A stretch of 64,000 nucleotides of DNA from Bremia lactucae (lineage: Eukaryota; Oomycota; Peronosporomycetes; Peronosporales; Peronosporaceae): positions 2,272,813-2,336,812 of the forward strand of contig NC_090616.1 of NCBI RefSeq assembly GCF_004359215.1, in the 5' to 3' direction. How positions within the stretch are numbered: the first letter of the stretch is position 1; each line of letters starts with the position of its first letter. A program made the translations under genes and the position numbers. Below the pieces are notes generated by a model. The model saw nothing but the letters and a program-made list of their open reading frames with translations, ran no database searches and was not told where the DNA came from. Positions 1 to 64,000 of this stretch are shown piece by piece.

Positions 1-1009
1 TCCTCTATGAGGCACACGATACTGTCCTTGGTGGTCCTCTCGGTAGATAAAAGACCTACGGCTCTATAAGCCAGAGTTATTGGTGGCCCAAACTTTATAA
101 ATGGGTCAGCACATATATTCGCGCATGCGAAACTTGCTAACGGGTCAGGACGAGAAGGCTTGCCAGTGGCGCAGCAGTATCCTCGGCGAATACTGCTGCG
201 CCACTGGCGAGTCTTCTCGTCCCCATAGGTTGCTGAGAGTCCATTAGTATGGATTTTGTTCTCGGTCTACCGAAAGATTTAGCCGGTAACTCCGGCATAG
301 TGGTCTTTGTTGACCGATTGAGCAAAATAGCTCACTTAGCGGTCGTGCCGGATCCCATTGATGGTGAAGGTACAGTGGCAATTGTCTCTGATCGGGATCC
401 CCGTTTCACGGGTAAATTCTGGAAATCAATTTTCCGAGTAGATTGGATATGCCCACTGCGGACCATCCGCAGACCGATGGTCAAACTGAACGTGTCAATC
501 GCGTCGTTGAAGACGTTTCACGCAGCGTACACCAAAGCGCTGGAGCTCAATGCTCCCAGTGGTGGAATTTGCCTCTCATAACGCTGTTCATGCCTCTACA
601 GGCTATACTCCGCTCTATGTAAACGGTCTTACCCACCCACGCGTTCCACTAACGATACCACTACATGGTTCCGGGCTTAATGGGGGAATTAGCCGATAGA
701 CTTGCTGGTATCAGCCCTGTTACCGTTCGGAAACAAGTAAGCGAGTTTCTCGTGACGCGGTTTAGTGTCTTAAGACATGTAAGGGATACGATGGCTGATA
801 GCCAAGACAAACAAAAAGAACAAGCAGATGCCAAAGGCAGAAGCTGTATTAATTCCTATATGGTCGGAGACCGAGTTTTACTAAACGCTTATAATCTACC
901 TACCAACTTGGTTTCTGCGGTCTTCAAGGCCAAATTGCGCCCGCGCTTTATTGGACCATTTACGGTCGTGACCAAGAAGGGCCTAGCTTTATACGCTAAA
1001 CCTTCCTAG
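1..1009 (+). pseudogene. Gypsy integrase, degenerate
   Basis: Integrase inserts the retroelement cDNA into the genome. The first ~130 bases match the zinc-binding HHCC region of the copy at 49553-49221. Bases 249-470 encode the start of the DDE core, with the MDFVLGLP segment holding the first Asp and VSDRDPRF the second. About 15 codons present in the 49 kb copy (the segment after DGE) are missing near base 370. A frameshift follows, so the DGQTERVNR segment with the catalytic Glu is read only in another frame. The C-terminal part (665-1009) continues with the GDRVLL and RFIGPFTV motifs typical of Gypsy integrase tails. Confidence 0.85.
148..222. repeat. Near-perfect 33-bp inverted repeat inside integrase
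   Basis: Arms 148-180 and 190-222 are reverse complements with two mismatches, separated by a 9-nt loop. The related copy near 49240-49300 has only the right arm, so the left arm is a local inverted duplication specific to this copy. Confidence 0.85.
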
Positions 1010-1089
1010 CAAGCTGTGTACACACCCAGTGTTCTACGTTGGCTTGCTTAATCCATATCGGGACCCTTCCCACGTGGACTTGAAGGCGC

Positions 1090-1683
1090 TTGCGCCGAGA
1101 CAGGCGGTCGTGCCGCAGATTGCTGCATCCTCAACCAGGATATCCAGCTGGCTCTCTAAACGAGGCTGCTGACGCCCCAGCGTCGAAAGACGGCCCCGAA
1201 CCGCCTCAAAAGAGCTCTCAACCCGAACAAGGACCTCACGAAGAAGTTGCACCTCGTGCCATAGAGCATCAAATGCTTCCGCCGAAATTTCGGCCCCCTC
1301 CCGCGCTGCTGGATGCGCGAGGGAACCTTCCGTTTCATGTAGAGAAACTTTTAAAGCGACGTCGACGTGAGGGTCAATACCAGTATCTGGTGAAGTGGCT
1401 AGGGTGCCCCTCTTTTGAAAACTCTTGGGAGTTCGAGGTACCTTTTCGGCACATTGCCCGTGCGCCGTTGACCTTTGTTAGCGCCAAGCTCAGGGTTAAC
1501 TCGCGTCAAACGACGCTTCCCACCACTAAACGTGGATTGGGTGGATCTAAAGCCTCAGTGCGGCTTCGATCCTTGATCAACCGAAGCACTGAAATATCGA
1601 CTAGGCCTCTGGCCTTTAGCTTAACGAAAACGCAGCGAAGCTTCCGTCCAAACGAACATCACCTCTATCTGCAAACTCTCTGA
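1090..1683 (+). CDS. Gypsy integrase C-terminal extension with chromodomain
   Basis: This open frame carries a Pro- and Gln-rich linker followed by a chromodomain at about residues 82-114 (DNA 1333-1431), with the VEKLLKRRRREGQYQYLVKW core and a following SWE motif. In chromoviruses this domain tethers the integration complex to modified histones. It is the 3' end of pol, separated from the integrase by stops in this copy. The tail after about 1480 is poorly constrained and overlaps the end of the antisense frame at 1616-2140. The copy at 48157-47900 has the same domain. Confidence 0.8.
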   Translation: MRRDRRSCRRLLHPQPGYPAGSLNEAADAPASKDGPEPPQKSSQPEQGPHEEVAPRAIEHQMLPPKFRPPPALLDARGNLPFHVEKLLKRRRREGQYQYLVKWLGCPSFENSWEFEVPFRHIARAPLTFVSAKLRVNSRQTTLPTTKRGLGGSKASVRLRSLINRSTEISTRPLAFSLTKTQRSFRPNEHHLYLQTL

Positions 1684-2140
1684 TATTCCAAACATTACGA
1701 AGTCGGCGGGCCAGGTGGACCCAGTTCTCAAATGAGACTTCGTTTTCACTCCTTGTTTCGTTTGGAAACAAAACGATCGGAATTTTCCTCATGGAGGTCA
1801 CAAAAGCCCCACGGGTTTGATCACGTAAACGCGTCAGATACTGGCTTCGCGTCATTACCTTTGACGTAAGGTATTGCTCATGAAGAGCGTCGCGGGCAGC
1901 GATCTCCTCCGGCGTCCTCGCCAGGTCACCAGAGATCCAGATGGCCAAGCTATGACCCGCTATCTCTTTGAGACGCTCGTCCGCACTAAGCGGAGTGAAT
2001 CTGTATTCACTATGAGCCTTAGCTTTCGCTATCTCGGCAGCTCGACGACGAGCTCTTCCCTCTATGAGGATAATCTGCTCTTGCTCTTCATCGAGCGAAA
2101 ACGTAATAATGTTGGACTCAGGGTCCCGTGTCCTACTCAA
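1616..2140 (-). CDS. Antisense ORF in the 3' region of Gypsy family A
   Basis: A 174-codon frame runs against the element between chromodomain and LTR. It is charged and probably helical: residues about 18-60 include EEQEQIILIEGRARRRAAEIAKA, and a second block reads TPEEIAARDALHEQYLTSKVMTRSQYLTRLRDQ in pieces. A further antisense frame at 2389-2189 looks like its N-terminal part (TIKRESQTLSTFL, then a Glu/Lys-rich stretch and SLTPSPPD). The copy at 46981-47923 shows the same two blocks. I do not recognise a domain. Additional antisense ORFs between pol and 3' LTR are known in some plant Gypsy lineages. Whether this one is translated is an inference. Confidence 0.5.
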   Translation of the reverse strand: MSRTRDPESNIITFSLDEEQEQIILIEGRARRRAAEIAKAKAHSEYRFTPLSADERLKEIAGHSLAIWISGDLARTPEEIAARDALHEQYLTSKVMTRSQYLTRLRDQTRGAFVTSMRKIPIVLFPNETRSENEVSFENWVHLARRLRNVWNIREFADRGDVRLDGSFAAFSLS

Positions 2141-2443
2141 TGCAGTTAAGACATCAGCGGCACCACGTTCTGGAAACGGATTTGGGGCTCACCGACGTTT
2201 ATCCGGAGGAGAAGGCGTGAGCGAACGCCGCTCTTTTTCCTTCTCCTCTGATTGAGAGTGACATTCAAAGTCTAACATTCCCTCATCGCCGAGGAAGGTG
2301 CTCAGAGTTTGTGACTCACGCTTGATTGTCATTAGAGAAAGGAATGAAAAACACAACCATACGGTTAGCTGTTTAGGTTTCAACCTCAAAGAGGAAATGA
2401 AGCGAATTTAGTCACTCGGTGTCAACAGTCTGATTGGGGAGGG

Positions 2444-2927
2444 TGTAATGGGGCACACATCGGTTGGAGAACCGTTGTTGTGGTACAACAACTTCATGGG
2501 TAAATACCCTTTTATTTAATTTTAAAATGGTAAGTTACTTAAATCCCATTTATTATAGGTAAGAAATGTGGTCGCCGCCAGAAACAAAACTGGCGGCCAA
2601 AATCTTTTTTAATTAGCTAGGGTCAGTTTCTTAGATTCGAATAAATATATTAAGTGCAGTTCCTCTTTTGATCTTAAAGCCTTAAGTGCCTTCCTAAGGC
2701 TTGCGCATTGATCTGTAAGAGATAGAAGCCTTTCTAAGGTTTATCCTCTTGGGCGCTAGTTGCCACTTGGTTCTACGAACCCCTGAATCCCATGAACTAG
2801 GATTCCTTAAGCTTTAATAGCTTGTACGACTCCCTGAGTTGTTTAACCCATTAGTTCAATATAATTAAGTGACTCTTAGAGTCTGAAAGTCTTCCTCTGA
2901 CTTCAGGAACGAGGTAGCTCCGCTACA
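2444..2927 (+). repeat. LTR of Gypsy family A (3' LTR)
   Basis: The LTR starts TGTAATGGGGCACACATCGG and ends GCTCCGCTACA, giving TGTA...TACA ends. A purine tract (TTGGGGAGGG) directly precedes it. Related copies lie at 46469-46940, 53703-54209 and 58938-59402. A short palindrome (AACCGTTGTTGTGGTACAACAAC) sits near the start. Confidence 0.9.
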
Positions 2928-3099
2928 CTAGTTACCACTTGGTCCTATAATCCCCTGAATCCCTTGAACTAGAATTCCTATAGCTTTAATAGCTTGTACG
3001 ACTCCCTGAGATTTTAAACGCATTAGTTCAATAGAACTAAGTGACTCTTTGAGTCTGAAAGTCTTTCTCTGACTTTGGGAGCGAGGTAGCTCCGCTACA
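2928..3099 (+). repeat. 172-bp tandem duplication of the LTR 3' end
   Basis: Bases 2928-3099 repeat 2756-2927 with scattered substitutions, including the terminal GCTCCGCTACA. The duplication directly abuts the LTR end, so the element's right border is doubled. Confidence 0.85.
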
Positions 3100-3585
3100 C
3101 TAACAGACGCTCAGAATTTGCGGAATTACACTCTTTGAGCGCCATTGACGTGTATTGCGATACTCAGAAGCGCAATGGAGACAATGATTTTTTTACCCAC
3201 TGTGTGGCATCTGACCGAAGATTTCAAGAACTTGCTCTATCAATGTTTTGAAAGTTGTTTTATGCAAATCGTTGCATATCAATTTACTTTCATTTACAAA
3301 ACCCAGTGCGTATTTTTTTATCTACCGATTGCTGAATTTAATAAATTCAAAGAGAATTTTGGGGATAATTTGCATTGGCTGTTAAATATTCGAATCATAC
3401 AGAACTGAAACTTAAAATGTCGATTCGTCTATGCATTTCATTATCCAAGTTATCTGATCTGTAGTCATCGGAGCGCCCTGTCCAAGTCTTCATCGCAACG
3501 TCTTTGCCTCATCCGGTACATAATTGGTCTTTTCAATGCAAGCGCTGCCGTCCTCTTCGTGAAAGCTAGTGTGTACTGTCATTCC
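3100..3585. other. Intergenic, upstream of the riboswitch
   Basis: I see no convincing gene. A plus-strand ORF at 3145-3408 has no recognisable motif and AT-rich composition. The stretch probably contains the promoter and transcription start of the riboswitch-transporter gene; I could not place a core promoter element with confidence. Confidence 0.4.
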
Positions 3586-3694
3586 ATCAGCGAGGGGTGC
3601 CGTTTGGCAGCCATGGACCAGTTCCATGCGCTGACCGGCTGAGAAAAGACCCTTAGAACCTGATCCGGTTCATACCGGCGGAGGGACTGCTGAT
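3586..3694 (+). promoter_or_regulatory. TPP riboswitch (THI element)
   Basis: The aptamer folds as a canonical thiamine-pyrophosphate riboswitch. P1 pairs ATCAGC (3586-3591) with GCTGAT (3689-3694). The pyrimidine-sensing arm has GGGGTGCC, P2 (GCC 3599-3601 with GGC 3637-3639) and the invariant CTGAGA at 3639-3644. An extended P3 is made of CAGC/GCTG and CATGGA/TCCATG. The pyrophosphate-sensing arm has ACCCTT (3649-3654), P4 (CCCT 3650-3653 with AGGG 3682-3685), GAACCTGATCCGG, and P5 CCGG/CCGG around TTCATA. It lies 141 nt upstream of the transporter start codon, in the 5' leader or a leader intron. TPP riboswitches are established in bacteria, plants, fungi and algae. Confidence 0.96.
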
Positions 3695-3760
3695 TTACTA
3701 ATGTGTTAACGATGCTTGTTTCTTTGTGACTGCGTCCAATCAATTTTAGATTCGAGCCAG

Positions 3761-3824
3761 GTAATTTCTACGAATTGCCCTACTTTTGTAAATAATCCGT
3801 CTTATTATATAATATTGTCCTCAG
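3761..3824 (+). other. Candidate 5'-leader intron between riboswitch and start codon
   Basis: A donor CCAG|GTAATTTC at 3761 and an acceptor TTGTCCTCAG at 3824 bound a 64-nt intron candidate. It ends 11 nt before the chosen ATG (3836). Two very short upstream ORFs (ATG at 3701, stop 3709; ATG at 3712, stop 3729) lie between aptamer and donor. A larger intron with a donor upstream of the aptamer would use the same acceptor and cannot be excluded. Confidence 0.55.
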
Positions 3825-3835
3825 GTTCTATCATT

Positions 3836-5419
3836 ATGCTCGCAAGTAGCGTAACCTATGGCGTCATGGCGGGTACCCTCATCGTCGTATCTGCTTACGC
3901 AATCATTGTAAGTCGACGTATGGAAATTAATTCCGTAACAACTTTTGTCAGGTACGTTGCCTCTGTGATGTCTACTGCCACAATTTTTTTTTCCCATACA
4001 TTTGCTGGGTAGTGCGAAGAACTCGACAACAACGCTACGATTAGCGTGGTGTCTCTTTTCAGCTGGCATCGGGGCTGGGACACTCTTTTCATTCCCTCAA
4101 ATTGGCGTCGATGCCGGATCATGGGGTGTGATTGGTTACGCCATGTCGGGAGTCGTTGGGATGCTCGTGCTGGCGCTCGTGGGTCCATACATGCGGTCCG
4201 CTCTGGGTGAAAACAACACCATGACCGACGTGGTTTCCACGCGCTTTGGCTACACGATGCAGCTGTATGTTTGCGGCATTTCTATGTTTTACCAATTCAT
4301 TTGCCTTGCGTCCGAGTATACGTGCATCGCCCAGCTCACGACCATGTTGTCACCGAATGCACACCCAATCGTCACGATTCTTATTGTCGCATTTCTTACA
4401 AATTTGTACCTGACTATTGGAGGACTTCAAGCAAGTCTTGCTACGGATGTGTGGCAAGGAATTGGCGTCGTTGGCCTCGTGACCGTGGTCTGTGTTGCCA
4501 TGTTTCTCCACGTGTCCATCCCTGCAGACGCGTGGGCAGCTACGAACGTTGCTGCCTTCACGACCGCAGGCTTTGAGACGCTCGTGACGCTTAATATCGC
4601 TGTCACAGCTGCCAGTCTCTTCTTCACGGGCTTTTGGCAACGTGTGTATGCTGCGTACGATGACAATGCGCTTCGCAATGCTGCTTCACTTGCTAGTATT
4701 ATCATTGCACTGTTTACCGTGGCACTTGCGATCGCGGGGATGGTGTCGTACCTTGCCTACCCCGACGGCGTCCTATTCTTTGCCATTTTAATCGACATGG
4801 GTCGTGGCTGGCAAGTGCTGATTGTTGTGGTTATCGCCATGCTCTCTAGTGGAGTCTCCGACTCGATTCAGATGGGACTCGTCGCCGAACTCACGACATG
4901 TTTTCCCAAACTTTCGTTGCTTAATGCTCGTGTAATCTGCGGTAAGTACGATTTATTGGTTATGTGGACGTAGTGTGGTTTACATTTAGTGTGGTGTACG
5001 TAGTGCTGCTAAATGCGCCGGCAATTGCGATTGGGTACCAGCAATATGATATTTTAACGCTATATTTGATTGCGGATTTATTATGTACGGCGGCTGTGGG
5101 ACCAATGTTGCTCTGCACCTGGAAGCGTGCCACTCGTACGGGCGCGATAGCTGGGAGCGCTGCTGGTTTGGTCACTATTTTTGTGTGCGGAGTCATTATG
5201 CAGGGCAAGTTCGTAGGTGGCTTCAATTGGTTCATCTTGCCAGAGGGTCTTTACTCGCAAAACAGCATGATTACTTTTATTGTTACACTTATTATCCCAC
5301 CGATTGTAACCGTGGGTGTGTCGTTGATGACGCAATCAGCCAAAAGCGAAGACGCTAAGGTCGACAGCTACGCACTTGAATTCTCTCCCGTCTTGGAGAC
5401 AACTACCAAGACCTTTTAG
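3836..5419 (+). CDS. Sodium:solute symporter family transporter, riboswitch-controlled (probable thiamine or precursor uptake)
   Basis: Three exons, 3836-3951, 4013-4941 and 5004-5419, join to 486 residues. The introns 3952-4012 (GTACGT...TGGGTAG) and 4942-5003 (GTAAGT...GTACGTAG) keep frame and restore family motifs at both junctions. Exon 1 gives a first membrane segment (GVMAGTLIVVSAYAIIV). After the first junction comes SAGIGAGTLFSFPQIG (residues ~55-70), the family's second-helix motif. TIGGLQASLATDVWQG is the helix 5-6 signature. About 12-13 hydrophobic segments are visible, and the tail is short and polar. The family moves solutes with Na+ across the plasma membrane. Substrate is inferred from the TPP riboswitch just upstream; homologous TPP-riboswitch-linked SSS transporters are described in other eukaryotes. 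Partial decayed copies sit at 21886-22170 and 24753-25035. Confidence 0.9.
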
Positions 5420-5593
5420 CGTGTTTTTCGCCTTTATTTTTTTCGCTTTTATCAAATTGTTTTTACGAAATTAATCACATTCAAGTCGCATTCATTAAAG
5501 AATAAAATTGTAATTGAGACCGCTGCCCAACTCCGTCGATAGTGGTGAGGCTGGCGATGTGCGTCACGTCCGACTTGGTCTCACTCGTTCTAG
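5420..5593. other. Intergenic, 3' of the transporter
   Basis: An AT-rich stretch with AATAAA at about 5501 that may act in polyadenylation of the transporter transcript. No gene is seen. Confidence 0.4.
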
Positions 5594-5940
5594 TGTAACG
5601 GGCTGAAGTTACCATTATTTTTCACAGTTCCCGTTAACTACATTTGGTGTACTTCATGGGATGGTCAATCACAATATTATAGTAATTAGACCCAGCACTC
5701 GGGTGTGGCTCACATTTGTGACCAACCCTTGTGTATGTGATGCACATAGGTGCATTCACATAGGAGGTATGACGCCTAGCGTCATCCGTTACGCGAGGTA
5801 TCTAGAAAGATATGCTCGCAATACAAATTATGTGTTATCTATAGAAATGACATTTTCATTGGTAAAAATAGATATTTATATTTACTGCAATTAAATATAA
5901 ATCAGTCTGAAAACTACTTTCTACTTAGTAAGTGCGCAGG
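5594..5940 (+). repeat. LTR-like dispersed repeat D, copy 1
   Basis: It starts TGTAACGGGC. It shares a ~350-bp body with 17754-18100, including ACCAACCCTTG, GCGAGGTATCTA and ATCAGTCTGAAAA-type segments near the end. A third partial copy starts at 11814. The TGTAACG start resembles a Gypsy LTR terminus, but the 3' end is not defined. The small ORF inside (5661-5894) is a by-product of the repeat. Confidence 0.6.
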
Positions 5941-6101
5941 ATGAGCCGGATTACCGCTCCCGTGACGACAATTAACTACAGTACTTAGTGCGTTGGGTGA
6001 GGTCGCTAACGCGCCCACCACAACTACCTCGCTGCACGCAAGAGAAGCTGGTACACCGCTTCCTCGAGCGTGACCGCATTACGACCTTCTATCTACTAGG
6101 G
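5941..6101. other. Short unassigned stretch between repeats
   Basis: No gene or recognisable repeat boundary is seen. It may be the internal remnant of the element whose LTR starts at 6102. Confidence 0.3.
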
Positions 6102-6531
6102 TGTATCGTTACTTGAGTATTAACAATGAAAGGTTGCTAATAAATATTTTTTTCTTATAGGTACATAAATAAAAGAGAATATATTACATTATATAAGTAT
6201 TATTTAAACTCTTAATAATTGGTAGATATAGACCATTATATTTACCTGCTTCGTGGTCCAGTCAGTGCTGGACGCGCGCAAAGAGTCAGATAATATTTTA
6301 GTTCATATTTTTACATTAGTGATAATTAAGTTAGCATTAAATGATAGAATGACAAAAAAGCACAATAATATCATTACAGCTTTCGTTTTAACATTCTTTT
6401 AAGTAGTTTGCCTTAAAAGAGTCTTCCTCTGCACGTACGGTGTACGTGAAGTGACCAGAGGCACCACTCACACTAAAGCAGTGTAAGTGGACTTGTACTG
6501 AAGCAGTACAAGTTAATAGTGCCCCGTTACA
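6102..6531 (+). repeat. LTR of Gypsy family B
   Basis: It starts TGTATCGTTAC and ends GTGCCCCGTTACA. It matches, in the same orientation, 36843-37263 and, inverted, 18529-18976. It contains the nested short inverted repeats around GCAGTGTAAG and AAGCAGTACAAG seen in all copies. No primer-binding site follows, so it is a solo LTR or a 3' LTR. It interrupts the LTR of element C. Confidence 0.8.
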
Positions 6532-7932
6532 CTACTACTGAACTTATTATATTAATGACTACCTATGTATGGCGCCTTCTTGCGCACCGCACAATCGCGC
6601 CTTGTGACGATTGGCGGGGGGTTTCAAACTTAAATTGACCAATCAGTTATAGCTTGTGTCTATTGCTTCAATATTACCCAGTAGGTGAATTCTGTATTAT
6701 CAAGTCAGAAAAATATCTTTGTCTCATAAGATGTAAATTAATTATTATTCTATGAAGAAATAATACTTATCCGTTACATCATTCCTCCTTGATCAACAGT
6801 CACAATAGTAACTGATGTGGAGGGACAATAGCACTATCTCTTTCCCTGAAATCTGCTTTGTTCTGTTTTCATTCTAAATACAATCTTATCCCATCATTGA
6901 TTTTAGACTAAAAAGCAACATGGCGACGAATAAGTCTGTTCGCGATCTCGCAAGACCGCTAAGCTGACAGCTGCATGAATCAATGTAATGTGGCTGTCGG
7001 TAAAGCAAATGATCTATCAGGCACTCATGCGTTTACCAAAGTAGATAAGTCACCTGCTTCTCTGTTATAGGTGATTATGTCTCGACTTCAGCCACTTACG
7101 TTGCAGGTGGCGGTGGCAAGTCACCGCCATGAGCCGGCTTATGGCTAGTGTTAAGGCCACCGGATCACACGGGCCAAGTCCGTTAAGCCTTCGGGTTTTT
7201 ACGTGACCACTAAAGAGATTATGACGACTTTGATGAGGGTTTTATAAGAACGAATTTACTTTCCATTTTCCAGTGTGTTGTCATACCCAACAATTATTGC
7301 TTACATATCCAGAAGATTTTGCGACTCGCCTGATCTCTTTGGTGGAGAGTCGACTGGTAATGACTCCGTGGGCGATGATCACCCTGGTGACGCTAGTCTG
7401 CATAACTAGGATCGAAGTAGTCCTGAGGAGAAATATGCTGCTGGTGTTGCTAATTTGCATCACCAGGAAAGGGGTAACTCTAGATTTCTCTTCAAGGGCC
7501 AAGTTAGCGTTAACGTTAACATGAGTCAATACAAAGAGACCGTAATGCGTTGCGGTCTGCTCCTGAAAAGAGCCTTGTTTACCCTTAAAGACTAACTAAA
7601 ACCATTGGTCCGGTATGACCAATGATCAGTATAACATGCCTTTATTTGACTCTATCCAGGCTTCACATAGCCTGGTGAGGACTAAATGGAACTCTTTATC
7701 GATGCCTTTTCTGGCATCGGTGGTATTTTTATAAGAATTTAAAGGATGTTAAACCTTTGTTCCAAGCTTGAATAGATTTTCTTACAAAATATGCGAAATG
7801 TAGGCCGTGAGGTCTGGCTATACAAGTTGGGTATTATCCGTGAACGGTTCGAAAAACGGACCATTTTTCGTGCACGTACATGCTGCACCGCTGTCAAGCA
7901 AAGCAGGGATACCTTGTCCCTCGTGAGGAGAC

Positions 7933-8295
7933 TCATGCCCATGTTGTTATTAAGGGCAGGTCATGCCCTAGGGAAGCTTGTTTCCTTAATGATCTCCAAT
8001 GAGAAAATTCTCGATCTGAAGCCAATTCGCAGGGCAATCCGTGGAGTTGAAGTGTCGTGTCGATACAGGCATGAGCAGGGCCTTTGGCTGTGATCGATTC
8101 CGAGGCGGCAGCAAGGTGTACCATCTTGCGAAATCGATCAAAAAAAACAAGAATACCATTAGCCTTGTGAGCGTCTTCGAAAGATCCAAATAACAAGTCT
8201 ATAGATACGGACTGCCAACATTCTGCCAGAACAGGCAGAGGTTGTAAAGAAGCACGGGATGAAGCACTGGGCTTTACCCGTTGGCAAACTTGCAA
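7933..8295 (-). pseudogene. Integrase fragment of element C
   Basis: The minus frame reads CQRVK, then CWQSVSIDLLFG and NGILVFFDRFRKMVHL, matching the zinc-finger end and catalytic core start of Gypsy integrase; it compares directly with CEVCQRVEP...FMDFVFGFPEDGHKTNGILV at 15986-16552. The second Asp region is truncated (ASDREF) and the frame then diverges, so it is inactive. Confidence 0.8.
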
Positions 8296-8438
8296 GCACG
8301 TACGATGCGAGGCGTGTCGTCAGCAATGGCTGCGTAATTCAGTAAACTTTGCAGGTTGAGTATCGATCCGTCGAGGATCGATACTGTTTCGATCACCCAA
8401 TGAAGAATAATTTGTGATGGATTTCTGACATAAATCCA

Positions 8439-8651
8439 TCAACTTTTGAAAGGCTCATCTTCGTGGTAGGCTCTACTGATGTCGTCAAGTAATGTCGACG
8501 ACAAAACACTTATTCTTAAAAGAGTAGGCTTAAGCCCACTGTTATGAGCAACCGGCTCAAAGGCGGGTCGGCGCGAAACAGCATCAACGACGACATTGAG
8601 TCGTCCTGGCTTATATTCAACGGAGAAGTGATACTCCGCGAAGAAAGACAA
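8439..8651 (-). pseudogene. RNase H C-terminal fragment of element C
   Basis: The frame encodes FFAEYHFSVEYKPGRLNVVVDAVSRRP, the conserved end of Gypsy RNase H (usually YKPGKxNxVADALSRRP), followed by a linker. Upstream, 8700-9700 is too decayed to read RT cleanly but lies where RT should be. Confidence 0.75.
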
Positions 8652-9730
8652 TCATCTCGCCATTATTTGCGAGAAGTGTGGACTGTTTATGAACGCGCGT
8701 AAAGATGCATAGTCCGTTTGAACATTAAACAGTCTGTCTCCCAAAGTGTAAGCCCAAACTTAGCCAGTGCAAACTTCATGATAAGAAGTTCTTTGCCATG
8801 CACTGGATAGTCGCGTTCAGATGGTTGAAACTGACGCACTTTCGTCTATCGATGAGCTGCTGAGAATCCATTCGTTCTCAGAAAATACTAGTGCCAACCG
8901 GATATCGGCCAAATACTCATCATCTCATCTGTGACAAGTAAGCAGATCGGCTTGACTTTGCCATTACGCAGATCAGGCAAGAACCGTTCCGGCTCTAGCG
9001 TTGGCAATTAAGTTATCGCCGAATTAAAATTTGGAGGCGCTAGTAGATCAAGCGTATAAGCGCCTTTACTAAATCTATTGCTTACTAAAACATTCAAGGT
9101 CTCAGTTACTCTTTGGAACTTATTTCAAAATTTACCTGGAATTCATAAACCAGTGTTTTCTGGAGAATCCCCAGAGAATCTTGGGGGCTTATTATCTCAA
9201 GATTTATTTTCGAATACTATCTTCCCTCACTGCCTTGAACTGTGGATGCGCTACCACAGCGAGATCCTCTACGATCGACTCTCCGGTCGATCTAGGATCT
9301 ATGCCATCTTTCTCTTAGACAGACGTTTCAATTTTCTTGGATGCTGCTTTTCAAGCGAGCATCCTTGTTTCGTACGATTCATTTATTCAACTGGTCAAAC
9401 TTCGACGCTGCAGGTGCTATGCACAGCCGTCGGTATCTAACTATACATTATGATGCGTTTTCACACTGAGGTCTTGTGCAGTCGTGCTAACGATTAACCC
9501 ACAAGTGAAGCCATCGCACTTACTCGTAGGACATCCTCACGCTTGCGAACGCTCCAAGACGTTCTTCAGATGACACTCAGTTAAACGACAAACAGGCACC
9601 GTCACGGCTTGATGCGCCACTTTATGCATGGCTCGTACTTTCTGAGCCATGGCAATCCAAGAATTACGCTAAATTTGACATACAAATCAAGTACAATGAA
9701 ATTGTCATCGTACTGATTACCCTTTAACGT

Positions 9731-9916
9731 CTACTGTAAACCAGCAACACGTTTCTTTACTGTTACAGATGCGCTTGTGGGTAGGCGCACTGTCATCCTC
9801 GTAAGAGGGATATCGCGCTCAACGAACATGAGCATGCGATATTCTAGCGGTTGACGCCAAATAAAACTCGTCGACGCCCCACAATTGTCTAGGGATTCAG
9901 TAATAATTATTGCCAC
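9731..9916 (-). pseudogene. Protease-region fragment of element C
   Basis: A short minus-strand frame contains LDNCGASTSFI, which matches a degenerate retropepsin DSGAS active-site segment in which Asp-Ser has become Asn-Cys. It is followed by RMTVRLPTSASVTVKKRV, matching the family B protease at 33295-33350. Inactive fragment. Confidence 0.6.
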
Positions 9917-10367
9917 TTTTATTTTTAAGATGATGAGGTAATCCTAACCACCTTTGGCAGTTATACACAATATTTACGTTTGAGGAGCAACTTTCGTAAA
10001 AGGCCTGCTAATTCTTTTAACGTTGCTGGATCAGTAGGGCGATCCGAACCTTCTGACCTCAAATGTTTTTTTTTTGACGACCTCCTTGCCGTTGCGATTT
10101 CGCAACAGCGTCGGATCCGCGTCCTCTGCTTTTTCTGGCGGGAGGTTGATCGTTTTGCCCCGTGTTTCTTGGAACTGGGCGTGAGGTACCCATTTTCTTA
10201 AAACGATTGCTTTTTTTGCAATTGTTTGTTATTTAAAGAGCGAGGTTTCTCACTCTATATATACGAGAAGTCCATAGCTTCTGGACCCATGCTTTCTCGG
10301 AGGACGATTGCTCCAAAGTGCACAAAAGACTGTTAAAGGCTAAAATTCTCCTGTTCCGCTATAGAAA

Positions 10368-10715
10368 TTACTTCTCAAGCGACTTTAATTCTAGCCAGAA
10401 CAGGTGGGTCTTGTCTGGACCGTCTCCAAGTCTTTTACTAAACACAATTACCTGTGTTTGCTCGCCAATTGGATGACTTACGATACAATTGACCAGGTAT
10501 CGTGCATGTTGGGCGTAAACGTGTCGATCACGCTTGCCCTGCTTCAAATCCAGGAGCTCGGCTCGAGCCCTGTATTCAGCACGTGGTGGCTCAAATGTTT
10601 GTTCGAGCCGGATCATAAAGATCTCTTGCGACAAAAAAAGTAATAGGTGGTGAAGCTCAAGCCCCAAGGCCCAAGATTTGGCACGCCATGCAAAGTTGGA
10701 CATGCAACTTTTCAC
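10368..10715 (-). pseudogene. Gag fragment of element C
   Basis: The frame reads FAWRAKSWALGLEL and later LEQTFEPPRAEYRARAEL and YAQHARYLVNCIV. These correspond to the retrotransposon gag domain seen in degraded form on the plus strand at 32400-32720. No zinc knuckle is read in this frame; the region 9980-10200 on the other strand is its antisense shadow. Confidence 0.75.
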
Positions 10716-11191
10716 TTTTGTCGTATCATCACTAATTCGACGTGCTTCAACGGCATCATCTAACTCGATGAACCATCTTAATAGGGAGTCTCCCTCGACT
10801 GCCTTGAACTAGAGATTTCGATTTATGAGCTTTCAATCGTCGTGGAAGCATCGACCCAATAGCAACATGTACATGCTGCTGTCTCAACAGTCACAATTGA
10901 TGAGCACCCTGTTCTCTCAACACCCCCGCGTGTTGAGAGCCTTGTAAGTGAAGCATGACTATGTTTCCTTGGGCCCCATGGAGTCCGTGTTAAATGAACT
11001 CGGCTATGGCCGCATGCTTTTCATCTCTACCCAGATTGTACAGCATGGCGCCAACGGCTGGCCTGCCTACGACCGAGTCAATCAATTAAGCAAACCCTTC
11101 ACGCATTGCGCGGAAGCCTTCTGGAGGCGCACATGTCCAAATTTGACGGAACGTGCGTGGGCTGTTGAGCGGACTACGAAGTCCTATCAGG

Positions 11192-11675
11192 TGTAGCAGG
11201 GCACCTTTCACTAGTACTAATCAGTTCAATTGAACCTTAAAATGATAACTGTAAAGTTGAGGTACCTCGAAACATCAGCTACTTAAAAGTACCGAGAAGG
11301 TTTCTTAACAGCCAAGGGTCTTTAGCTACCAATGTTATTTGAGGGCTTATAAATAGAGAAATGTAAAACTGTATTAATTTATTCAGTTACCTACGTAACA
11401 TTCAATCTATCTACTAAACTATTTATATGAATAACTAACTTCTTCTTGCGCATCGCACGATTGTTCCTTCTGACGACTGGCGGGGTCAATTTAAACTAAA
11501 CTCAATCAATCAATCAGAATTAATGTCTATTGCTTCAATATTGCCCAAATAGAAGAATTTTAATATTAGCAGTCAAATAATTAATAAAAATAATTATTGT
11601 ACCTCTTACTATAATATCCCTTTTGTGACACATAATATTTATCATTATTTAATGAGGAAATATTTCGTGTGTTAC
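11192..11675 (-). repeat. 5' LTR of element C
   Basis: Read on plus it runs from TGTAGCAGGGCACC to about GTGTGTTACG. Blocks at 11440-11560 match 6560-6690. The primer-binding-like site lies at 11172-11189. Confidence 0.65.
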
Positions 11676-11813
11676 GCTTCACCGCAATACACTCACACCC
11701 CACTAGACTATAAAATAACAAGCTCACGTACAGGTGTTACGTGAAAGCACTACAATTGATGGTGGAACGGCTCAAATAATTTGGCACCTGATTAAAGCTC
11801 AGTTGTAACGGGC

Positions 11814-11900
11814 TTAAATTGCCTTGTGTATCACACACACATTAAGTACACTTTGTGTACCTAGTGGGATTGTCAGTTACTTCATGTGTGCCATTCCAGG
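11814..11900 (+). repeat. LTR-like repeat D, truncated copy 3
   Basis: It starts TGTAACGGGCTTAAATTGCC and has GTACACTTTGTGTACC and GGGATTGTCAGTTACTTCATG segments like 5594-5680, then diverges. Confidence 0.5.
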
Positions 11901-12076
11901 CGAGATGTGCGGTAAGTTTTTTTATTGTGGTCGAATAGTGATGCAAATCCATACATACCACAACTGGTTCGGTGCGCAATAGGTACACTCGAAACTCTAC
12001 AAAAGAGCATACTGAATTGAAAGTAGCTCGTTCTCCTGAACCTGGGTCTCGCTTCCGCAGTTTTCAAACCCCGAAA

Positions 12077-12433
12077 CTAGTAAGAGATGACACAACTAAC
12101 GCCGTCGATATCTTTCTGCATAAGCGCGCTGCCGGTTGTACAATTACTCGCATCGCAGACGACGCTTAAAACTTTTCCGTGGTGAGCAATGCCAACACCG
12201 GTGCCTATACAAGTGATCGCTACACTGATGTGCACGCATCGACATGTTTTTCTGACAAACCCATCCTGCATCCTTATAAGGAGGTCAGACAAGGGCTTAG
12301 CATGCTCTGCATAATTCTCGCTGTGCTTATGCAAATATTTAGCGAGCCCTAAGAAATTGCGCAAATCATTCATATGTCGTGGGGCTGGCCATTCTACTAC
12401 AATGTTATTCATGCGCTCGTATACCATGTGCAC
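12077..12433 (-). pseudogene. RT-RNase H junction fragment, family F
   Basis: The frame encodes LRNFLGLAKYLHKHSENYAEHAKPLSDLL, then after a degenerate patch VVCDASNCTTGSALMQKD, the start of RNase H. The plus-strand pol fragment at 63630-64000 is a much better-preserved relative. Confidence 0.8.
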
Positions 12434-12646
12434 CTACGATGCAGCCCAGCACATATATCTCAAGTACCTCTTTGACTCACTTTTGCAAGTTGGCGTACAA
12501 TTGGGCGTCACCCAGAGTCTTCAACACGGCGCCTGCATGACTCTTATGCGGCTCTATTTCGCCCACCTGTCCTCTGCCGTGCGCGAATATATCGTAAAAT
12601 TAATGGGGCGCGCAGGCACGGTGCTGACGCATCACGTGAGCCACCG

Positions 12647-12880
12647 CTAGGTTAAATGTCGCCGGTGCGTTTTATATAACTTGTGGCACCACAAGCTACT
12701 CGCAAAGCACACCGCTGGGTTGGTTACTGTCGTTTTGGATACATCGGACTCTCTCATGAGTACCTGATAGTAACCATCGTCTGAATCCAACGCAAAAAAG
12801 ATAGTTGACTTTGCTATGGATTTCGACAGATTATCTTTCCACGGGATTGGCATTTGCGCCGGTATGGTCGCCCTGTTCAC
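12647..12880 (-). pseudogene. Reverse transcriptase palm fragment, family F
   Basis: The frame reads IPAQMPIPWKDNLSKSIAKSTIFFALDSDDGYYQVLMRESDVSKTTV in segments, the RT fingers/palm block. The expected ALDLKDGYYQ is mutated (SD for LK). It matches 40402-39960. Confidence 0.8.
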
Positions 12881-13458
12881 CTTATTGTAAGCATGTACAT
12901 TCGTGGATCTCTCCTTCCTTAAACTCGGATAGGAACAGATTCCACGACATCTCCGGGAATTTTACTAGCTCCTCGGCAGATGTAAAGACTTACCGGAGCA
13001 CCTCGACTGAGGATTGTTCTGCAACATTGTCTTTGACGGCCTCGAACTCCTAGTTCGAAGGCCCGTACTTTTAATTGATCTGATTCATAGGTCACTCGTT
13101 TAGATGTGCCTTTGATCGTCCTAATCTGTCGGGTTCTCGTTCTTCGTGTTGCCACGACCTTTGACTCGAAAACGGGTGCCGTTGTACTCCTGGCTAATGG
13201 GGACTTTCCAACCGCACCAGGCTCTAGGCACTATGTCGGTCATGTGATGCTTGACTCCTACTCAGCTTTTCGTCTGCTGCCACATCATCTCGGCTCTGTG
13301 CATGACTAGGGGACACATGACTACTTGTAATTGCCCTTTTAACTGCCTCAGTCTCCAAGAGCTGAGTAGAAATTGGTGCTACCTGACTTCCAGCGAAGCA
13401 CCTTCATTAACACCAGGCTGAGGGCTCTGGGTATAATGATGTGATGTTTGACATCCCG

Positions 13459-13947
13459 TCAACGTACTATCCAATGTGTTTGTAACGACATTTTTTCAGG
13501 AGCACATCCTTTCCGGTGTTCTGCGTAGAGTTCGCAACTGTGCGTGTACGCCAGTCTATCCATGGTTGGTACTTTGAAGTCATACGGACTCTCCATTCCT
13601 AGCACTGTGAACTTCTCTTTACAAGGGAAGTCACTAAAGCTGAAGGCGAGTTCTACCTGAACTCCCTCAGACTTAACGAGTGCGCCGTTCGCCAAGCGAA
13701 CGAGCGCCTCTTCTCGCTTTCCATCCTGGCAAAGCGACCCAAACATCGCCGGCCTCTTTCTTAGAGCCACGAGTTTCACAAAAATTTCAGATGCACCCGG
13801 CTTCACTAGGGGAGGCATCACCTGGTCATTGCTTCCTTCTTGAGCGCTTATAGACCAGTAATGTCGAGGTCCGAAATTTTGAGACCCTGGGACTACGCTA
13901 CCCACTTGTTTGACAACTCTGAACTTGGCGAGAGCTCTAGAGTCCAC
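13459..13947 (-). pseudogene. Retropepsin fragment, family F
   Basis: It aligns with the 41729-42739 frame: LRKRPAMF, LCQDGKREEALVRLANGALVKSEGVQVELAFSF and FTVLGMESPYDF are shared. The catalytic DSGAS is PGAS here, so the Asp is lost. The DLILGMPWL segment is missing. Confidence 0.85.
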
Positions 13948-13952
13948 GTCAG

Positions 13953-14528
13953 TTAGGCATCCCGCCCCTTCTGTGCCCCCGCATTTACCGACCCCTCCGT
14001 GGTCGGGGCAGAACTCATGCGGCTCACACGCTGGTTATTGCCACCGCCCTTTGGAAAGGGAGTCCTCTTACTGGGTGTCGTTGCACCAGAAAGGACCCTG
14101 ACATAGCAGCGAGCCATCACATGGCCACGCTTGCCATATTTTAAACAAACAATGTCTGCGTTGCCCAACTCCATTGGAGTGGTATCTGTCCTCTCGGACG
14201 ACGGCTTATACCAAGCTGTTGCCGAGGCACTGTTGTAGGATTGAATCTCAACAAGAGCAATTTGAATTGCCTCTTCCATCGTCGACGGCACGTTTCTAAA
14301 AAGGGCCTGTCGCGATGAGCCATGACGTAGGTCGCTCATAAACGTGGGCACTTTAATGAGCTCCGGAATCGGACCTACCATAATGAAGGCCAGCAGCGAG
14401 CGCATCACGGCCCATACTCTTGCAGAGAGCGCTTTGCTTTTCGTGCCCCAAAGAAGCGCGCCTGAATTAACACCTCGTTGTTCGGAAGCTGATACATGGC
14501 GCGAATCTTTGTCTTCAAGATCGCCCAT
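13953..14528 (-). pseudogene. Gag with damaged zinc knuckle, family F
   Basis: A 191-codon frame with the gag C-terminal half. Its zinc knuckle reads CLKYGKRGHVMARC, where the second Cys is replaced by Tyr; the copy at 43239-42793 has CYKCGKRGQMMARC. The rest is basic and Ser/Thr-rich. Confidence 0.85.
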
Positions 14529-14794
14529 GTAATGAACGACTTACCGTACGCCAAAAGCGCCGAGTAAGCTCACTCCGAAGCCTTATCGGGCAGGTGCGAC
14601 ATGGCGGACGACACTATCCGGTTGTCGTCCTCGATGAAATGCGCCACACCGCCTTGTTCCACGGCTAAGAGCAAATGGACAATCGTGTGCGCTGCAGTTC
14701 CGTCTAATGAGGCGGGTCCATTTGAATTAGCCTCGGCTGACGCAGCCGAGTGGAGAGCATCTTAACAGTCCTGTTGAGAGCCTCGCTCCGAGCC

Positions 14795-15046
14795 ACGTTG
14801 AACAGATGCGTAATGAATCGGTCAATTTCGAAGCGTGGATTCGCACCGAGTTATTACGATGATGAATTCGTCCATAACCGGCCGATGGACGGAAAGACGG
14901 ACGTTGAAGTTCATAGAACGCATGCTTCTCAGGTTCTTACACTTATGCGAAAGCAAACGTTGTATGCAAATCTCAAGAAGTGTATATTCCTGCTAGTGAA
15001 ATACCATTTCTTTGTTGCGTCGTTGGTAAACACGGCATGCGCCTGA
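14795..15046 (+). pseudogene. RT C-terminal fragment with YYDD box, family B
   Basis: The frame contains SYYDDEFVHNRPMDGKTDVEVH, where YYDD corresponds to the catalytic YxDD of reverse transcriptase, then LMRKQTLYANLKKCIF, the conserved thumb block. RNase H remnants follow at 15100-15400 with stops. Confidence 0.8.
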
Positions 15047-15561
15047 TCCCGAGAAGATCAAGGCAATAACCGACTCGCCAGTTCCAGTCGATGTCAAGAG
15101 GCCTAGAAAGTTTCTTGGATTAGCGGCGTACATACACAAGTACTCACAAAGTTATGCAGAGATGACAGTTTATCCGTCTCGTTTCTTGAAAAAAGACGAG
15201 AAATGGTTATGAACGCTGACTGTCAGCGCTCCTTTAAAGGTAGGAAAGATAAGCTTGATGCAATCGCCAAGATGGGCGATTTCAGATCAAGACTGACCAT
15301 TCCATGAGGTCTGTGACGCCAGCGATTTTGCAATCGGCTGATCGTTAATGTAGTGCAATACGAACGGCACGGAGCGCATCGTCTGTTATCAATCATGTCA
15401 GCTGCATTCAGCTAAACGTAATAAAAAATGCACGTCAAGAAACTCCTTGCCATGAAATATACACTGGCTAGATATAGGGCCTACCTCCTTGGAGATAGAT
15501 CGTATATACACACCATGCGTCATTACGCACGGCCGCAAATCGCCCACATCTCTCGCAAAGA

Positions 15562-15889
15562 ATGGCGAGTTGGCTATATTTCTTAGCGGAGTATAACTTC
15601 TCCGTGCAATATAAAACTGGACGACTTAATTTTGTCACTGATGCGTTACCGAGCCGAGCCGATTTCAAGCGGGCTGCGCACCCTAACAGTAAAGATAATC
15701 CCACTGCTGCATCACTCGACAAGTGTTCTGTCAACCACGTTAAGGGACGATATAAAGATAGCCTACACAGAAGATATAATGATTCTGCGTTTGATGGATC
15801 ATCTGACGAATCCATCTAATAAATATTTGAAAGATTTACCGGCTTTATATCGATCGTCATCAGATCGATACACAACGCACAAAGGCTAA
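15562..15889 (+). pseudogene. RNase H end and linker, family B
   Basis: It reads LAEYNFSVQYKTGRLNFVTDAL followed by a linker like that at 8651-8439. Two overlapping frames share the region, indicating a frameshift. Confidence 0.7.
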
Positions 15890-15985
15890 TTGTATTACAC
15901 AACCGTTGCCGGCGACACTCCACGAGTCGTCGTCTCAACTCACAATGATTTCCGCTCCCGCATCACATGAGCGTCACACCAATAA

Positions 15986-16626
15986 GTGGGCATCGTGGAC
16001 GCGAGAAAGCTTATCTCTCGGGAAGTCGCAACTTTTACTGGCCCCGCCAATACCGGAGTCGTTCGCTTGTACATTCGTGATTGCGAGGTGTGTCAACGAG
16101 TGGAGCCTAGCCCTCCATCGCGTGCACCTCTACAATCTCTACCACATCCGGCAGAGTGTTGGCAGTTTGTTTTTATGGACTTCGTCTTCGGATTTCCCGA
16201 AGACGGTCACAAAACGAATGGAATCCTTGTTTCTGTAGACAAATTCCGCAAGATGGTACATGTTGCTGCAGTACCAGAATCGATTGCAACTCCGGACTGT
16301 TTGTGTCCATGCCTTTTTTTGACACGGTATTTAAACTCCATAGTTTTACCCCGTGAGATGGTTTCCGATAGATACCCACAATTCACGGCAGAGTTTTGGC
16401 ACTCGGTGTTTCGATCCCTCGGAACACGGCTACTATGTCAACTTCTGATCATCCGGAAACAGATGGTCAGACGGTACGCGTCAATCGCGTCCTCGAAGAG
16501 ATACTTCGAGGTTACGCCCAATTCTATCCAAATTGGAGCGAGTTTATGCTGATGGTCGAATTCGCCATCAATAATTCGGTGCACGCGTCTACAACGAAAA
16601 CCCACCCAATCAGATGGGTCATCTAG
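15986..16626 (+). pseudogene. Integrase, family B, frameshifted
   Basis: The zinc-finger end reads CEVCQRVEP. The core starts FMDFVFGFPEDGHKTNGI with the first Asp, followed by VSDRYPQFTAEFW with the second Asp. The frame then shifts and ETDGQTVRVNRVLEEILRGY is read at 16456-16530, with the catalytic Glu position changed to Val. Inactive. Confidence 0.85.
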
Positions 16627-17055
16627 TTTAAGGGGATTTGGACTCGCACGAGCGAAACGAGTTCTGATTCATGCTCATCCAGCGTCGTGGTTACCGACGA
16701 CGAGAATAATATCGATGTCGAATTAAGCGACATCGGAAAAGAAAACACTCAGCAATAGTGACGACACTATTGCATCAAAAAAATATAGAAAATACTAGCG
16801 ATGATCCTTTGCTGAAACAGAGAAATTTCTCACTGAAGTGCGCACGAAGCGCACTGAAAAAGACAAAACAAATGAGTCAGCAGAACAATTTATGCTGACT
16901 CCACAATCAGTAATCCGTTTCGTTCAGAATTTTATTCTGCTACTGCGGTGGACCGTCAGAAACGGAACGCAGACAAACTTGAAGAGCAAATTATATTTTA
17001 TTAAATATTAATGACCTAGTGTTACTCTGCTGTAAACTTACCTAAGCGTGTAGTC

Positions 17056-17238
17056 ATGGTCGTAAACTACTACCCAAATTCATGGGGCCATTCCATGTAC
17101 TGCATCGCAGAGGGTAATGCGTGCACAATAGAATTGATTCGTAGGATGCGAACGCATCCTACGTTTTATTTTGGTCGGCTCCACTCGTACCATCCGTACG
17201 CGGTTTCCTCCGCGGACGGATCTGACCACCCTTTTTAA
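17056..17238 (+). pseudogene. Integrase C-terminal tail, family B
   Basis: The fragment IELIRRMRTHPTFYFGRLHSYHPY resembles the integrase tail just before a chromodomain position (usually PxxxxxHPVFHVSxLKPY). It is separated from the core by about 400 bases with only stops. Confidence 0.6.
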
Positions 17239-17753
17239 GAATCTCTAAAAGCTTGTTGTAATCACACACCAGAATTTCATGTTACATCTTGAGTTCTCGT
17301 GGCGGATCCGAAGATCCTCGAACCGCGATGACCTGACGACAGCTTATCATGAAGAGCGTGATAATTCCGTTCGTACTCCATCACGGAGTACGTATTCTGC
17401 AAACGGTCTTCCAACCATTCGATATGGTGACCCTGCACCTATCTGCTCTAACGAAAGACGTCTGTAACGCTCGTGATCTGGACCCTCTCCTAATCCGTGG
17501 TGGCAGCGGTCGAGTTTTTCGACCTTCGACTCTAGTTTCTCGACCTTCGACGCTCGTTCCGACACAAACGTCGGAGCTAATTTTCCCTCCTTCTTCACAG
17601 CTATTGATTGTACTGCTTCCAATATACACTGTGGGAAGCATGCCAGCGCAGTTGATCTAGAGAATGTCTTAACCCACCGTAGGCTTTGGTTAAGACACCC
17701 CTTCTTCGGTTGAGGTATTATTGGTAGCTTTAGATTATCCCATTTTGTGATCT

Positions 17754-18100
17754 TGTAACGGGATAAAACCCAATTTTTACTCAAAGCCCCCGTTAGTACG
17801 CTTACAGTATTTAAGGGAACGGTCACCTCTCTAAAATAGGAAGTGCCCCTATCACTTGGGTGTGGTGCACATTGTGACCAACCCTTGGTATGCGATGTCG
17901 ATAACGACATTCGTATTCGAAGGGATGACGGCTAGCGCCTTCCGTTTCGCGAGGTATCTAAGCAGGTATACTCGCAAATACATATTTGTGTTGATTTACA
18001 GAGATAACATAACGAATTTTTTTAAACTAGGTAGTTAAATCCAAATCGTATTAAATATTAATCAGTCTGAAAATCAACTTTCTACCTAGAAAGTGCGCAC
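17754..18100 (+). repeat. LTR-like repeat D, copy 2
   Basis: It begins TGTAACGGGATAAAACC and shares its body with 5594-5940. It directly follows the family B pol fragment and could be that fragment's 3' LTR, but it differs from the LTR at 36843, so this assignment is uncertain. Confidence 0.55.
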
Positions 18101-18132
18101 GTGAAGACACTCAGGGGAGCGAAGACAACAAA

Positions 18133-18423
18133 ATGTCTCATCTCGCCCCTGAGAAGAAGCCGTGGCTTTTACCAGAACGGCTTATCAATAGCTTCGCTGG
18201 AGAGACTACTCCTCACAATAAATATCTCTTATTTATTGCGACAAAGCTACATGGCCTTGATCCCAGCGCGAAGAACTTTCGCGCTAAGGAAGATTTTCAT
18301 CCCGATGCTTTTGTTAAGCATCTCTGTCCAAACCGGACTAGCATGGCCAATATGGCATCGTTATCTACGGTCGAACTTATTCGTTCGACCGCACTCCGTT
18401 CTATGTCACTTAGAAAGGAGTAG
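18133..18423 (+). CDS. ORF homologous to the antisense frame in family B 3' region
   Basis: A 96-codon frame (MSHLAPEKKPWLLPERLI, then ETTPHNKYLLFIATKLHGLDPSAK and a charged tail). The minus strand at 36250-36010 has a closely similar but frameshifted version lying between RNase H and 3' LTR of a family B element. The 3' end of this frame runs into minus-strand gag leader sequence (from about 18340), so the last third is chance. Function unknown. Confidence 0.4.
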   Translation: MSHLAPEKKPWLLPERLINSFAGETTPHNKYLLFIATKLHGLDPSAKNFRAKEDFHPDAFVKHLCPNRTSMANMASLSTVELIRSTALRSMSLRKE

Positions 18424-18510
18424 CTTTCACGCGAAACGTGATGCGTATTCCCACTGTCATCTGACATGTCCATGTTAAATGAAGGAAAAAATATGTGGTC
18501 CTTGGACGGA

Positions 18511-18526
18511 CTTCAAAGTGCTACCA
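18511..18526 (-). other. Primer-binding site, family B
   Basis: On the minus strand TGGTAGCACTTTGAAG starts two bases after the LTR end, as expected for a tRNA primer site (complement of a ...CCA tail). The same site follows the LTR at 32121. Confidence 0.75.
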
Positions 18527-18528
18527 GG

Positions 18529-18976
18529 TGTAACGGGGGCACTACGACTTGTATTGCTTCAGTACAAGTCCACTTCGCACTGCTTCAGTTGCGTGTGGTG
18601 CCTTACGTTACTTCAAGTACACTAGTACGTGCAGAGGAAGACTTTTCTTTAAGGTAACTAGCTAAAAGAGGGTAAAATGAAAACTGTATTAATATAATTA
18701 AGTGTCTCTTCTTTCTATCTGTTAGCTCTAACTTAATTTTAACTAATACTCAACATGCAAGTGAATTCTTATCTTATCTTATCTTATCTGTCTCTCTCTT
18801 CTGTTTATCTCTACAGCTGATTAGTCTGCGTAATAAATAGATATAATGGTCTTTACCTATTTATGGATAAGAATTCTGAGCATTACTATATAAAGTAATA
18901 TCCTCCAAATATTATCTACCTTTTAGATAGTATATTAATTAGCAACCTTTGTCTGTTAATTTCATGTAACGTTACA
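18529..18976 (-). repeat. LTR of family B, with a second partial LTR to 19265
   Basis: Plus-strand TGTAACGGGGGCAC...ATGTAACGTTACA, inverted relative to 6102-6531. A partial second copy of the same orientation occupies 18977-19265, sharing GCGTCCAGCGCTGACTGGAC-like and GCAACCTTTCAATGTTAAT segments. The two LTRs are thus nearly adjacent with no internal region between them. Confidence 0.8.
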
Positions 18977-19269
18977 CCCCGTTTCAGCTAAGGCTCGTTG
19001 TCATTCTATCTTTTAATGCTAACTATATTGTGACTAATACCAAAATACGTAATAAAGTCTTATCTGTCTCTCTCTTTGCGTGCGTCCAGCGCTGACTGGA
19101 CCGCGGAGCTAGTAGATATAATGGTGTATCTCTACCCACTAATAAGCCCTTTAAATATTAGTATAAAAAGTAATATTTTCTCTATTATTATCCACCTTAA
19201 ACATAATGTATTTATTAGCAACCTTTCAATGTTAATATTTATGCAACGATACCCCCGTTACATTTAGGC

Positions 19270-20560
19270 ATACAATGCCTGGGCTATTTTAGCACGAGAT
19301 CATAAAATGGTATAAAAAACTGAAGAAAAAAGTAAGGTTACGATCAAGACATTTATACAATCTTCTGATCTGGCAAAGTTATGAAACGACTTTTAAGTTA
19401 TAATCATAATATCAGTATGTGAAGCCTTCTGTCCAGTTCAGTTAACAAATGACGCGCTTCCAACTTTCTAATTATACCATTCTAAACCGGCACTTTTGGT
19501 ACTAACTGTACTGCTTCCAAAACACACTGTGTGAAGCATGTCAGCGCGTAAAATTCAAATCAGCTGCGAAGATTTGAATTATAGCAAGTATGGTGACGGT
19601 GACTGCCTCATGTTGCGAATAGGTTGCCAAATGTGAGGCCACAATGGTGCAGGTCTGAGTTTTTTTTTTTTTTGTACACATAATTCAGAGTGAGCAAAGG
19701 CAAGACAAATGCAGACTTGCCCTCAAATGTTTAAGGGAGGATTTTATTAACCGATGTTCTGGAATGATAAGTCATAAGAAACCGAACATAACCTGGCCAC
19801 TCTAGAATCATAGTTAGCAATGTTAAGAAATGACTACCTGATTTTAAATTGGCAGCTTTTTGTCATTGGAGAATCTTCAACTGCAAGTATAGGCGATATT
19901 ACTTTTATGTAAAAAGACGTTTGCTTCCTTTTAGAAGAGCACAAAAGATAAAGAAATGGTCCAAGCAAAGCGAAGAAATAAAGAAATTTGCGATCACGAG
20001 ACTTCTATTCTGGCAAAGAAACGGCTCAGGAATTTTTGCCATGAGTCAGAATTTTAATACTTGGTGGATATTGATTTGATCATTTGCCGATAAGTTTCTT
20101 TCGTTTTCCAAGCCAGTCAATTCCAAGCCAATCATTTAAAGCGAAGAAATAAATACGTTTACTACCTCGAGATATTTATATAATCTTCTAATCTGGCAAA
20201 GAGACGGTACAAACATAAAAAGGCTTTAAGAAGTTATGGAATGAAGCCAGATTCAGATTTTCAAATACTATTCAATTGATCATTCGTAAATAAGTTTTTA
20301 TCGTTTTCGTAGCCAGTCAATTCCAAGCCAATCAAAGAAAAACAAAAGTTTGCTACCTAGAGACAGTAATATGATCTTCTGATCTGGCAAAGAGACCGAA
20401 AAAGCAGCAAAAGCTTTCAGGATCTCACAACAGTGATTACGGACATGTTGGCATTCTTTCATTGGTCTAGATAAAATCAGGTAATATCCCAGTAGGCATA
20501 GAGCTACGTAAAGACCTAACAAAAAGATCCATTTCATATTTTGTCCTCTTTTCGACAAGC
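19270..20560. repeat. Degenerate ~185-bp repeats upstream of secreted-protein gene
   Basis: Units share GCGAAGAAATAA, a TTTATATAATCTTCTRATCTGG-type block, GGCAAAGAGACGG, and AGCCAGTCAATTCCAAGCCA. Clear units lie at about 19968-20141, 20142-20334 and 20335-20500. An earlier partial unit lies at 19330. Related units recur at 22690-22780 and 23270-23660 upstream of the broken paralog. A distinct ~400-bp segment (19495-19905) recurs inverted at 22865-23230. Confidence 0.75.
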
Positions 20561-20641
20561 GCGTCCAGTCTTTCAATTATCGAACTCATGCCTTCAGTCT
20601 GTCTTCTTTCCGCCATTAACAAAAGTGCCCGAAAGTATGTC

Positions 20642-21706
20642 ATGATACAATTCATCTTGATGCTGGCACTGGCACTTATGGCAGCCCACCCATTCGTTGG
20701 TGTAGTCGCTGGAACAATAAACGAGAAGCACCAAGCTGCTTCTTTCAGCGAAGCGCGATGGTTTCCACTCGAGAAATTCATGGAACTCTTCACTCGATCG
20801 AAGAAAACAATTCATATTGAAGTCAAGCCTGACGTCTCGGGCAAGTCCGTGCTCGTAAAACTATTTGCACGAAATCCGACAAATCCACCGATCAGTGGAC
20901 CAACCAATTTCGCCTGGGAAAATGTCCCCACTCAACTCTCTCGCTTAAGCCATCATCAGCTCTCAAGCGAAGTATCAAGGCTTCGTGAACTTGTTGGCCA
21001 TCACGTTCAGAAAGAGCTACAGGATGAAGCTGTAACAACCATATTGTTGAATCATTTTGGGATTCGAGGACTATCCGAGTATATCAATAAAGCCATGAAT
21101 TTCCTAGATCTGCCAGAACCCCTTCACTGGCTTCATTCTAAAATGTTACAAACGTGGGCTCGAAACGACCTTTCGCCATCCGCGTTGGCATTTCAAATGT
21201 CTCCAAATGAAGGCACAAGAGACCATAAGGATTTTCTAGCATTTCCGAAATTGCTTTTTAAAAATTACCTTCACCTTCGTAATCCGAATAGCATTACTGC
21301 TCGTGAACTTGAGTACTCGGCCGCGATGCTTGAATGTTACGGTAATCCATTTCCAGATTACTCGGGTAAGGTTCTACCTGAAAAGGCAAGTAGCAACATA
21401 TACAGCGCTGTGGCCGCCGACCTGGACGTGATCATTGATGATAGTGTCGATTTCTTGAATCAACGAAATATACGCACGCTGTTTGTCATTGCGTTTTACT
21501 ACGCTGGCAAATTTGAAAATAAAGATCCGTTTGAATATGTCAAATATATGAGCAAACTCTTCGTAGATGACCATTTCACGCAAGCTGCCAAAGATTCATG
21601 GAATGCCATTGAAGCAAGTGACTTTGACTCGAGGATGACGGAATTTATCAAAATGACTCAAATGGAGCAGACAAAGTCGTTGCGTACAATGGTGTTACGG
21701 ACGTAG
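20642..21706 (+). CDS. Secreted protein, candidate effector (no RxLR motif)
   Basis: A 354-residue single-exon protein if started at the ATG at 20642; an in-frame ATG at 20588 would add 18 residues ahead of the signal peptide and spoil it. The N-terminus MIQFILMLALALMAAHPFVG is a strong signal peptide, with cleavage likely after VVAG. The mature part is rich in predicted helices (LSSEVSRLRELVGHHVQKEL; NIRTLFVIAFYYAGKF; FTQAAKDSWNAIE). I find no RxLR, LFLAK or clear WY motif. The context, a duplicated secreted-protein gene in repeat-rich DNA, fits an oomycete effector. A decayed paralog is at 23877-24551. I do not recognise a family. Confidence 0.75.
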   Translation: MIQFILMLALALMAAHPFVGVVAGTINEKHQAASFSEARWFPLEKFMELFTRSKKTIHIEVKPDVSGKSVLVKLFARNPTNPPISGPTNFAWENVPTQLSRLSHHQLSSEVSRLRELVGHHVQKELQDEAVTTILLNHFGIRGLSEYINKAMNFLDLPEPLHWLHSKMLQTWARNDLSPSALAFQMSPNEGTRDHKDFLAFPKLLFKNYLHLRNPNSITARELEYSAAMLECYGNPFPDYSGKVLPEKASSNIYSAVAADLDVIIDDSVDFLNQRNIRTLFVIAFYYAGKFENKDPFEYVKYMSKLFVDDHFTQAAKDSWNAIEASDFDSRMTEFIKMTQMEQTKSLRTMVLRT

Positions 21707-21885
21707 CCACAATTTCCAAAAGCGATACACAAGCAAGCAGCATAGTACCTATGGCCGCCATCAATGTCCACGGATCCTGAGACTAACGTAGTACAGTTTG
21801 CGCAAAAAAAAATATTTTTAGATTTTGACAAATTTGTTCGTAATAAAAATTACGTTCTTTTAATATTTTCTTTTATGACAATGAA

Positions 21886-22170
21886 GACAGAAAACATTAC
21901 GTTCGTGGCGCGTGGGTAGCTAGCTACGAACGTTGCGATGCCTTGACGACCGCAGGCTTTGAGACGCTCGTTATGCTTTATATCGCTAACACAGCGACTA
22001 GTCTTTTCTGTATGAACTTTTAGAAGCGTTTGATCTGCTGCGTACGATGACACTACCCTTTGCTAGTCTTATAATTGCGCTTTTTGATGCGATCGCGGGA
22101 TGGTGTCGTACCTTGTCTACTCCCAACGGCGTCCTATTCTTTGCCATTTTAATTTATATGGGTCATGGCG
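21886..22170 (+). pseudogene. Fragment of SSS transporter gene (left duplicate)
   Basis: The stretch GCGTGGGTAGCTAGCTACGAACG, CGACCGCAGGCTTTGAGACGCTCG, then CGGCGTCCTATTCTTTGCCATTTTAAT in parts matches 4527-4803 of the intact transporter with small indels and stops. It runs straight into the RING-gene fragment at about 22178. No riboswitch accompanies it. Confidence 0.85.
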
Positions 22171-22177
22171 TAGACAA

Positions 22178-22565
22178 CCAGAAATTCTTCACCGATGCCG
22201 CAGCTACTCGACCCTTAAAGTCTAAGCAATAGACGCTGCAAGCGACTCAATCGACACGGGAGGTTTATTGATCCAATGAACTGCCCGTGTCGTGTCTGGA
22301 TTCTCCACCTGAGCCAAAATTGCGTCTTCCTTTGACTCATGTCGCCATGGCTCCACCGCCCATGAAGCAATCCCTTCAGTGGCACTGTCAACATTTTCTA
22401 ACGACGCTACTAGTGGCAATGCAACGCGCATCTGTCGTGGCGATTTGCCAAACGTGGCTGCATATTGTACTGCTTTTAGCTCCAATGGCACTTGGCCCGT
22501 CGCATCGTACATGGTATGTTGAGACCCCATATAATTCTTATCCAATCGAGCCACGGGCACTGGAG
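22178..22565 (-). pseudogene. 3' fragment of RING-finger gene (left duplicate)
   Basis: The minus frame 22560-22222 reads PVARLDKNYMGSQHTMYDATGQVPLELKAVQYAATFGKSPRQMRVALP in segments, matching the intact RING gene near residues 480-560. It ends with frameshifts before the gene's normal end. No RING domain is present in this copy. Confidence 0.9.
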
Positions 22566-23800
22566 TGAATACTAACGGCTCTCTTCAAAGCGTGTTCTGG
22601 ATCTCATCTTAATTGTTAGACGTATGTAATGGCCTAACGATCGGGGCATTGTAATAAAATCCTGCCATTGCCATTATAGTTTAAGCTTTTAGCAGAGCAT
22701 GAAAGACGAATAAATAAATAATTTAACGATCAACAGACATTTATATATTTTTTCTGATCCCGCAAAATTGTGAAAAGTTATGAGCATGAGATCAGTATGG
22801 AAGCCAGCTGTCCAAATTAATTTATAAGACGACACTTCCATACTTCTAATTATACGCAAAGTCTGCGATTTGTCTTGCCTTCGGCTCACTCTGAATTATG
22901 TGTACGACTCAGACCAGCACCATTGTGGCCTCCTATTTGGCTACCTGATCGCGACATGAGGCTGTCGTCTCCACCATTTTGCTATTATTCAAAACTTCGC
23001 AGCTAATTTGGATTTTATGCGCTGACATGCTTCACACAGTTTGAATTGGAAGCAGTACAATCGATAAAGTAAACTTGTGTTTACATAACAGTAAAAATTT
23101 CTTTAGTTGCAGCTTGGAAGGTTATATCTCCTAGTGACAGAAGGCTGCCAATTTAATGTTCGGGTTATTATTTCATCAACATTGTTGGCTATTGATTTTC
23201 GAGTGGCCAGGTGACGTACAATATGACCGACTTTTGGTTAGTAAAATTACCCATTTACATGAAAGGCATGCTATGCCGGCACTTTTAGCTTTTAACTGAG
23301 CATAAAAGACAAAGAAATGGTCAAACAAATCGAATAAAGAATAAGTCACGATCAAGAGACATTTATATTGAGAAAAAATAGAAGGCTTCAGGAAATTTTG
23401 CAATGAAGCCCAAGTCAGAATTTCGAATACATCGTCCACCCATTAAGTTATAAGCTGTGGTTAAGGGGGATTATAACTTTAGGGGAGATAACTTAGTGGG
23501 GGATGCCTGTACTTGGTTTTTTGCTCGATCGTGAGTAAGTTTTTACCTTATATTAGCCAGTTAAATCCTAGCCAATTTTTTAATGCGAAGAAAGAAATAA
23601 GTATAAACACTAATTTAATCTTCCGATCTGTCAAGGAAACAGGAAAAGCATAAAAAGGTTTCATATTATCACGACATTTAGTACCGACATGTTCATTGGT
23701 CTAGTAGATACGATCATTTACATACAGTAGGCTTAGAGCTACCTAATGACCTAACGAAAAGATCCACTTCATACTGTGTCCTCTTTTCGACAAGTGCGTC
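22566..23800. repeat. Upstream region of the right duplicate, with an inverted block
   Basis: No gene is seen. Segments parallel 19330-20560. The block 22865-23230 is the reverse complement of 19495-19905 (shared GAAGCATGTCAGCGC, AGGCCACAATGGTGC, CATAATTCAGAGTGAGC, CCTGGCCACTC), while both flanks stay in direct orientation. Confidence 0.75.
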
Positions 23801-23876
23801 CAGTCTTTAGATTATCGAGCTCATGCCTTCAGTCTGTCTTCTTTCCGCCATCAACACAACTGCCCGAAAGTATGTC

Positions 23877-24551
23877 ATGATACAATTTATATTGATGCTG
23901 GCACTGGCACTTATGGCGGCCCACCCATTCGTTGGTGTAGTCGCTGGAACGCTGGACGAGAAGCACCAAGCTGCCCCTTTCATCGAAGCGCGAAGGGTTC
24001 CTTGAGACATTCATTGACCTTTTCACTCGACCGAAGAAAACGATACACGTTGAAGTCAAGCCCAGCGACACTGGCAAATCCGTGCTTTGGCACTGAAAAT
24101 GTCTTCAAACAAAGGTAGAAGACGCTTCAAAGAATACGAAAAAATTCCGAGAATGCTTTTAATAAAATACGTTTACACTCGTAATCCGAAAAGCATTCAA
24201 TGCCGCGATGTTCGAATGTTTTGGTAAGTAATTTTCGATACATCTCGATATAGGTTTAGCAGAGAAGGCACGTCATGGCAACACATTTAGCGCTGCAACT
24301 GCCATCCTGGACGTGTCAATTTTTTCGATGAACGAAAAATACGCTTGCTGCTTGTCATCGCGTCATACTACGCTGGCAAGCTTGAAATGAAGGATCCGGT
24401 TAAACGTGTCAACCGTAGGAGCACACTCTTCGAAGGTGCCGCCTTACGCCAAGCAGCCAAAGATTCTTGGAGTACCGCCAGAGGCGATGATTTTGACTCG
24501 AAGATGGAGACCTTGATCATTAAAATTTTAAAAGTTGCCGTGATAACGTAA
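23877..24551 (+). pseudogene. Decayed paralog of the secreted protein
   Basis: The signal peptide (MIQFILMLALALMAAHPFVG and VVAG) is identical to the intact gene. The frame breaks soon after (stop at about 24003). Later pieces are recognisable: DLFTRPKKTIHVEVKP near 24010-24060 and LLVIASYYAGKLEMKDP...QAAKDSW at 24345-24470. The central third is deleted. A short secreted peptide from the first frame is possible but unlikely to be functional. Confidence 0.88.
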
Positions 24552-24752
24552 GTTTTCGAGTTAAGCAACTGAAGACAAGTGGTGCTGACAAAATCGGTGC
24601 GGACAGTAGTACTGCTGCTGTAGCCACAACCATCTTAAACCTAACGTAATTCAAGTCGCGTCGCGCAACAAAAATATTTTATAGTTTGACTAGTTGTTTG
24701 TAATAGAAAATCAGTACTTTTAATACTTTCTTGCATGGAAACTAAGACGAAA

Positions 24753-25035
24753 CACGTCAAGTTCGTAGCGCGTGGGTAATTACGAACGTTGCTGAGGCTT
24801 TAAGTCGCTCGACGCTTACGATCGGGGATAATGGCGTCGTACCTTGCCTACCTCAACGGTGTCCTATTTTTTGCCATTTAAATTATCATGCGTCGTGGCT
24901 AACAAGTGCTACTTGTTTATCTTATCGCCAAACTTTCAAGTAGAGTCTCTGATTCGATTCAAATGTAGACGCTTTCGAGTATAAATCGCATGCGTTCGAG
25001 TTCGTTTTGCAAAAAACTACAAAACAATCGAAGAA
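24753..25035 (+). pseudogene. Fragment of SSS transporter gene (right duplicate)
   Basis: It contains GCGTGGGTAATTACGAACG, GGCGTCGTACCTTGCCTACC, GGTGTCCTATTTTTTGCCATTT, a TCTGATTCGATTCA piece, and a tail that can be read VDAFEYKSHAFEF...QKTTK, like the transporter C-terminus VDSYALEFSP...TTTK. Internal deletions and stops make it dead. It lies convergent to the intact RING gene. Confidence 0.8.
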
Positions 25036-25276
25036 ACTGCAACTTAACAACTACCAATCTTAAGTGTAACACACATTATTTACTTTACACGTAAAAAACC
25101 CTTCTAAAAGTACCTCGAAATCTGTTTCGAAAATCTACCAATCAAGAAAATCTAGTTACCAATATATTGTTGCCGTGATGAAATGGAAGCTAGCAGCACG
25201 TCAAAAACATGTCGATCAAGGTCTTTTTGATCACGAGACTTTATACACACTTGGCCTTCACCACGTCTCCTCTTAT

Positions 25277-27055
25277 CTAATCAAACGTCACAAGATGGGA
25301 ATCCATGCTACTTAATGCAATCGCAAACGCCTGCACAGGTGTAAACGGATGCGCATAGTCCATGGAATACACTTGTCGGTCCTGTGTCCGTCCAAATAGC
25401 ATCAATGTCTTGTCCATTTCATTCGGATACGACAGCAAAAAATTCTTTACCGATGCCGCAGCAACACGACCTCCAAAGTCTAAACAATACGCTTCCAGCG
25501 ACTCAATCCACACGGGCGGTTTATTAATTAAATGCACTGCCCGTGTCGTGTTTGGCATCTCCACTTGGGCCAAGAGTGTGTCTTCTTTTGTCTCAGGATG
25601 CCATGGTTCCACCGCCCATGACGCAATCCCAGTAAGCGCACTGTCAACATTCTCTAACGACGCCACTTGTGGCAATGCCACGCGCATTTGTCGTGGTGAT
25701 TTGCCAAATGTAGCAGCATATTGAACGGCTCCTAGCTCCAATGGCACGTGACCCGTCGTATCGTACATGGTATATTGAGACCCCATATAATTCTTATCCA
25801 ATCGCGCCACGGGCACGGGGGCATTCAAGGGGTAGTCCAATCCATTCACTTCCATCCCATGACTTGCAGCATCCAGATTCGTGGCAAGGGAAATGATAAA
25901 GCTCACCGACATGTCGTACTGTCGACGACGAACCGCCGTGCACAAGAGCGTGTCCGTATCCTGCGTATAGAGCTCATAGTTGCCACCTCCTCGAGTCCGA
26001 ATGTAGCATTGCATCATCAGAGACAATGGTGGGGACGGTGCCATGAGAAATTGAGCGAGTAAGGAGCTATTGAGTCGTGCAGTCTGAATCAAGAGGTGAC
26101 GGAGTGCGACGTCCGCTGGGGGAGGTGGCTCTACGGGTGCTTGATCACACGTAACTAGATGGTCTGCGGCGCTGGCTTTCTTCATAACAGCGACACAATA
26201 CGGACACGTGACGTTCATTTCATTGGCCATGCGTTGCGCATGACGCGACGTTGCCAAGAGCGTAAATCCAATGGTTTCTCGACACATGGGACACGATCCG
26301 CGTTCACTTACCCATCGTTCAATACATTCCTTGCAAAAGATTTGGCCACAACATGTTGCTTCCGTGGCATTTGTAAACACTTCTTGACAAATGGCACATT
26401 CCAGCATCTTGCGAGTATTTTCAAGTGCTTCAAGCTGTTCATCGCGTGGCATTGGTTCTATGGAGGGGTACGCGAGGGTACTGACAAGGTTACTCGCGGC
26501 AAGCGCCGAGGCTGCGGTCCGTTGCCCCAAGTGGCGACTCTTAAGCGCCGAATGGATTTCAAAAAGCATATCCACGACGTCACCGACGCTGTGGTGGGGC
26601 TCCATAGGCTCGACTTCAGGTTCCGGCTGTTCCACGTCCATGACGTCGAGTTGGGAATTCGAAAAGAAGCGATTCCGTCGCAACAACGTGGGTTCTTCAT
26701 CAATAATCATGTGTCGTTCACTCAGTCGATGAAAGCGTCTCGTACTACCCATGAGATCAACAAGACCTTCACCTTCCGCAAAGAAACTCGAGACTTCAAT
26801 GTCCATGTCAAAGCGTTTGTGTCGTGGTGTAATACGAGGACTTGTGCGTGGGGAAAGAAGAATGAGCTCGCTTAACGTTCGTGTACGATGCATTTTGTTG
26901 CTATGTTTCGGTTCCGTGACAACACGGAGACGACGATGGGCAAAACGCGACGCTGCAATAGGAGCAGCACGAGCCTCGCCACTGCTGCTGTTGCTGCTGC
27001 GAGGACTGGACTCATTGGTCAAGCGACTCGGCGTCGACACGAATGTATTGGCCAT
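25277..27055 (-). CDS. RING-finger protein with TRAF-like zinc motif
   Basis: A 592-residue, intronless frame from the ATG at 27055; an in-frame ATG at 27181 would add 42 low-complexity residues and is less likely. A Ser-rich N-terminus precedes a RING at about residues 217-262: CAIC, TCCGQIFCKEC, CPMC. The position usually held by His reads Gln, so the metal ligand set is atypical. A Cys/His pair motif CPYCVAVMKKASAADHLVTC follows at about 280-305, like a TRAF-type zinc finger. The C-terminal half is unrecognised. Such proteins are usually E3 ubiquitin ligases or scaffolds; this role is inferred. A 3' fragment occurs at 22178-22565. Confidence 0.88.
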   Translation of the reverse strand: MANTFVSTPSRLTNESSPRSSNSSSGEARAAPIAASRFAHRRLRVVTEPKHSNKMHRTRTLSELILLSPRTSPRITPRHKRFDMDIEVSSFFAEGEGLVDLMGSTRRFHRLSERHMIIDEEPTLLRRNRFFSNSQLDVMDVEQPEPEVEPMEPHHSVGDVVDMLFEIHSALKSRHLGQRTAASALAASNLVSTLAYPSIEPMPRDEQLEALENTRKMLECAICQEVFTNATEATCCGQIFCKECIERWVSERGSCPMCRETIGFTLLATSRHAQRMANEMNVTCPYCVAVMKKASAADHLVTCDQAPVEPPPPADVALRHLLIQTARLNSSLLAQFLMAPSPPLSLMMQCYIRTRGGGNYELYTQDTDTLLCTAVRRRQYDMSVSFIISLATNLDAASHGMEVNGLDYPLNAPVPVARLDKNYMGSQYTMYDTTGHVPLELGAVQYAATFGKSPRQMRVALPQVASLENVDSALTGIASWAVEPWHPETKEDTLLAQVEMPNTTRAVHLINKPPVWIESLEAYCLDFGGRVAAASVKNFLLSYPNEMDKTLMLFGRTQDRQVYSMDYAHPFTPVQAFAIALSSMDSHLVTFD

Positions 27056-27946
27056 TGCACACACACAAAGGGAAAGGTCTTGACCTGTCGAGACTTTAGA
27101 CTTCCTACTGGAAGTGTGCAAAGAGAGAGAGACGGGAGTGATGGTCCGTGGGGTGTTGGAGTGAAATTTGCAAATGAGCAATGCGGAATTATAGTGTCGA
27201 GTTGTTGTATGGCAGGGACCGCGGAATTGGTGCTTCTATGGCGTGAGTGTAGTGAATCCAAGTGAATACATACTTGCCCTTCCCCTTGACTTCCGTCCTC
27301 CTCGAGTGTTGTAACTCCGTCTCTTCCACGCGTTTTGTGCTGAACCGAGTCGGAAATAAATGAAATAGTATGCGAAATTAAATACCGACTCTACGGCACA
27401 GACGTCCGAAGACGTGTTGAAATGTCGTGGCACTAATCATCGTGTGTAGCGCGTGCTGACAGTAGCAGCAGGTTGCGCCAGATGGTACGACTGCCTCTAC
27501 GACGTTTTTCGTTTCGTGTGCGAGAACGACCTTGAAAAGAAACAGTGGCGCCACGAGAACTGGAAAAGGACGGGGTCGACGGTTACATTAGGGTAACCTG
27601 ATGGGTGAGTCGAGGCAATGGCCATATTCTTTGCTAACGCTCGGTTCTGTAAACATTCTCGTGATGAAGACCAGAAAAAAGATACGACTTTTCGATGCGA
27701 TTCTGTGCTAGTGAAACGCTAACGTCGACGCTTCGTGACGGATAATATGGAGCTTCCATGCCATGGCTCTACTTTTAGTCCTATGTTGCTACATTTAGAA
27801 TAATATTACAAGAAAGGAATACCAGCCTGAATGTGGGAACCAGATTCATGGCAGCTCCGATATCTGATGCAACTTCGACAATATCGGTATTACTGGCGCG
27901 CCATTTCTGACATTTTAGTAACGTGAAGGATTCTACCGGTATGTGC
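27056..27946. other. Intergenic region
   Basis: Upstream of the RING gene, running to the 3' end of the Fe-S protein gene. Several small ORFs (27236-27433, 27781-27975) show no motif. I see no repeat or RNA gene. Confidence 0.5.
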
Positions 27947-29152
27947 CTATGGAGCACATTCATCAATAGTGACAATCTTCTCCTTCATTGCGTGATGAAT
28001 TTCTTGGGAACTGAGGCCTATGCGACCGCGCCATAGCTTATACACACACAGAGGATCCTTGTTGTTAACCGCATCGAGCATGGCTTTCGCCTTGTCTTTG
28101 TCATTAAGAAGGCCAAACCAATCGCCACTCGGGTACACAATGCAAGCTGCAGCATATCGGTGGCCGCCGTAGTGGCTCGAAATCCACAAATTTAATGGCA
28201 TCTTGGCCTCAGGTGCCAATTCTTTTAGCCATTGTAGTAATTTAGGACCTTTGCATCCGCATCGCTCGTCTCTTAAGTCAAGTAATATATCAGACGACAT
28301 TCGTTTTAAACAGTGTTTGATGAAATAAATTAGAAAGTGCACCTAGAAGCATGACCGCACACCATCATATGGTACGCATGCTCCATGCGCGTGTACCGCA
28401 AATTTCTAAATTGAAAAAAAATGAAAGTGCACCTTGCATTATTATAATCTGTTTTGCATTTGAGAAGGCAAGATAACACTTACTGTTCATCCAGAAAAGC
28501 AATCAGGTCAAGATTTTTCTCAAGTGACTTATTTACCAACTTTTGTACTGCAAACGTGGACACATTATCAGCATATACAGCTACAAAAAAAAACAAGTAA
28601 AAAAAGAACTGGAAACTTACTATGGGATGGCGTAATGTTATGGACCCGCACGGAATCTGGGAATACCAAAATGTCATGTGCACCCTTTTCCAAATTTGTT
28701 TTAAAATTTAACGAGCTAGATTCAAAGTATGGAATTGCAGCGGTCATAAGTAGAGGACTTTTCCTTGCTTTTAAATTGTCACCACCATAATACGCCGTAA
28801 GCGCCGCCATGTATGAGCTCAAAATATGCTCATGCGTCTGATCCAGCTTGGCTGGCCATGCCTTTGGATCAACATTTACCGGCTCCACGATCGCAAGGTG
28901 GCGATAATACATTCGCATCGAGCCTTCAATAAAAAGAGAATTTTTTGCCATGTCTTTGTCGGAGACTGGTCGTCGGTCTAATCTCTTGGCACGACGTTCG
29001 GCGATTTCCTTGGCCGTCAGACGCGTGCCCATCTGCACACCGCCATTGCTAAAGAAGTTAACGCGGCATTCAAAGAAACGGCGACGCAAAGGACGATGCA
29101 AGACGGCACAGTTGGTGGTAAGAGGTGCGAATACCTTCGAGGCTTTTTTCAT
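27947..29152 (-). CDS. Aim32/Apd1-like bis-histidinyl [2Fe-2S] protein
   Basis: Four exons on the minus strand: 29152-28621, 28580-28484, 28405-28343 and 28271-27947, giving 338 residues. All introns are GT-AG (41, 78 and 71 nt), and the joins keep frame and rebuild the VCGHASRDERCGCKG motif across the third intron. The family (sucrase/ferredoxin-like, thioredoxin fold) binds [2Fe-2S] through a CxC and an HxxxH. Here CGC follows RDER, and HYGGH lies in WISSHYGGHRYAA. The N-terminus (MKKASKVFAPL, then RRRFFECRVNFF) is basic and could target mitochondria, as in yeast Aim32. The first part also holds the HDILVFPD block of the family. Splice sites were chosen by motif continuity. Confidence 0.85.
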
Positions 29153-30343
29153 TATTGGCCATTGCAGACACCGTGTTGTACCATGTAATTGGTACCCATC
29201 ATGTCACAATACATTTGCGTATCTCGCTTCAGTGACAAAGCTCTGGCTATTATGTATTGACATGCTGTGCAACTATGCCACTAAAAATCAGTTCATTTTG
29301 CCAAGTTCAGTGTCGACGAAAATTCAGGTGTATGTTCAAATGTTAATTTTATGATTACGCAAAATAGCCCTGCAAACGTCAGAGGAAAGTCCATGGCACC
29401 GTCTCGCTCTCCCTCGTCGTAATTTTTTTAAGATAAATTGTTTGATTGCATTCTGTTAGCCACGTGATTAAAAAAAGCAACGAAAGAGAGACCAGATGGT
29501 AGTAGTACCCGATGAAACGGCATTTGCGTCTGCGGCTGTCATGGTTCCATTGTCGTAATTTTGAAGGGCCTTTGAAATATATTCCCTACTCGATTTAAAC
29601 CCTCTTTTACAAATAACTGTATTTAGGATTTAGAAGACCTAGATAAGGACAGTTACGGGTGTAGCCACGCTGCATGACGTAATTTCGATGAACTGCTGTC
29701 GACATGTCTTTAAGAATCGCAAAGAACATAAACATTTTGTATTTGTGATTGTCGAGTGGCGCTTGCTGACAAGCACAACATCCATCGCAAATACTCACGG
29801 TAAGGCCGATTTTAGCCGCTTTTAAAGCCCATAATCAAGATACAAAACGTTCGCGGATGCAGTTTTTAAAAATAAAATGTGTTAGTAAGCTATCACGAAT
29901 ACTGCTTCTATCAGAGCATGTTGAAGCTCATGATGTCGATATCTCGACTGCTAGGCTGAACGTAATCAGCGTAGTCACAACCGATCGACTAGGCCAGCGA
30001 AATAGTATCCAGCGGATGCACATAAGAGGCGTCTATTGTGCGAGTGAGTTGGCCAAAGGAACGAAATCTCGATTATGTCACGGTTTGTAAGAAATACCCC
30101 ATGCTCATTAAGCTTAAGAATACACAAGTCTGAAGATTAGATGCGTCTGACAAAATAATGCATCAGCATGCATACATGTTTAAATAAAAATGAGCAGGAC
30201 AAATATTGAGTTCATGGAATTGCTTAAAGCTCCTAAGAACCAGGTTTCACATTAACTTCAAAATATTTTTATTGGAATCCATATTAATGAATACAATGTC
30301 ATGTCAAGTCGCAATCATTGTTGTTGCAAATCCAAGAGCAATT
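29153..30343. other. Intergenic region
   Basis: AT-rich, with ORFs of 63-134 codons on both strands but no motif, repeat or RNA structure that I can support. Confidence 0.45.
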
Positions 30344-30574
30344 CTACCACCCCCAGCCACCCCAGCCTCTGCCCCATCCACCAAAACCACCCCAGCCATA
30401 TCCACCCCATGGTCCTCCCCAACCCCAAAACTCTTTCTGGTTGTTTTCACGGCTGTTTTCAGTTGCAGAAGTTGCCTCAGCCGTCGCCGTTGCAGAACGT
30501 AGAGCAGATTGGTCGACAGCAGCAACGTTCGTGGCCGCAATCGCAGCAGCAATAGCAATAGCAGTGAATTTCAT
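30344..30574 (-). CDS. Small secreted Gly/Trp-rich peptide
   Basis: A 76-residue protein starting at the ATG at 30574. The signal peptide MKFTAIAIAAAIAATNVAAV is clear. The mature part is a polar Ser/Thr/Ala/Glu stretch (QSALRSATATAEATSATENS) followed by a tail built from GWGG, PWGGYGWGG, FGGWGRGWGGWGW units. The tail resembles Gly-rich cell-wall or membrane-active peptides; function is unknown. The ALR after the signal peptide is not an RxLR motif. A divergent paralog lies 353 bases away at 30927. Confidence 0.8.
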   Translation of the reverse strand: MKFTAIAIAAAIAATNVAAVDQSALRSATATAEATSATENSRENNQKEFWGWGGPWGGYGWGGFGGWGRGWGGWGW

Positions 30575-30926
30575 AACTTTAGCGATTGACAAATATTAGA
30601 TCGAACGCGATGAATGTATTTCTCGAAGCAGATTGCGTTATGATCAAGTCCGGTTGTTAAACATTCTGAGATGCAAACTACTTTTTTTTTCGATAAGTCT
30701 CTTTAATTTTCTGGGATTCTTGCTGAGAAGTCAATAATGTCAATTCACATCCATTTTGCCAACTATCGGCTAAGGATTCTGAGCTATTCTTCTTCCCAAA
30801 GATTTTTCAGAAAAAGTTGCATTCAAAGTAGTTAGAATGGTCTGTAATGCTCACTTATCATATCACAATTTGCTTCGGGAAGTACATTCATCGCCTTTGA
30901 TCTGCTATTTCTCAATCGCTAAAATT
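30575..30926. promoter_or_regulatory. Shared intergenic region of the divergent peptide pair
   Basis: Both genes start outward from this 352-bp stretch. The bases just upstream of each ATG are similar (TCAATCGCTAAA followed by TTATGAAATTC), showing that the inverted duplication includes the proximal leader. Further in, the two halves are not obviously alike. Confidence 0.55.
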
Positions 30927-31220
30927 ATGAAATTCACTGCTATTGCTATTGGTGCTGCGATTGCGGCCACGAACGTTGCTGCTGTCGACCAACATGCTCT
31001 ACGTTCTGCAACGGCGACGGCTGAGGCAACTTCTGCAACTGAAAACAGCCGTGAAAACAACCAGAAAGAGTTTTGGGGTTGGGGAGGACCGTGGGGTGGA
31101 TATGGCTGGGGTGTTTTGGTGGATGGGGCAGAGGCTGGGGTGGCTGGGGGTGGTAGAGCTGTTATTGAACTTGGATCGCAAGATAAGTTTTATGACGTAA
31201 TGGTAATAAATGGATTTTAA
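30927..31220 (+). CDS. Paralog of the Gly/Trp-rich peptide, frameshifted tail
   Basis: Starts MKFTAIAIGAAIAATNVAAV and is nearly identical to 30344-30574 through GYGWG. One G is missing in GGGGTG(G)TTTTGG, so the last units are read in another frame (VLVDGAEAGVAGGG) and the protein runs on to 97 residues. It may be a pseudogene or a diverged secreted peptide; without the deletion it would end at the same place as its paralog. Confidence 0.65.
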   Translation: MKFTAIAIGAAIAATNVAAVDQHALRSATATAEATSATENSRENNQKEFWGWGGPWGGYGWGVLVDGAEAGVAGGGRAVIELGSQDKFYDVMVINGF

Positions 31221-31311
31221 ACATTTCTTGCGGTAATCTTCGTTACCAAGGATTTATTGTAGCTGTTGCGTAAACTCTTTGTTGGATTAAGAATAATGTG
31301 CACAATAATAA

Positions 31312-31520
31312 AAAAGGGAACCGGTATAGGCCCACACCCCTTTGGTATAGCCACACCCCCTCCCCGTCTGTTTAATTTAATTAAATAAAGTACAGATTAA
31401 ATTAGACAGTTTCATTATTCCGTTATATCGCAAAATTGACAAATATTTATTAGAGTCGTCTTTAAATCCCGCTAAATTACATTTGGAACCGATATAGCCA
31501 TACCCCTTAATTATCTACCT
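31312..31520 (+). repeat. Dispersed repeat E, copy 1
   Basis: Shares GGAACCGGTATAGG, CCACACCC and TTCATTATTCCGTTATATCGCAAAATTGAC-like segments with the inverted copy at 54207-54312. A shorter internal direct repeat GGAACCGATATAGCCATACCCC closes it. It has no coding capacity, so a non-autonomous or LTR-derived element is likely. Confidence 0.55.
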
Positions 31521-31716
31521 CTGTATTTATGAGAGTAGCGTAATGGTAGCAACGTACAATGTACATTATTATTATTTTTTTTAGTTGTCTTAAATTTAGC
31601 GAATTTCGAAGTGATTAGCACTGGACGTTGCAAAATGCAACAATTGTAACTGGGTGTATCGATACATAAAATTATCACTTAAATATTGTTAATTAGCATA
31701 TTATCATAAAGGTAGA

Positions 31717-31971
31717 TCATATATGGAGATTATTATCCTTACCTATCCTTAGGGTTTCGGGACGACGCGTGTGCGTCATCTCAGGTACAGGGGTCTGTAC
31801 CTGTTGTAACCTCAACAGTTCGGCCTGTTGAAAACCTTGCTGATTCAGCAAGGCTTCCTTCTTTTTCGCCTCGTCAAGTTCATGTTGTATGAACTTGGCG
31901 ATGGCTGAATGGAGGGCATATTTGTCCAAGCCGGACAGCATGGCCAAGATGGCATCATTCCCTACAGTCAA
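31717..31971 (-). pseudogene. Gag N-terminal fragment, family B
   Basis: An 84-codon frame (DAILAMLSGLDKYALHSAIAKFI, then a Lys/Gln-rich helix) next to a family B primer site and LTR on the same strand. It is therefore the gag start of a minus-strand element whose remainder has been lost or replaced. Confidence 0.6.
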
Positions 31972-32120
31972 ACTCGTTCGTTCGACCGCACTCTTTTCTA
32001 TGTCACTTAGAAAGGAGTAGCTTTCACGCTAAACGTGATGCGTATTTCCATTATCATCTAACATGTCCATGTTAGATGATAGAACTGTGGTCCTTGGACG
32101 GACTTCAAAGTGCTACCAGG

Positions 32121-32292
32121 TGTAACGGGGCACTGCCGACTTGTACTGCTTCAGTACAAGGCCACTTCGCACTCCTTCAGTGCGAGTGATGCCTCACGTC
32201 ACTTCATGTACACTTGTACGTGCAGAAGAAGACTCTCTTTAAAACACTTGCTTTAAAGAGGGTTAAAAGTATACTGTATTAAATATAATTAA
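32121..32292 (-). repeat. Truncated LTR, family B
   Basis: Plus-strand TGTAACGGGGCACTGCC through AAATATAATTAAGCTC matches the first ~170 bases of 18529-18976. The primer-binding site TGGTAGCACTTTGAAG (minus) is at 32103-32118. The LTR is cut where plus-strand gag begins. Confidence 0.75.
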
Positions 32293-32329
32293 GCTCTAGT
32301 TGAATAATACTCCCTTTTGAGATCGTTCG

Positions 32330-32900
32330 TCGAGTTGGACGATACCATAAGAGCTCGTCGTATCGTCGACGAGCAAATGCAAGTCGCATATGCTCAATCA
32401 AATCTGGCAGGTCGTGCCAAAATTTGGGCATTGGGCCTTAAGTTACGCGACCCATATGTCTTTGGCTTGCTAGAGGCCTTTTAAGCCCGGCTCAAACAGA
32501 CGTTTGGACCGCCTATGGCTGAAGAGCTCGATCAGAGCTTCTGAAAGACAAGCAAGGCAAGCGTGATGTTCACGCTTATGCCCAACATATACGACTCTTA
32601 GCGAGTTGTATCACAAACAACCCAATTCATGAACACACCTTTACAAATGTGTTCATGTAAGGTCTTAGGGATGGTCCCGTGAAAACCCACCTGTTCCATT
32701 TGGAACTGGATACGCTTGAAGAAGCAATATCCGTTGCGGAACCGGAGGACTTTAGCTTGAGACATGCTCAAGCTAGTTCGTCATCGTATCGTCCTCCAAG
32801 ACGACACGAGCTAGGAGGTCCAGAACCCATGGACCTCTCTTACGTCGAAAGCGAGAGACCTCGTTTTTCGAGCAATAAGCGATTGCAGTAATGCTATCGC
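32330..32900 (+). pseudogene. Gag, family B, multiple stops
   Basis: Read in pieces: QVAYAQSNLAGRAKIWALGL, then KQTFGPP and VKTHLFHLELDTLEEAISVAE at 32679-32760, the gag domain end. EPMDLSYVE precedes the nucleocapsid, as in element C and family A. Confidence 0.75.
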
Positions 32901-33240
32901 TGCCAAAAATAAGGACAATACGCTCATGAGTGTAGTGCTTCACGCCCAGTACCGAGAAGTACTGAACGTAATTAGGGACCGAATGCCAAAAAGGGCAACG
33001 GTCGCGGGTCCGACGTTGTTGCGAAATCGCAACAACGAGACGGACCACCAAAAAACGGTCGGGGTCAGTAGGGGCGCAACGCCCTACTGATCCAGCAACC
33101 TGAAGAGAATTCGCAAATTTCTTGACGAAAGTTGCTCCTGACACACAGTTATTATGCGTCGCTGCACCTGGCGATAAGGTTTCCCTCATCACCTTGAAGT
33201 TAAAAGTGACAAATGATTTGTCACTTAGAGCCCTAGTGGA

Positions 33241-33498
33241 ATGTGGCAGTCGCTAGAGGGTCGTAGGCTCAAATATGTTGCGCGCGACAATTCTCCAACG
33301 AGGATGACGGTGCGTCGAGCGACAGGCGCATCGATAACAGTGATGAAACGCGTGGTGATATTTCACTACACATTAAAAGATTTACAGTATGATGATGATT
33401 ACATCGTGCTGGATTTGGATGACAAATTTGATGTCACCCTAGGCTTACCTTGGCTCAGAAAAATGAGCCAAGAATCAGCTGGCAGCATCGATCCGTAA
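33241..33498 (+). pseudogene. Protease-region fragment, family B
   Basis: The frame has RMTVRRATGASITVMKRVV and DDYIVLDLDDKFDVTLGLPWL; the last is the retropepsin flap/C-terminal block (usually DVILGMPWL). The DSG active site lies before the frame and is not intact. Confidence 0.7.
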
Positions 33499-33593
33499 AG
33501 ATACCTGCTACTTGTTCATCAGATGGACTACGAGTGAGTGCGATGGCCTCACTTGTGGTACGGTGTTTAGCACGACTAGACAAGATTACATTG

Positions 33594-33606
33594 TGATTAC
33601 TAATCA
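33594..33606. repeat. Target-site duplication, left
   Basis: TGATTACTAATCA, identical to 33894-33906, flanks the SINE. Confidence 0.9.
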
Positions 33607-33893
33607 GGGGTCCCACCCTGGTGTAGTGGTTAAGCATCGACTTGGTGACCCAAAGGACACGGGTTCGATTCCTGCACCAACCACAAAAAATATATATAAT
33701 GGAACAGACTTTCCGATACCCTTGGGACCTCGGGTATTGTTAAGCACAGATAAGCCCTCGGGCAAGAATATAAAATCAGAATTAAAAAACTGACAAGAAG
33801 AATCAGATTAAAAAGGATGAGTTGTAGAATATCTTAGCCAAAGCCGAGTAGGTATAGGTTGTGTTAACGATAAATATACAATCAACTTTCAAC
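33607..33893 (+). mobile_element. tRNA-derived SINE, copy 1
   Basis: A 287-bp insertion bounded by a perfect 13-bp target-site duplication. The head has an A box TGGTGTAGTGG (33619-33629) and a perfect B box GGTTCGATTCC (33662-33672), but the acceptor stem does not pair, so it is not a functional tRNA. The body includes GACTTTCCGATACCCTTGGG, TTAAGCACAGATAAGC and TTAGCCAAAGCCGAGTAGG in parts, and the end is CTTTCAAC without a long poly(A). A second copy lies at 61046-61324. It interrupts the family B element between protease and RT. Confidence 0.92.
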
Positions 33894-33906
33894 TGATTAC
33901 TAATCA
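33894..33906. repeat. Target-site duplication, right
   Basis: TGATTACTAATCA, identical to 33594-33606. Confidence 0.9.
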
Positions 33907-33936
33907 CACTGTGGAGTCAGCCCTACGAAGCGGCGC

Positions 33937-34100
33937 GATTGGGGCACACATCGAGAACCCTTGTTGTACCATAAAATGCTTCAAATACGTGTGAAGCACT
34001 TAAAGGTTTGAAGCATCAGGTGTACATTTGCTTTATGGGTAACATACCCTTTTATCCTACTCTAAAGTTATTAATTACCTAAATCCCATTTAGCGGGAGC
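33937..34100 (+). repeat. Fragment resembling family A LTR start
   Basis: TTGGGGCACACATCG, AGAACCCTTGTTGTACC, GTACATTTGCTTTATGGGTAA and TAAATCCCATTTA match the first part of family A LTRs with an insertion of ~45 bases containing a small AAGCACTT palindrome. Confidence 0.6.
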
Positions 34101-34817
34101 CATGAGCGAAGAGAATGAAATGCGCTTCTTGGTGGCAGTCATTAAGGGTTTACTCGGACTGTGTGAAATGAAGCGTGGCAAGCGCCGAAGGTCCACCACT
34201 CGAATAAGTCGAGTGGATTGAGATATGAATGTACGCCTAGCGGGCGACATTCAAGGAATAACGGCTGTCCAAAATGGACAACACGATGAGCCTTGGCGAG
34301 TAGAGAGTTGACCGTAGAGGACCGACTGTGATAGCGCAATCACACTCGGACGACGTTGAGGGAATAAGTCCCCACGTACTTGAGGAAAATCTCCTCAAAA
34401 AGTTGAAGTTACAAGACTTCTAGATCTCGAGGAATTAATCCCTCGGCAGACTGTGGATAAATCCCAGGAAGAAACTGAGACATTAAATGTCTTGGTTACT
34501 GACGGATCAAGAGTAGGCGCTATACTCTTGATCTGCATGCGCCTTCGAAGTTAACTTCGGAGATAACACAATTACCAACCCTAGAACCTGAACGGTTCTT
34601 GAGAGATCTGCATAGTGGTAGAATCAAGCAGATCTGCGTACTCGTCACAGAGGACAAATCGTAACCGATATTAGGTCAGCGGTACTTTTCCAGAGAGCGA
34701 ACAAGTTCTCATCAGCTCATGGATGGACGAAAGTGTCCTCGATATGAAGACTCGGATTGAGATATATACTACTCAATCCTGGGAGTCACTTAAGAAAATG
34801 CCTTCACAAGGATTTGA

Positions 34818-35694
34818 TTGAATTCAGGGATGTATTCCCCGAAGCAGTTTCATTCGAGTTGTCTAAGGATAAAGGCACTCGACATGAGATCGAGCTCAAA
34901 CCACTGTGTCATGAAGCAGTGGCCACTGTCTCGTAAACAAGTACTTGCGATCGATAAATTCTTTATCGATCGATTAAAGGCGGGCCATGTAAGGGAGCCA
35001 ACCTTCCTACATAGCTCTCCCACCTTCTGTTTGCAAAAAGCCACAGGAGGGTGGCGGGTAGTGCACGCATTCAATAAACCGAATGCTTATACGGTACCGG
35101 CTCAAACCCCGATACCTAAAACAGCCGTTATCATAGATGGTATGTCTAAGAGCACCATCTTTTCGTCTAAGGATCTGATAAATGATTTTTATCAGATCCT
35201 TATGCGTGAAAGGGACATCCTGTACACAGCAGGGAGCACTCCCAGTGGGGTGCTCTGGGAATGGCTAGTTTTGTCGTAGGGGTTTAGTAACGCCCCTGCA
35301 ACATTCAACAGATGCGTAACGAATCTGTTGAGACCGGTGCAAGAATTCGCAACGAGTTATTTTGACGGTGTATTCGTCCCTAGCCGGCCTATGGACGGAA
35401 AGACGGACGTGGAAGTTCATGAAATTCACGTTCGTTAGGTTCTTACTCTTATGCGAAAGCATAAGTTGTACGCAAATCTTTAGAAGTGTATTCGGCGCAA
35501 GCGAAATACTACTTCTTGGGTGCATCGTCGGTAAACACGGCGTGCGCCCTGATCACGAAGATATCAAGGCAATTGCCGACTGGCCAGTTCCAGTCGATGT
35601 CAAGGGACCTATAATGTTTCGTGGATTAGCGGCGTACTTGCACAAGTACTCCCGCAATTATGCCGAGATGACAGTCATCTCTCTCGACTCTTAA
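34818..35694 (+). pseudogene. Reverse transcriptase, family B, stops
   Basis: 34818-35279 encodes FCLQKATGGWRVVHAFNKPNA, PAQTPIPKTAVI, STIFSSKDLINDFYQILMRERD and TPSGVLWEWLV. After a stop, NAPATFNRCVTNLL is readable. The YxDD region reads SYFDGVFVP, so the catalytic DD is damaged (DG). DWPVPVDVKGPIMFRGLAAYLHKYSRNYAEM at 35578-35670 is the connection to RNase H. Confidence 0.85.
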
Positions 35695-35706
35695 AAAAAA
35701 CGACAA

Positions 35707-35985
35707 ATGGTATGGATAGCTGATTCTCAGCGTTCCTTTGAAGGTATCCAGCAAAGCTTAATGCAATCGCCCATCTTGGTGATTGCAGATCAAGATAGAC
35801 CATTTCATATGGTCTATGACGCCAGCGATTTTGCAATCAGCAGTGCGTTAACGCCATACGATACAGACGGCGCGGAGCGCGTCGTCTGTTACCAATTGCG
35901 TCAGCTGCAACGAGCTGAACGTAATTACCCAGTGCATGACAATGAACTCCTTGCCATGAAATATGTTCGCGTCCAATGTCCTTGA
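35707..35985 (+). pseudogene. RNase H N-terminal part, family B
   Basis: The frame reads MVYDASDFAISSAL with the first catalytic Asp, YQLRQLQRAERNYPVHDNELLAMKYV with the Glu-containing helix. It then switches to unrelated sequence at about 35968, where the 3' antisense region begins. Confidence 0.85.
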
Positions 35986-36009
35986 CATTGCGAATGAACG
36001 CGCTCCAGG

Positions 36010-36550
36010 CTTGCATCAGCGAGACTATATCTCGCTTGTTGTTGCTACTATACCATCGATGCTTAATAAAAGCATTGAGATAAAAATATTCTCAGCGCGA
36101 TGGATGAGCTTTCGCGCTGGGATCAAGGCCATGTAGCTTTGTCGCAACAAATAAAAAAATATTTATTGTGAGGAGTAGTCTCTCCAGACAAGCTATTGAT
36201 AAGCCGTTCGGGCAAAAGCCACGGCTTCTTCTTAGAGGCAAGACGAGACATTTTAGTGTCTACGATACCCTGAGTGGTACCCACTGAAGCAGGGTACCAC
36301 AATAACTTTTATTACGATGGCTTACGCCATCGTTATCACCACGCACAGAAATATGTGCGGGTGACGGCACGGTAGACGGTGCTGGCGATGAGGAATCATC
36401 GCCATTGTCGGAATTAAACATGTTATAGCAAACGCTATTAATAAGTCCATCCAGTTGAGCCCTCTCATTCGAAGGCTCATAGTCAGCCGCCTGATGACGA
36501 TCGAGCGACTGTTCTGCCCTCCCCGGGTCGGCCAATTCTCCGACTCGCAT
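36010..36550 (-). CDS. Antisense ORF region in family B 3' end
   Basis: The minus frame 36550-36260 (MRVGELADPGRAEQSLDRHQ; acidic Ser/Pro-rich middle with DNGDDSSSPAPSTVPSPAH) is followed in another frame by MSRLASKKKPWLLPERLINS and ETTPHNKYFF, the same protein as the plus frame at 18133-18423. As in family A, it lies between pol and 3' LTR and runs against the element. No domain is recognised. Confidence 0.45.
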
Positions 36551-36842
36551 TTATTATATTCATAGTCGACCTCCGAAGAGGGGTGACTCACGTGGTGACT
36601 CGCCACGTGCACCCGCAACATCTAGTGCTGCGGGTTAAGATGATATTACGGCAGACGAAACGTTTGTCGAAAAGACAATTATGCGTCGCCTGCGGCTGCA
36701 TGGACTCGTTAGCCATGTGATAGTATTAAAATGATAGTCCTGACCAATCAGCATCGTTTATAATTAAGTGGTCTTATAGTGTCCGCTCTATTCAATGACA
36801 GTCAGAGTGATTGTCGTTTAAGGGAGGGGTGATGAAACGGGG

Positions 36843-37263
36843 TGTATCGTTATATGAAATTAACACTTACAGCTTAAGAAGTAATATATTATCTAAAAGA
36901 TAGATAATATTGGAGAACATTTTCTTATATAGAAATGTTCGGAAAGCTTGTCGATTGGTAAATATATGCCATTCTCTACTTGCTCCGCGGTCCAGTCAGC
37001 CCTGGACGCGCGCAAAGACAGAGACAGATAAGACTTTATTACATGTTTTGTATAAGTGCATAATTAACTTGAGTATTAGCTCGATAGAAACGGAGAACTT
37101 AATTATGTTAAATACAGTTTAATTTTAGCCCTCTTTGAAGCAAGCGTTTCAAAGAAAGTCTTCCTCTGCGCGTACTAGTGTACGACGTGAGGCACCACTC
37201 GCACTGAAGCAGTGCGGAGTGGACTTGTACTGAAGCAGTACGAGTCGGCAGTGACCCAACAAC
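36843..37263 (+). repeat. 3' LTR of family B
   Basis: Starts TGTATCGTTATATG after a purine tract; the end is degenerate (AGTGACCCAACA instead of GTGCCCCGTTACA). It matches 6102-6531. Confidence 0.8.
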
Positions 37264-38498
37264 GCTGCCCTGAAGAAATTATAAACTACTTGTATTACCA
37301 TAACTTGCGAACGATATATATTGCACTAATATCTTCGTATTTGTGCTAACAAGCCCATTTTTTACAAAAATTCAATAAAACGCTTGAAGCCATAAAAATT
37401 ATCTTTAAAGAGCAACACATTCGTGTGCTAACATGCTCAGATATCATGGATTATAAAATCAATCAACTTTGGATTTGGAGCCCTCACAACGAAATCCCTA
37501 GGAAGGCATCAGCCTAGTTTGTTTTGTTTGCAGATGGCAATCCACAAGTGGCATGCAAATCTAGCCCCCAGGACCCTTCTAAAATTGATTTAGCAAGCTT
37601 TATTACATAAAATTTGCTTGAAATTGTATTACTCAGATTTTGGATAGAGCATTGAATACATAAATGTTGGGTAATTGAAGGCAATTTGATTCGCACGCTC
37701 TGTAATAATAACATATTCAGAACTATCAAACGTAGTTTACATTCTCACGTCAGGTCCACGTCATTACTGATTAGACATTATACTTAATGACGAGAAGAGA
37801 GTAATAAAGAGGATTTCTAAATACAATTTGACCAAACGTGTATGGCAAAAGCTAACCAAATGCGGCGATCGAAGCTCAGAAACTCAATGGCAATCGCGTA
37901 AATGCTTTATTTTTTCAAACAAAGATAATATATACAAGGAAATGTTAACGGCACTAAACAGCACCCCCACAAGTAATTTTAATTTAATACTGACCAATCG
38001 CAATAAAGACTCTTTGTGATTGTTTCGAGAGAAAGAGGAAAAAGAGGAGGGTTGGAATTGAAAGACGTTGAAGTCATGATGCGGAGGAAGTCTCCATGCC
38101 ACTTCTCTCCGAACGAGACGAGTTCGGTGTGGCAATCTACAGCGCATGAACGACAAGTCTTAAGATGCTGCTTCTACTAATAAGCTAGGAAGGTCTCCAA
38201 AGAAGTGTTTTAAAGAGTAAGCTTATTACCATCATTATCTGTGTCATACCTACTACCACCCTAATTTGCTGTTGCTACTTGGTCCTGCGAGATGGATAGC
38301 TCACCTTTCGTATTTTCTGTCACCTGCAAACACACCAAGATTTACAAATGAAATACAATCCCGAAGAACAGCAGTTTTTGCTGATGACTTGGGACCTGGC
38401 AGTATTTCAGCCTGTAAAACACCATTTTTCAACACTTCTCCCCAGAGATCACGCTTTTTCAAGTACAACGAGAGTACGTAATGCTTGTAATCGAGGCG
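37264..38498. other. Unassigned AT-rich stretch
   Basis: ORFs of 60-90 codons on both strands show no motif. Part could be decayed Copia sequence downstream of the fragment at 38499-39885, but I cannot align it. Confidence 0.35.
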
Positions 38499-39885
38499 CT
38501 AGGTGTGGCTTAGTGGAAGATGCGCAAATTCAGCTTGAAAAACCTGCAAGACGGCAGCAATGACTGCGTTCACCACATCATCAGATGCTGGCGAGTACTC
38601 CATTTGAACGGCAGCTGTGACTGCATTTACAAGTTCACGCAATGGCTTTAAAACAATTATATTATCCAAGTCCGCCTTCATTTGCCGCAACGACTTTTTT
38701 GTAGTTCGTTTAGATCGTCGTAACTTATTTTTAATGAATTGGGCACGCAGTTATCCTGACGCGCTTCAACTAGACCTTCCATCTTTACAATTTGAGTTAC
38801 CAGAGTCATTTGACGGTCGGCACTAGCGAACTGGTCTTGGCATGCGCGTGCTAGTGCTTGTTTTTCATAATCGGCCTCGTCACTTAAGACCTCCTCCAAT
38901 TGTTTATTATCCTCGCTAGTCGGTGCCTTGACTTGACGGACGTGGCGTGTAGTGATGACAGTACGATCACGCGTAAGCTAAACGCGAAAACCTTTCGTTG
39001 TATTGCTCTGTCCATCAACAACTCTAACCTCGGGGCGCTGCTTTTAGGATTCCTTTTTAGTATTACGGTGCACCCCACACTGGGTTCCAGAAGGATAATG
39101 TCCAACATACTTGGCGACTTCCCAGTCAACATCTTCAATAAAAACGTGCGCTTAGGGCTGGAGAAGCGTCATATTCTGTTTGACAAGTTAGCCGCATATT
39201 CGGCTGCATCTCCCCAATAGGAAAGTATTAGATCACACGGAATAGTCATGCAGTGAATCATATTCGTTACGGTCCGGTGCATGCGCCGCGCTTTCCATTC
39301 CAGCCTGGTTTCCAGCCTACATAATTTGCCGTGCAACTCCAGTCTCACAACAAATGAATTGACGTTCTTATATTTTCCGCCACCATCTGGACGAAGCACG
39401 GGCACGGGGCAATAATAACTTTTCTCAAAATGAAGAAATTTTCTTGCAGCTTGGTCCTTCGTTTTCGACAGAAAGACTCGACCATAATTGGTCCTGTGGT
39501 CCACAAAGCTGACCAGATACCTTTTACCTCTGCGATCGCTCGGTGTAATCGGACCCTTGAGGTCGCTACGAATCACAGCTCCAACGCGATCCGTCGGTGC
39601 ACTCTCACTGGTATCCTTTTTTGGCTGAACGGCACGTGTCTGATTCCTTGTGCACACATTAATTAATGCGTTTTTTTCATGATCCGTCAGCTCGATTCTA
39701 GACCGTGGCGTACGCGCCAGACGTTCAATTGTGTCGAAATTTAGATGATCAGAATGCAGGTGGAAGTACATTAAATTACCCCTCTGCACCGGTTGTCCAG
39801 ACTCAATAGTAGCTACCCCACTCGTCACAATATCACCGATACTTTGTTGGTCCTCGGTTGTTACAGCTCGATCCACAATCATCAC
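38499..39885 (-). mobile_element. Ty1/Copia pol fragment (integrase region)
   Basis: The minus frame 39885-39169 has the GAG-pre-integrase HxxxHLNFDTIERLA motif, CTRNQTRAVQPKK, then DLKGPITPSDRRGKRYLVSFVDHRTNYGRVFLSK in segments, the Copia integrase core with its first Asp. PVPVLRPDGGGKYKN follows, where the usual RTDxGxEF is PDGGGKY. Downstream frames (39138-38884, 38899-38678, 38690-38499) continue the integrase tail and an acidic helical linker with frameshifts, one in an A-run near 38693. RT is not present. Its upstream end joins Gypsy RT at about 39890-39970. Confidence 0.85.
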
Positions 39886-39959
39886 GCTTCATCGTAACGT
39901 AAATTACAACATATCCATTCTTTGAGACAGCGTGTCTTCCGTTTGACTGTCCAAGCAAA

Positions 39960-40402
39960 CCCGTGGTGTACAATTGGGCGTCCTTTAAAGTCTGCAACAC
40001 AGCGTCTAAATGACGCTTGTGCGACTCTATTGCGCTCAGCCCGTCCTCGGCCCCACTATGCACGAATACATCGTCAAAGTAATGAGGCGCGTAGGCACGG
40101 TGCTGACGCATCACGTGAGCCACCACTCGGTTGAATGTCGCTGGTGCGTTTTTCAAACCTTGGGGCATCGCAAGCCACTCCCAAAGCATACCGCTTGGGG
40201 TCCTTACTGCCGTTTTGGCTACATCGGACTCTCTCATGAGTACCTGATAGTAGCCATCTTTCAAATCCAACGCGGAAAAGATAGTTGACTTTCCCATGGA
40301 GTTCGACATCTTTCCGCGGATTGGCGTTTGCGCCGGTTTGGTCGCCGTGTTCAGCTTTTTGTAAGCATGAACCACGCGCCATCTACTTGTGGCTTTACGC
40401 AC
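39960..40402 (-). pseudogene. Reverse transcriptase, family F, fused to Copia sequence
   Basis: The frame 40402-39833 encodes WRVVHAYKKLNTATKPAQTPI, STIFSALDLKDGYYQVLMRESD, TPSGMLWEWLAMPQGLKNAPATFNR and HYFDDVFVHS, with an intact FDD box. At LKDAQLYT (about 39970) Gypsy sequence stops and the frame runs on into a segment joined to the Copia integrase. Sequence upstream to 40850 is in other frames. Confidence 0.85.
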
Positions 40403-40749
40403 ACAAAAGGTCGAGCTGCAGTGAGGTGATTTGCTCTGGCTCGCTTGTCGAAGAGCTCATCGATATAATCGACTTGTTCTTTCGGCAACGGCCGTTGCTT
40501 GGTCACACAATACTTGGTGCCAGGTTCGAGGTCTATCTCGTGCCCGATGCCCCTATCTGCTGGTAGGCGGTTCGGTACTTCTTCTCGTCACACGTCACGA
40601 TGTTTCCACAGAACCTCAAAGAGCGGACTGTCTCTCAAGGCATCCCAGCCTTGAGCAGCGTACCGCTTCTTTTTGTCCGTTTCTAGGACGCTCTCGTCCA
40701 TTGTGGACGACGAGCAACAGTCCACCAAGTTCTCTTCTGGAACTGGTGC

Positions 40750-42735
40750 GACTATTTCGTGGATCTTTCCTTCCTTTAATTCGGCAAGGAACAGATCCCA
40801 CGACATCTCCGGGAGATTTACTATCTCCTCGGCAGATTTAAAGACTTACCGGAGCACCTCAACTGAGAATGCCTCCGCAATTTCGTCTTTGACGGCCTCG
40901 AACATCTCGTTCGAAGGCCCGTCCTCTTTATTAGAGACTGATATAAAGGTCACTCGTTGAGACAAGCCTTTGATCGTCCTAATCTGTCGGGTACTCGCTC
41001 TTCGAGTTACCACGACCTTTTTCTGGGAAGCAGGTGCCGTTGCACTCCTAACTAACTCAACCCATCCAGCCGCACTATGCTCTTGGCACTGTGTCGGTTT
41101 ATGCGACGCTTGACTTCCCGCCAGCTCGCCGTCTACTGCCACAGGCTCTCGGCTCTGTGCAGGACATTCGGACACATGACTACTTGTCATTGCCCTTTTC
41201 ACTACCCCAGTCTCCACGAGATGGGTAGTAATTGGTGACGTTTGACATCCCGTCAACGCACCCTCAACTGTGTTCGACACGACATCAGTTGCATACGCCT
41301 CTCGCAGGAGCACATCCTTTCCGGTGTCCTGCGTAGAGTTCGCAACTGTGCGTGTACGCCAGTCTATCCATGGTTGGTACTTTGCCAACCATGGCATGCC
41401 TAGGATGAGGTCATACGGACTCTCCATACCTAGCACTGTGAACTTCTCTTTACAAGAGAAGTCACTAAAGCTGAAGGCGAGTTCTACCTGAACTCCCTCA
41501 GACTTAACGAGCGCGCCGTTCGCTAAACGAACGGTCGCCTCTTCTCGCTTGCCATCCTGGCAAAGCGACTCAAACATCGCCGGTCTCTTTCTTAGAGCCG
41601 CGAGTTTCACAAAATTTTGTGATGCACCCGAATCCACTAGGAGGGTCATCACCTGGTCATAGCCTCTTACATGAGCGCTATAGACCAGCAGGGTTGAGGT
41701 CCGAAATTTCGAGACCTCAGGGACTATGCTACCCATTTGTTCNGACTATTTCGTGGATCTTTCCTTCCTTTAATTCGGCAAGGAACAGATCCCACGACAT
41801 CTCCGGGAGATTTACTATCTCCTCGGCAGATTTAAAGACTTGCCGGAGCACCTCAACTGAGGATGCCTCCGCAATTTCGTCTTTGACGGCCTCGAACACC
41901 TCGTTCGAAGGCCCGTCCTCTTCATTAGAGACTGATCCAAAGGTCACTCGTTTAGACGTGCCTTTGATCGTCCTAATCTGTCGGGTACTCGTTCTTCGAG
42001 TCACCACGACCTTTTTCTGGGAAGCGGGTGCCGTTGCACTCCTGGCTAACGCACCCCTTCCAACCGCACCAGGCTCTTGGCACTGTGCCGGTTTATGCGA
42101 CGCATGACTTCTTGTCAGCTCGCCGTCTACTGCCACAGGCTCTCGGCTCTGTGCAGGACATTCGGACGCATGACTACTTGTCATCGTCCTATTCACTACC
42201 TCAGTCTCCACGAGCTGGGTAGGAATTGGTGACGTTTGACATCCCGTCAACGCACCCTCAACTGTGTTCGACACGACATCAGTTGCATACGCCTCTCGCA
42301 GGAGCACATCCTTTCCGGTGTCCTGCGTAGAGTTCGCAACTGTGCGTGTACGCCAGTCTATCCATGGTTGGTACTTTGCCAACCATGGCATGCCTAGGAT
42401 GAGGTCATACGGACTCTCCATTCCTAGCACTGTGAACTTCTCTTTACAAGAGAAGTCACTAAAGCTGAAGGCGAGTTCTACCTGAACTCCCTCAGACTTA
42501 ACGAGCGCGCCGTTCGCTAAACGAACGGTCGCCTCTTCTCGCTTGCCATCCTGGCAAAGCGACTCAAACATCGCCGGTCTCTTTCTTAGAGCCGCGAGTT
42601 TCACAAAATTTTGTGATGCACCCGAATCCACTAGGAGGGTCATCACCTGGTCATAGCCTCTTACATGAGCGCTATAGACCAGCAGGGTTGAGGTCCGAAA
42701 TTTCGAGACCTCAGGGACTATGCTACCCATTTGTT
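40750..42735 (-). repeat. 993-bp direct duplication split by an N
   Basis: 40750-41742 and 41744-42735 are direct copies with a few percent differences, concentrated in 40900-41200 versus 41900-42190. The N at 41743 sits exactly at the junction. Confidence 0.85.
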
Positions 42736-42739
42736 CCAC
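41744..42739 (-). CDS. Retropepsin and linker, family F
   Basis: The frame has VDSGASQNFV, the aspartic protease active site, LANGALVKSEGVQVELAF, and DLILGMPWLAKYQPWIDW, the flap and C-terminal blocks. A Ser/Thr-rich linker and a helical segment (MSWDLFLAELKEGKIHEIV) follow and end at the N. The duplicate copy at 41736-40846 has the same active site. Protease would cut the Gag-Pol polyprotein. Confidence 0.85.
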
Positions 42740-42792
42740 AACTCTGAACTTAGGGGTAGCTTCAGAGTCCGCGTCAGTAGGGCATCCCGCCC

Positions 42793-43239
42793 CTACTGTG
42801 CTCCTGCATTTCTCGACCCCTCAGTGGTCGATGCAGAACTCATGCGTCTCGCACGCTTGTTCTTGCCACCGCGTTTTGGAAAGGGATTCCTCTTGCTGGG
42901 CGTCTTCGCCCCAGCAGAGACCATGGCATAGCAGCGAGCCATCATTTGGCCGCGCTTGCCGCATTTATAACAGACCACGTCTGCATTGCCCAACTCCATA
43001 GGAGTGGCATCTGACCTCTCGGCCGACGGCTTATACCAAGCTGTCGCCGAGGCACTGCTATAGGAATGCTCCTCAACAAAGGCAATTTGGATTGCCTCTT
43101 CCATCGTCGACGGCACCTTTCTGAAAAGAGCCTGTCGCGATGGGTCATGCCGTAGTCCGTTCATAAATGTGGGCACCTTTATGTGCTTTGGAATCGGACC
43201 TACGGTTTTGGACGCCAACAGCGAGCGCATCTCTTGCAC
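42793..43239 (-). CDS. Gag C-terminal half with CCHC zinc knuckle, family F
   Basis: It encodes PTFMNGLRHDPSRQALF, then MEEAIQIAFVEEHSYSSASATAW and CYKCGKRGQMMARC, an intact CX2C...C knuckle apart from Gln-Met spacing at the His position (the usual CX2CX4HX4C His is not clear). A basic tail follows. It continues from the frame 43860-43315. Confidence 0.8.
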   Translation of the reverse strand: MQEMRSLLASKTVGPIPKHIKVPTFMNGLRHDPSRQALFRKVPSTMEEAIQIAFVEEHSYSSASATAWYKPSAERSDATPMELGNADVVCYKCGKRGQMMARCYAMVSAGAKTPSKRNPFPKRGGKNKRARRMSSASTTEGSRNAGAQ

Positions 43240-43314
43240 ATACTCTTGCAGAGATCGCTTCGCCTGTCGCGCTCCAAAGAAGCGCGCCTAAAGCAACACT
43301 TCGTTGTTCGGCGG

Positions 43315-43860
43315 CTAGAACATGGCGCGAATCTTTTCTTTTAAGATCGACCATGTAGGGAACGCCTTTCTGTCCTCCATAAGCGCCGAGTAAGCCCACT
43401 CTAAGGCCTTACCGCGCAGATGCGACATGGCGTACGACACCATCCGGCTGTCGTCCTCGATGAGCTGGGCGACACCGCAATGCTCCACGGCTAAAAGCCA
43501 GTGGACAATCGTGTGCGCCGCAGTTCCATCGAACTTGGGCGGGTCCATCCGAATGGGCCTCGGCTGATGCGGCCGGGCAGAGAGCATCTCAACAGTCCTG
43601 TTGAGAGCCTCGCTCCGAGCCTGCTCATGCCTCAGCTCATCCTGAGTCTGAGTGACGGACTCCGCCGCAGCATGGCCTTGTGCTCTCTCGTACCATTCCA
43701 GCCTCGTGTTAGCACGGAAGAAATCGTCAATGACGTCACACTGCTCCCTTGGTAAAGACCATTGTCTTGTGACACAGTATTTGGTTCCTAGAACTAAGTC
43801 AATTTCATGACGAACACTTCTATCCGGAGGTAAAACAGATGGTGGGTTATTACAAACCAC
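43315..43860 (-). CDS. Chimeric frame: family A RT start fused to family F gag
   Basis: Residues 1-57 (VLPPDRSVRHEIDL...LPREQCDVIDDFF) match the family A RT N-terminus at 50976-50800. After YER at about 43689 the sequence becomes family F gag, with a helical segment (TQDELRHEQARSEALNRTVEML) and the gag domain HWLLAVEHCGVAQLIEDDSRMV. The open frame crosses the junction by chance. Confidence 0.85.
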   Translation of the reverse strand: MVCNNPPSVLPPDRSVRHEIDLVLGTKYCVTRQWSLPREQCDVIDDFFRANTRLEWYERAQGHAAAESVTQTQDELRHEQARSEALNRTVEMLSARPHQPRPIRMDPPKFDGTAAHTIVHWLLAVEHCGVAQLIEDDSRMVSYAMSHLRGKALEWAYSALMEDRKAFPTWSILKEKIRAMF

Positions 43861-43872
43861 ATCTTGAAATTC

Positions 43873-45300
43873 CTAAATTAAGGAATAAAAGGGATCCGTA
43901 GGATCTTTAAGGATCGATGACCCATTTCGCGCACTAAGTGCAGCTTTTGTGTCATCCAGGACAGCTTCGTCGAGAAGTGAAGATGAGTTTAACTCAACCA
44001 TAGGTCGAATGACCAACATTTCAGATAAGTCACCAGCTTTTAAGGCTTGACCGCACTCATCAATAGACATTTTGTCTAACTCTAAAAGAGCATGTAACGA
44101 GGGGATTGCCACAAGGCTAACTTCCCCCTTAATGTTACCGGTTACGCCATTTACAAGCGTATGTACTTGCTCACTCGTATCACTTTGTGAGGGTATACAC
44201 GCTTCGTGTCCACCCTGTCTTGCAGTGGAGACAATACGCCTCTTAGAGGCCGGAATATTTACGTCTCCGGGTTTTCCAACCTGTATCGGTTCTATACAAG
44301 ACATGGTGTCTAATTTGACATCCGACAAGGAGTTAGGTAACTCAAATTCCTTATCGAGCGAACGTTTACGTGTCGCTTCACGTGCATTAGGAGGGTTTGA
44401 CCCAAAATGCCCTGGCGAACTGCCAATAGTGTCACTATTGACACTCAGTATGGTGCCACCTCGGCCGACCACACTCGGTGGACTTAGTAGTGACACTCCA
44501 CGTATCTCAAGGATATTGCACCATAGAGGTCCTGGCGAACCGCCACCAGTGTCAGTACTGACACTCAGTATGACGCCACCTCGGCCGACCATACTCGGTG
44601 GACTTAGACGTGCCACTCCACGTATCTCAGGGATATTGCACCCTTGATGATTCGGCCTTAGGCCAACAATGCTTTCAGCATTTAGTGAATCGTTATTATA
44701 ACGAGTGTCACTCGACGGAGTACGTGCCGTTCCACTTATTTCTGCTGAGTCGGGCTCAGAACTAATGTTTTTAACATTAGAGTTTATTAAATCAGACATG
44801 CGAATGTCTAAAACACTGACAGACTCATTCAATGATCCGCGCCAATAGCGCTTTTGTTGCCGAGCAAAGGTGGGTTCATGACTCTCCAAAACTTTGCTAG
44901 GAATAATGCGCGCGGCGCCTAAGGTCTTAGACCTCCAATTGATCCATGGCTCATGGTGTTTTAACCAGGCCATACCAAGGATAAGATCATATCTCGAACC
45001 CAAATCAAGGACGAGACAGCGTTTCATACTGTCAAAGTCCAGAAACTTTATACCTAAGTTCAATGGAACTTTGGGAACAGTGACATGAGTTCCAGTCGCT
45101 AAGCGAACAGTGATTGTATCACCTTCATGCGCTCTAAGCGCCTCAACGTATTGTTGAGTTCCTTCAAGGGAAAGGCGTCGAGCATAATTGCAAGACGCTC
45201 CTGAGTCGATAAAAATTGACCACGGCTTATCAAATCCTTTTACAGTCGCTTGAAAGACTAGCAAGCCAGGCTTGTACTCTCGCCCCGTGCCATTGAGCAC
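43873..45300 (-). CDS. Retropepsin plus linker with 40-residue repeats, family A
   Basis: A 475-residue frame. The active site is [11 protein letters not shown] (residue ~31); [20 protein letters not shown] is at about 104-123. The linker contains two 40-residue repeats ([20 protein letters not shown], then GGVILSVS and SPGP) encoded by a 120-bp minisatellite (44400-44645). The frame is intact here but broken in the sister copy. Confidence 0.85.
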
Positions 45301-45321
45301 CGAGCTAATCGGTGCTAGGTT

Positions 45322-46408
45322 CTATTTTTTCTCACCTCTTTGAGGTTCAACAGAGCCTAGGGCTTCCCCAGTAGGGCGCCCCGCACCTACTGGGTATCGA
45401 CGTTTTCCCGCAGCGTACCAGATCTCTGGTATAAGTCGGAGTTGGAGCTCTTTCGAGCTTAACGCGAATTTCGAAGAGAGCAGGCAAGACGCAAATGTTT
45501 CGTGCTTCCGCACATACAACATCTATGGATGGTCTTATGCTGCTCCACAGCTTGAAGAGCCTCTTTTCCTTCCTCAACGAGGCTCATATCCATAGGTTTC
45601 GCTGTATTAGACGGAACTCATGTGCTCGAAGAGCTTGTTCGGTAAACAGGCGTGCTAGCGCGAGCAGACTTAAAGGCAAACTCGGCGCGTAGCGCTATGG
45701 CAACTGCCTCTTCGAACGTAGCCGGATGAGATCGGAACAATTCCGTCCGGGCAACGCCCTCATTGAGAGCCTCATAGAGATGGTACTACAATTGCTTCTT
45801 GTACCGGGTCTTGATGCATAGATGCAATGAGAGTTCTCAACTCCTGGACAAAGTCCCCTAGAGTTCTTATATCCTGTCGAGTCGCTAGGAGCCGTGCTCG
45901 CATGCAAAAAGCCTGATCAGGCGGAGCATACATGCTCGTCATTTGCTGTTTCAGCGAATCCCATGAGGGGATAGCGTCGTTAATGGACGTGCTGCACGAT
46001 AGTGCCCACTCCATGGCTCTACCTCCAAGTTTGAAAATGGCTATAGCAACCTTATGCCGTTCTGTTAAGAACAAGGCGGAATCAATGGACATTTCCATTA
46101 TCTTAATACAAAAAGGAAGATTTCCCCCCTCTTTTCCCTCAAATATTTTCACATTTACAGTTAGAGCGCGAGCCCTCGGCTCTGAGCCAGGTACAGAGAT
46201 GTACCGGGTTGGCATAGATGCCGCTAAATGGTCCTGTACCTGACCGATCAGGGAGGCTTCGTACCGCATGAAGGCTTCAAGCCTTGCATCTGCCAGGGAC
46301 CTCTGGTCCCTGGCAGATAATAAATTCCACGTGCTCAAGCCCGAATAAGGCTTTGAGCTTGTCATAAGCGGCGCGTTGCGCTTCTGACAATTCCGGAACC
46401 TCTTCCAT
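45322..46408 (-). pseudogene. Gag, family A (truncated tandem copy)
   Basis: The longest frame (46365-45772, 197 aa) has RLEAFMRYEASLIGQVQDHLAASMPTRYI, FEGKEGGNLPFCIKIMEMSID and HKVAIAIFKLGGRAMEWAL, the gag matrix/capsid-like region. An ATG at 46408 in another frame (MEEVPELSEAQRAAYDKLKA) looks like the original start, so a frameshift separates them. The zinc-knuckle part at 45600-45480 (CMCGSTKHLR) is in yet another frame. Confidence 0.75.
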
Positions 46409-46468
46409 TTTCGTGAGAAATTAGTATTTTAAAGACTCAGGCGTAAATTGACTACAAGTGCTACCAGG

Positions 46469-46940
46469 TATAGCGGAGCTACCTCGCTCCTAAAGTCAGA
46501 GGAAGACTTTCAGACTCAGAGAGTCACTTTGGTCTTTTGACCTAATGGGTTTAACAACTCATGGAGTCGTACAAGCTATTAAAGCTTAAGGAATCCTAGT
46601 TCCAGGGATTCAGGGGATCGTAGAATTAAGTGGCAATTCGTGCCCAAGAGGATATACCTTAGAAAGGCTTCTATCTCTTACAGATCAATGCGCAAGCCTT
46701 AGGAAGGCACTTAACGCTTTAAGATCAAAAGAAAACTGTACTTTATTTAATTATTTAAATCTAAAAACCTTACCCTAGCTAATTAGAATAGATTCTGGCC
46801 GCCAGTTTATATCTGGCGGCGACCACATTTATTACTCATAATAAATGGGATTTAAGTAACTAACTATTTTAGAATTAGATAATAGGGTTAAAAAAATGTA
46901 CCACAACAACGGTTCTCCAACCGATGTGTGCCCCATTACC
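46469..46940 (-). repeat. LTR of family A, shared by two tandem elements
   Basis: Ends are worn (TATA for TGTA at the low end; TTACC for TTACA at the high end). On its high side is a C-run (46941-46949), the polypurine tract of the full element; on its low side is the primer-binding site (46448-46466) of the truncated element. Confidence 0.9.
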
Positions 46941-46949
46941 CCCCCCCCC
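46941..46949 (-). other. Polypurine tract
   Basis: A run of G on the minus strand directly before the 3' LTR, matching the GGGGAGGG before the LTR at 2444. Confidence 0.7.
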
Positions 46950-46980
46950 ATCAGACTGTTGACACCGAGTGACAACATTC

Positions 46981-47923
46981 GCTACATTTCATCTTTGAGG
47001 TTGGAACCTAAACAGCTAACCGTTTGGTTGTGTTTTCAATTCCTTTGTCTAATGACAATCAAGCGTGAGTCACAGACTCTGAGCACCTTCCTCGACGATG
47101 AGGGAACGGTGGACTTTAAAAGTCACTCTCAATCAGAGGAGGAGGAAAAAGAGCGGCGTTCGCTCACGCCTTCTCCTCCGGACGAACGTCGGCGAGCCCC
47201 GAATCCGTTTCCAGAAATGGTGCCGCTGATGTCTTAACTGCATTGAGCAGGACACGGGACCCTGAGTCCAACATCATTACGAATCCGCTCGATGAAGAGC
47301 AATAGCAGATAATCCTCATAGAGGAAAGAGCTCGTCGTCGAGCTGCCGAAATACGGAAAAGCTAAGGCTCATAGTGAATATAGATTCACTCCGCTTAGTG
47401 CGGACGAGCGCCTCAAAGAGATAGCGGGTCATAGCTTAGCCATCTGGATCTGTGCTGACCCAGCGAGGACGCCGGAGGAGATCGCTGCTCGCGACGCTCT
47501 TCATGAGCAATACCTTACGCCGAAGGTAATGACGCGAAGCCAGTATCTGACGCGTTTACGTGATCAAGCCCGTGGGGCTTCGGGGACATCCATGAGGGAA
47601 TTCCGATCGTTTTGTTTCCGAACGAAACAAGGACTGAAAACGAAGTCTCATTTGAGAAATGGGTTCACCGAGCCCGCAAACTCCGTAATATCTGGAATAT
47701 CAGAGAGTCTGCGGGTAGAGGTGATGTTCGTTTGGAACGGAAGCTTCGCTTCGACTTTGCTGAGCTTAAGGCCAAAGGCCAGTTACGGCATTTATGCCAC
47801 AAAACGAAGAAAGGCCTAGCCAAAATTTCAGTGCTTCGGTTGACCGTACAACCAAGGATCGAAGCCGCACTGAGGCTAAAGATCCACCCAATCCCACGTT
47901 TAGTGGTGGGAAGCGTCGTTTGA
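46981..47923 (+). pseudogene. Antisense ORF of family A, second copy, frameshifted
   Basis: N-terminal block TIKRESQTLSTFLDDEGTVDF and SQSEEEEKERRSLTPSPPDERR (to 47237), then YRFTPLSADERLKEIAGHSLAIWI and MTRSQYLTRLRDQARG around 47390-47570, then RKLRNIWNIRESAGRGDVRLE and a basic C-terminus to 47923. It corresponds to 2389-1616 with several frameshifts. It overlaps the chromodomain end convergently. Confidence 0.55.
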
Positions 47924-48157
47924 CGCGAGCTGACCCTGAGCTTGGCGCTTAAAAACGTCAACGGCGTACGGGCAATCTTGCCGAAGAGGTACTTCGAACT
48001 CCCAAGAGTTTTCAGAAGAGGAGTACCCTAGCCACTTCACCAGATACTGGTATTGACCCTCATGACGACGTCGCTTTAAAAGTTTCTCCACATGAAACTG
48101 AAGGCTCCCCCGCGCATCAAGCAGCGCGGGAGGGGGCCGAACTTTCGGCGGAAGCAT
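47900..48157 (-). pseudogene. Chromodomain of family A
   Basis: The frame has FHVEKLLKRRRHEGQYQYLVKWLGYSSSENSWE, read in pieces, with the aromatic Tyr/Trp residues of a chromodomain. It continues the integrase tail 48399-48166. Confidence 0.85.
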
Positions 48158-48828
48158 TTGATGCTCTACGGCACGAGGTGCAACTTCTTCGTGAGGTTCT
48201 TGCTCGGGTTGAGAGCTCTTTTGAGGCGGTTCGGGACCGCCTTTGACGCTGGAGCGTCAGCAGCCTCGTTTATAGGGCCAGCTGGACATCCTGGTGAGGA
48301 TGCAGCAATCTGCGGCACGACCGCCTGTCTCGGCGCAAGCGCCTTCAAGTCCACGTGGGAAGGGTCCCGATATGGCTTAAGCAAGCCAACGTAAAACACT
48401 GGGTGTGTACGCAGCTTGCTGGGAGGTTTAGCGTATAAGCTAGGCCCTTCTTGGCCACGACCGGGCGCAATTTGGTCTTGAAGACCGCGGAAACCAAGTT
48501 GGTAGGTAGGTTTTTAGCGTTTGTAAAACTCGGTCTCCGACCATATAAGAATTTATACAGCTTCTGCCTTTGGCATCTGCTTGTTCTTTTTGTTTGTCTT
48601 GGCTATCAGCCATCGTATCCCTTACATGTCTTAAGACACTAAATCTTGTCGCGAGAAACTCGCTTACTTATTTCCGAACGGTAACAGAGCAGATATCAGC
48701 AAGCCTATCGGCCAATTCTCCCCCACCAAGCCCTGAACCACGCAATGGTATCGTTAGTGGAACGCGCAGGTGGGTAAGACCGTCTATATAGAACGGAGTA
48801 TAGCCTGTAGAGGCATGAACAGCATTAT

Positions 48829-49553
48829 TTAACGCATATTCCACAACTGGGAGAAGGAGCTCCAGCGCTTTGGTGTCGGAGCACACACGCTGCGTAAAAC
48901 GTCATCAATGACGCGATTGACACGTTCAGTTTGACCATCGGTCTGCGGATGGTCCGCAGTGGACATATCCAATCTGGTGCCAAGCACTCGGAAAATTGAT
49001 TTCCAGAATTTGCCCGTGAAACGGGGATCCCGATCAGAGACAATTGCCACTGGCAAACCGTGTTGTCGAAATACGCGATCGATAAACAGCTTAGCTGTAC
49101 ACTCTCCATCAATGAAATCAGGCACGGCCGCTAAGTTAGCCATTTTGCTCAAACGGTCAACAAAGACCACTATACCGGAGTTACCGGCTAATTTTTTCGG
49201 TAGCCCAAAAACAAAATTCATACTAATGGACTTTCAGCATCCGATGGGAACGGGAAGACTCGCCTCTGGCGCAGCAGCATGTGCCGAGGGTTTAACCCGT
49301 TGGCACGTTTCGCATGTGCGAACATACGTGCTGACCCATTTATAAAGTTTGGCCACCAATAACTCTGGCTGATAAAGCCGTAGGTCTTTTCTCTACCGAG
49401 ATGACCACCAAGGACAGTATCGCGTGCCTCATAGAGGATCCGGTACTTCAAATCCTCATCATGAGGAACAACGACACCCGTAGAGTCCGCGATGTCTGTG
49501 CAATAAAGCAACAGGTTGTTTTCGATAGAAAATCGATGTAACCTTGCACGCAA
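48829..49553 (-). pseudogene. Integrase of family A
   Basis: The zinc-binding region (GGHLGREKTYGFISQSYWWP) is followed by a frameshift before CETCQRV. The core frame 49221-48829 reads MNFVFGLPKK, where the first catalytic Asp is Asn (the copy at 249 has Asp), VAIVSDRDPRFTGKFW with the second Asp, and ADHPQTDGQTERVNRVIDD with the Glu. Confidence 0.88.
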
Positions 49554-49686
49554 ACGTGCCGGTCATTTAATACCCGAATCCGATTTATTTAAGGCTCGTA
49601 GCAGAGCTACACACTGTTCATCCTTGGCGTAAGCCGAACGGATTAATTCAGGAATAGGTGACGAGATAGTCGCTAAATGAGAAAGC

Positions 49687-50132
49687 TCATAATCCGGCCT
49701 GCGTGATAACGCATCGGCCAGCATTTTGCTTGCCGGGTTTATACTTCACCTCGAAGTTGTATTCCGCTAAAAAGGATAGCCATCTGACCATTCTCTGTGA
49801 GAGATGGGGCGACATAGTCGCCGTGCGTAATGACGCGTGATCTGTATAAATCACAAACGGCTTAGAGCCGAGCAGATGAACTCTGAATTTGATGAGAGCA
49901 TACTTCATAGCAAGTAACTCTTTGTCATGAACTGGGTAGTTCTTTTCCGCAGCTTTAAGCTGTCTAGACTCGAACGCAATAACACGTTCATGCCCCTCAA
50001 CATCTGTTTGTAACAGAGCACTGCCAATGGCAAAATCCGATGCTTCACAGACGACACCGAAAGGCCAATTTGGGTTTGGCAGTGCCAGAATCGGGGCATG
50101 GATAAGACTATCCTTAACTGCTCGAAAAGCAT
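49687..50132 (-). pseudogene. RNase H of family A
   Basis: The fragment FVIYTDHASLRTATM and RMVRWLSFLAEYNFEVKYKPGKQN identify the RNase H C-terminal half. The first half (50132-49905) is in another frame because of a frameshift near 49905. Confidence 0.85.
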
Positions 50133-50169
50133 TATTTTCGGTGCTAGTCCAGCACCATTCTGTATCCTT

Positions 50170-50976
50170 TTAAAGGAGATTAGATAACGGCCTAGCCATA
50201 TCAGCGTAATTTTCGCAATATTTGTGTAAATAATTGGCGAGACCCAACCACTTACGCAAATCCTGTTGGTTTTTAGGAACCGGCCAATCTACTATGGCTT
50301 TTACCTTAGTGGGATCCGCTCTAAGGCCTCGCTTTCCAATGAAGCATCCTAAAAATTGAATTTCGTCTGCGCCAAAAATGCATTTAGATGCATTGGCATA
50401 CAATTTGTTTGTGCGCATGCACTCGAGCACTGCTCGCAAATGGTCTAAATGGTTTTCCATATCCGACCGACCCTGCTCCGCACGACTATGGACAAAATGT
50501 CATCGAAATAAGTCTGTGCATAACCTCGATGAGGGCGAAACAGTTGCGTCACTAGACGATTAAATGTTGCCGGGGCGTTGGAAAGCCCTTGTGGCATGAC
50601 CAGCCACTCCCATAACATACCGCTTGGGATGCTAACCGCTGTAAGCGGAATATCACTAGCTCGCATGAGCAACTGGTAGTAACCATCGACTAAGTCCAAT
50701 GCACTGTACATTGTACATCCCACCAAGCATGCACAATGCGCCATTTACCATTTGGCTTTTTAACACAAAATGTCGGTGTCGAATGAGGAGATTTGCTTTT
50801 TCGTACCATTCCAGCCTCGTGCTTAGCACGGAAGAAATCATCAATGACGTCACACTGCTCCCTTGGTAAAGGCCATTGTCTTGTGACACAGTATTTGGTT
50901 CCCGGAACCAAGTCAATTTCATGACGAACACCTCTATCCGGAGGTAAAACAGATGGTGGGTTATTTTAGAAACCAC
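50170..50976 (-). pseudogene. Reverse transcriptase of family A
   Basis: Split over three frames: HEIDLVPGTKYCVTRQWPLPREQ and FCVKKPNGKWRIVHAW (50911-50700), YSALDLVDGYYQLLMRASDIPLTAV to YFDDIL with the intact YxDD (50744-50460), and LYANASKCIFGADEIQFLGCFIG to NYADMARPLSNLL (50460-50170). Confidence 0.88.
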
Positions 50977-51263
50977 ATCTTGGAATTCTTTAATTAAGGA
51001 ATAAAAGGGATCCGTAGGATCTTTAAGGATCGATGACCCATTTCGCGCACTAAGTGCAGCTTTTTGTCATCCAGGACAGCTTCGTCGAAGTGACGATGAG
51101 TTTAACTCAACCATAGGTCGAATGACCACCATTTCAGATAAGTCACCAGCTTATAACGCTCGACCGCACTCATCAATAGACATTTTGTCTAGCTCTAAAA
51201 GAGCTTGTAACGAGGGGATTGCCACAAGGCTAACTTCCCCCTCAATGTTACCAGTTACGCCAT

Positions 51264-52534
51264 TTACAAGCGTATGTACTTGCTCACTCGTATCACTTTT
51301 TGAGGGTATACACGCTTCGTGTCCACCCTGTCTTGGAGAGGGGAGACAATTCGCCTCTTAGAGGCCGGGACATTCACGTCCCCGGGTTTTCCAGCCTGTA
51401 TTGGTTCTATACAAGACATGGTGTCTAATTTGACATCCGACAAGGAGTTAGGTAACTCAACTTCCTTATCCAGCGAACGTTTACCTGTCGCTTCACGTGC
51501 ATTAGGAGGGTTTGACTTAAAATGCCCTGGCGAACTGCCAATAGTGTCACTATTGACACTCAGTATGGTGCCACCTCGGCCGACCACACTCGGTGGACTT
51601 AGACGTGCCACTCCACGTATCTCAGGATATTGCACCCTTGAGGTCCTGGCGAATCGCCAACAGTGTCACTACGGACACTCAGTATGATGCCACCTCGGCC
51701 GATCATACTCGGTGGACTTAGACGTGCCACTCCACGTATCTCAGGGATATTGCACCCTTGAGGTCCTGGCGAACCGCCAACAGTGTCACTACTGACACTC
51801 AGTATGATGCCACCTCGGCCGACCATACTCGGTGGACTTAGACGTGCCACTCCACGTATCTCAGGGATATTGCACCCTTGATGATTCGGCCTTAGGCCAA
51901 CAATGCTTTCAGCATTTAGTGAATCGTTATTATAACGAGTGTCACTCGACGGAGTACGTGCCGTTCCACTTATTTCTGCTGAGTCGGGCTCAGAACTAAT
52001 GTTTTTAACATTAGAGTTTATTAAATCAGACATGCGAATGTCTAAAACACTGACAGACTCATTCAATGATCCGCGCCAATAGCGCTTTTGTTGCCGAGCA
52101 AAGGTGGGTTCATGACTCTCCAAAACTTTGCTAGGAATAATGCGCGCGGCGCCTAAGGTCTTAGACCTCCAATTGATCCATGGCTCATGGTGTTTTAACC
52201 AGGCCATACCAAGGATAAGATCATATCTCGAACCCAAATCAAGGACGAGACAGCGTTTCATACTGTCAAAGTCCAGAAACTTTATACCTAAGTTCAATGG
52301 AACTTTGGGAACAGTGACATGAGTTCCAGTCGCTAAGCGAACAGTGATTGTATCACCTTCATGCGCTCTAAGCGCCTCAACGTATTGTTGAGTTCCTTCA
52401 AGGGAAAGGCGTCGAGCATAATTGCAAGACGCTCCTGAGTCGATAAAAATTGACCACGGCTTATCAAATCCTTTTACAGTCGCTTGAAAGACTAGCAAGC
52501 CAGGCTTGTACTCTCGCCCCGTGCCATTGAGCAC
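51264..52534 (-). pseudogene. Retropepsin and repeat linker, family A (frameshifted)
   Basis: Identical to 45300-44590 over the protease ([11 protein letters not shown]). The linker has three 120-bp units instead of two. In the third, one G is missing (CTCAGGATAT for CTCAGGGATAT at about 51622), which breaks the frame into 52534-51599 and 51635-51264. Confidence 0.88.
51521..51880. repeat. 120-bp minisatellite, three units
   Basis: Units begin near 51522, 51641 and 51761 (CCTGGCGAAC...CCACCTCGGCCGA...GGATATTGCACCC). The tandem copy at 44400-44645 has two units. Confidence 0.85.
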
Positions 52535-52555
52535 CGAGCTAATCGGTGCTAGGTT

Positions 52556-53642
52556 CTATTTTTTCTCACCTCTTTGAGGTTCAACAGAGCCTAGGGCTTC
52601 CCCAGTAGGGCGCCCCGCACCTACTGGGTATCGACGTTTTCCCGCAGCGTACCAGATCTCTGGTATAAGTCGGAGTTGGAGCTCTTTCGAGCTTAACGCG
52701 AATTTCGAAGAGAGCAGGCAAGACGCAAATGTTTCGTGCTTCCGCACATACAACATCTATGGATGGTCTTATGCTGCTCCACAGCTTGAAGAGCCTCTTT
52801 TCCTTCCTCAACGAGGCTCATATCCATAGGTTTCGCTGTATTAGACGGAACTCATGTGCTCGAAGAGCTTGTTCGGTAAACAGGCGTGCTAGCGCGAGCA
52901 GACTTAAAGGCAAACTCGGCGCGTAGCGCTATGGCAACTGCCTCTTCGAACGTAGCCGGATGAGATCGGAACAATTCCGTCCGGGCAACGCCCTCATTGA
53001 GAGCCTCATAGAGATGGTACTACAATTGCTTCTTGTACCGGGTCTTGATGCATAGATGCAATGAGAGTTCTCAACTCCTGGACAAAGTCCCCTAGAGTTC
53101 TTATATCCTGTCGAGTCGCTAGGAGCCGTGCTCGCATGCAAAAAGCCTGATCAGGCGGAGCATACATGCTCGTCATTTGCTGTTTCAGCGAATCCCATGA
53201 GGGGATAGCGTCGTTAATGGACGTGCTGCACGATAGTGCCCACTCCATGGCTCTACCTCCAAGTTTGAAAATGGCTATAGCAACCTTATGCCGTTCTGTT
53301 AAGAACAAGGCGGAATCAATGGACATTTCCATTATCTTAATACAAAAAGGAAGATTTCCCCCCTCTTTTCCCTCAAATATTTTCACATTTACAGTTAGAG
53401 CGCGAGCCCTCGGCTCTGAGCCAGGTACAGAGATGTACCGGGTTGGCATAGATGCCGCTAAATGGTCCTGTACCTGACCGATCAGGGAGGCTTCGTACCG
53501 CATGAAGGCTTCAAGCCTTGCATCTGCCAGGGACCTCTGGTCCCTGGCAGATAATAAATTCCACGTGCTCAAGCCCGAATAAGGCTTTGAGCTTGTCATA
53601 AGCGGCGCGTTGCGCTTCTGACAATTCCGGAACCTCTTCCAT
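52556..53642 (-). pseudogene. Gag, family A (full element)
   Basis: Identical to the gag at 45322-46408, including its frameshifts: the main frame is 53599-53006, with a probable original start at 53642 in another frame. Identical disabling changes in both tandem copies mean they arose by duplication after the damage. Confidence 0.8.
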
Positions 53643-53681
53643 TTTCGTGAGAAATTAGTATTTTAAAGACTCAGGCGTAAA

Positions 53682-53700
53682 TTGACTACAAGTGCTACCA
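53682..53700 (-). other. Primer-binding site, family A
   Basis: On minus, TGGTAGCACTTGTAGTCAA two bases after the LTR end. It shares TGGTAGCACT with family B and the family A fragment at 59405. Confidence 0.8.
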
Positions 53701-53702
53701 GG

Positions 53703-54209
53703 TATAGCGGAGCTACCTCGCTCCTAAAGTCAGAGGAAGACTTTCAGACTCAGAGAGTCACTTTGGTCTTTTGACCTAATGGGTTTAACAACTCATGGAG
53801 TCGTACAAGCTATTAAAGCTTAAGGAATCCTAGTTCCAGGGATTCAGGGGATCGTAGAATTAAGTGGCAATTCGTGCCCAAGAGGATATACCTTAGAAAG
53901 GCTTCTATCTCTTACAGATCAATGCGCAAGCCTTAGGAAGGCACTTAACGCTTTAAGATCAAAAGAAAACTGTACTTTATTTAATTATTTAAAGCTAAAA
54001 ACCTTACCCTAGCTAATTAAAATAGATTTTGGCCGCCAGATTTATATCTGGCGGCGACCACATTTATAACCCATAATAAATGGGATTTAAGTAACTAACT
54101 ATTTTAAAATTAGATAAAAGAACCGTTGCTGTGGTACATTTACTTTATTTTACCCATAAAGTAAATGTACCACAACAACGGTTCTTCAACCGATGTGTGC
54201 CCCATTACA
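53703..54209 (-). repeat. 5' LTR of family A with a 30-bp hairpin
   Basis: Matches 46469-46940 but contains an inverted repeat (arms 54119-54148 and 54156-54185, one mismatch, 7-nt loop) near the U3 start. TGTAATGGGG (minus) at the high end is intact. Confidence 0.9.
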
Positions 54210-54378
54210 ATAATTGTTAATTTTGCGATATAGCAGAATAATAAAAATGTTTATGTTGTCATTTTTAATCTGTAGTTTTTATGGGTGTGGCTAAACCAAA
54301 GTGTCCCTTTATCGGTTTCCGATAATAATTAATAACCTTTAAGTGTTAATTTCATGTAACGATACACCGTTACACCCA
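54207..54378 (-). repeat. Dispersed repeat E, copy 2, and a family B LTR end
   Basis: 54207-54312 is the inverted partner of 31312-31520. 54340-54378 (GTTAATTTCATGTAACGATACACC) matches the end of family B LTRs. Confidence 0.5.
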
Positions 54379-54640
54379 ATATTTCTGGTCAAATTGACTT
54401 TCATGTCCGCTTCACTTGTGCGGTGAAACTCTGTATTTAGATCAAGCAATTAATTATATCGAGACCAGTAATTGATGCCAAGGACCTTCGTTGACGGTTG
54501 CCATTCAAAACGTGTGCCACAGTTTCGACCGCTACTGTAGTAATTGTTGCTTTGATTTAAATAAGGAGCGGTCCACCATTTTGAGTTGTACGGTAAGTCA
54601 GTAAGAAATAATTAATAATGAAAAAAACTGAATTTACATC
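54379..54640. promoter_or_regulatory. Upstream region of the NmrA-like gene
   Basis: A GTAAGT follows TTGTACG near 54590, so a short 5' leader intron is possible. I see no further feature. Confidence 0.3.
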
Positions 54641-55612
54641 ATGCCAACGTTCTTGCTTCCCGTGACGCGCCACTCCCTGTCCTTCGCAACCTCCTTCCTC
54701 CGCTCTGTACTTAACTCATCCATATCTCGCCAAGATAAAATTCAATTTATTATTTCGTCCCAATCACGAGATCTCGAACGTTCACTACGTTTCCGCTTTC
54801 CTAGTCTCATGGCGTCTCACGAACATGAGGCACTCCCAGATTGGTCCAATCAAAACGATATGAAAGAAGCTTTAAGTCAATGCAGTGGAGCTATTCTAGC
54901 AGCTAGTGGCTGTGAAGACAATGCCCTTAATTGTCCGGGCCTTTTGTCTCGTGAGTGGCTCCAGTGTGAACAAAACATTGCATCGGTCGTTTCGTGTCGA
55001 CAACAGATTCTAAAGTTGTCGTGGACAAATGGGTTCGTAGAGAAACAGTCGGTTTCTGCCATAGGCAAAGCAAATTGGGAATTAGAACAAGAATTACAAA
55101 AGACATTTTATGAATTTCCTTTTAATTTAACAATTATTCGAGCTTCGACTGGGATGGATACTTTTCTGCAAGGTCGACTACATACTTTAATTCGTGGACG
55201 AACACTATCGATGAGTGTTAAGACTGGACGAATTGCCTTTGTCCATCCGCTTGATATCGCAGAGTGCTTGAGTGCAATACTTTCTCTCAACAAAAGGGAC
55301 GGATTTTACAAATTCACGGGACCCGAGGCGTTCTCGTTTCAGGAAGTTGCAAAAATATTGTCCGAGGGAATTGGAGATACCGTCACCTTCTCGTACTTTC
55401 CACTGTGGGCGGTGCAGCCGGCACGATGGGTACAAGGAGTTCCGGGTGATGTCACGGAGGAGGAATTGGGTGTGTTGCGAGCGCTGGAAGCTGGCGCGCA
55501 AGATGAAGTTGAGACTAGTGGAATGGAGAAGCTCATGGGGCACAAACCACGCACGTTTCGCGAATTTGTACTCGAAAACTCGGACAAATGGCCACGCGCG
55601 GATCCCTATTGA
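54641..55612 (+). CDS. NmrA-like atypical short-chain dehydrogenase
   Basis: A 323-residue single-exon protein. The N-terminal beta-alpha unit (TFLLPVTRHSLSFATSFLRSVL) has the Rossmann position but lacks the glycine motif GxxGxxG. FNLTIIRASTGMDTFL is the post-core strand with the conserved Arg, FVHPLDIAECLSAIL is the NmrA/SDR-a typical xVDxxDIA block, and YKFTGPEAFSFQEVAKILSEGIG is the C-terminal TGP motif. Members bind NAD(P)(H) as reductases or redox sensors. The missing glycines suggest altered or weak cofactor binding. It is convergent with the SDR gene at 55829-56628. Confidence 0.85.
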   Translation: MPTFLLPVTRHSLSFATSFLRSVLNSSISRQDKIQFIISSQSRDLERSLRFRFPSLMASHEHEALPDWSNQNDMKEALSQCSGAILAASGCEDNALNCPGLLSREWLQCEQNIASVVSCRQQILKLSWTNGFVEKQSVSAIGKANWELEQELQKTFYEFPFNLTIIRASTGMDTFLQGRLHTLIRGRTLSMSVKTGRIAFVHPLDIAECLSAILSLNKRDGFYKFTGPEAFSFQEVAKILSEGIGDTVTFSYFPLWAVQPARWVQGVPGDVTEEELGVLRALEAGAQDEVETSGMEKLMGHKPRTFREFVLENSDKWPRADPY

Positions 55613-55828
55613 TTCGTTTTTTATGCCTTGATTTTACTTTTTTATATTAAAGCTCGTCGAAAAAAAGTAATTTACAAGTCTTACAAACGGCAGCTCATTA
55701 TTTCCACCACGTTTAAAATCTTTTTATAGTGATTCAATATATTGTTTTTTATTACAATATTATTCTTGTTACTGAAACCTTCGATAGAAGCTATGCTTTT
55801 AAATCTCGGAATTCATTGCTCATTCAAG

Positions 55829-56628
55829 TTACCACGGGATTTCGGCCGATGGGAATTTCGTGTCTGCGTTGATAAATTTCCCGGAATCCTTAAGTGTCAA
55901 TTTCTCCAAAGCATTTGCCATGGCCTTTGCTGCATTCGAAGGCTTCAGGAAGCCTTTATGTTTGGTCATGTCTGTTTTCACGTACCCGGGGTTTAACGTC
56001 ACCAGTCCAATATTACGCTTACGCAAGCTGACTGCCATGGAGCGATTGATCATATTCAGTGCAGTCTTGGATGCGGAATACCCAAAGGCTTCGGCGAAGT
56101 ATGCTTCCATTTTGGGCGTATTGGTATGAATACTTCCTAAAATAGTTGACAATTGCGCAACGTAGGCAGCTCCTTGCTTCTTCGCGGCAAGTTCGAGGTT
56201 TGGTAGAAAGGCACGAGTCGTTAGAAATGGACCAATCGTATTAATTTCAAACTGACGCATCAAGTCTTCTTTTTTGGCGGCTTGCAACTTGTCGGGTAAC
56301 CAAATGCCGGCGTTATTGATAAGAAGGTCGATTGGGACACCTTCTAGTTGACGTGCAGCGTCCAGGACGGAAGATTCATCGCTTGTATCAAGCGTCACCA
56401 CTCGAGACGGTGAAAGTGCTTTAAGCTGGGCATTTAGTGCATTAAAAAATGTTTGAAATTAAGACGAACTCGATAACAAGACGTTCGCAAATTTACCTCG
56501 TCAGTGTTGCTACTAGCTCGGGCCGTCCCAATAACGTGCCACTTGGACTGCGTGTAGTATTCAGCAAGTGCTAAGCCGATGCTACGCGTGCTTCCTGTGA
56601 TAAGGACCGTTTTCGTGAGTGAACTCAT
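55829..56628 (-). CDS. Classical short-chain dehydrogenase/reductase (C-factor-like)
   Basis: Two exons, 56628-56497 and 56425-55829, with a 71-nt GT-AG intron (GTAAAT...GCCCAG) in phase 0; 242 residues. TGSTRSIGLAL near residue 11 is the cofactor glycine motif, NNAGIW near 76 is the NAG motif, STILGS supplies the catalytic Ser, YSASK the Tyr and Lys, and NPGYVKTDM the post-catalytic loop. The enzyme would use NAD(P)H on a carbonyl or alcohol; the substrate is unknown. It appears functional. Confidence 0.92.
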
Positions 56629-58134
56629 GAGATCAAAGAGGAGGAGGTTGCAAGGAACCGAGGCTTTTTGGAAATGAGATTTTTAAGAGCCAAAGCGCCT
56701 TTCATTGGGCGACAAGTAATACCGGTAGGGACGTAATGTGGCTGTAGGATTAAAATGGTCTACGAAACAACCGATTAAGAGTTCATTCAAACTTTAATGG
56801 GTGCGCTAGATGTTTAATGAAGGTGTGCAGGATTCAGCGTTTCGAAAGACAAAATGGTGGGTAGCTCGTCGTATCAATTACGAGCGAAAGTCCGGACCCA
56901 TGCGTTTTAATTATGTATTTCTTACGAATCATTTCAGCCTTTGTATTTTAAAAGTCAATCGGCTAAACTCATTGCGAGGTCCTGTCGTGAGCACCTCCGC
57001 GTGAAATGATCCGTACGGATGTTGCCTTCCATAAGATCTGCCGACTCAGCTTCACCTTGGCCCTATATAATGCATGAATTTATAAAAATTAACAGTAATT
57101 AATTGTCCTTCGCCTATTAGTATCGCTAAAAGTTGAGATTACCGTACACACGCCAGTAGGATTCTCATAGCTATTTTAAGCTGCAGCGTTTACGTGTCTT
57201 GGCGGTGTCATAGATTGACTTTTGATTTGTCCACCGTAGCGCGGAGTCGATATTGCTTGCCAAAAAGGAATACGCTCTCGCATCTATGTTAGGATACGTC
57301 CGACTAAAGAATTCAAGATAAAATAATCAACGAATGAATATGCTGCATACCGTGCGCGGAATGCAAAAAGCGACTAGAAAATCATAAATTCATTTCATCT
57401 GCACCATGGTATTCGCTAACGCCAACGATAATCGTGGAAATTGTACTTTGTCAACTTAATGGACAACTAGAGGGCTCCAATCTTTCGACGAGTGAATTTG
57501 GGTCTACACGACTTTTCAACTAGTTTTAGAACTGTGTCGGCTAAATATTTAGTATTATATGGTTTTCCTTATAAATCTGGACTGAACTTTTTTTTGAACT
57601 AAATCATAAAGTTTCTTTCGTATTTTGTTGCGTAAAAACTATTTTCTATAGAGTAAGGAAATCACAACAAAGTAGACAAAGACAAATTGAATATGTGGCG
57701 GAATAGTGACGATGTCAAGGACTAAAGCGGCACGTTACGGGAAGCAAGGAGATGGCGAAACCCATCCCGAATTTGTCTCGCTACATAACAGCCTTAAAAA
57801 ATGACCGCCCAATTTAACGTTACGAAACACATTTCCGTTGGTTTCGCTCCCTCACTCGATTAAATCGAAGGCCTCCTAAGAAAGAAAAGCGGATAAGCTA
57901 TCGTAACACAATTGTGTTTTTCTTATAAGAATCAGAATAGGTCATATTTCACAAATCGCTTCGTTCGGCTTCCAAAAAGTCATATCAAACGACAGACTTA
58001 GGTGTCGACGACGGGTAGTAAATTTTACTAGTGCCAGCTGTCAACTGCCACAAGATATTTGCTGTATGCTTCGGTCAGCATGATCTAGCCACATTTTCTC
58101 TCGGTCTAAGATTATACTAATTCCTCTAAAAAGC
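56629..58134. other. Intergenic region between divergent genes
   Basis: Holds the promoters of the SDR (minus) and PX (plus) genes. An ORF at 56810-57004 has no motif. Otherwise I see nothing. Confidence 0.45.
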
Positions 58135-58626
58135 ATGTCGGACTGTAACTGCGAACATCTTGACGATGCATGTCTTACATCTCCAAATAAGAATGGTGAT
58201 GAAATAGCTGACCCTTTCACTGAAGTATGCAGTTGGAGGCCGCGTTGGCTCATCGATGGTGTAATATTTCCGGTCGACGGCATTGAAATCAACTCTGCAA
58301 AAGTTACATACACGATTACTGTGCAGCTGTACGGTGGCCTCCAATGGGACATTAAGAAACGCTACTCGGAAATCCGAGAAATGCACAAGGGTATTGGAGA
58401 ACGTGTCAAGCATTTGAACTTCCCTTTCAAGTACTTCTTTTGGAACCTCAAGGCTCACGTTTTGCTAAAGCGAAGACAGCAGCTCGAGGCATACATTACG
58501 GAGCTGCTGGAGATTCGACCATTTCTCTTCCGTCAGCTGTACAATTTCCTTGGCGTGTATGAAAACATCAAGTCGTTGGAGCGCAAACATAAACGCGCGA
58601 CAAATGCTGGTGGAGTGCAAACTTAA
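58135..58626 (+). CDS. PX-domain protein
   Basis: A 163-residue intronless protein. The PX fold runs from about residue 42 to 150: TYTITVQLYGGLQWDIKKRYSEIREMHK contains the RYSEF-type motif whose Arg binds the 3-phosphate of PtdIns3P, FPFKYFFWNL takes the place of the proline-rich loop, and LLKRRQQLEAYITELLE is the conserved helix with RxxxLxxYL. PX proteins bring cargo to endosomal membranes. The loop lacks the usual PPxxP, which could change lipid preference. No second domain is present. Confidence 0.9.
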   Translation: MSDCNCEHLDDACLTSPNKNGDEIADPFTEVCSWRPRWLIDGVIFPVDGIEINSAKVTYTITVQLYGGLQWDIKKRYSEIREMHKGIGERVKHLNFPFKYFFWNLKAHVLLKRRQQLEAYITELLEIRPFLFRQLYNFLGVYENIKSLERKHKRATNAGGVQT

Positions 58627-58937
58627 AACGTGAAAAAGACTTTTCTTCGAGACGGTTTCTCGAGCGGTTTTGTCGAAAAACTTGAGGCATTCCCTCGAAA
58701 AATTTGAGTAAGAGAAAGGTTTAAGTCGACTTCTTGTTAACTGGGAAATGTTGTCGATTGCAAATTTAAATGGATGATGTTAATTTCATGAGTGTGATCG
58801 CCCTGCTATTTTGGCTAGTAAAGCATTTCTTAGCAATGCCTGTAGCGGACTAGGTGGAGAAAAAGTTCGTCTCCAGTGTTCGAGTTTTGAGCAGCTTCAT
58901 TACGCCCGAGGCTTATTGTAATGAGGCAGGCTTTTTT

Positions 58938-60365
58938 GGTTGGGGAACCGTTGTTGTGGTACATTTACTTTATGGTAAAATCTTTGTTCTATTCAAAATA
59001 GGTAATTACTAAAATCACATTTATTATGGGTAAAACATATGTGGCAGCCGCCAGATATAAATCTGGCGGCCAAAGTCTCTTTTAAGTTAGCGAGGTTAAG
59101 GTTTTAAATTTAATATATTACATAAAGTTTAGTTTGCCTTTTGATCTTAAAGCGCTAGTGCCTTCCTAACGCTTGCGCTTTGATCTGCGAGAGAAAGAAG
59201 CCCTCTAAAGGTATATACTCTCGGGTAATAATTGCCACTTGATTCTACGAACCCTTGAAATCCCTTGAACTATGATTCACTAAGCTTTACTAGCTTGTAC
59301 GACTCACTGATTTGTTAAAAATATACAAGTTCTAAATAACTTAGTGCCTCTTTGAGTCTAGAAGTCTTCCTCTGACTTAAGGAGCTACGTAGCTCCGCTA
59401 CACCTGGTAGCACTCGTAGTCAATCTACGCCTGAGTCCTTATAGATAAGCCTCTGCTGTAAAGGACTCTTTTCCAGGACTTTTTGGAGATCGAGCAAATT
59501 GAGTTGATATCCCAGGGACCAGAGGTTCTAGATGCAAGGCTTGAAGCCTTTACGCAATATGAATTATATCTTATCGGACAGGTCCAGGACCACTTAGCGG
59601 CATCTATGCCGACTCGATACATTTATGTACCTAAGTATGAGCCTAAGGCTCGCCTTGTTGTCAGTGTTAAGAGATTTGAGGGCTCAAGAGGGAGAAAACT
59701 TCCTTTTTTTGATCAAGCAAATGGAGATGTCCATAGACTCTGCTTTGTTCTTAACAGAACGACAAAAGTTGGCCATGGCCATATCCAAGCTTTGATGTAG
59801 AGCCATGTATTGGGCACTCTTGTGTAACACGTCTATAAACGACGCTTCATCCACATGGAATTCGCTGAAACAGCAAAAAACTTGCATGTTTGCACCGCCT
59901 GATCAGACTTTTCGTATGCGATCGCGAATCATAGCAACTCGTCCGGGTAAACGAACCCTAAGGGGTTATGTCCAGGATTTGAGAACTATCATTGCTGCTA
60001 TGCATTAAGACCCGGTGCAAGAAGCAATTGTCGTAACAATCTGTATGGGGGGTCTCAATGAGGGCGTTGCCCGGACGGAATTGCTCCGATCCCATCCTGC
60101 TGCTTTCAAAGAGGCAGTTGCCATAGCGCTACGCGCTGAATGCGACTTTAATAATTGCCTTCGCACTACTACGCCCATTTACCGTACAAGCTCTTCGATC
60201 ACATCGGGTTCGTCTTATAAACCGGAACCTATGGATCTAAGCCTCGTTGATGAGGGAGATGAAATACTTCAAGCTGTGGACCAGCATAAAATAATCCGCA
60301 GATGTTATTTGTGCGAAAGCACTAAACACTTACGCCCGGCTTGTCCCTACGCAACGCGCGCATAG
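58938..60365 (+). mobile_element. Gypsy family A element, 5' fragment
   Basis: An LTR lacking its first ~20 bases (58938-59402) is followed by the primer-binding site TGGTAGCACTCGTAGTC (59405-59421) and a broken gag, ending at about 60365. The preceding base composition changes at 58920. Confidence 0.85.
59483..60365 (+). pseudogene. Gag, family A fragment
   Basis: LDARLEAFTQYELYLIGQVQDHLAASMPTRYI is read in 59483-59800. After a stop, NEGVARTELLRSHPAAFKEAVAIALRAE and a zinc knuckle CYLCESTKHLRPAC (CX2CX4HX4C) are in 60015-60365. This copy has the cleanest knuckle of family A. Confidence 0.85.
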
Positions 60366-60379
60366 CTCTAAAGAGTAAT

Positions 60380-60770
60380 AATCCCGATTGGGCTTCTGAT
60401 AATAATGACAGCAAGAGCTCTCATTGTCATTACGTTGACTGGAGGTGCGATATCATAGACAACCAAGAAGTCGTTGATTGTAGCACTATTAACAGCTCAA
60501 GTACAATATGCTGCAGCCTGAGAAGCAACAATGGAAGCAATTAGCGAATGAAATGTGCTCCGCAAAGTTTAACCAATGAACCAGACGATGATTAAAATTG
60601 GCATTGATAGTCAAAGCGCGTATGTTGCCATGAACCCAACATTTCCAAAGCGCACAAGACACATTAAATTGCGATGCCATTTTGTACAAATCAAGTCAAA
60701 CTGAAACGGTGCAGCTGGACAATGTGCTCGGTGAGTCAAATTCAACGTTTGCTTTCACGAGGGTACTTGA
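60380..60770 (+). pseudogene. Copia RNase H relic
   Basis: Pieces read DWRCDIIDNQEVVDCSTI, SSSTICCSLRSNNGS and IDSQSAYVAMNPTFPKRTRHIKLRCHFVQIK, matching the Copia RNase H end (usually SxADWAGDxxDRKST, KQxxVALSS, DNxxAIxLAxNPxxHxRxKHIDIRxHFIR). Frames alternate. Confidence 0.7.
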
Positions 60771-61045
60771 CAAATTGAGAATTGCATGTCAATTAAGCTT
60801 TATCGGTGTGCGAGGCTAGCCGGGAGGCATGTTGCATAACGGATTCATTAGATTCAAGGTCTTAACAATACTCTACAACGGACTTGTCAGTTGAAGGGTG
60901 AGTTCCTGTCATGTCCCATGGGAGGATACGATCAATTTTATCAGAATTTGAAGCCCCAGAGGGGCAATTGAATTTTTTAAATGTCTGAGGCGAGTGCGAA
61001 TATGTCGTGAAGATAGGAATTGCATAATAAAGATAAAGAATACCA

Positions 61046-61324
61046 GTTGAAAGACAGTGGTAATTTCTCGTTTACACATACTATTCCTACCCGGCTTTGG
61101 CTAAGATTTTCTACAACCCGTTCTTTTTTATCTGATTTTTTTCTTTAGTTTTTAAGTCTGATTTTGAATTCTAGCCCTAGAGCTTATCTGTGCTTAACGA
61201 AACCCTGGGTCCCAGGGTATCGGAAAGTCTGCTGCATTTATTGTTATTGGTTGGAGCGGGGTTTGAACCCGTGACCTTTGAGTCGACATGTCGGTCCTTG
61301 ACCACTGCGCCAGGGTGGAACCTC
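61046..61324 (-). mobile_element. tRNA-derived SINE, copy 2
   Basis: Reverse complement is collinear with 33607-33893: A box TGGCGCAGTGG, B box GGTTCAAACCC, body GACTTTCCGATACCCTGGG, TTAAGCACAGATAAGC, CTTAGCCAAAGCCGGGTAGG, end CTTTCAAC. More diverged than copy 1, and no clear target-site duplication is visible. Confidence 0.88.
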
Positions 61325-62617
61325 AGAAATAAACTTCAATTCAAAAGTGGCTTTGCGGACGAAAGTTGGTATGACACGAGAGAGGCAGCTGCCTGAGCCA
61401 TCTCGACGTTAGTCGAAGATTGTCCGTTATCATGCTGCTAAGCTCTGCAGTATTAGCCGGTGACACTCCTGGCGACGGCTTCCAGGCGGCTTTAAACCAA
61501 AGCCTCCCTACTCATCGCCCTGCCCTGCCCAACGACCGAGTTAAATACGCTAGCCACTTTTGCGACGCCCCCATACGCTCGATGCGTACCGTGAGGCGTG
61601 TGAGAAGTTCAAGCAGTAGCTCTTGCGTAATTCTTGGCTCCAATCCACTTCGACTGCATTTCCCTCCATCTAGACCCCATATATTTTTTGTGATCACTAA
61701 TAAGCCTTGCCAGCTTACCGCCTTCAACGGGAGCAGCGATCTGTTAATTTCTAGGCTTAGAACATTTAAGCACTTGAAATGTTTTGTCGTAAGAGGATGA
61801 TTATATAGTTTTAAAGCTCATTTTAACCTTCTCTTCCCCATCCATCGTGAATCTGGCGCCATCCATGTTTAGTGCAGGGCTGTCAAATAGATAACAGTAC
61901 CTTGCTTCAGCAACCCCACTTAAGTTGTCCGTCAACACTCAGATTCTTATAGATTCTAGTAACCACGTCCGAAACAAATGTTGTCTCGTTAATTTTGTGA
62001 GCATAGCGCCACAATGGACAACTAATAATTCAGCGAGATTGCGACATGAGTACTATTTCTGGCGCTTTAAGTCACTACAATGAAGAAACACACTTTAAAA
62101 GAGTGTTGGACATCTACAAAATGTAGCATCATCAGACCAATCACTGCAAAGACCTCGTGCATTATATGAGAGAGTTAAGTTTTAGACTTAAAGAAGTCTC
62201 ATTAAAATTTAATTTTAAAAAGACATGACGTCATTTTGCAGTTTTGAACCTGATTATACCATCCCAAGCTACCGCCTCAGCCACCCAATTACCCCAACAA
62301 TATTTACTAATGGTCGTCCTCAACCAGCTCTTTATATTTGCCTTGCTGAGAAATTGAGGTTTGACGTTACAAAGCAGCATCTAGCGCATTTCCAAATGTT
62401 GTACTAAGTTTGATATGAGCGGGCATAAAAGGAAAACGCTGTGTACCAGAAACCTATGAAATATTTTAGGAGGGGTAATGAAAAATCGTTTTAAATTTAT
62501 TTATTTTTTTAATTTAGTGTTGGTTGACATATTAATTTGCCATCGACAAAGCAAATTACGGGAGAATGATGTAGATCAAAAACATCTTATAGATAAAGAG
62601 ACGCAGTAAACATTGCT
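61325..62617. other. Unassigned stretch
   Basis: ORFs at 61420-61800 (+) and 61512-61727 (-) show no family motif. The rest is AT-rich. Nothing else seen. Confidence 0.35.
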
Positions 62618-62710
62618 CATTGCATAGATAATATGATAACAACCAATTCATTGCATAGATAACATGATAACAACCAATTCATTGCATCGATAACATGATA
62701 ATAACCAATT
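62618..62710. repeat. 31-bp tandem repeat, three units
   Basis: Unit CATTGCATAGATAACATGAT followed by AACAACCAATT, at 62618, 62649 and 62680, with one to three changes per unit. Confidence 0.9.
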
Positions 62711-62760
62711 CGAACAAGATACGGGGCCAATATATATTTGACCCACTTATAGGGAAATGT

Positions 62761-62855
62761 TTACGGCACCCCATTTTGGTTAACGGCGCCCCATTTTGAT
62801 AAACTGCGCCCCATTTTGATAAACTGCGCCCCATTTTGCTTAACGGCGCCCCACA
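62761..62855. repeat. 20-bp tandem repeat, about five units
   Basis: Unit TAACGGCGCCCCATTTTGAT in register at 62761, 62781, 62801, 62821 and 62841 (last one partial). It could be a subterminal or terminal repeat of a DNA transposon. Confidence 0.9.
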
Positions 62856-63106
62856 AGTAAATTTATACTCAAGTTTGACTAATCAGAATAAATATTTGAC
62901 GCCCTTAGATTCTTTATCCTCGCTTCCGCATAACGCTTTCAAGCAACGCATATCACGCTTTGCGCAAAACGCAGTCCCTTTACCCTATTTGACAGGTTCC
63001 AAGTGAGGAGTTTACTGCCCTTAGAACGGTGAGTGCCAGTTTAGATATTTGCAAGCCAATCACTTACAAATACATGTAATCCGTTTCTTCAATTTTCTCT
63101 TAGTTC

Positions 63107-63233
63107 CCAACGCGAGAGGCATTGTTGGAGAAAGTCAGAACGATTGCTGCTGGAGAAGGCTATGTTTTGACAATCCAAAGGTCGGATGCTCATCCTCAAC
63201 ACGGAAACGCCCGGAGTTTTTGCAACTAAGTGA
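63107..63233 (+). pseudogene. Possible FAR1/MULE-type transposase N-terminal fragment
   Basis: One frame reads REALLEKVRTIAAGEGYVLTI then QRSDAHPQHGNARSF before a stop. The pattern (helix, then GYxLxIxRS) resembles the start of FAR1-like zinc-binding domains in MULE transposases, but the Cys/His ligands that should follow are missing. Low certainty. Confidence 0.35.
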
Positions 63234-63629
63234 ATTTAGGGAATTTGTATCACCTATAGTCTTCTTTCGCTCGGTCAGCTCCCTGACAGTTCTTATCGTC
63301 AGCCTTATGATATGAGTCAAATCTTCTCACTTGACGAGTGATGGATGTGCCTCCTGCAGGAAGACTGGTTGGTAAGTTACTTTGTAGAAATACTAATAAA
63401 AAAAACAAATAAGCCCATATTATTATAAATTTGAAGGGAATCTAGCGTGGATTGATCAATATACATTTGTAAGCCGTAAAGGGTGCTTGCTCGATATAGA
63501 GATTCTGTTGATGGTGTAGACAACGATATTGAGTTGTCGTGTGCTTATTATTCGCCGCAACTGACAAGAAATCTTGTGTCTTATGGCGTCAAATTGCAAA
63601 AGTGCGTCATAGGGGTCACTGAGATACCT

Positions 63630-64000
63630 GTACTGGGCTGCATCGTTGGTACACATGGTGTACGAGCAAACCCAGACAAGGTAAAATCAGTAAAGGAATG
63701 GCCAATCCCACGGCATGTGAAGGATTTGCGCCAATTCCTAGGGCTCGCTAATTACTTGCATAAGTATAGCAAGAATTATGCGGAGCAAACTAAACCATTA
63801 TCTGATCTCCTTAAAAAGGACACAGAATGGGTTTGGTTAAAAGAACAAGAAGATGCGTTCACATCAGTGAAGCAATCTCTTGTAGAGGCACCGGTCTTGG
63901 CATTGCCAGACGCGGATAAGCCCTTTAGCGTCGTCTGCGATGCAAGTAATTTTGCAATCGGCAGCGCGCTCATGCAGAAGGATGACGACGGCGTTGACCG
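63630..64000 (+). CDS. Gypsy pol fragment (RT thumb to RNase H), cut by window end
   Basis: An open frame to the last base: VLGCIVGTHGVRANPDKVKSV, EWPIPRHVKDLRQFLGLANYLHKY, WLKEQEDAFTSVKQSL and FSVVCDASNFAIGSALMQKDDDG, with the first RNase H Asp. It is close to the family F piece at 12433-12077 and is undamaged within view. Sequence before 63630 is out of frame. Confidence 0.88.

Follow-up and report, generated by a model that had tools for sequence, protein, structure and literature searches.

The window analysed here is a 64-kb stretch of the Bremia lactucae genome, and all coordinates refer to it unless another contig or locus is named. Its first six kilobases contain an aptamer sequence followed by a predicted transporter gene with three coding exons, arranged as follows.

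3579..3585, forward strand: candidate oomycete initiator TCATTCC (consensus YCAYTYY, from PMC3599244), abutting the aptamer
3583..3704, forward strand: complete TPP riboswitch aptamer (RF00059), by covariance-model score
3613..3642, forward strand: candidate 9-codon upstream ORF, AUG context GCCATGG, with its start in P3 and its stop inside CTGAGA
3639..3644, forward strand: CTGAGA, conserved TPP-aptamer motif, by pattern match and alignment to the RF00059 consensus
3761..3824, forward strand: candidate 5'-leader intron, 64 nt, CAG/GTAATT ... TCCTCAG/G, from the sequence and flank counterparts in P. idaei
3836..3951, forward strand: coding exon 1 of the sodium:solute symporter, by gene model and homologue alignment
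3952..4012, forward strand: coding intron 1, 61 nt, its junction agreeing with the public protein P0001 (CCR75_007835) and close orthologues
4013..4941, forward strand: coding exon 2, by gene model and homologue alignment
4942..5003, forward strand: coding intron 2, 62 nt, where the public P0001 instead fits a 32-nt intron and gains ten residues
5004..5419, forward strand: coding exon 3 and stop, by gene model and homologue alignment

The symporter gene and its relatives

The predicted product has 486 amino acids, counted from the ATG at 3836. Its best protein match is CCR75_007835 of Bremia lactucae (98% identity over 100% of the query), so that the first-pass annotation, made from the sequence alone, was right to recognise an oomycete-like genome; its end coordinate, 5419, falls on the stop that closes coding exon 3. 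The public model is probably in error at coding intron 2, where a 62-nt intron would replace the 32-nt one, since the ten extra residues are missing from all 15 aligned homologues (15 of 47 found).

Scanned alone, the Bremia protein matches no Pfam family at E 0.001, and so lies below the PF00474 (SSF) cut-off; against the NCBIfam 'sss' model TIGR00813 it scores 35.8 bits, under the cut-off of 184. Five of six scanned relatives, four from the oomycete clade and two prokaryotic, pass the PF00474 cut-off (P0003, P0005, P0034, L024 and L031), and the single oomycete-clade protein of the four to fall below it is P0023 of Pythium oligandrum. A profile built from 22 relatives matched 18 distinct PDB sequences, including SGLT1, vSGLT, CHT1, DUR3 and SMVT; a PDB sequence search with the single Bremia protein returned no match. 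The structure model of the Plasmopara orthologue P0005, which is 86% identical to the Bremia protein (pLDDT 85.9, pTM 0.86), has CHT1, SiaT and SGLT2 as its best structural matches (for CHT1, 9bim, TMq 0.80 and E 1.1e-12), and the carriers structurally closest to it transport choline, sialate, glucose and urea. The relatives' profile and the model of the Plasmopara orthologue thus predict an SSS fold, which says nothing on the cargo. As its own Pfam SSF score fails the cut-off, the Bremia protein is filed as SSS by orthologues, profile and fold; on these three lines the family assignment of the first-pass annotation is supported.

A tree of 63 proteins includes oomycete and prokaryote sequences and a single green alga, whose branch is very long; in it the 28 oomycete-type rows form one clade (100/100) on a long stem. 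The Bremia protein groups with those of Plasmopara, Peronospora, P. megakarya and P. idaei, some forks being weak, and the Phytophthora proteins form two groups, of which one has weak support (87/45). No diatom-named SSSP appeared among two homologue searches (about 7994 candidates scored in each), and the viral contigs scanned yielded no relative.

Genome contigs yielded 361 relatives, of which the best 80, all titled bacteria or archaea, were kept; these are 30-38% identical to the Bremia protein. A TPP aptamer over cut-off lies directly upstream, on the same strand, at 71 of these 80 loci (18, 18, 18 and 17 of 20), which are not independent cases, as many are from Halomonadaceae; the aptamer-bearing loci include archaea, Actinomycetota and Pseudomonadota. 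A rescan of the nine others at E up to 1 found a sub-cut-off match in the same place at three further loci (L052, L064 and L095, 48.1-53.7 bits). L046 has a weak truncated match (30.5 bits), at its far end, and L034, L037, L077, L087 and L092 have none, which leaves 6/80 loci without an aptamer in place. At the Comamonadaceae locus L025, a second TPP aptamer (4801-4896) lies about 1 kb downstream of the symporter gene. The prokaryotic loci are like that of Bremia in combining a homologous protein with a TPP aptamer just upstream, but they have no introns, and their likely start codon is in or near the unpaired aptamer tail (in L026, match at 2335-2442 and first ATG at 2432), a position that suggests ribosome-site control.

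Traces of further transporter copies were also observed. Two decayed pieces of a second copy lie about 2.6 kb apart on the forward strand of the window, at 21910-22169 and 24815-25046, with DNA identities of 76% over 21922-22169 and 79% over 24815-24965 and stops in the matching frame; no aptamer remnant was found near them at E up to 5 in 17000-26000. Contig C9 carries at about 871393-871754 (L099 4894-5255) a 362-bp duplicate, 94.8% identical, that spans the end of coding intron 2 and the greater part of exon 3; in the surrounding 9.9 kb no further part of the symporter gene matched. Eight partial SSF-family matches, one with two stops, at about 956894-1169357 of the same contig are possibly an expanded, partly decaying transporter family. 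The window itself further contains a chromodomain (1090-1680), an integrase-like stretch below cut-off (15986-16549) and, on the reverse strand, a 634-codon ORF with a RING finger and then a Tub domain (25280-27181) and four ORFs with retroviral-type aspartyl protease domains (40849-45300 and 51602-52534), which are probably retrotransposon remains.

The TPP aptamer and the 5' leader

The first-pass annotation had recognised a TPP aptamer from its conserved parts and named an Infernal search with Rfam RF00059 as one way to check it. In a cmscan of the whole 64-kb window, RF00059 matches the forward strand at 3583-3704 along its full length of 105 positions; the score is 70.9 bits (E 5.9e-12), compared with a gathering cut-off of 54.3 bits, and no other Rfam match in the window exceeds its gathering score. 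P1 is formed by 3588-3592 with 3688-3692 in the covariance-model alignment and is extended by 3586-3587 with 3693-3694 in the single-sequence fold; P2, P4/P5 and a P3 with a 26-nt insert are visible in the alignment. Folded alone, the stretch 3586-3697 reaches -44.1 kcal/mol (z -2.84, with 2/200 shuffles equally low) and comprises P1 to P5, P3 being long. All the parts listed earlier (P1, CTGAGA, P4 and P5) were recovered in alignment and fold, and the stated 141-nt gap before the start codon proved exact when counted from the last paired aptamer base (3694) to the ATG (3836). The assignment of 3583-3704 to the TPP riboswitches, as a prediction by class, is supported.

A search of the Bremia lactucae assembly, whose 220 contigs total 115.9 Mb, scored 49 of 2421 candidates and returned this single RF00059 match and no second TPP aptamer; further SSF, thiamine-related and paralogue matches (14 loci) have none over cut-off in their surroundings. 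At the level of sequence, then, the single TPP aptamer that the genome search returned is complete and lies directly upstream of an SSSP-type symporter.

Conservation of the leader, its intron and the initiator among oomycetes was judged from N-terminal extensions of public gene models only. The 64-nt leader intron at 3761-3824 is likely, because its joined flanks, just before the start-codon region, translate to QSILDSSQ, which has a counterpart in the N-terminally extended P. idaei model P0004 (QLSLDSSR-FVK-M); there both flanks are adjacent, through splicing or through absence of the intron. The intron contains no ATG. Three candidate donors, 3516 (GTACAT), 3569 (GTGTGT) and 3761 (GTAATT), were chosen among ten GTR sites in 3400-3840, with a candidate common acceptor at 3824, and seven upstream ATGs occur in 3400-3835, including those at 3536, 3613, 3626, 3701 and 3712. 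The P. megakarya gene model P0003 begins MKPLEPDPVHTGGGTA, 14 of whose 15 residues are obtained by translating, in frame 1, the aptamer's P4-P5 half in Bremia, and this N-terminus runs in one reading frame into the transporter. As the start of P0003 is aptamer translation, the aptamer is conserved upstream of the P. megakarya orthologue.

The only YCAYTYY match in 3200-3840 is that at 3579-3585, and the presumed transcription start, A3581, lies 5 nt upstream of 3586, where pairing begins in the fold. The motif occurs 94 times on the forward and 63 times on the reverse strand of the 64 kb, and the forward-strand density puts the chance of one in a given 10-nt stretch at about 1.5%, a post hoc estimate. 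The FPR and DPEP promoter motifs are absent. In P. infestans, an initiator near the start is reported for 53 of 121 high-confidence promoters (PMC3599244). A spliced leader starting at about 3581 would measure 191 nt, versus 32-144 nt in the high-confidence P. infestans set (PMC3599244).

Whether the aptamer masks the 3761 donor, on the pattern of Neurospora THI5, was evaluated by comparing duplex energies with those of sliding windows and of 2000 letter shuffles. Such masking is not supported: 148/2000 shuffles of the 18-nt target pair equally well with P4/P5, and 819/2000 with the whole aptamer. The upstream donors (3516 and 3569) were covered by the sliding scan. A single-sequence fold of the whole leader gave nothing decisive on mechanism.

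Thiamine metabolism and the probable cargo

Six-frame profile searches of the Bremia genome gave no match to NMT1/THI5 (PF09084), THI4 (PF01946), ThiC (PF01964) or ThiM (PF02110), profiles that matched 12, 14, 13 and 11 of 14 control genomes, respectively, the named controls all being prokaryotes; these searches work exon by exon, so that single absences are soft. A lone sub-cut-off ThiE-like match is actually a tRNA dihydrouridine synthase, and the two PF08543 matches most resemble ribokinase and pyridoxal kinase, although each scores under the NCBIfam equivalog cut-off. Thiamine pyrophosphokinase (TPK) is present (137 bits). SLC19-family thiamine carriers gave no match in Bremia, a result that is uninformative because the profile was equally silent in every control genome. 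Taken together, the pathway absences agree with the loss of thiamine synthesis reported for haustorial oomycetes (PMC3130010) and for P. sojae and P. infestans (PMC10499793). Three Phytophthora strains are described as growing on thiamine, TMP or TPP and not on HMP or HET (PMC10499793).

Related transporters have been linked to thiamine: knock-out of the diatom SSSP is reported to abolish thiamine uptake (PMC9544697), and Dur31 of Candida, a more distant homologue, is described as a thiamin transporter under a TPP riboswitch (PMC5997356). The Bremia gene very probably codes for a vitamin B1 importer. Thiamine or its phosphates would be a more likely cargo than a precursor, because TPK was found and no enzyme making or using a precursor was, and thiamine itself is the likely substrate. 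The earlier proposal of 'thiamine or a precursor' is therefore narrowed to thiamine or its phosphates.

Proposed riboswitch control of vitamin B1 import

TPP riboswitches are reported in 15 of 17 oomycetes, with a sodium symporter superfamily transporter group widespread among them (Mukherjee et al. 2018, PMC5882874), and had earlier been described from Phytophthora and, in algae, on three SSS groups (McRose et al. 2014, PMC4260697). The Bremia locus is like these oomycete systems in having a TPP aptamer on a sodium symporter superfamily gene, and like the SSSP of algae, bacteria and archaea in joining an SSS transporter to the same riboswitch class (PMC4260697, PMC9544697). The transporter group is called unique to oomycetes in PMC5882874, whereas the Bremia protein has the prokaryotic relatives described above. 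The aptamers of diatom SSSP genes lie in 3' UTRs, unlike that of Bremia, and are reported as hardly responsive (PMC9544697); algal SSSP genes are mostly single-exon (PMC4260697), whereas in Bremia the 141 nt and a candidate intron stand between aptamer and ATG. Fungal DUR31 / NCU01977 also encodes an SSF-domain thiamin transporter under a TPP riboswitch, but there the aptamer lies within an intron close to where the coding sequence begins and controls splicing (PMC5997356); the gene belongs to another SSS branch, described as SSSQ group or urea-transporter-like (PMC5882874, PMC4260697). A search of one paper library combining riboswitch and Bremia lactucae found no paper. Pairs of switch and transporter are nevertheless on record in further oomycetes and in algae, fungi and bacteria, and the first-pass annotation rated the novelty of the pairing too high, oomycete TPP-riboswitch sodium symporters having been reported in 2018 (PMC5882874). 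What is added here is (i) the coupling to an aptamer in prokaryotic homologues, (ii) the missing precursor enzymes, (iii) a corrected gene model and (iv) an initiator motif abutting the aptamer.

Our preferred reading, with a probability of about 0.8, is that the locus encodes a thiamine importer whose 5' leader carries an off-switch responding to TPP. The symporter would take up thiamine (or thiamine phosphate) from the host by ion-coupled transport, and TPK would convert it to TPP; when plentiful, TPP would bind the leader, close the aptamer and reduce the output of transporter, which would keep uptake in line with need.

Both the cargo and the response to TPP have alternatives. It is very unlikely that the symporter carries something else, such as HMP, a thiamine degradation product or an unrelated solute. 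Marine bacterial SSSP has been proposed to carry HMP or AmMP (PMC4260697), SSS solutes are many, and the closest structures are those of choline, sialate, glucose and urea carriers; however, the searches of the Bremia genome gave no enzyme that uses HMP or thiazole, Phytophthora is reported not to grow on HMP or HET (PMC10499793), and thiamine uptake requires SSSP in a diatom (PMC9544697). The presence of an aptamer is in itself no proof of a switch, because the diatom THIC and SSSP aptamers hardly responded to thiamine (PMC9544697). An aptamer that is conserved, and may bind TPP, yet does not regulate the symporter is an unlikely but documented kind of case: diatom aptamers did not make THIC respond to thiamine, 12 of 13 diatom SSSP genes carry an aptamer, the response of SSSP in P. 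tricornutum was not significant and that in T. pseudonana was a weak fall, by one third (P 0.03) (PMC9544697), and the pairing of aptamer and donor site is not significant in Bremia. Those diatom aptamers are in 3' UTRs (PMC9544697), whereas that of Bremia is in the 5' leader, as at the prokaryotic loci and in algal SSSP (PMC4260697); Micromonas CCMP1545 SSSP mRNA is reported to rise more than 10-fold without thiamine (PMC4260697), the stems and CTGAGA core are intact in Bremia, and near-identical sequence is kept before the P. megakarya gene.

Within the preferred off-switch, two modes of action are near even. The aptamer may steer splicing between donor 3761 and an upstream donor (3516 or 3569) with the common acceptor at 3824; high TPP would then leave upstream ORFs in the mRNA, as happens in Neurospora. 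Alternatively, transcription may start at about 3581, making the aptamer the first structure of the mRNA, where bound TPP would hinder scanning or re-initiation or lower the mRNA otherwise. Neurospora and other fungal precedents act on splicing (PMC5882874, PMC5997356), and a Type I switch of the Neurospora kind has its aptamer within a 5' UTR intron that has two donors and an upstream ORF. Candidate donors, a candidate acceptor and upstream ORFs occur in the Bremia leader sequence; pairing of an aptamer strand with the regulated donor, another Type I trait, did not clearly exceed chance at 3761, given the 148/2000 shuffles that pair as well. Eukaryotic TPP riboswitches without splicing control have been proposed as Type IV (PMC5882874) and for single-exon algal genes (PMC4260697). 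That the aptamer lies outside any intron, in an mRNA starting at about 3581, and that TPP acts on translation or stability of the leader and not on splice choice, has a little less than an even chance. It would fit the sole initiator motif in 3200-3840, which ends directly before base 3586, the P. megakarya model joining aptamer sequence to the coding sequence in one frame, the unsupported masking of the 3761 donor and the 64-nt intron without ATG. Counting against it are the post hoc nature of the 1.5% coincidence, the 53 of 121 P. infestans promoters with an initiator near the start (PMC3599244), the splicing precedents of fungi (PMC5882874, PMC5997356) and a 191-nt leader that is long for an oomycete (PMC3599244). 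The narrower proposal of a cap-proximal riboswitch, with the mRNA start 5 nt before the aptamer and TPP controlling ribosome loading or an upstream ORF instead of splice-site choice, is doubtful.

As the general pairing is already known, the gain is limited to a clean, testable case and is not a new principle. The locus offers a candidate eukaryotic riboswitch that may work outside an intron, and, with the only TPP switch found in Bremia placed on an apparent import gene, it allows a direct test of vitamin B1 sensing and supply in an obligate parasite.
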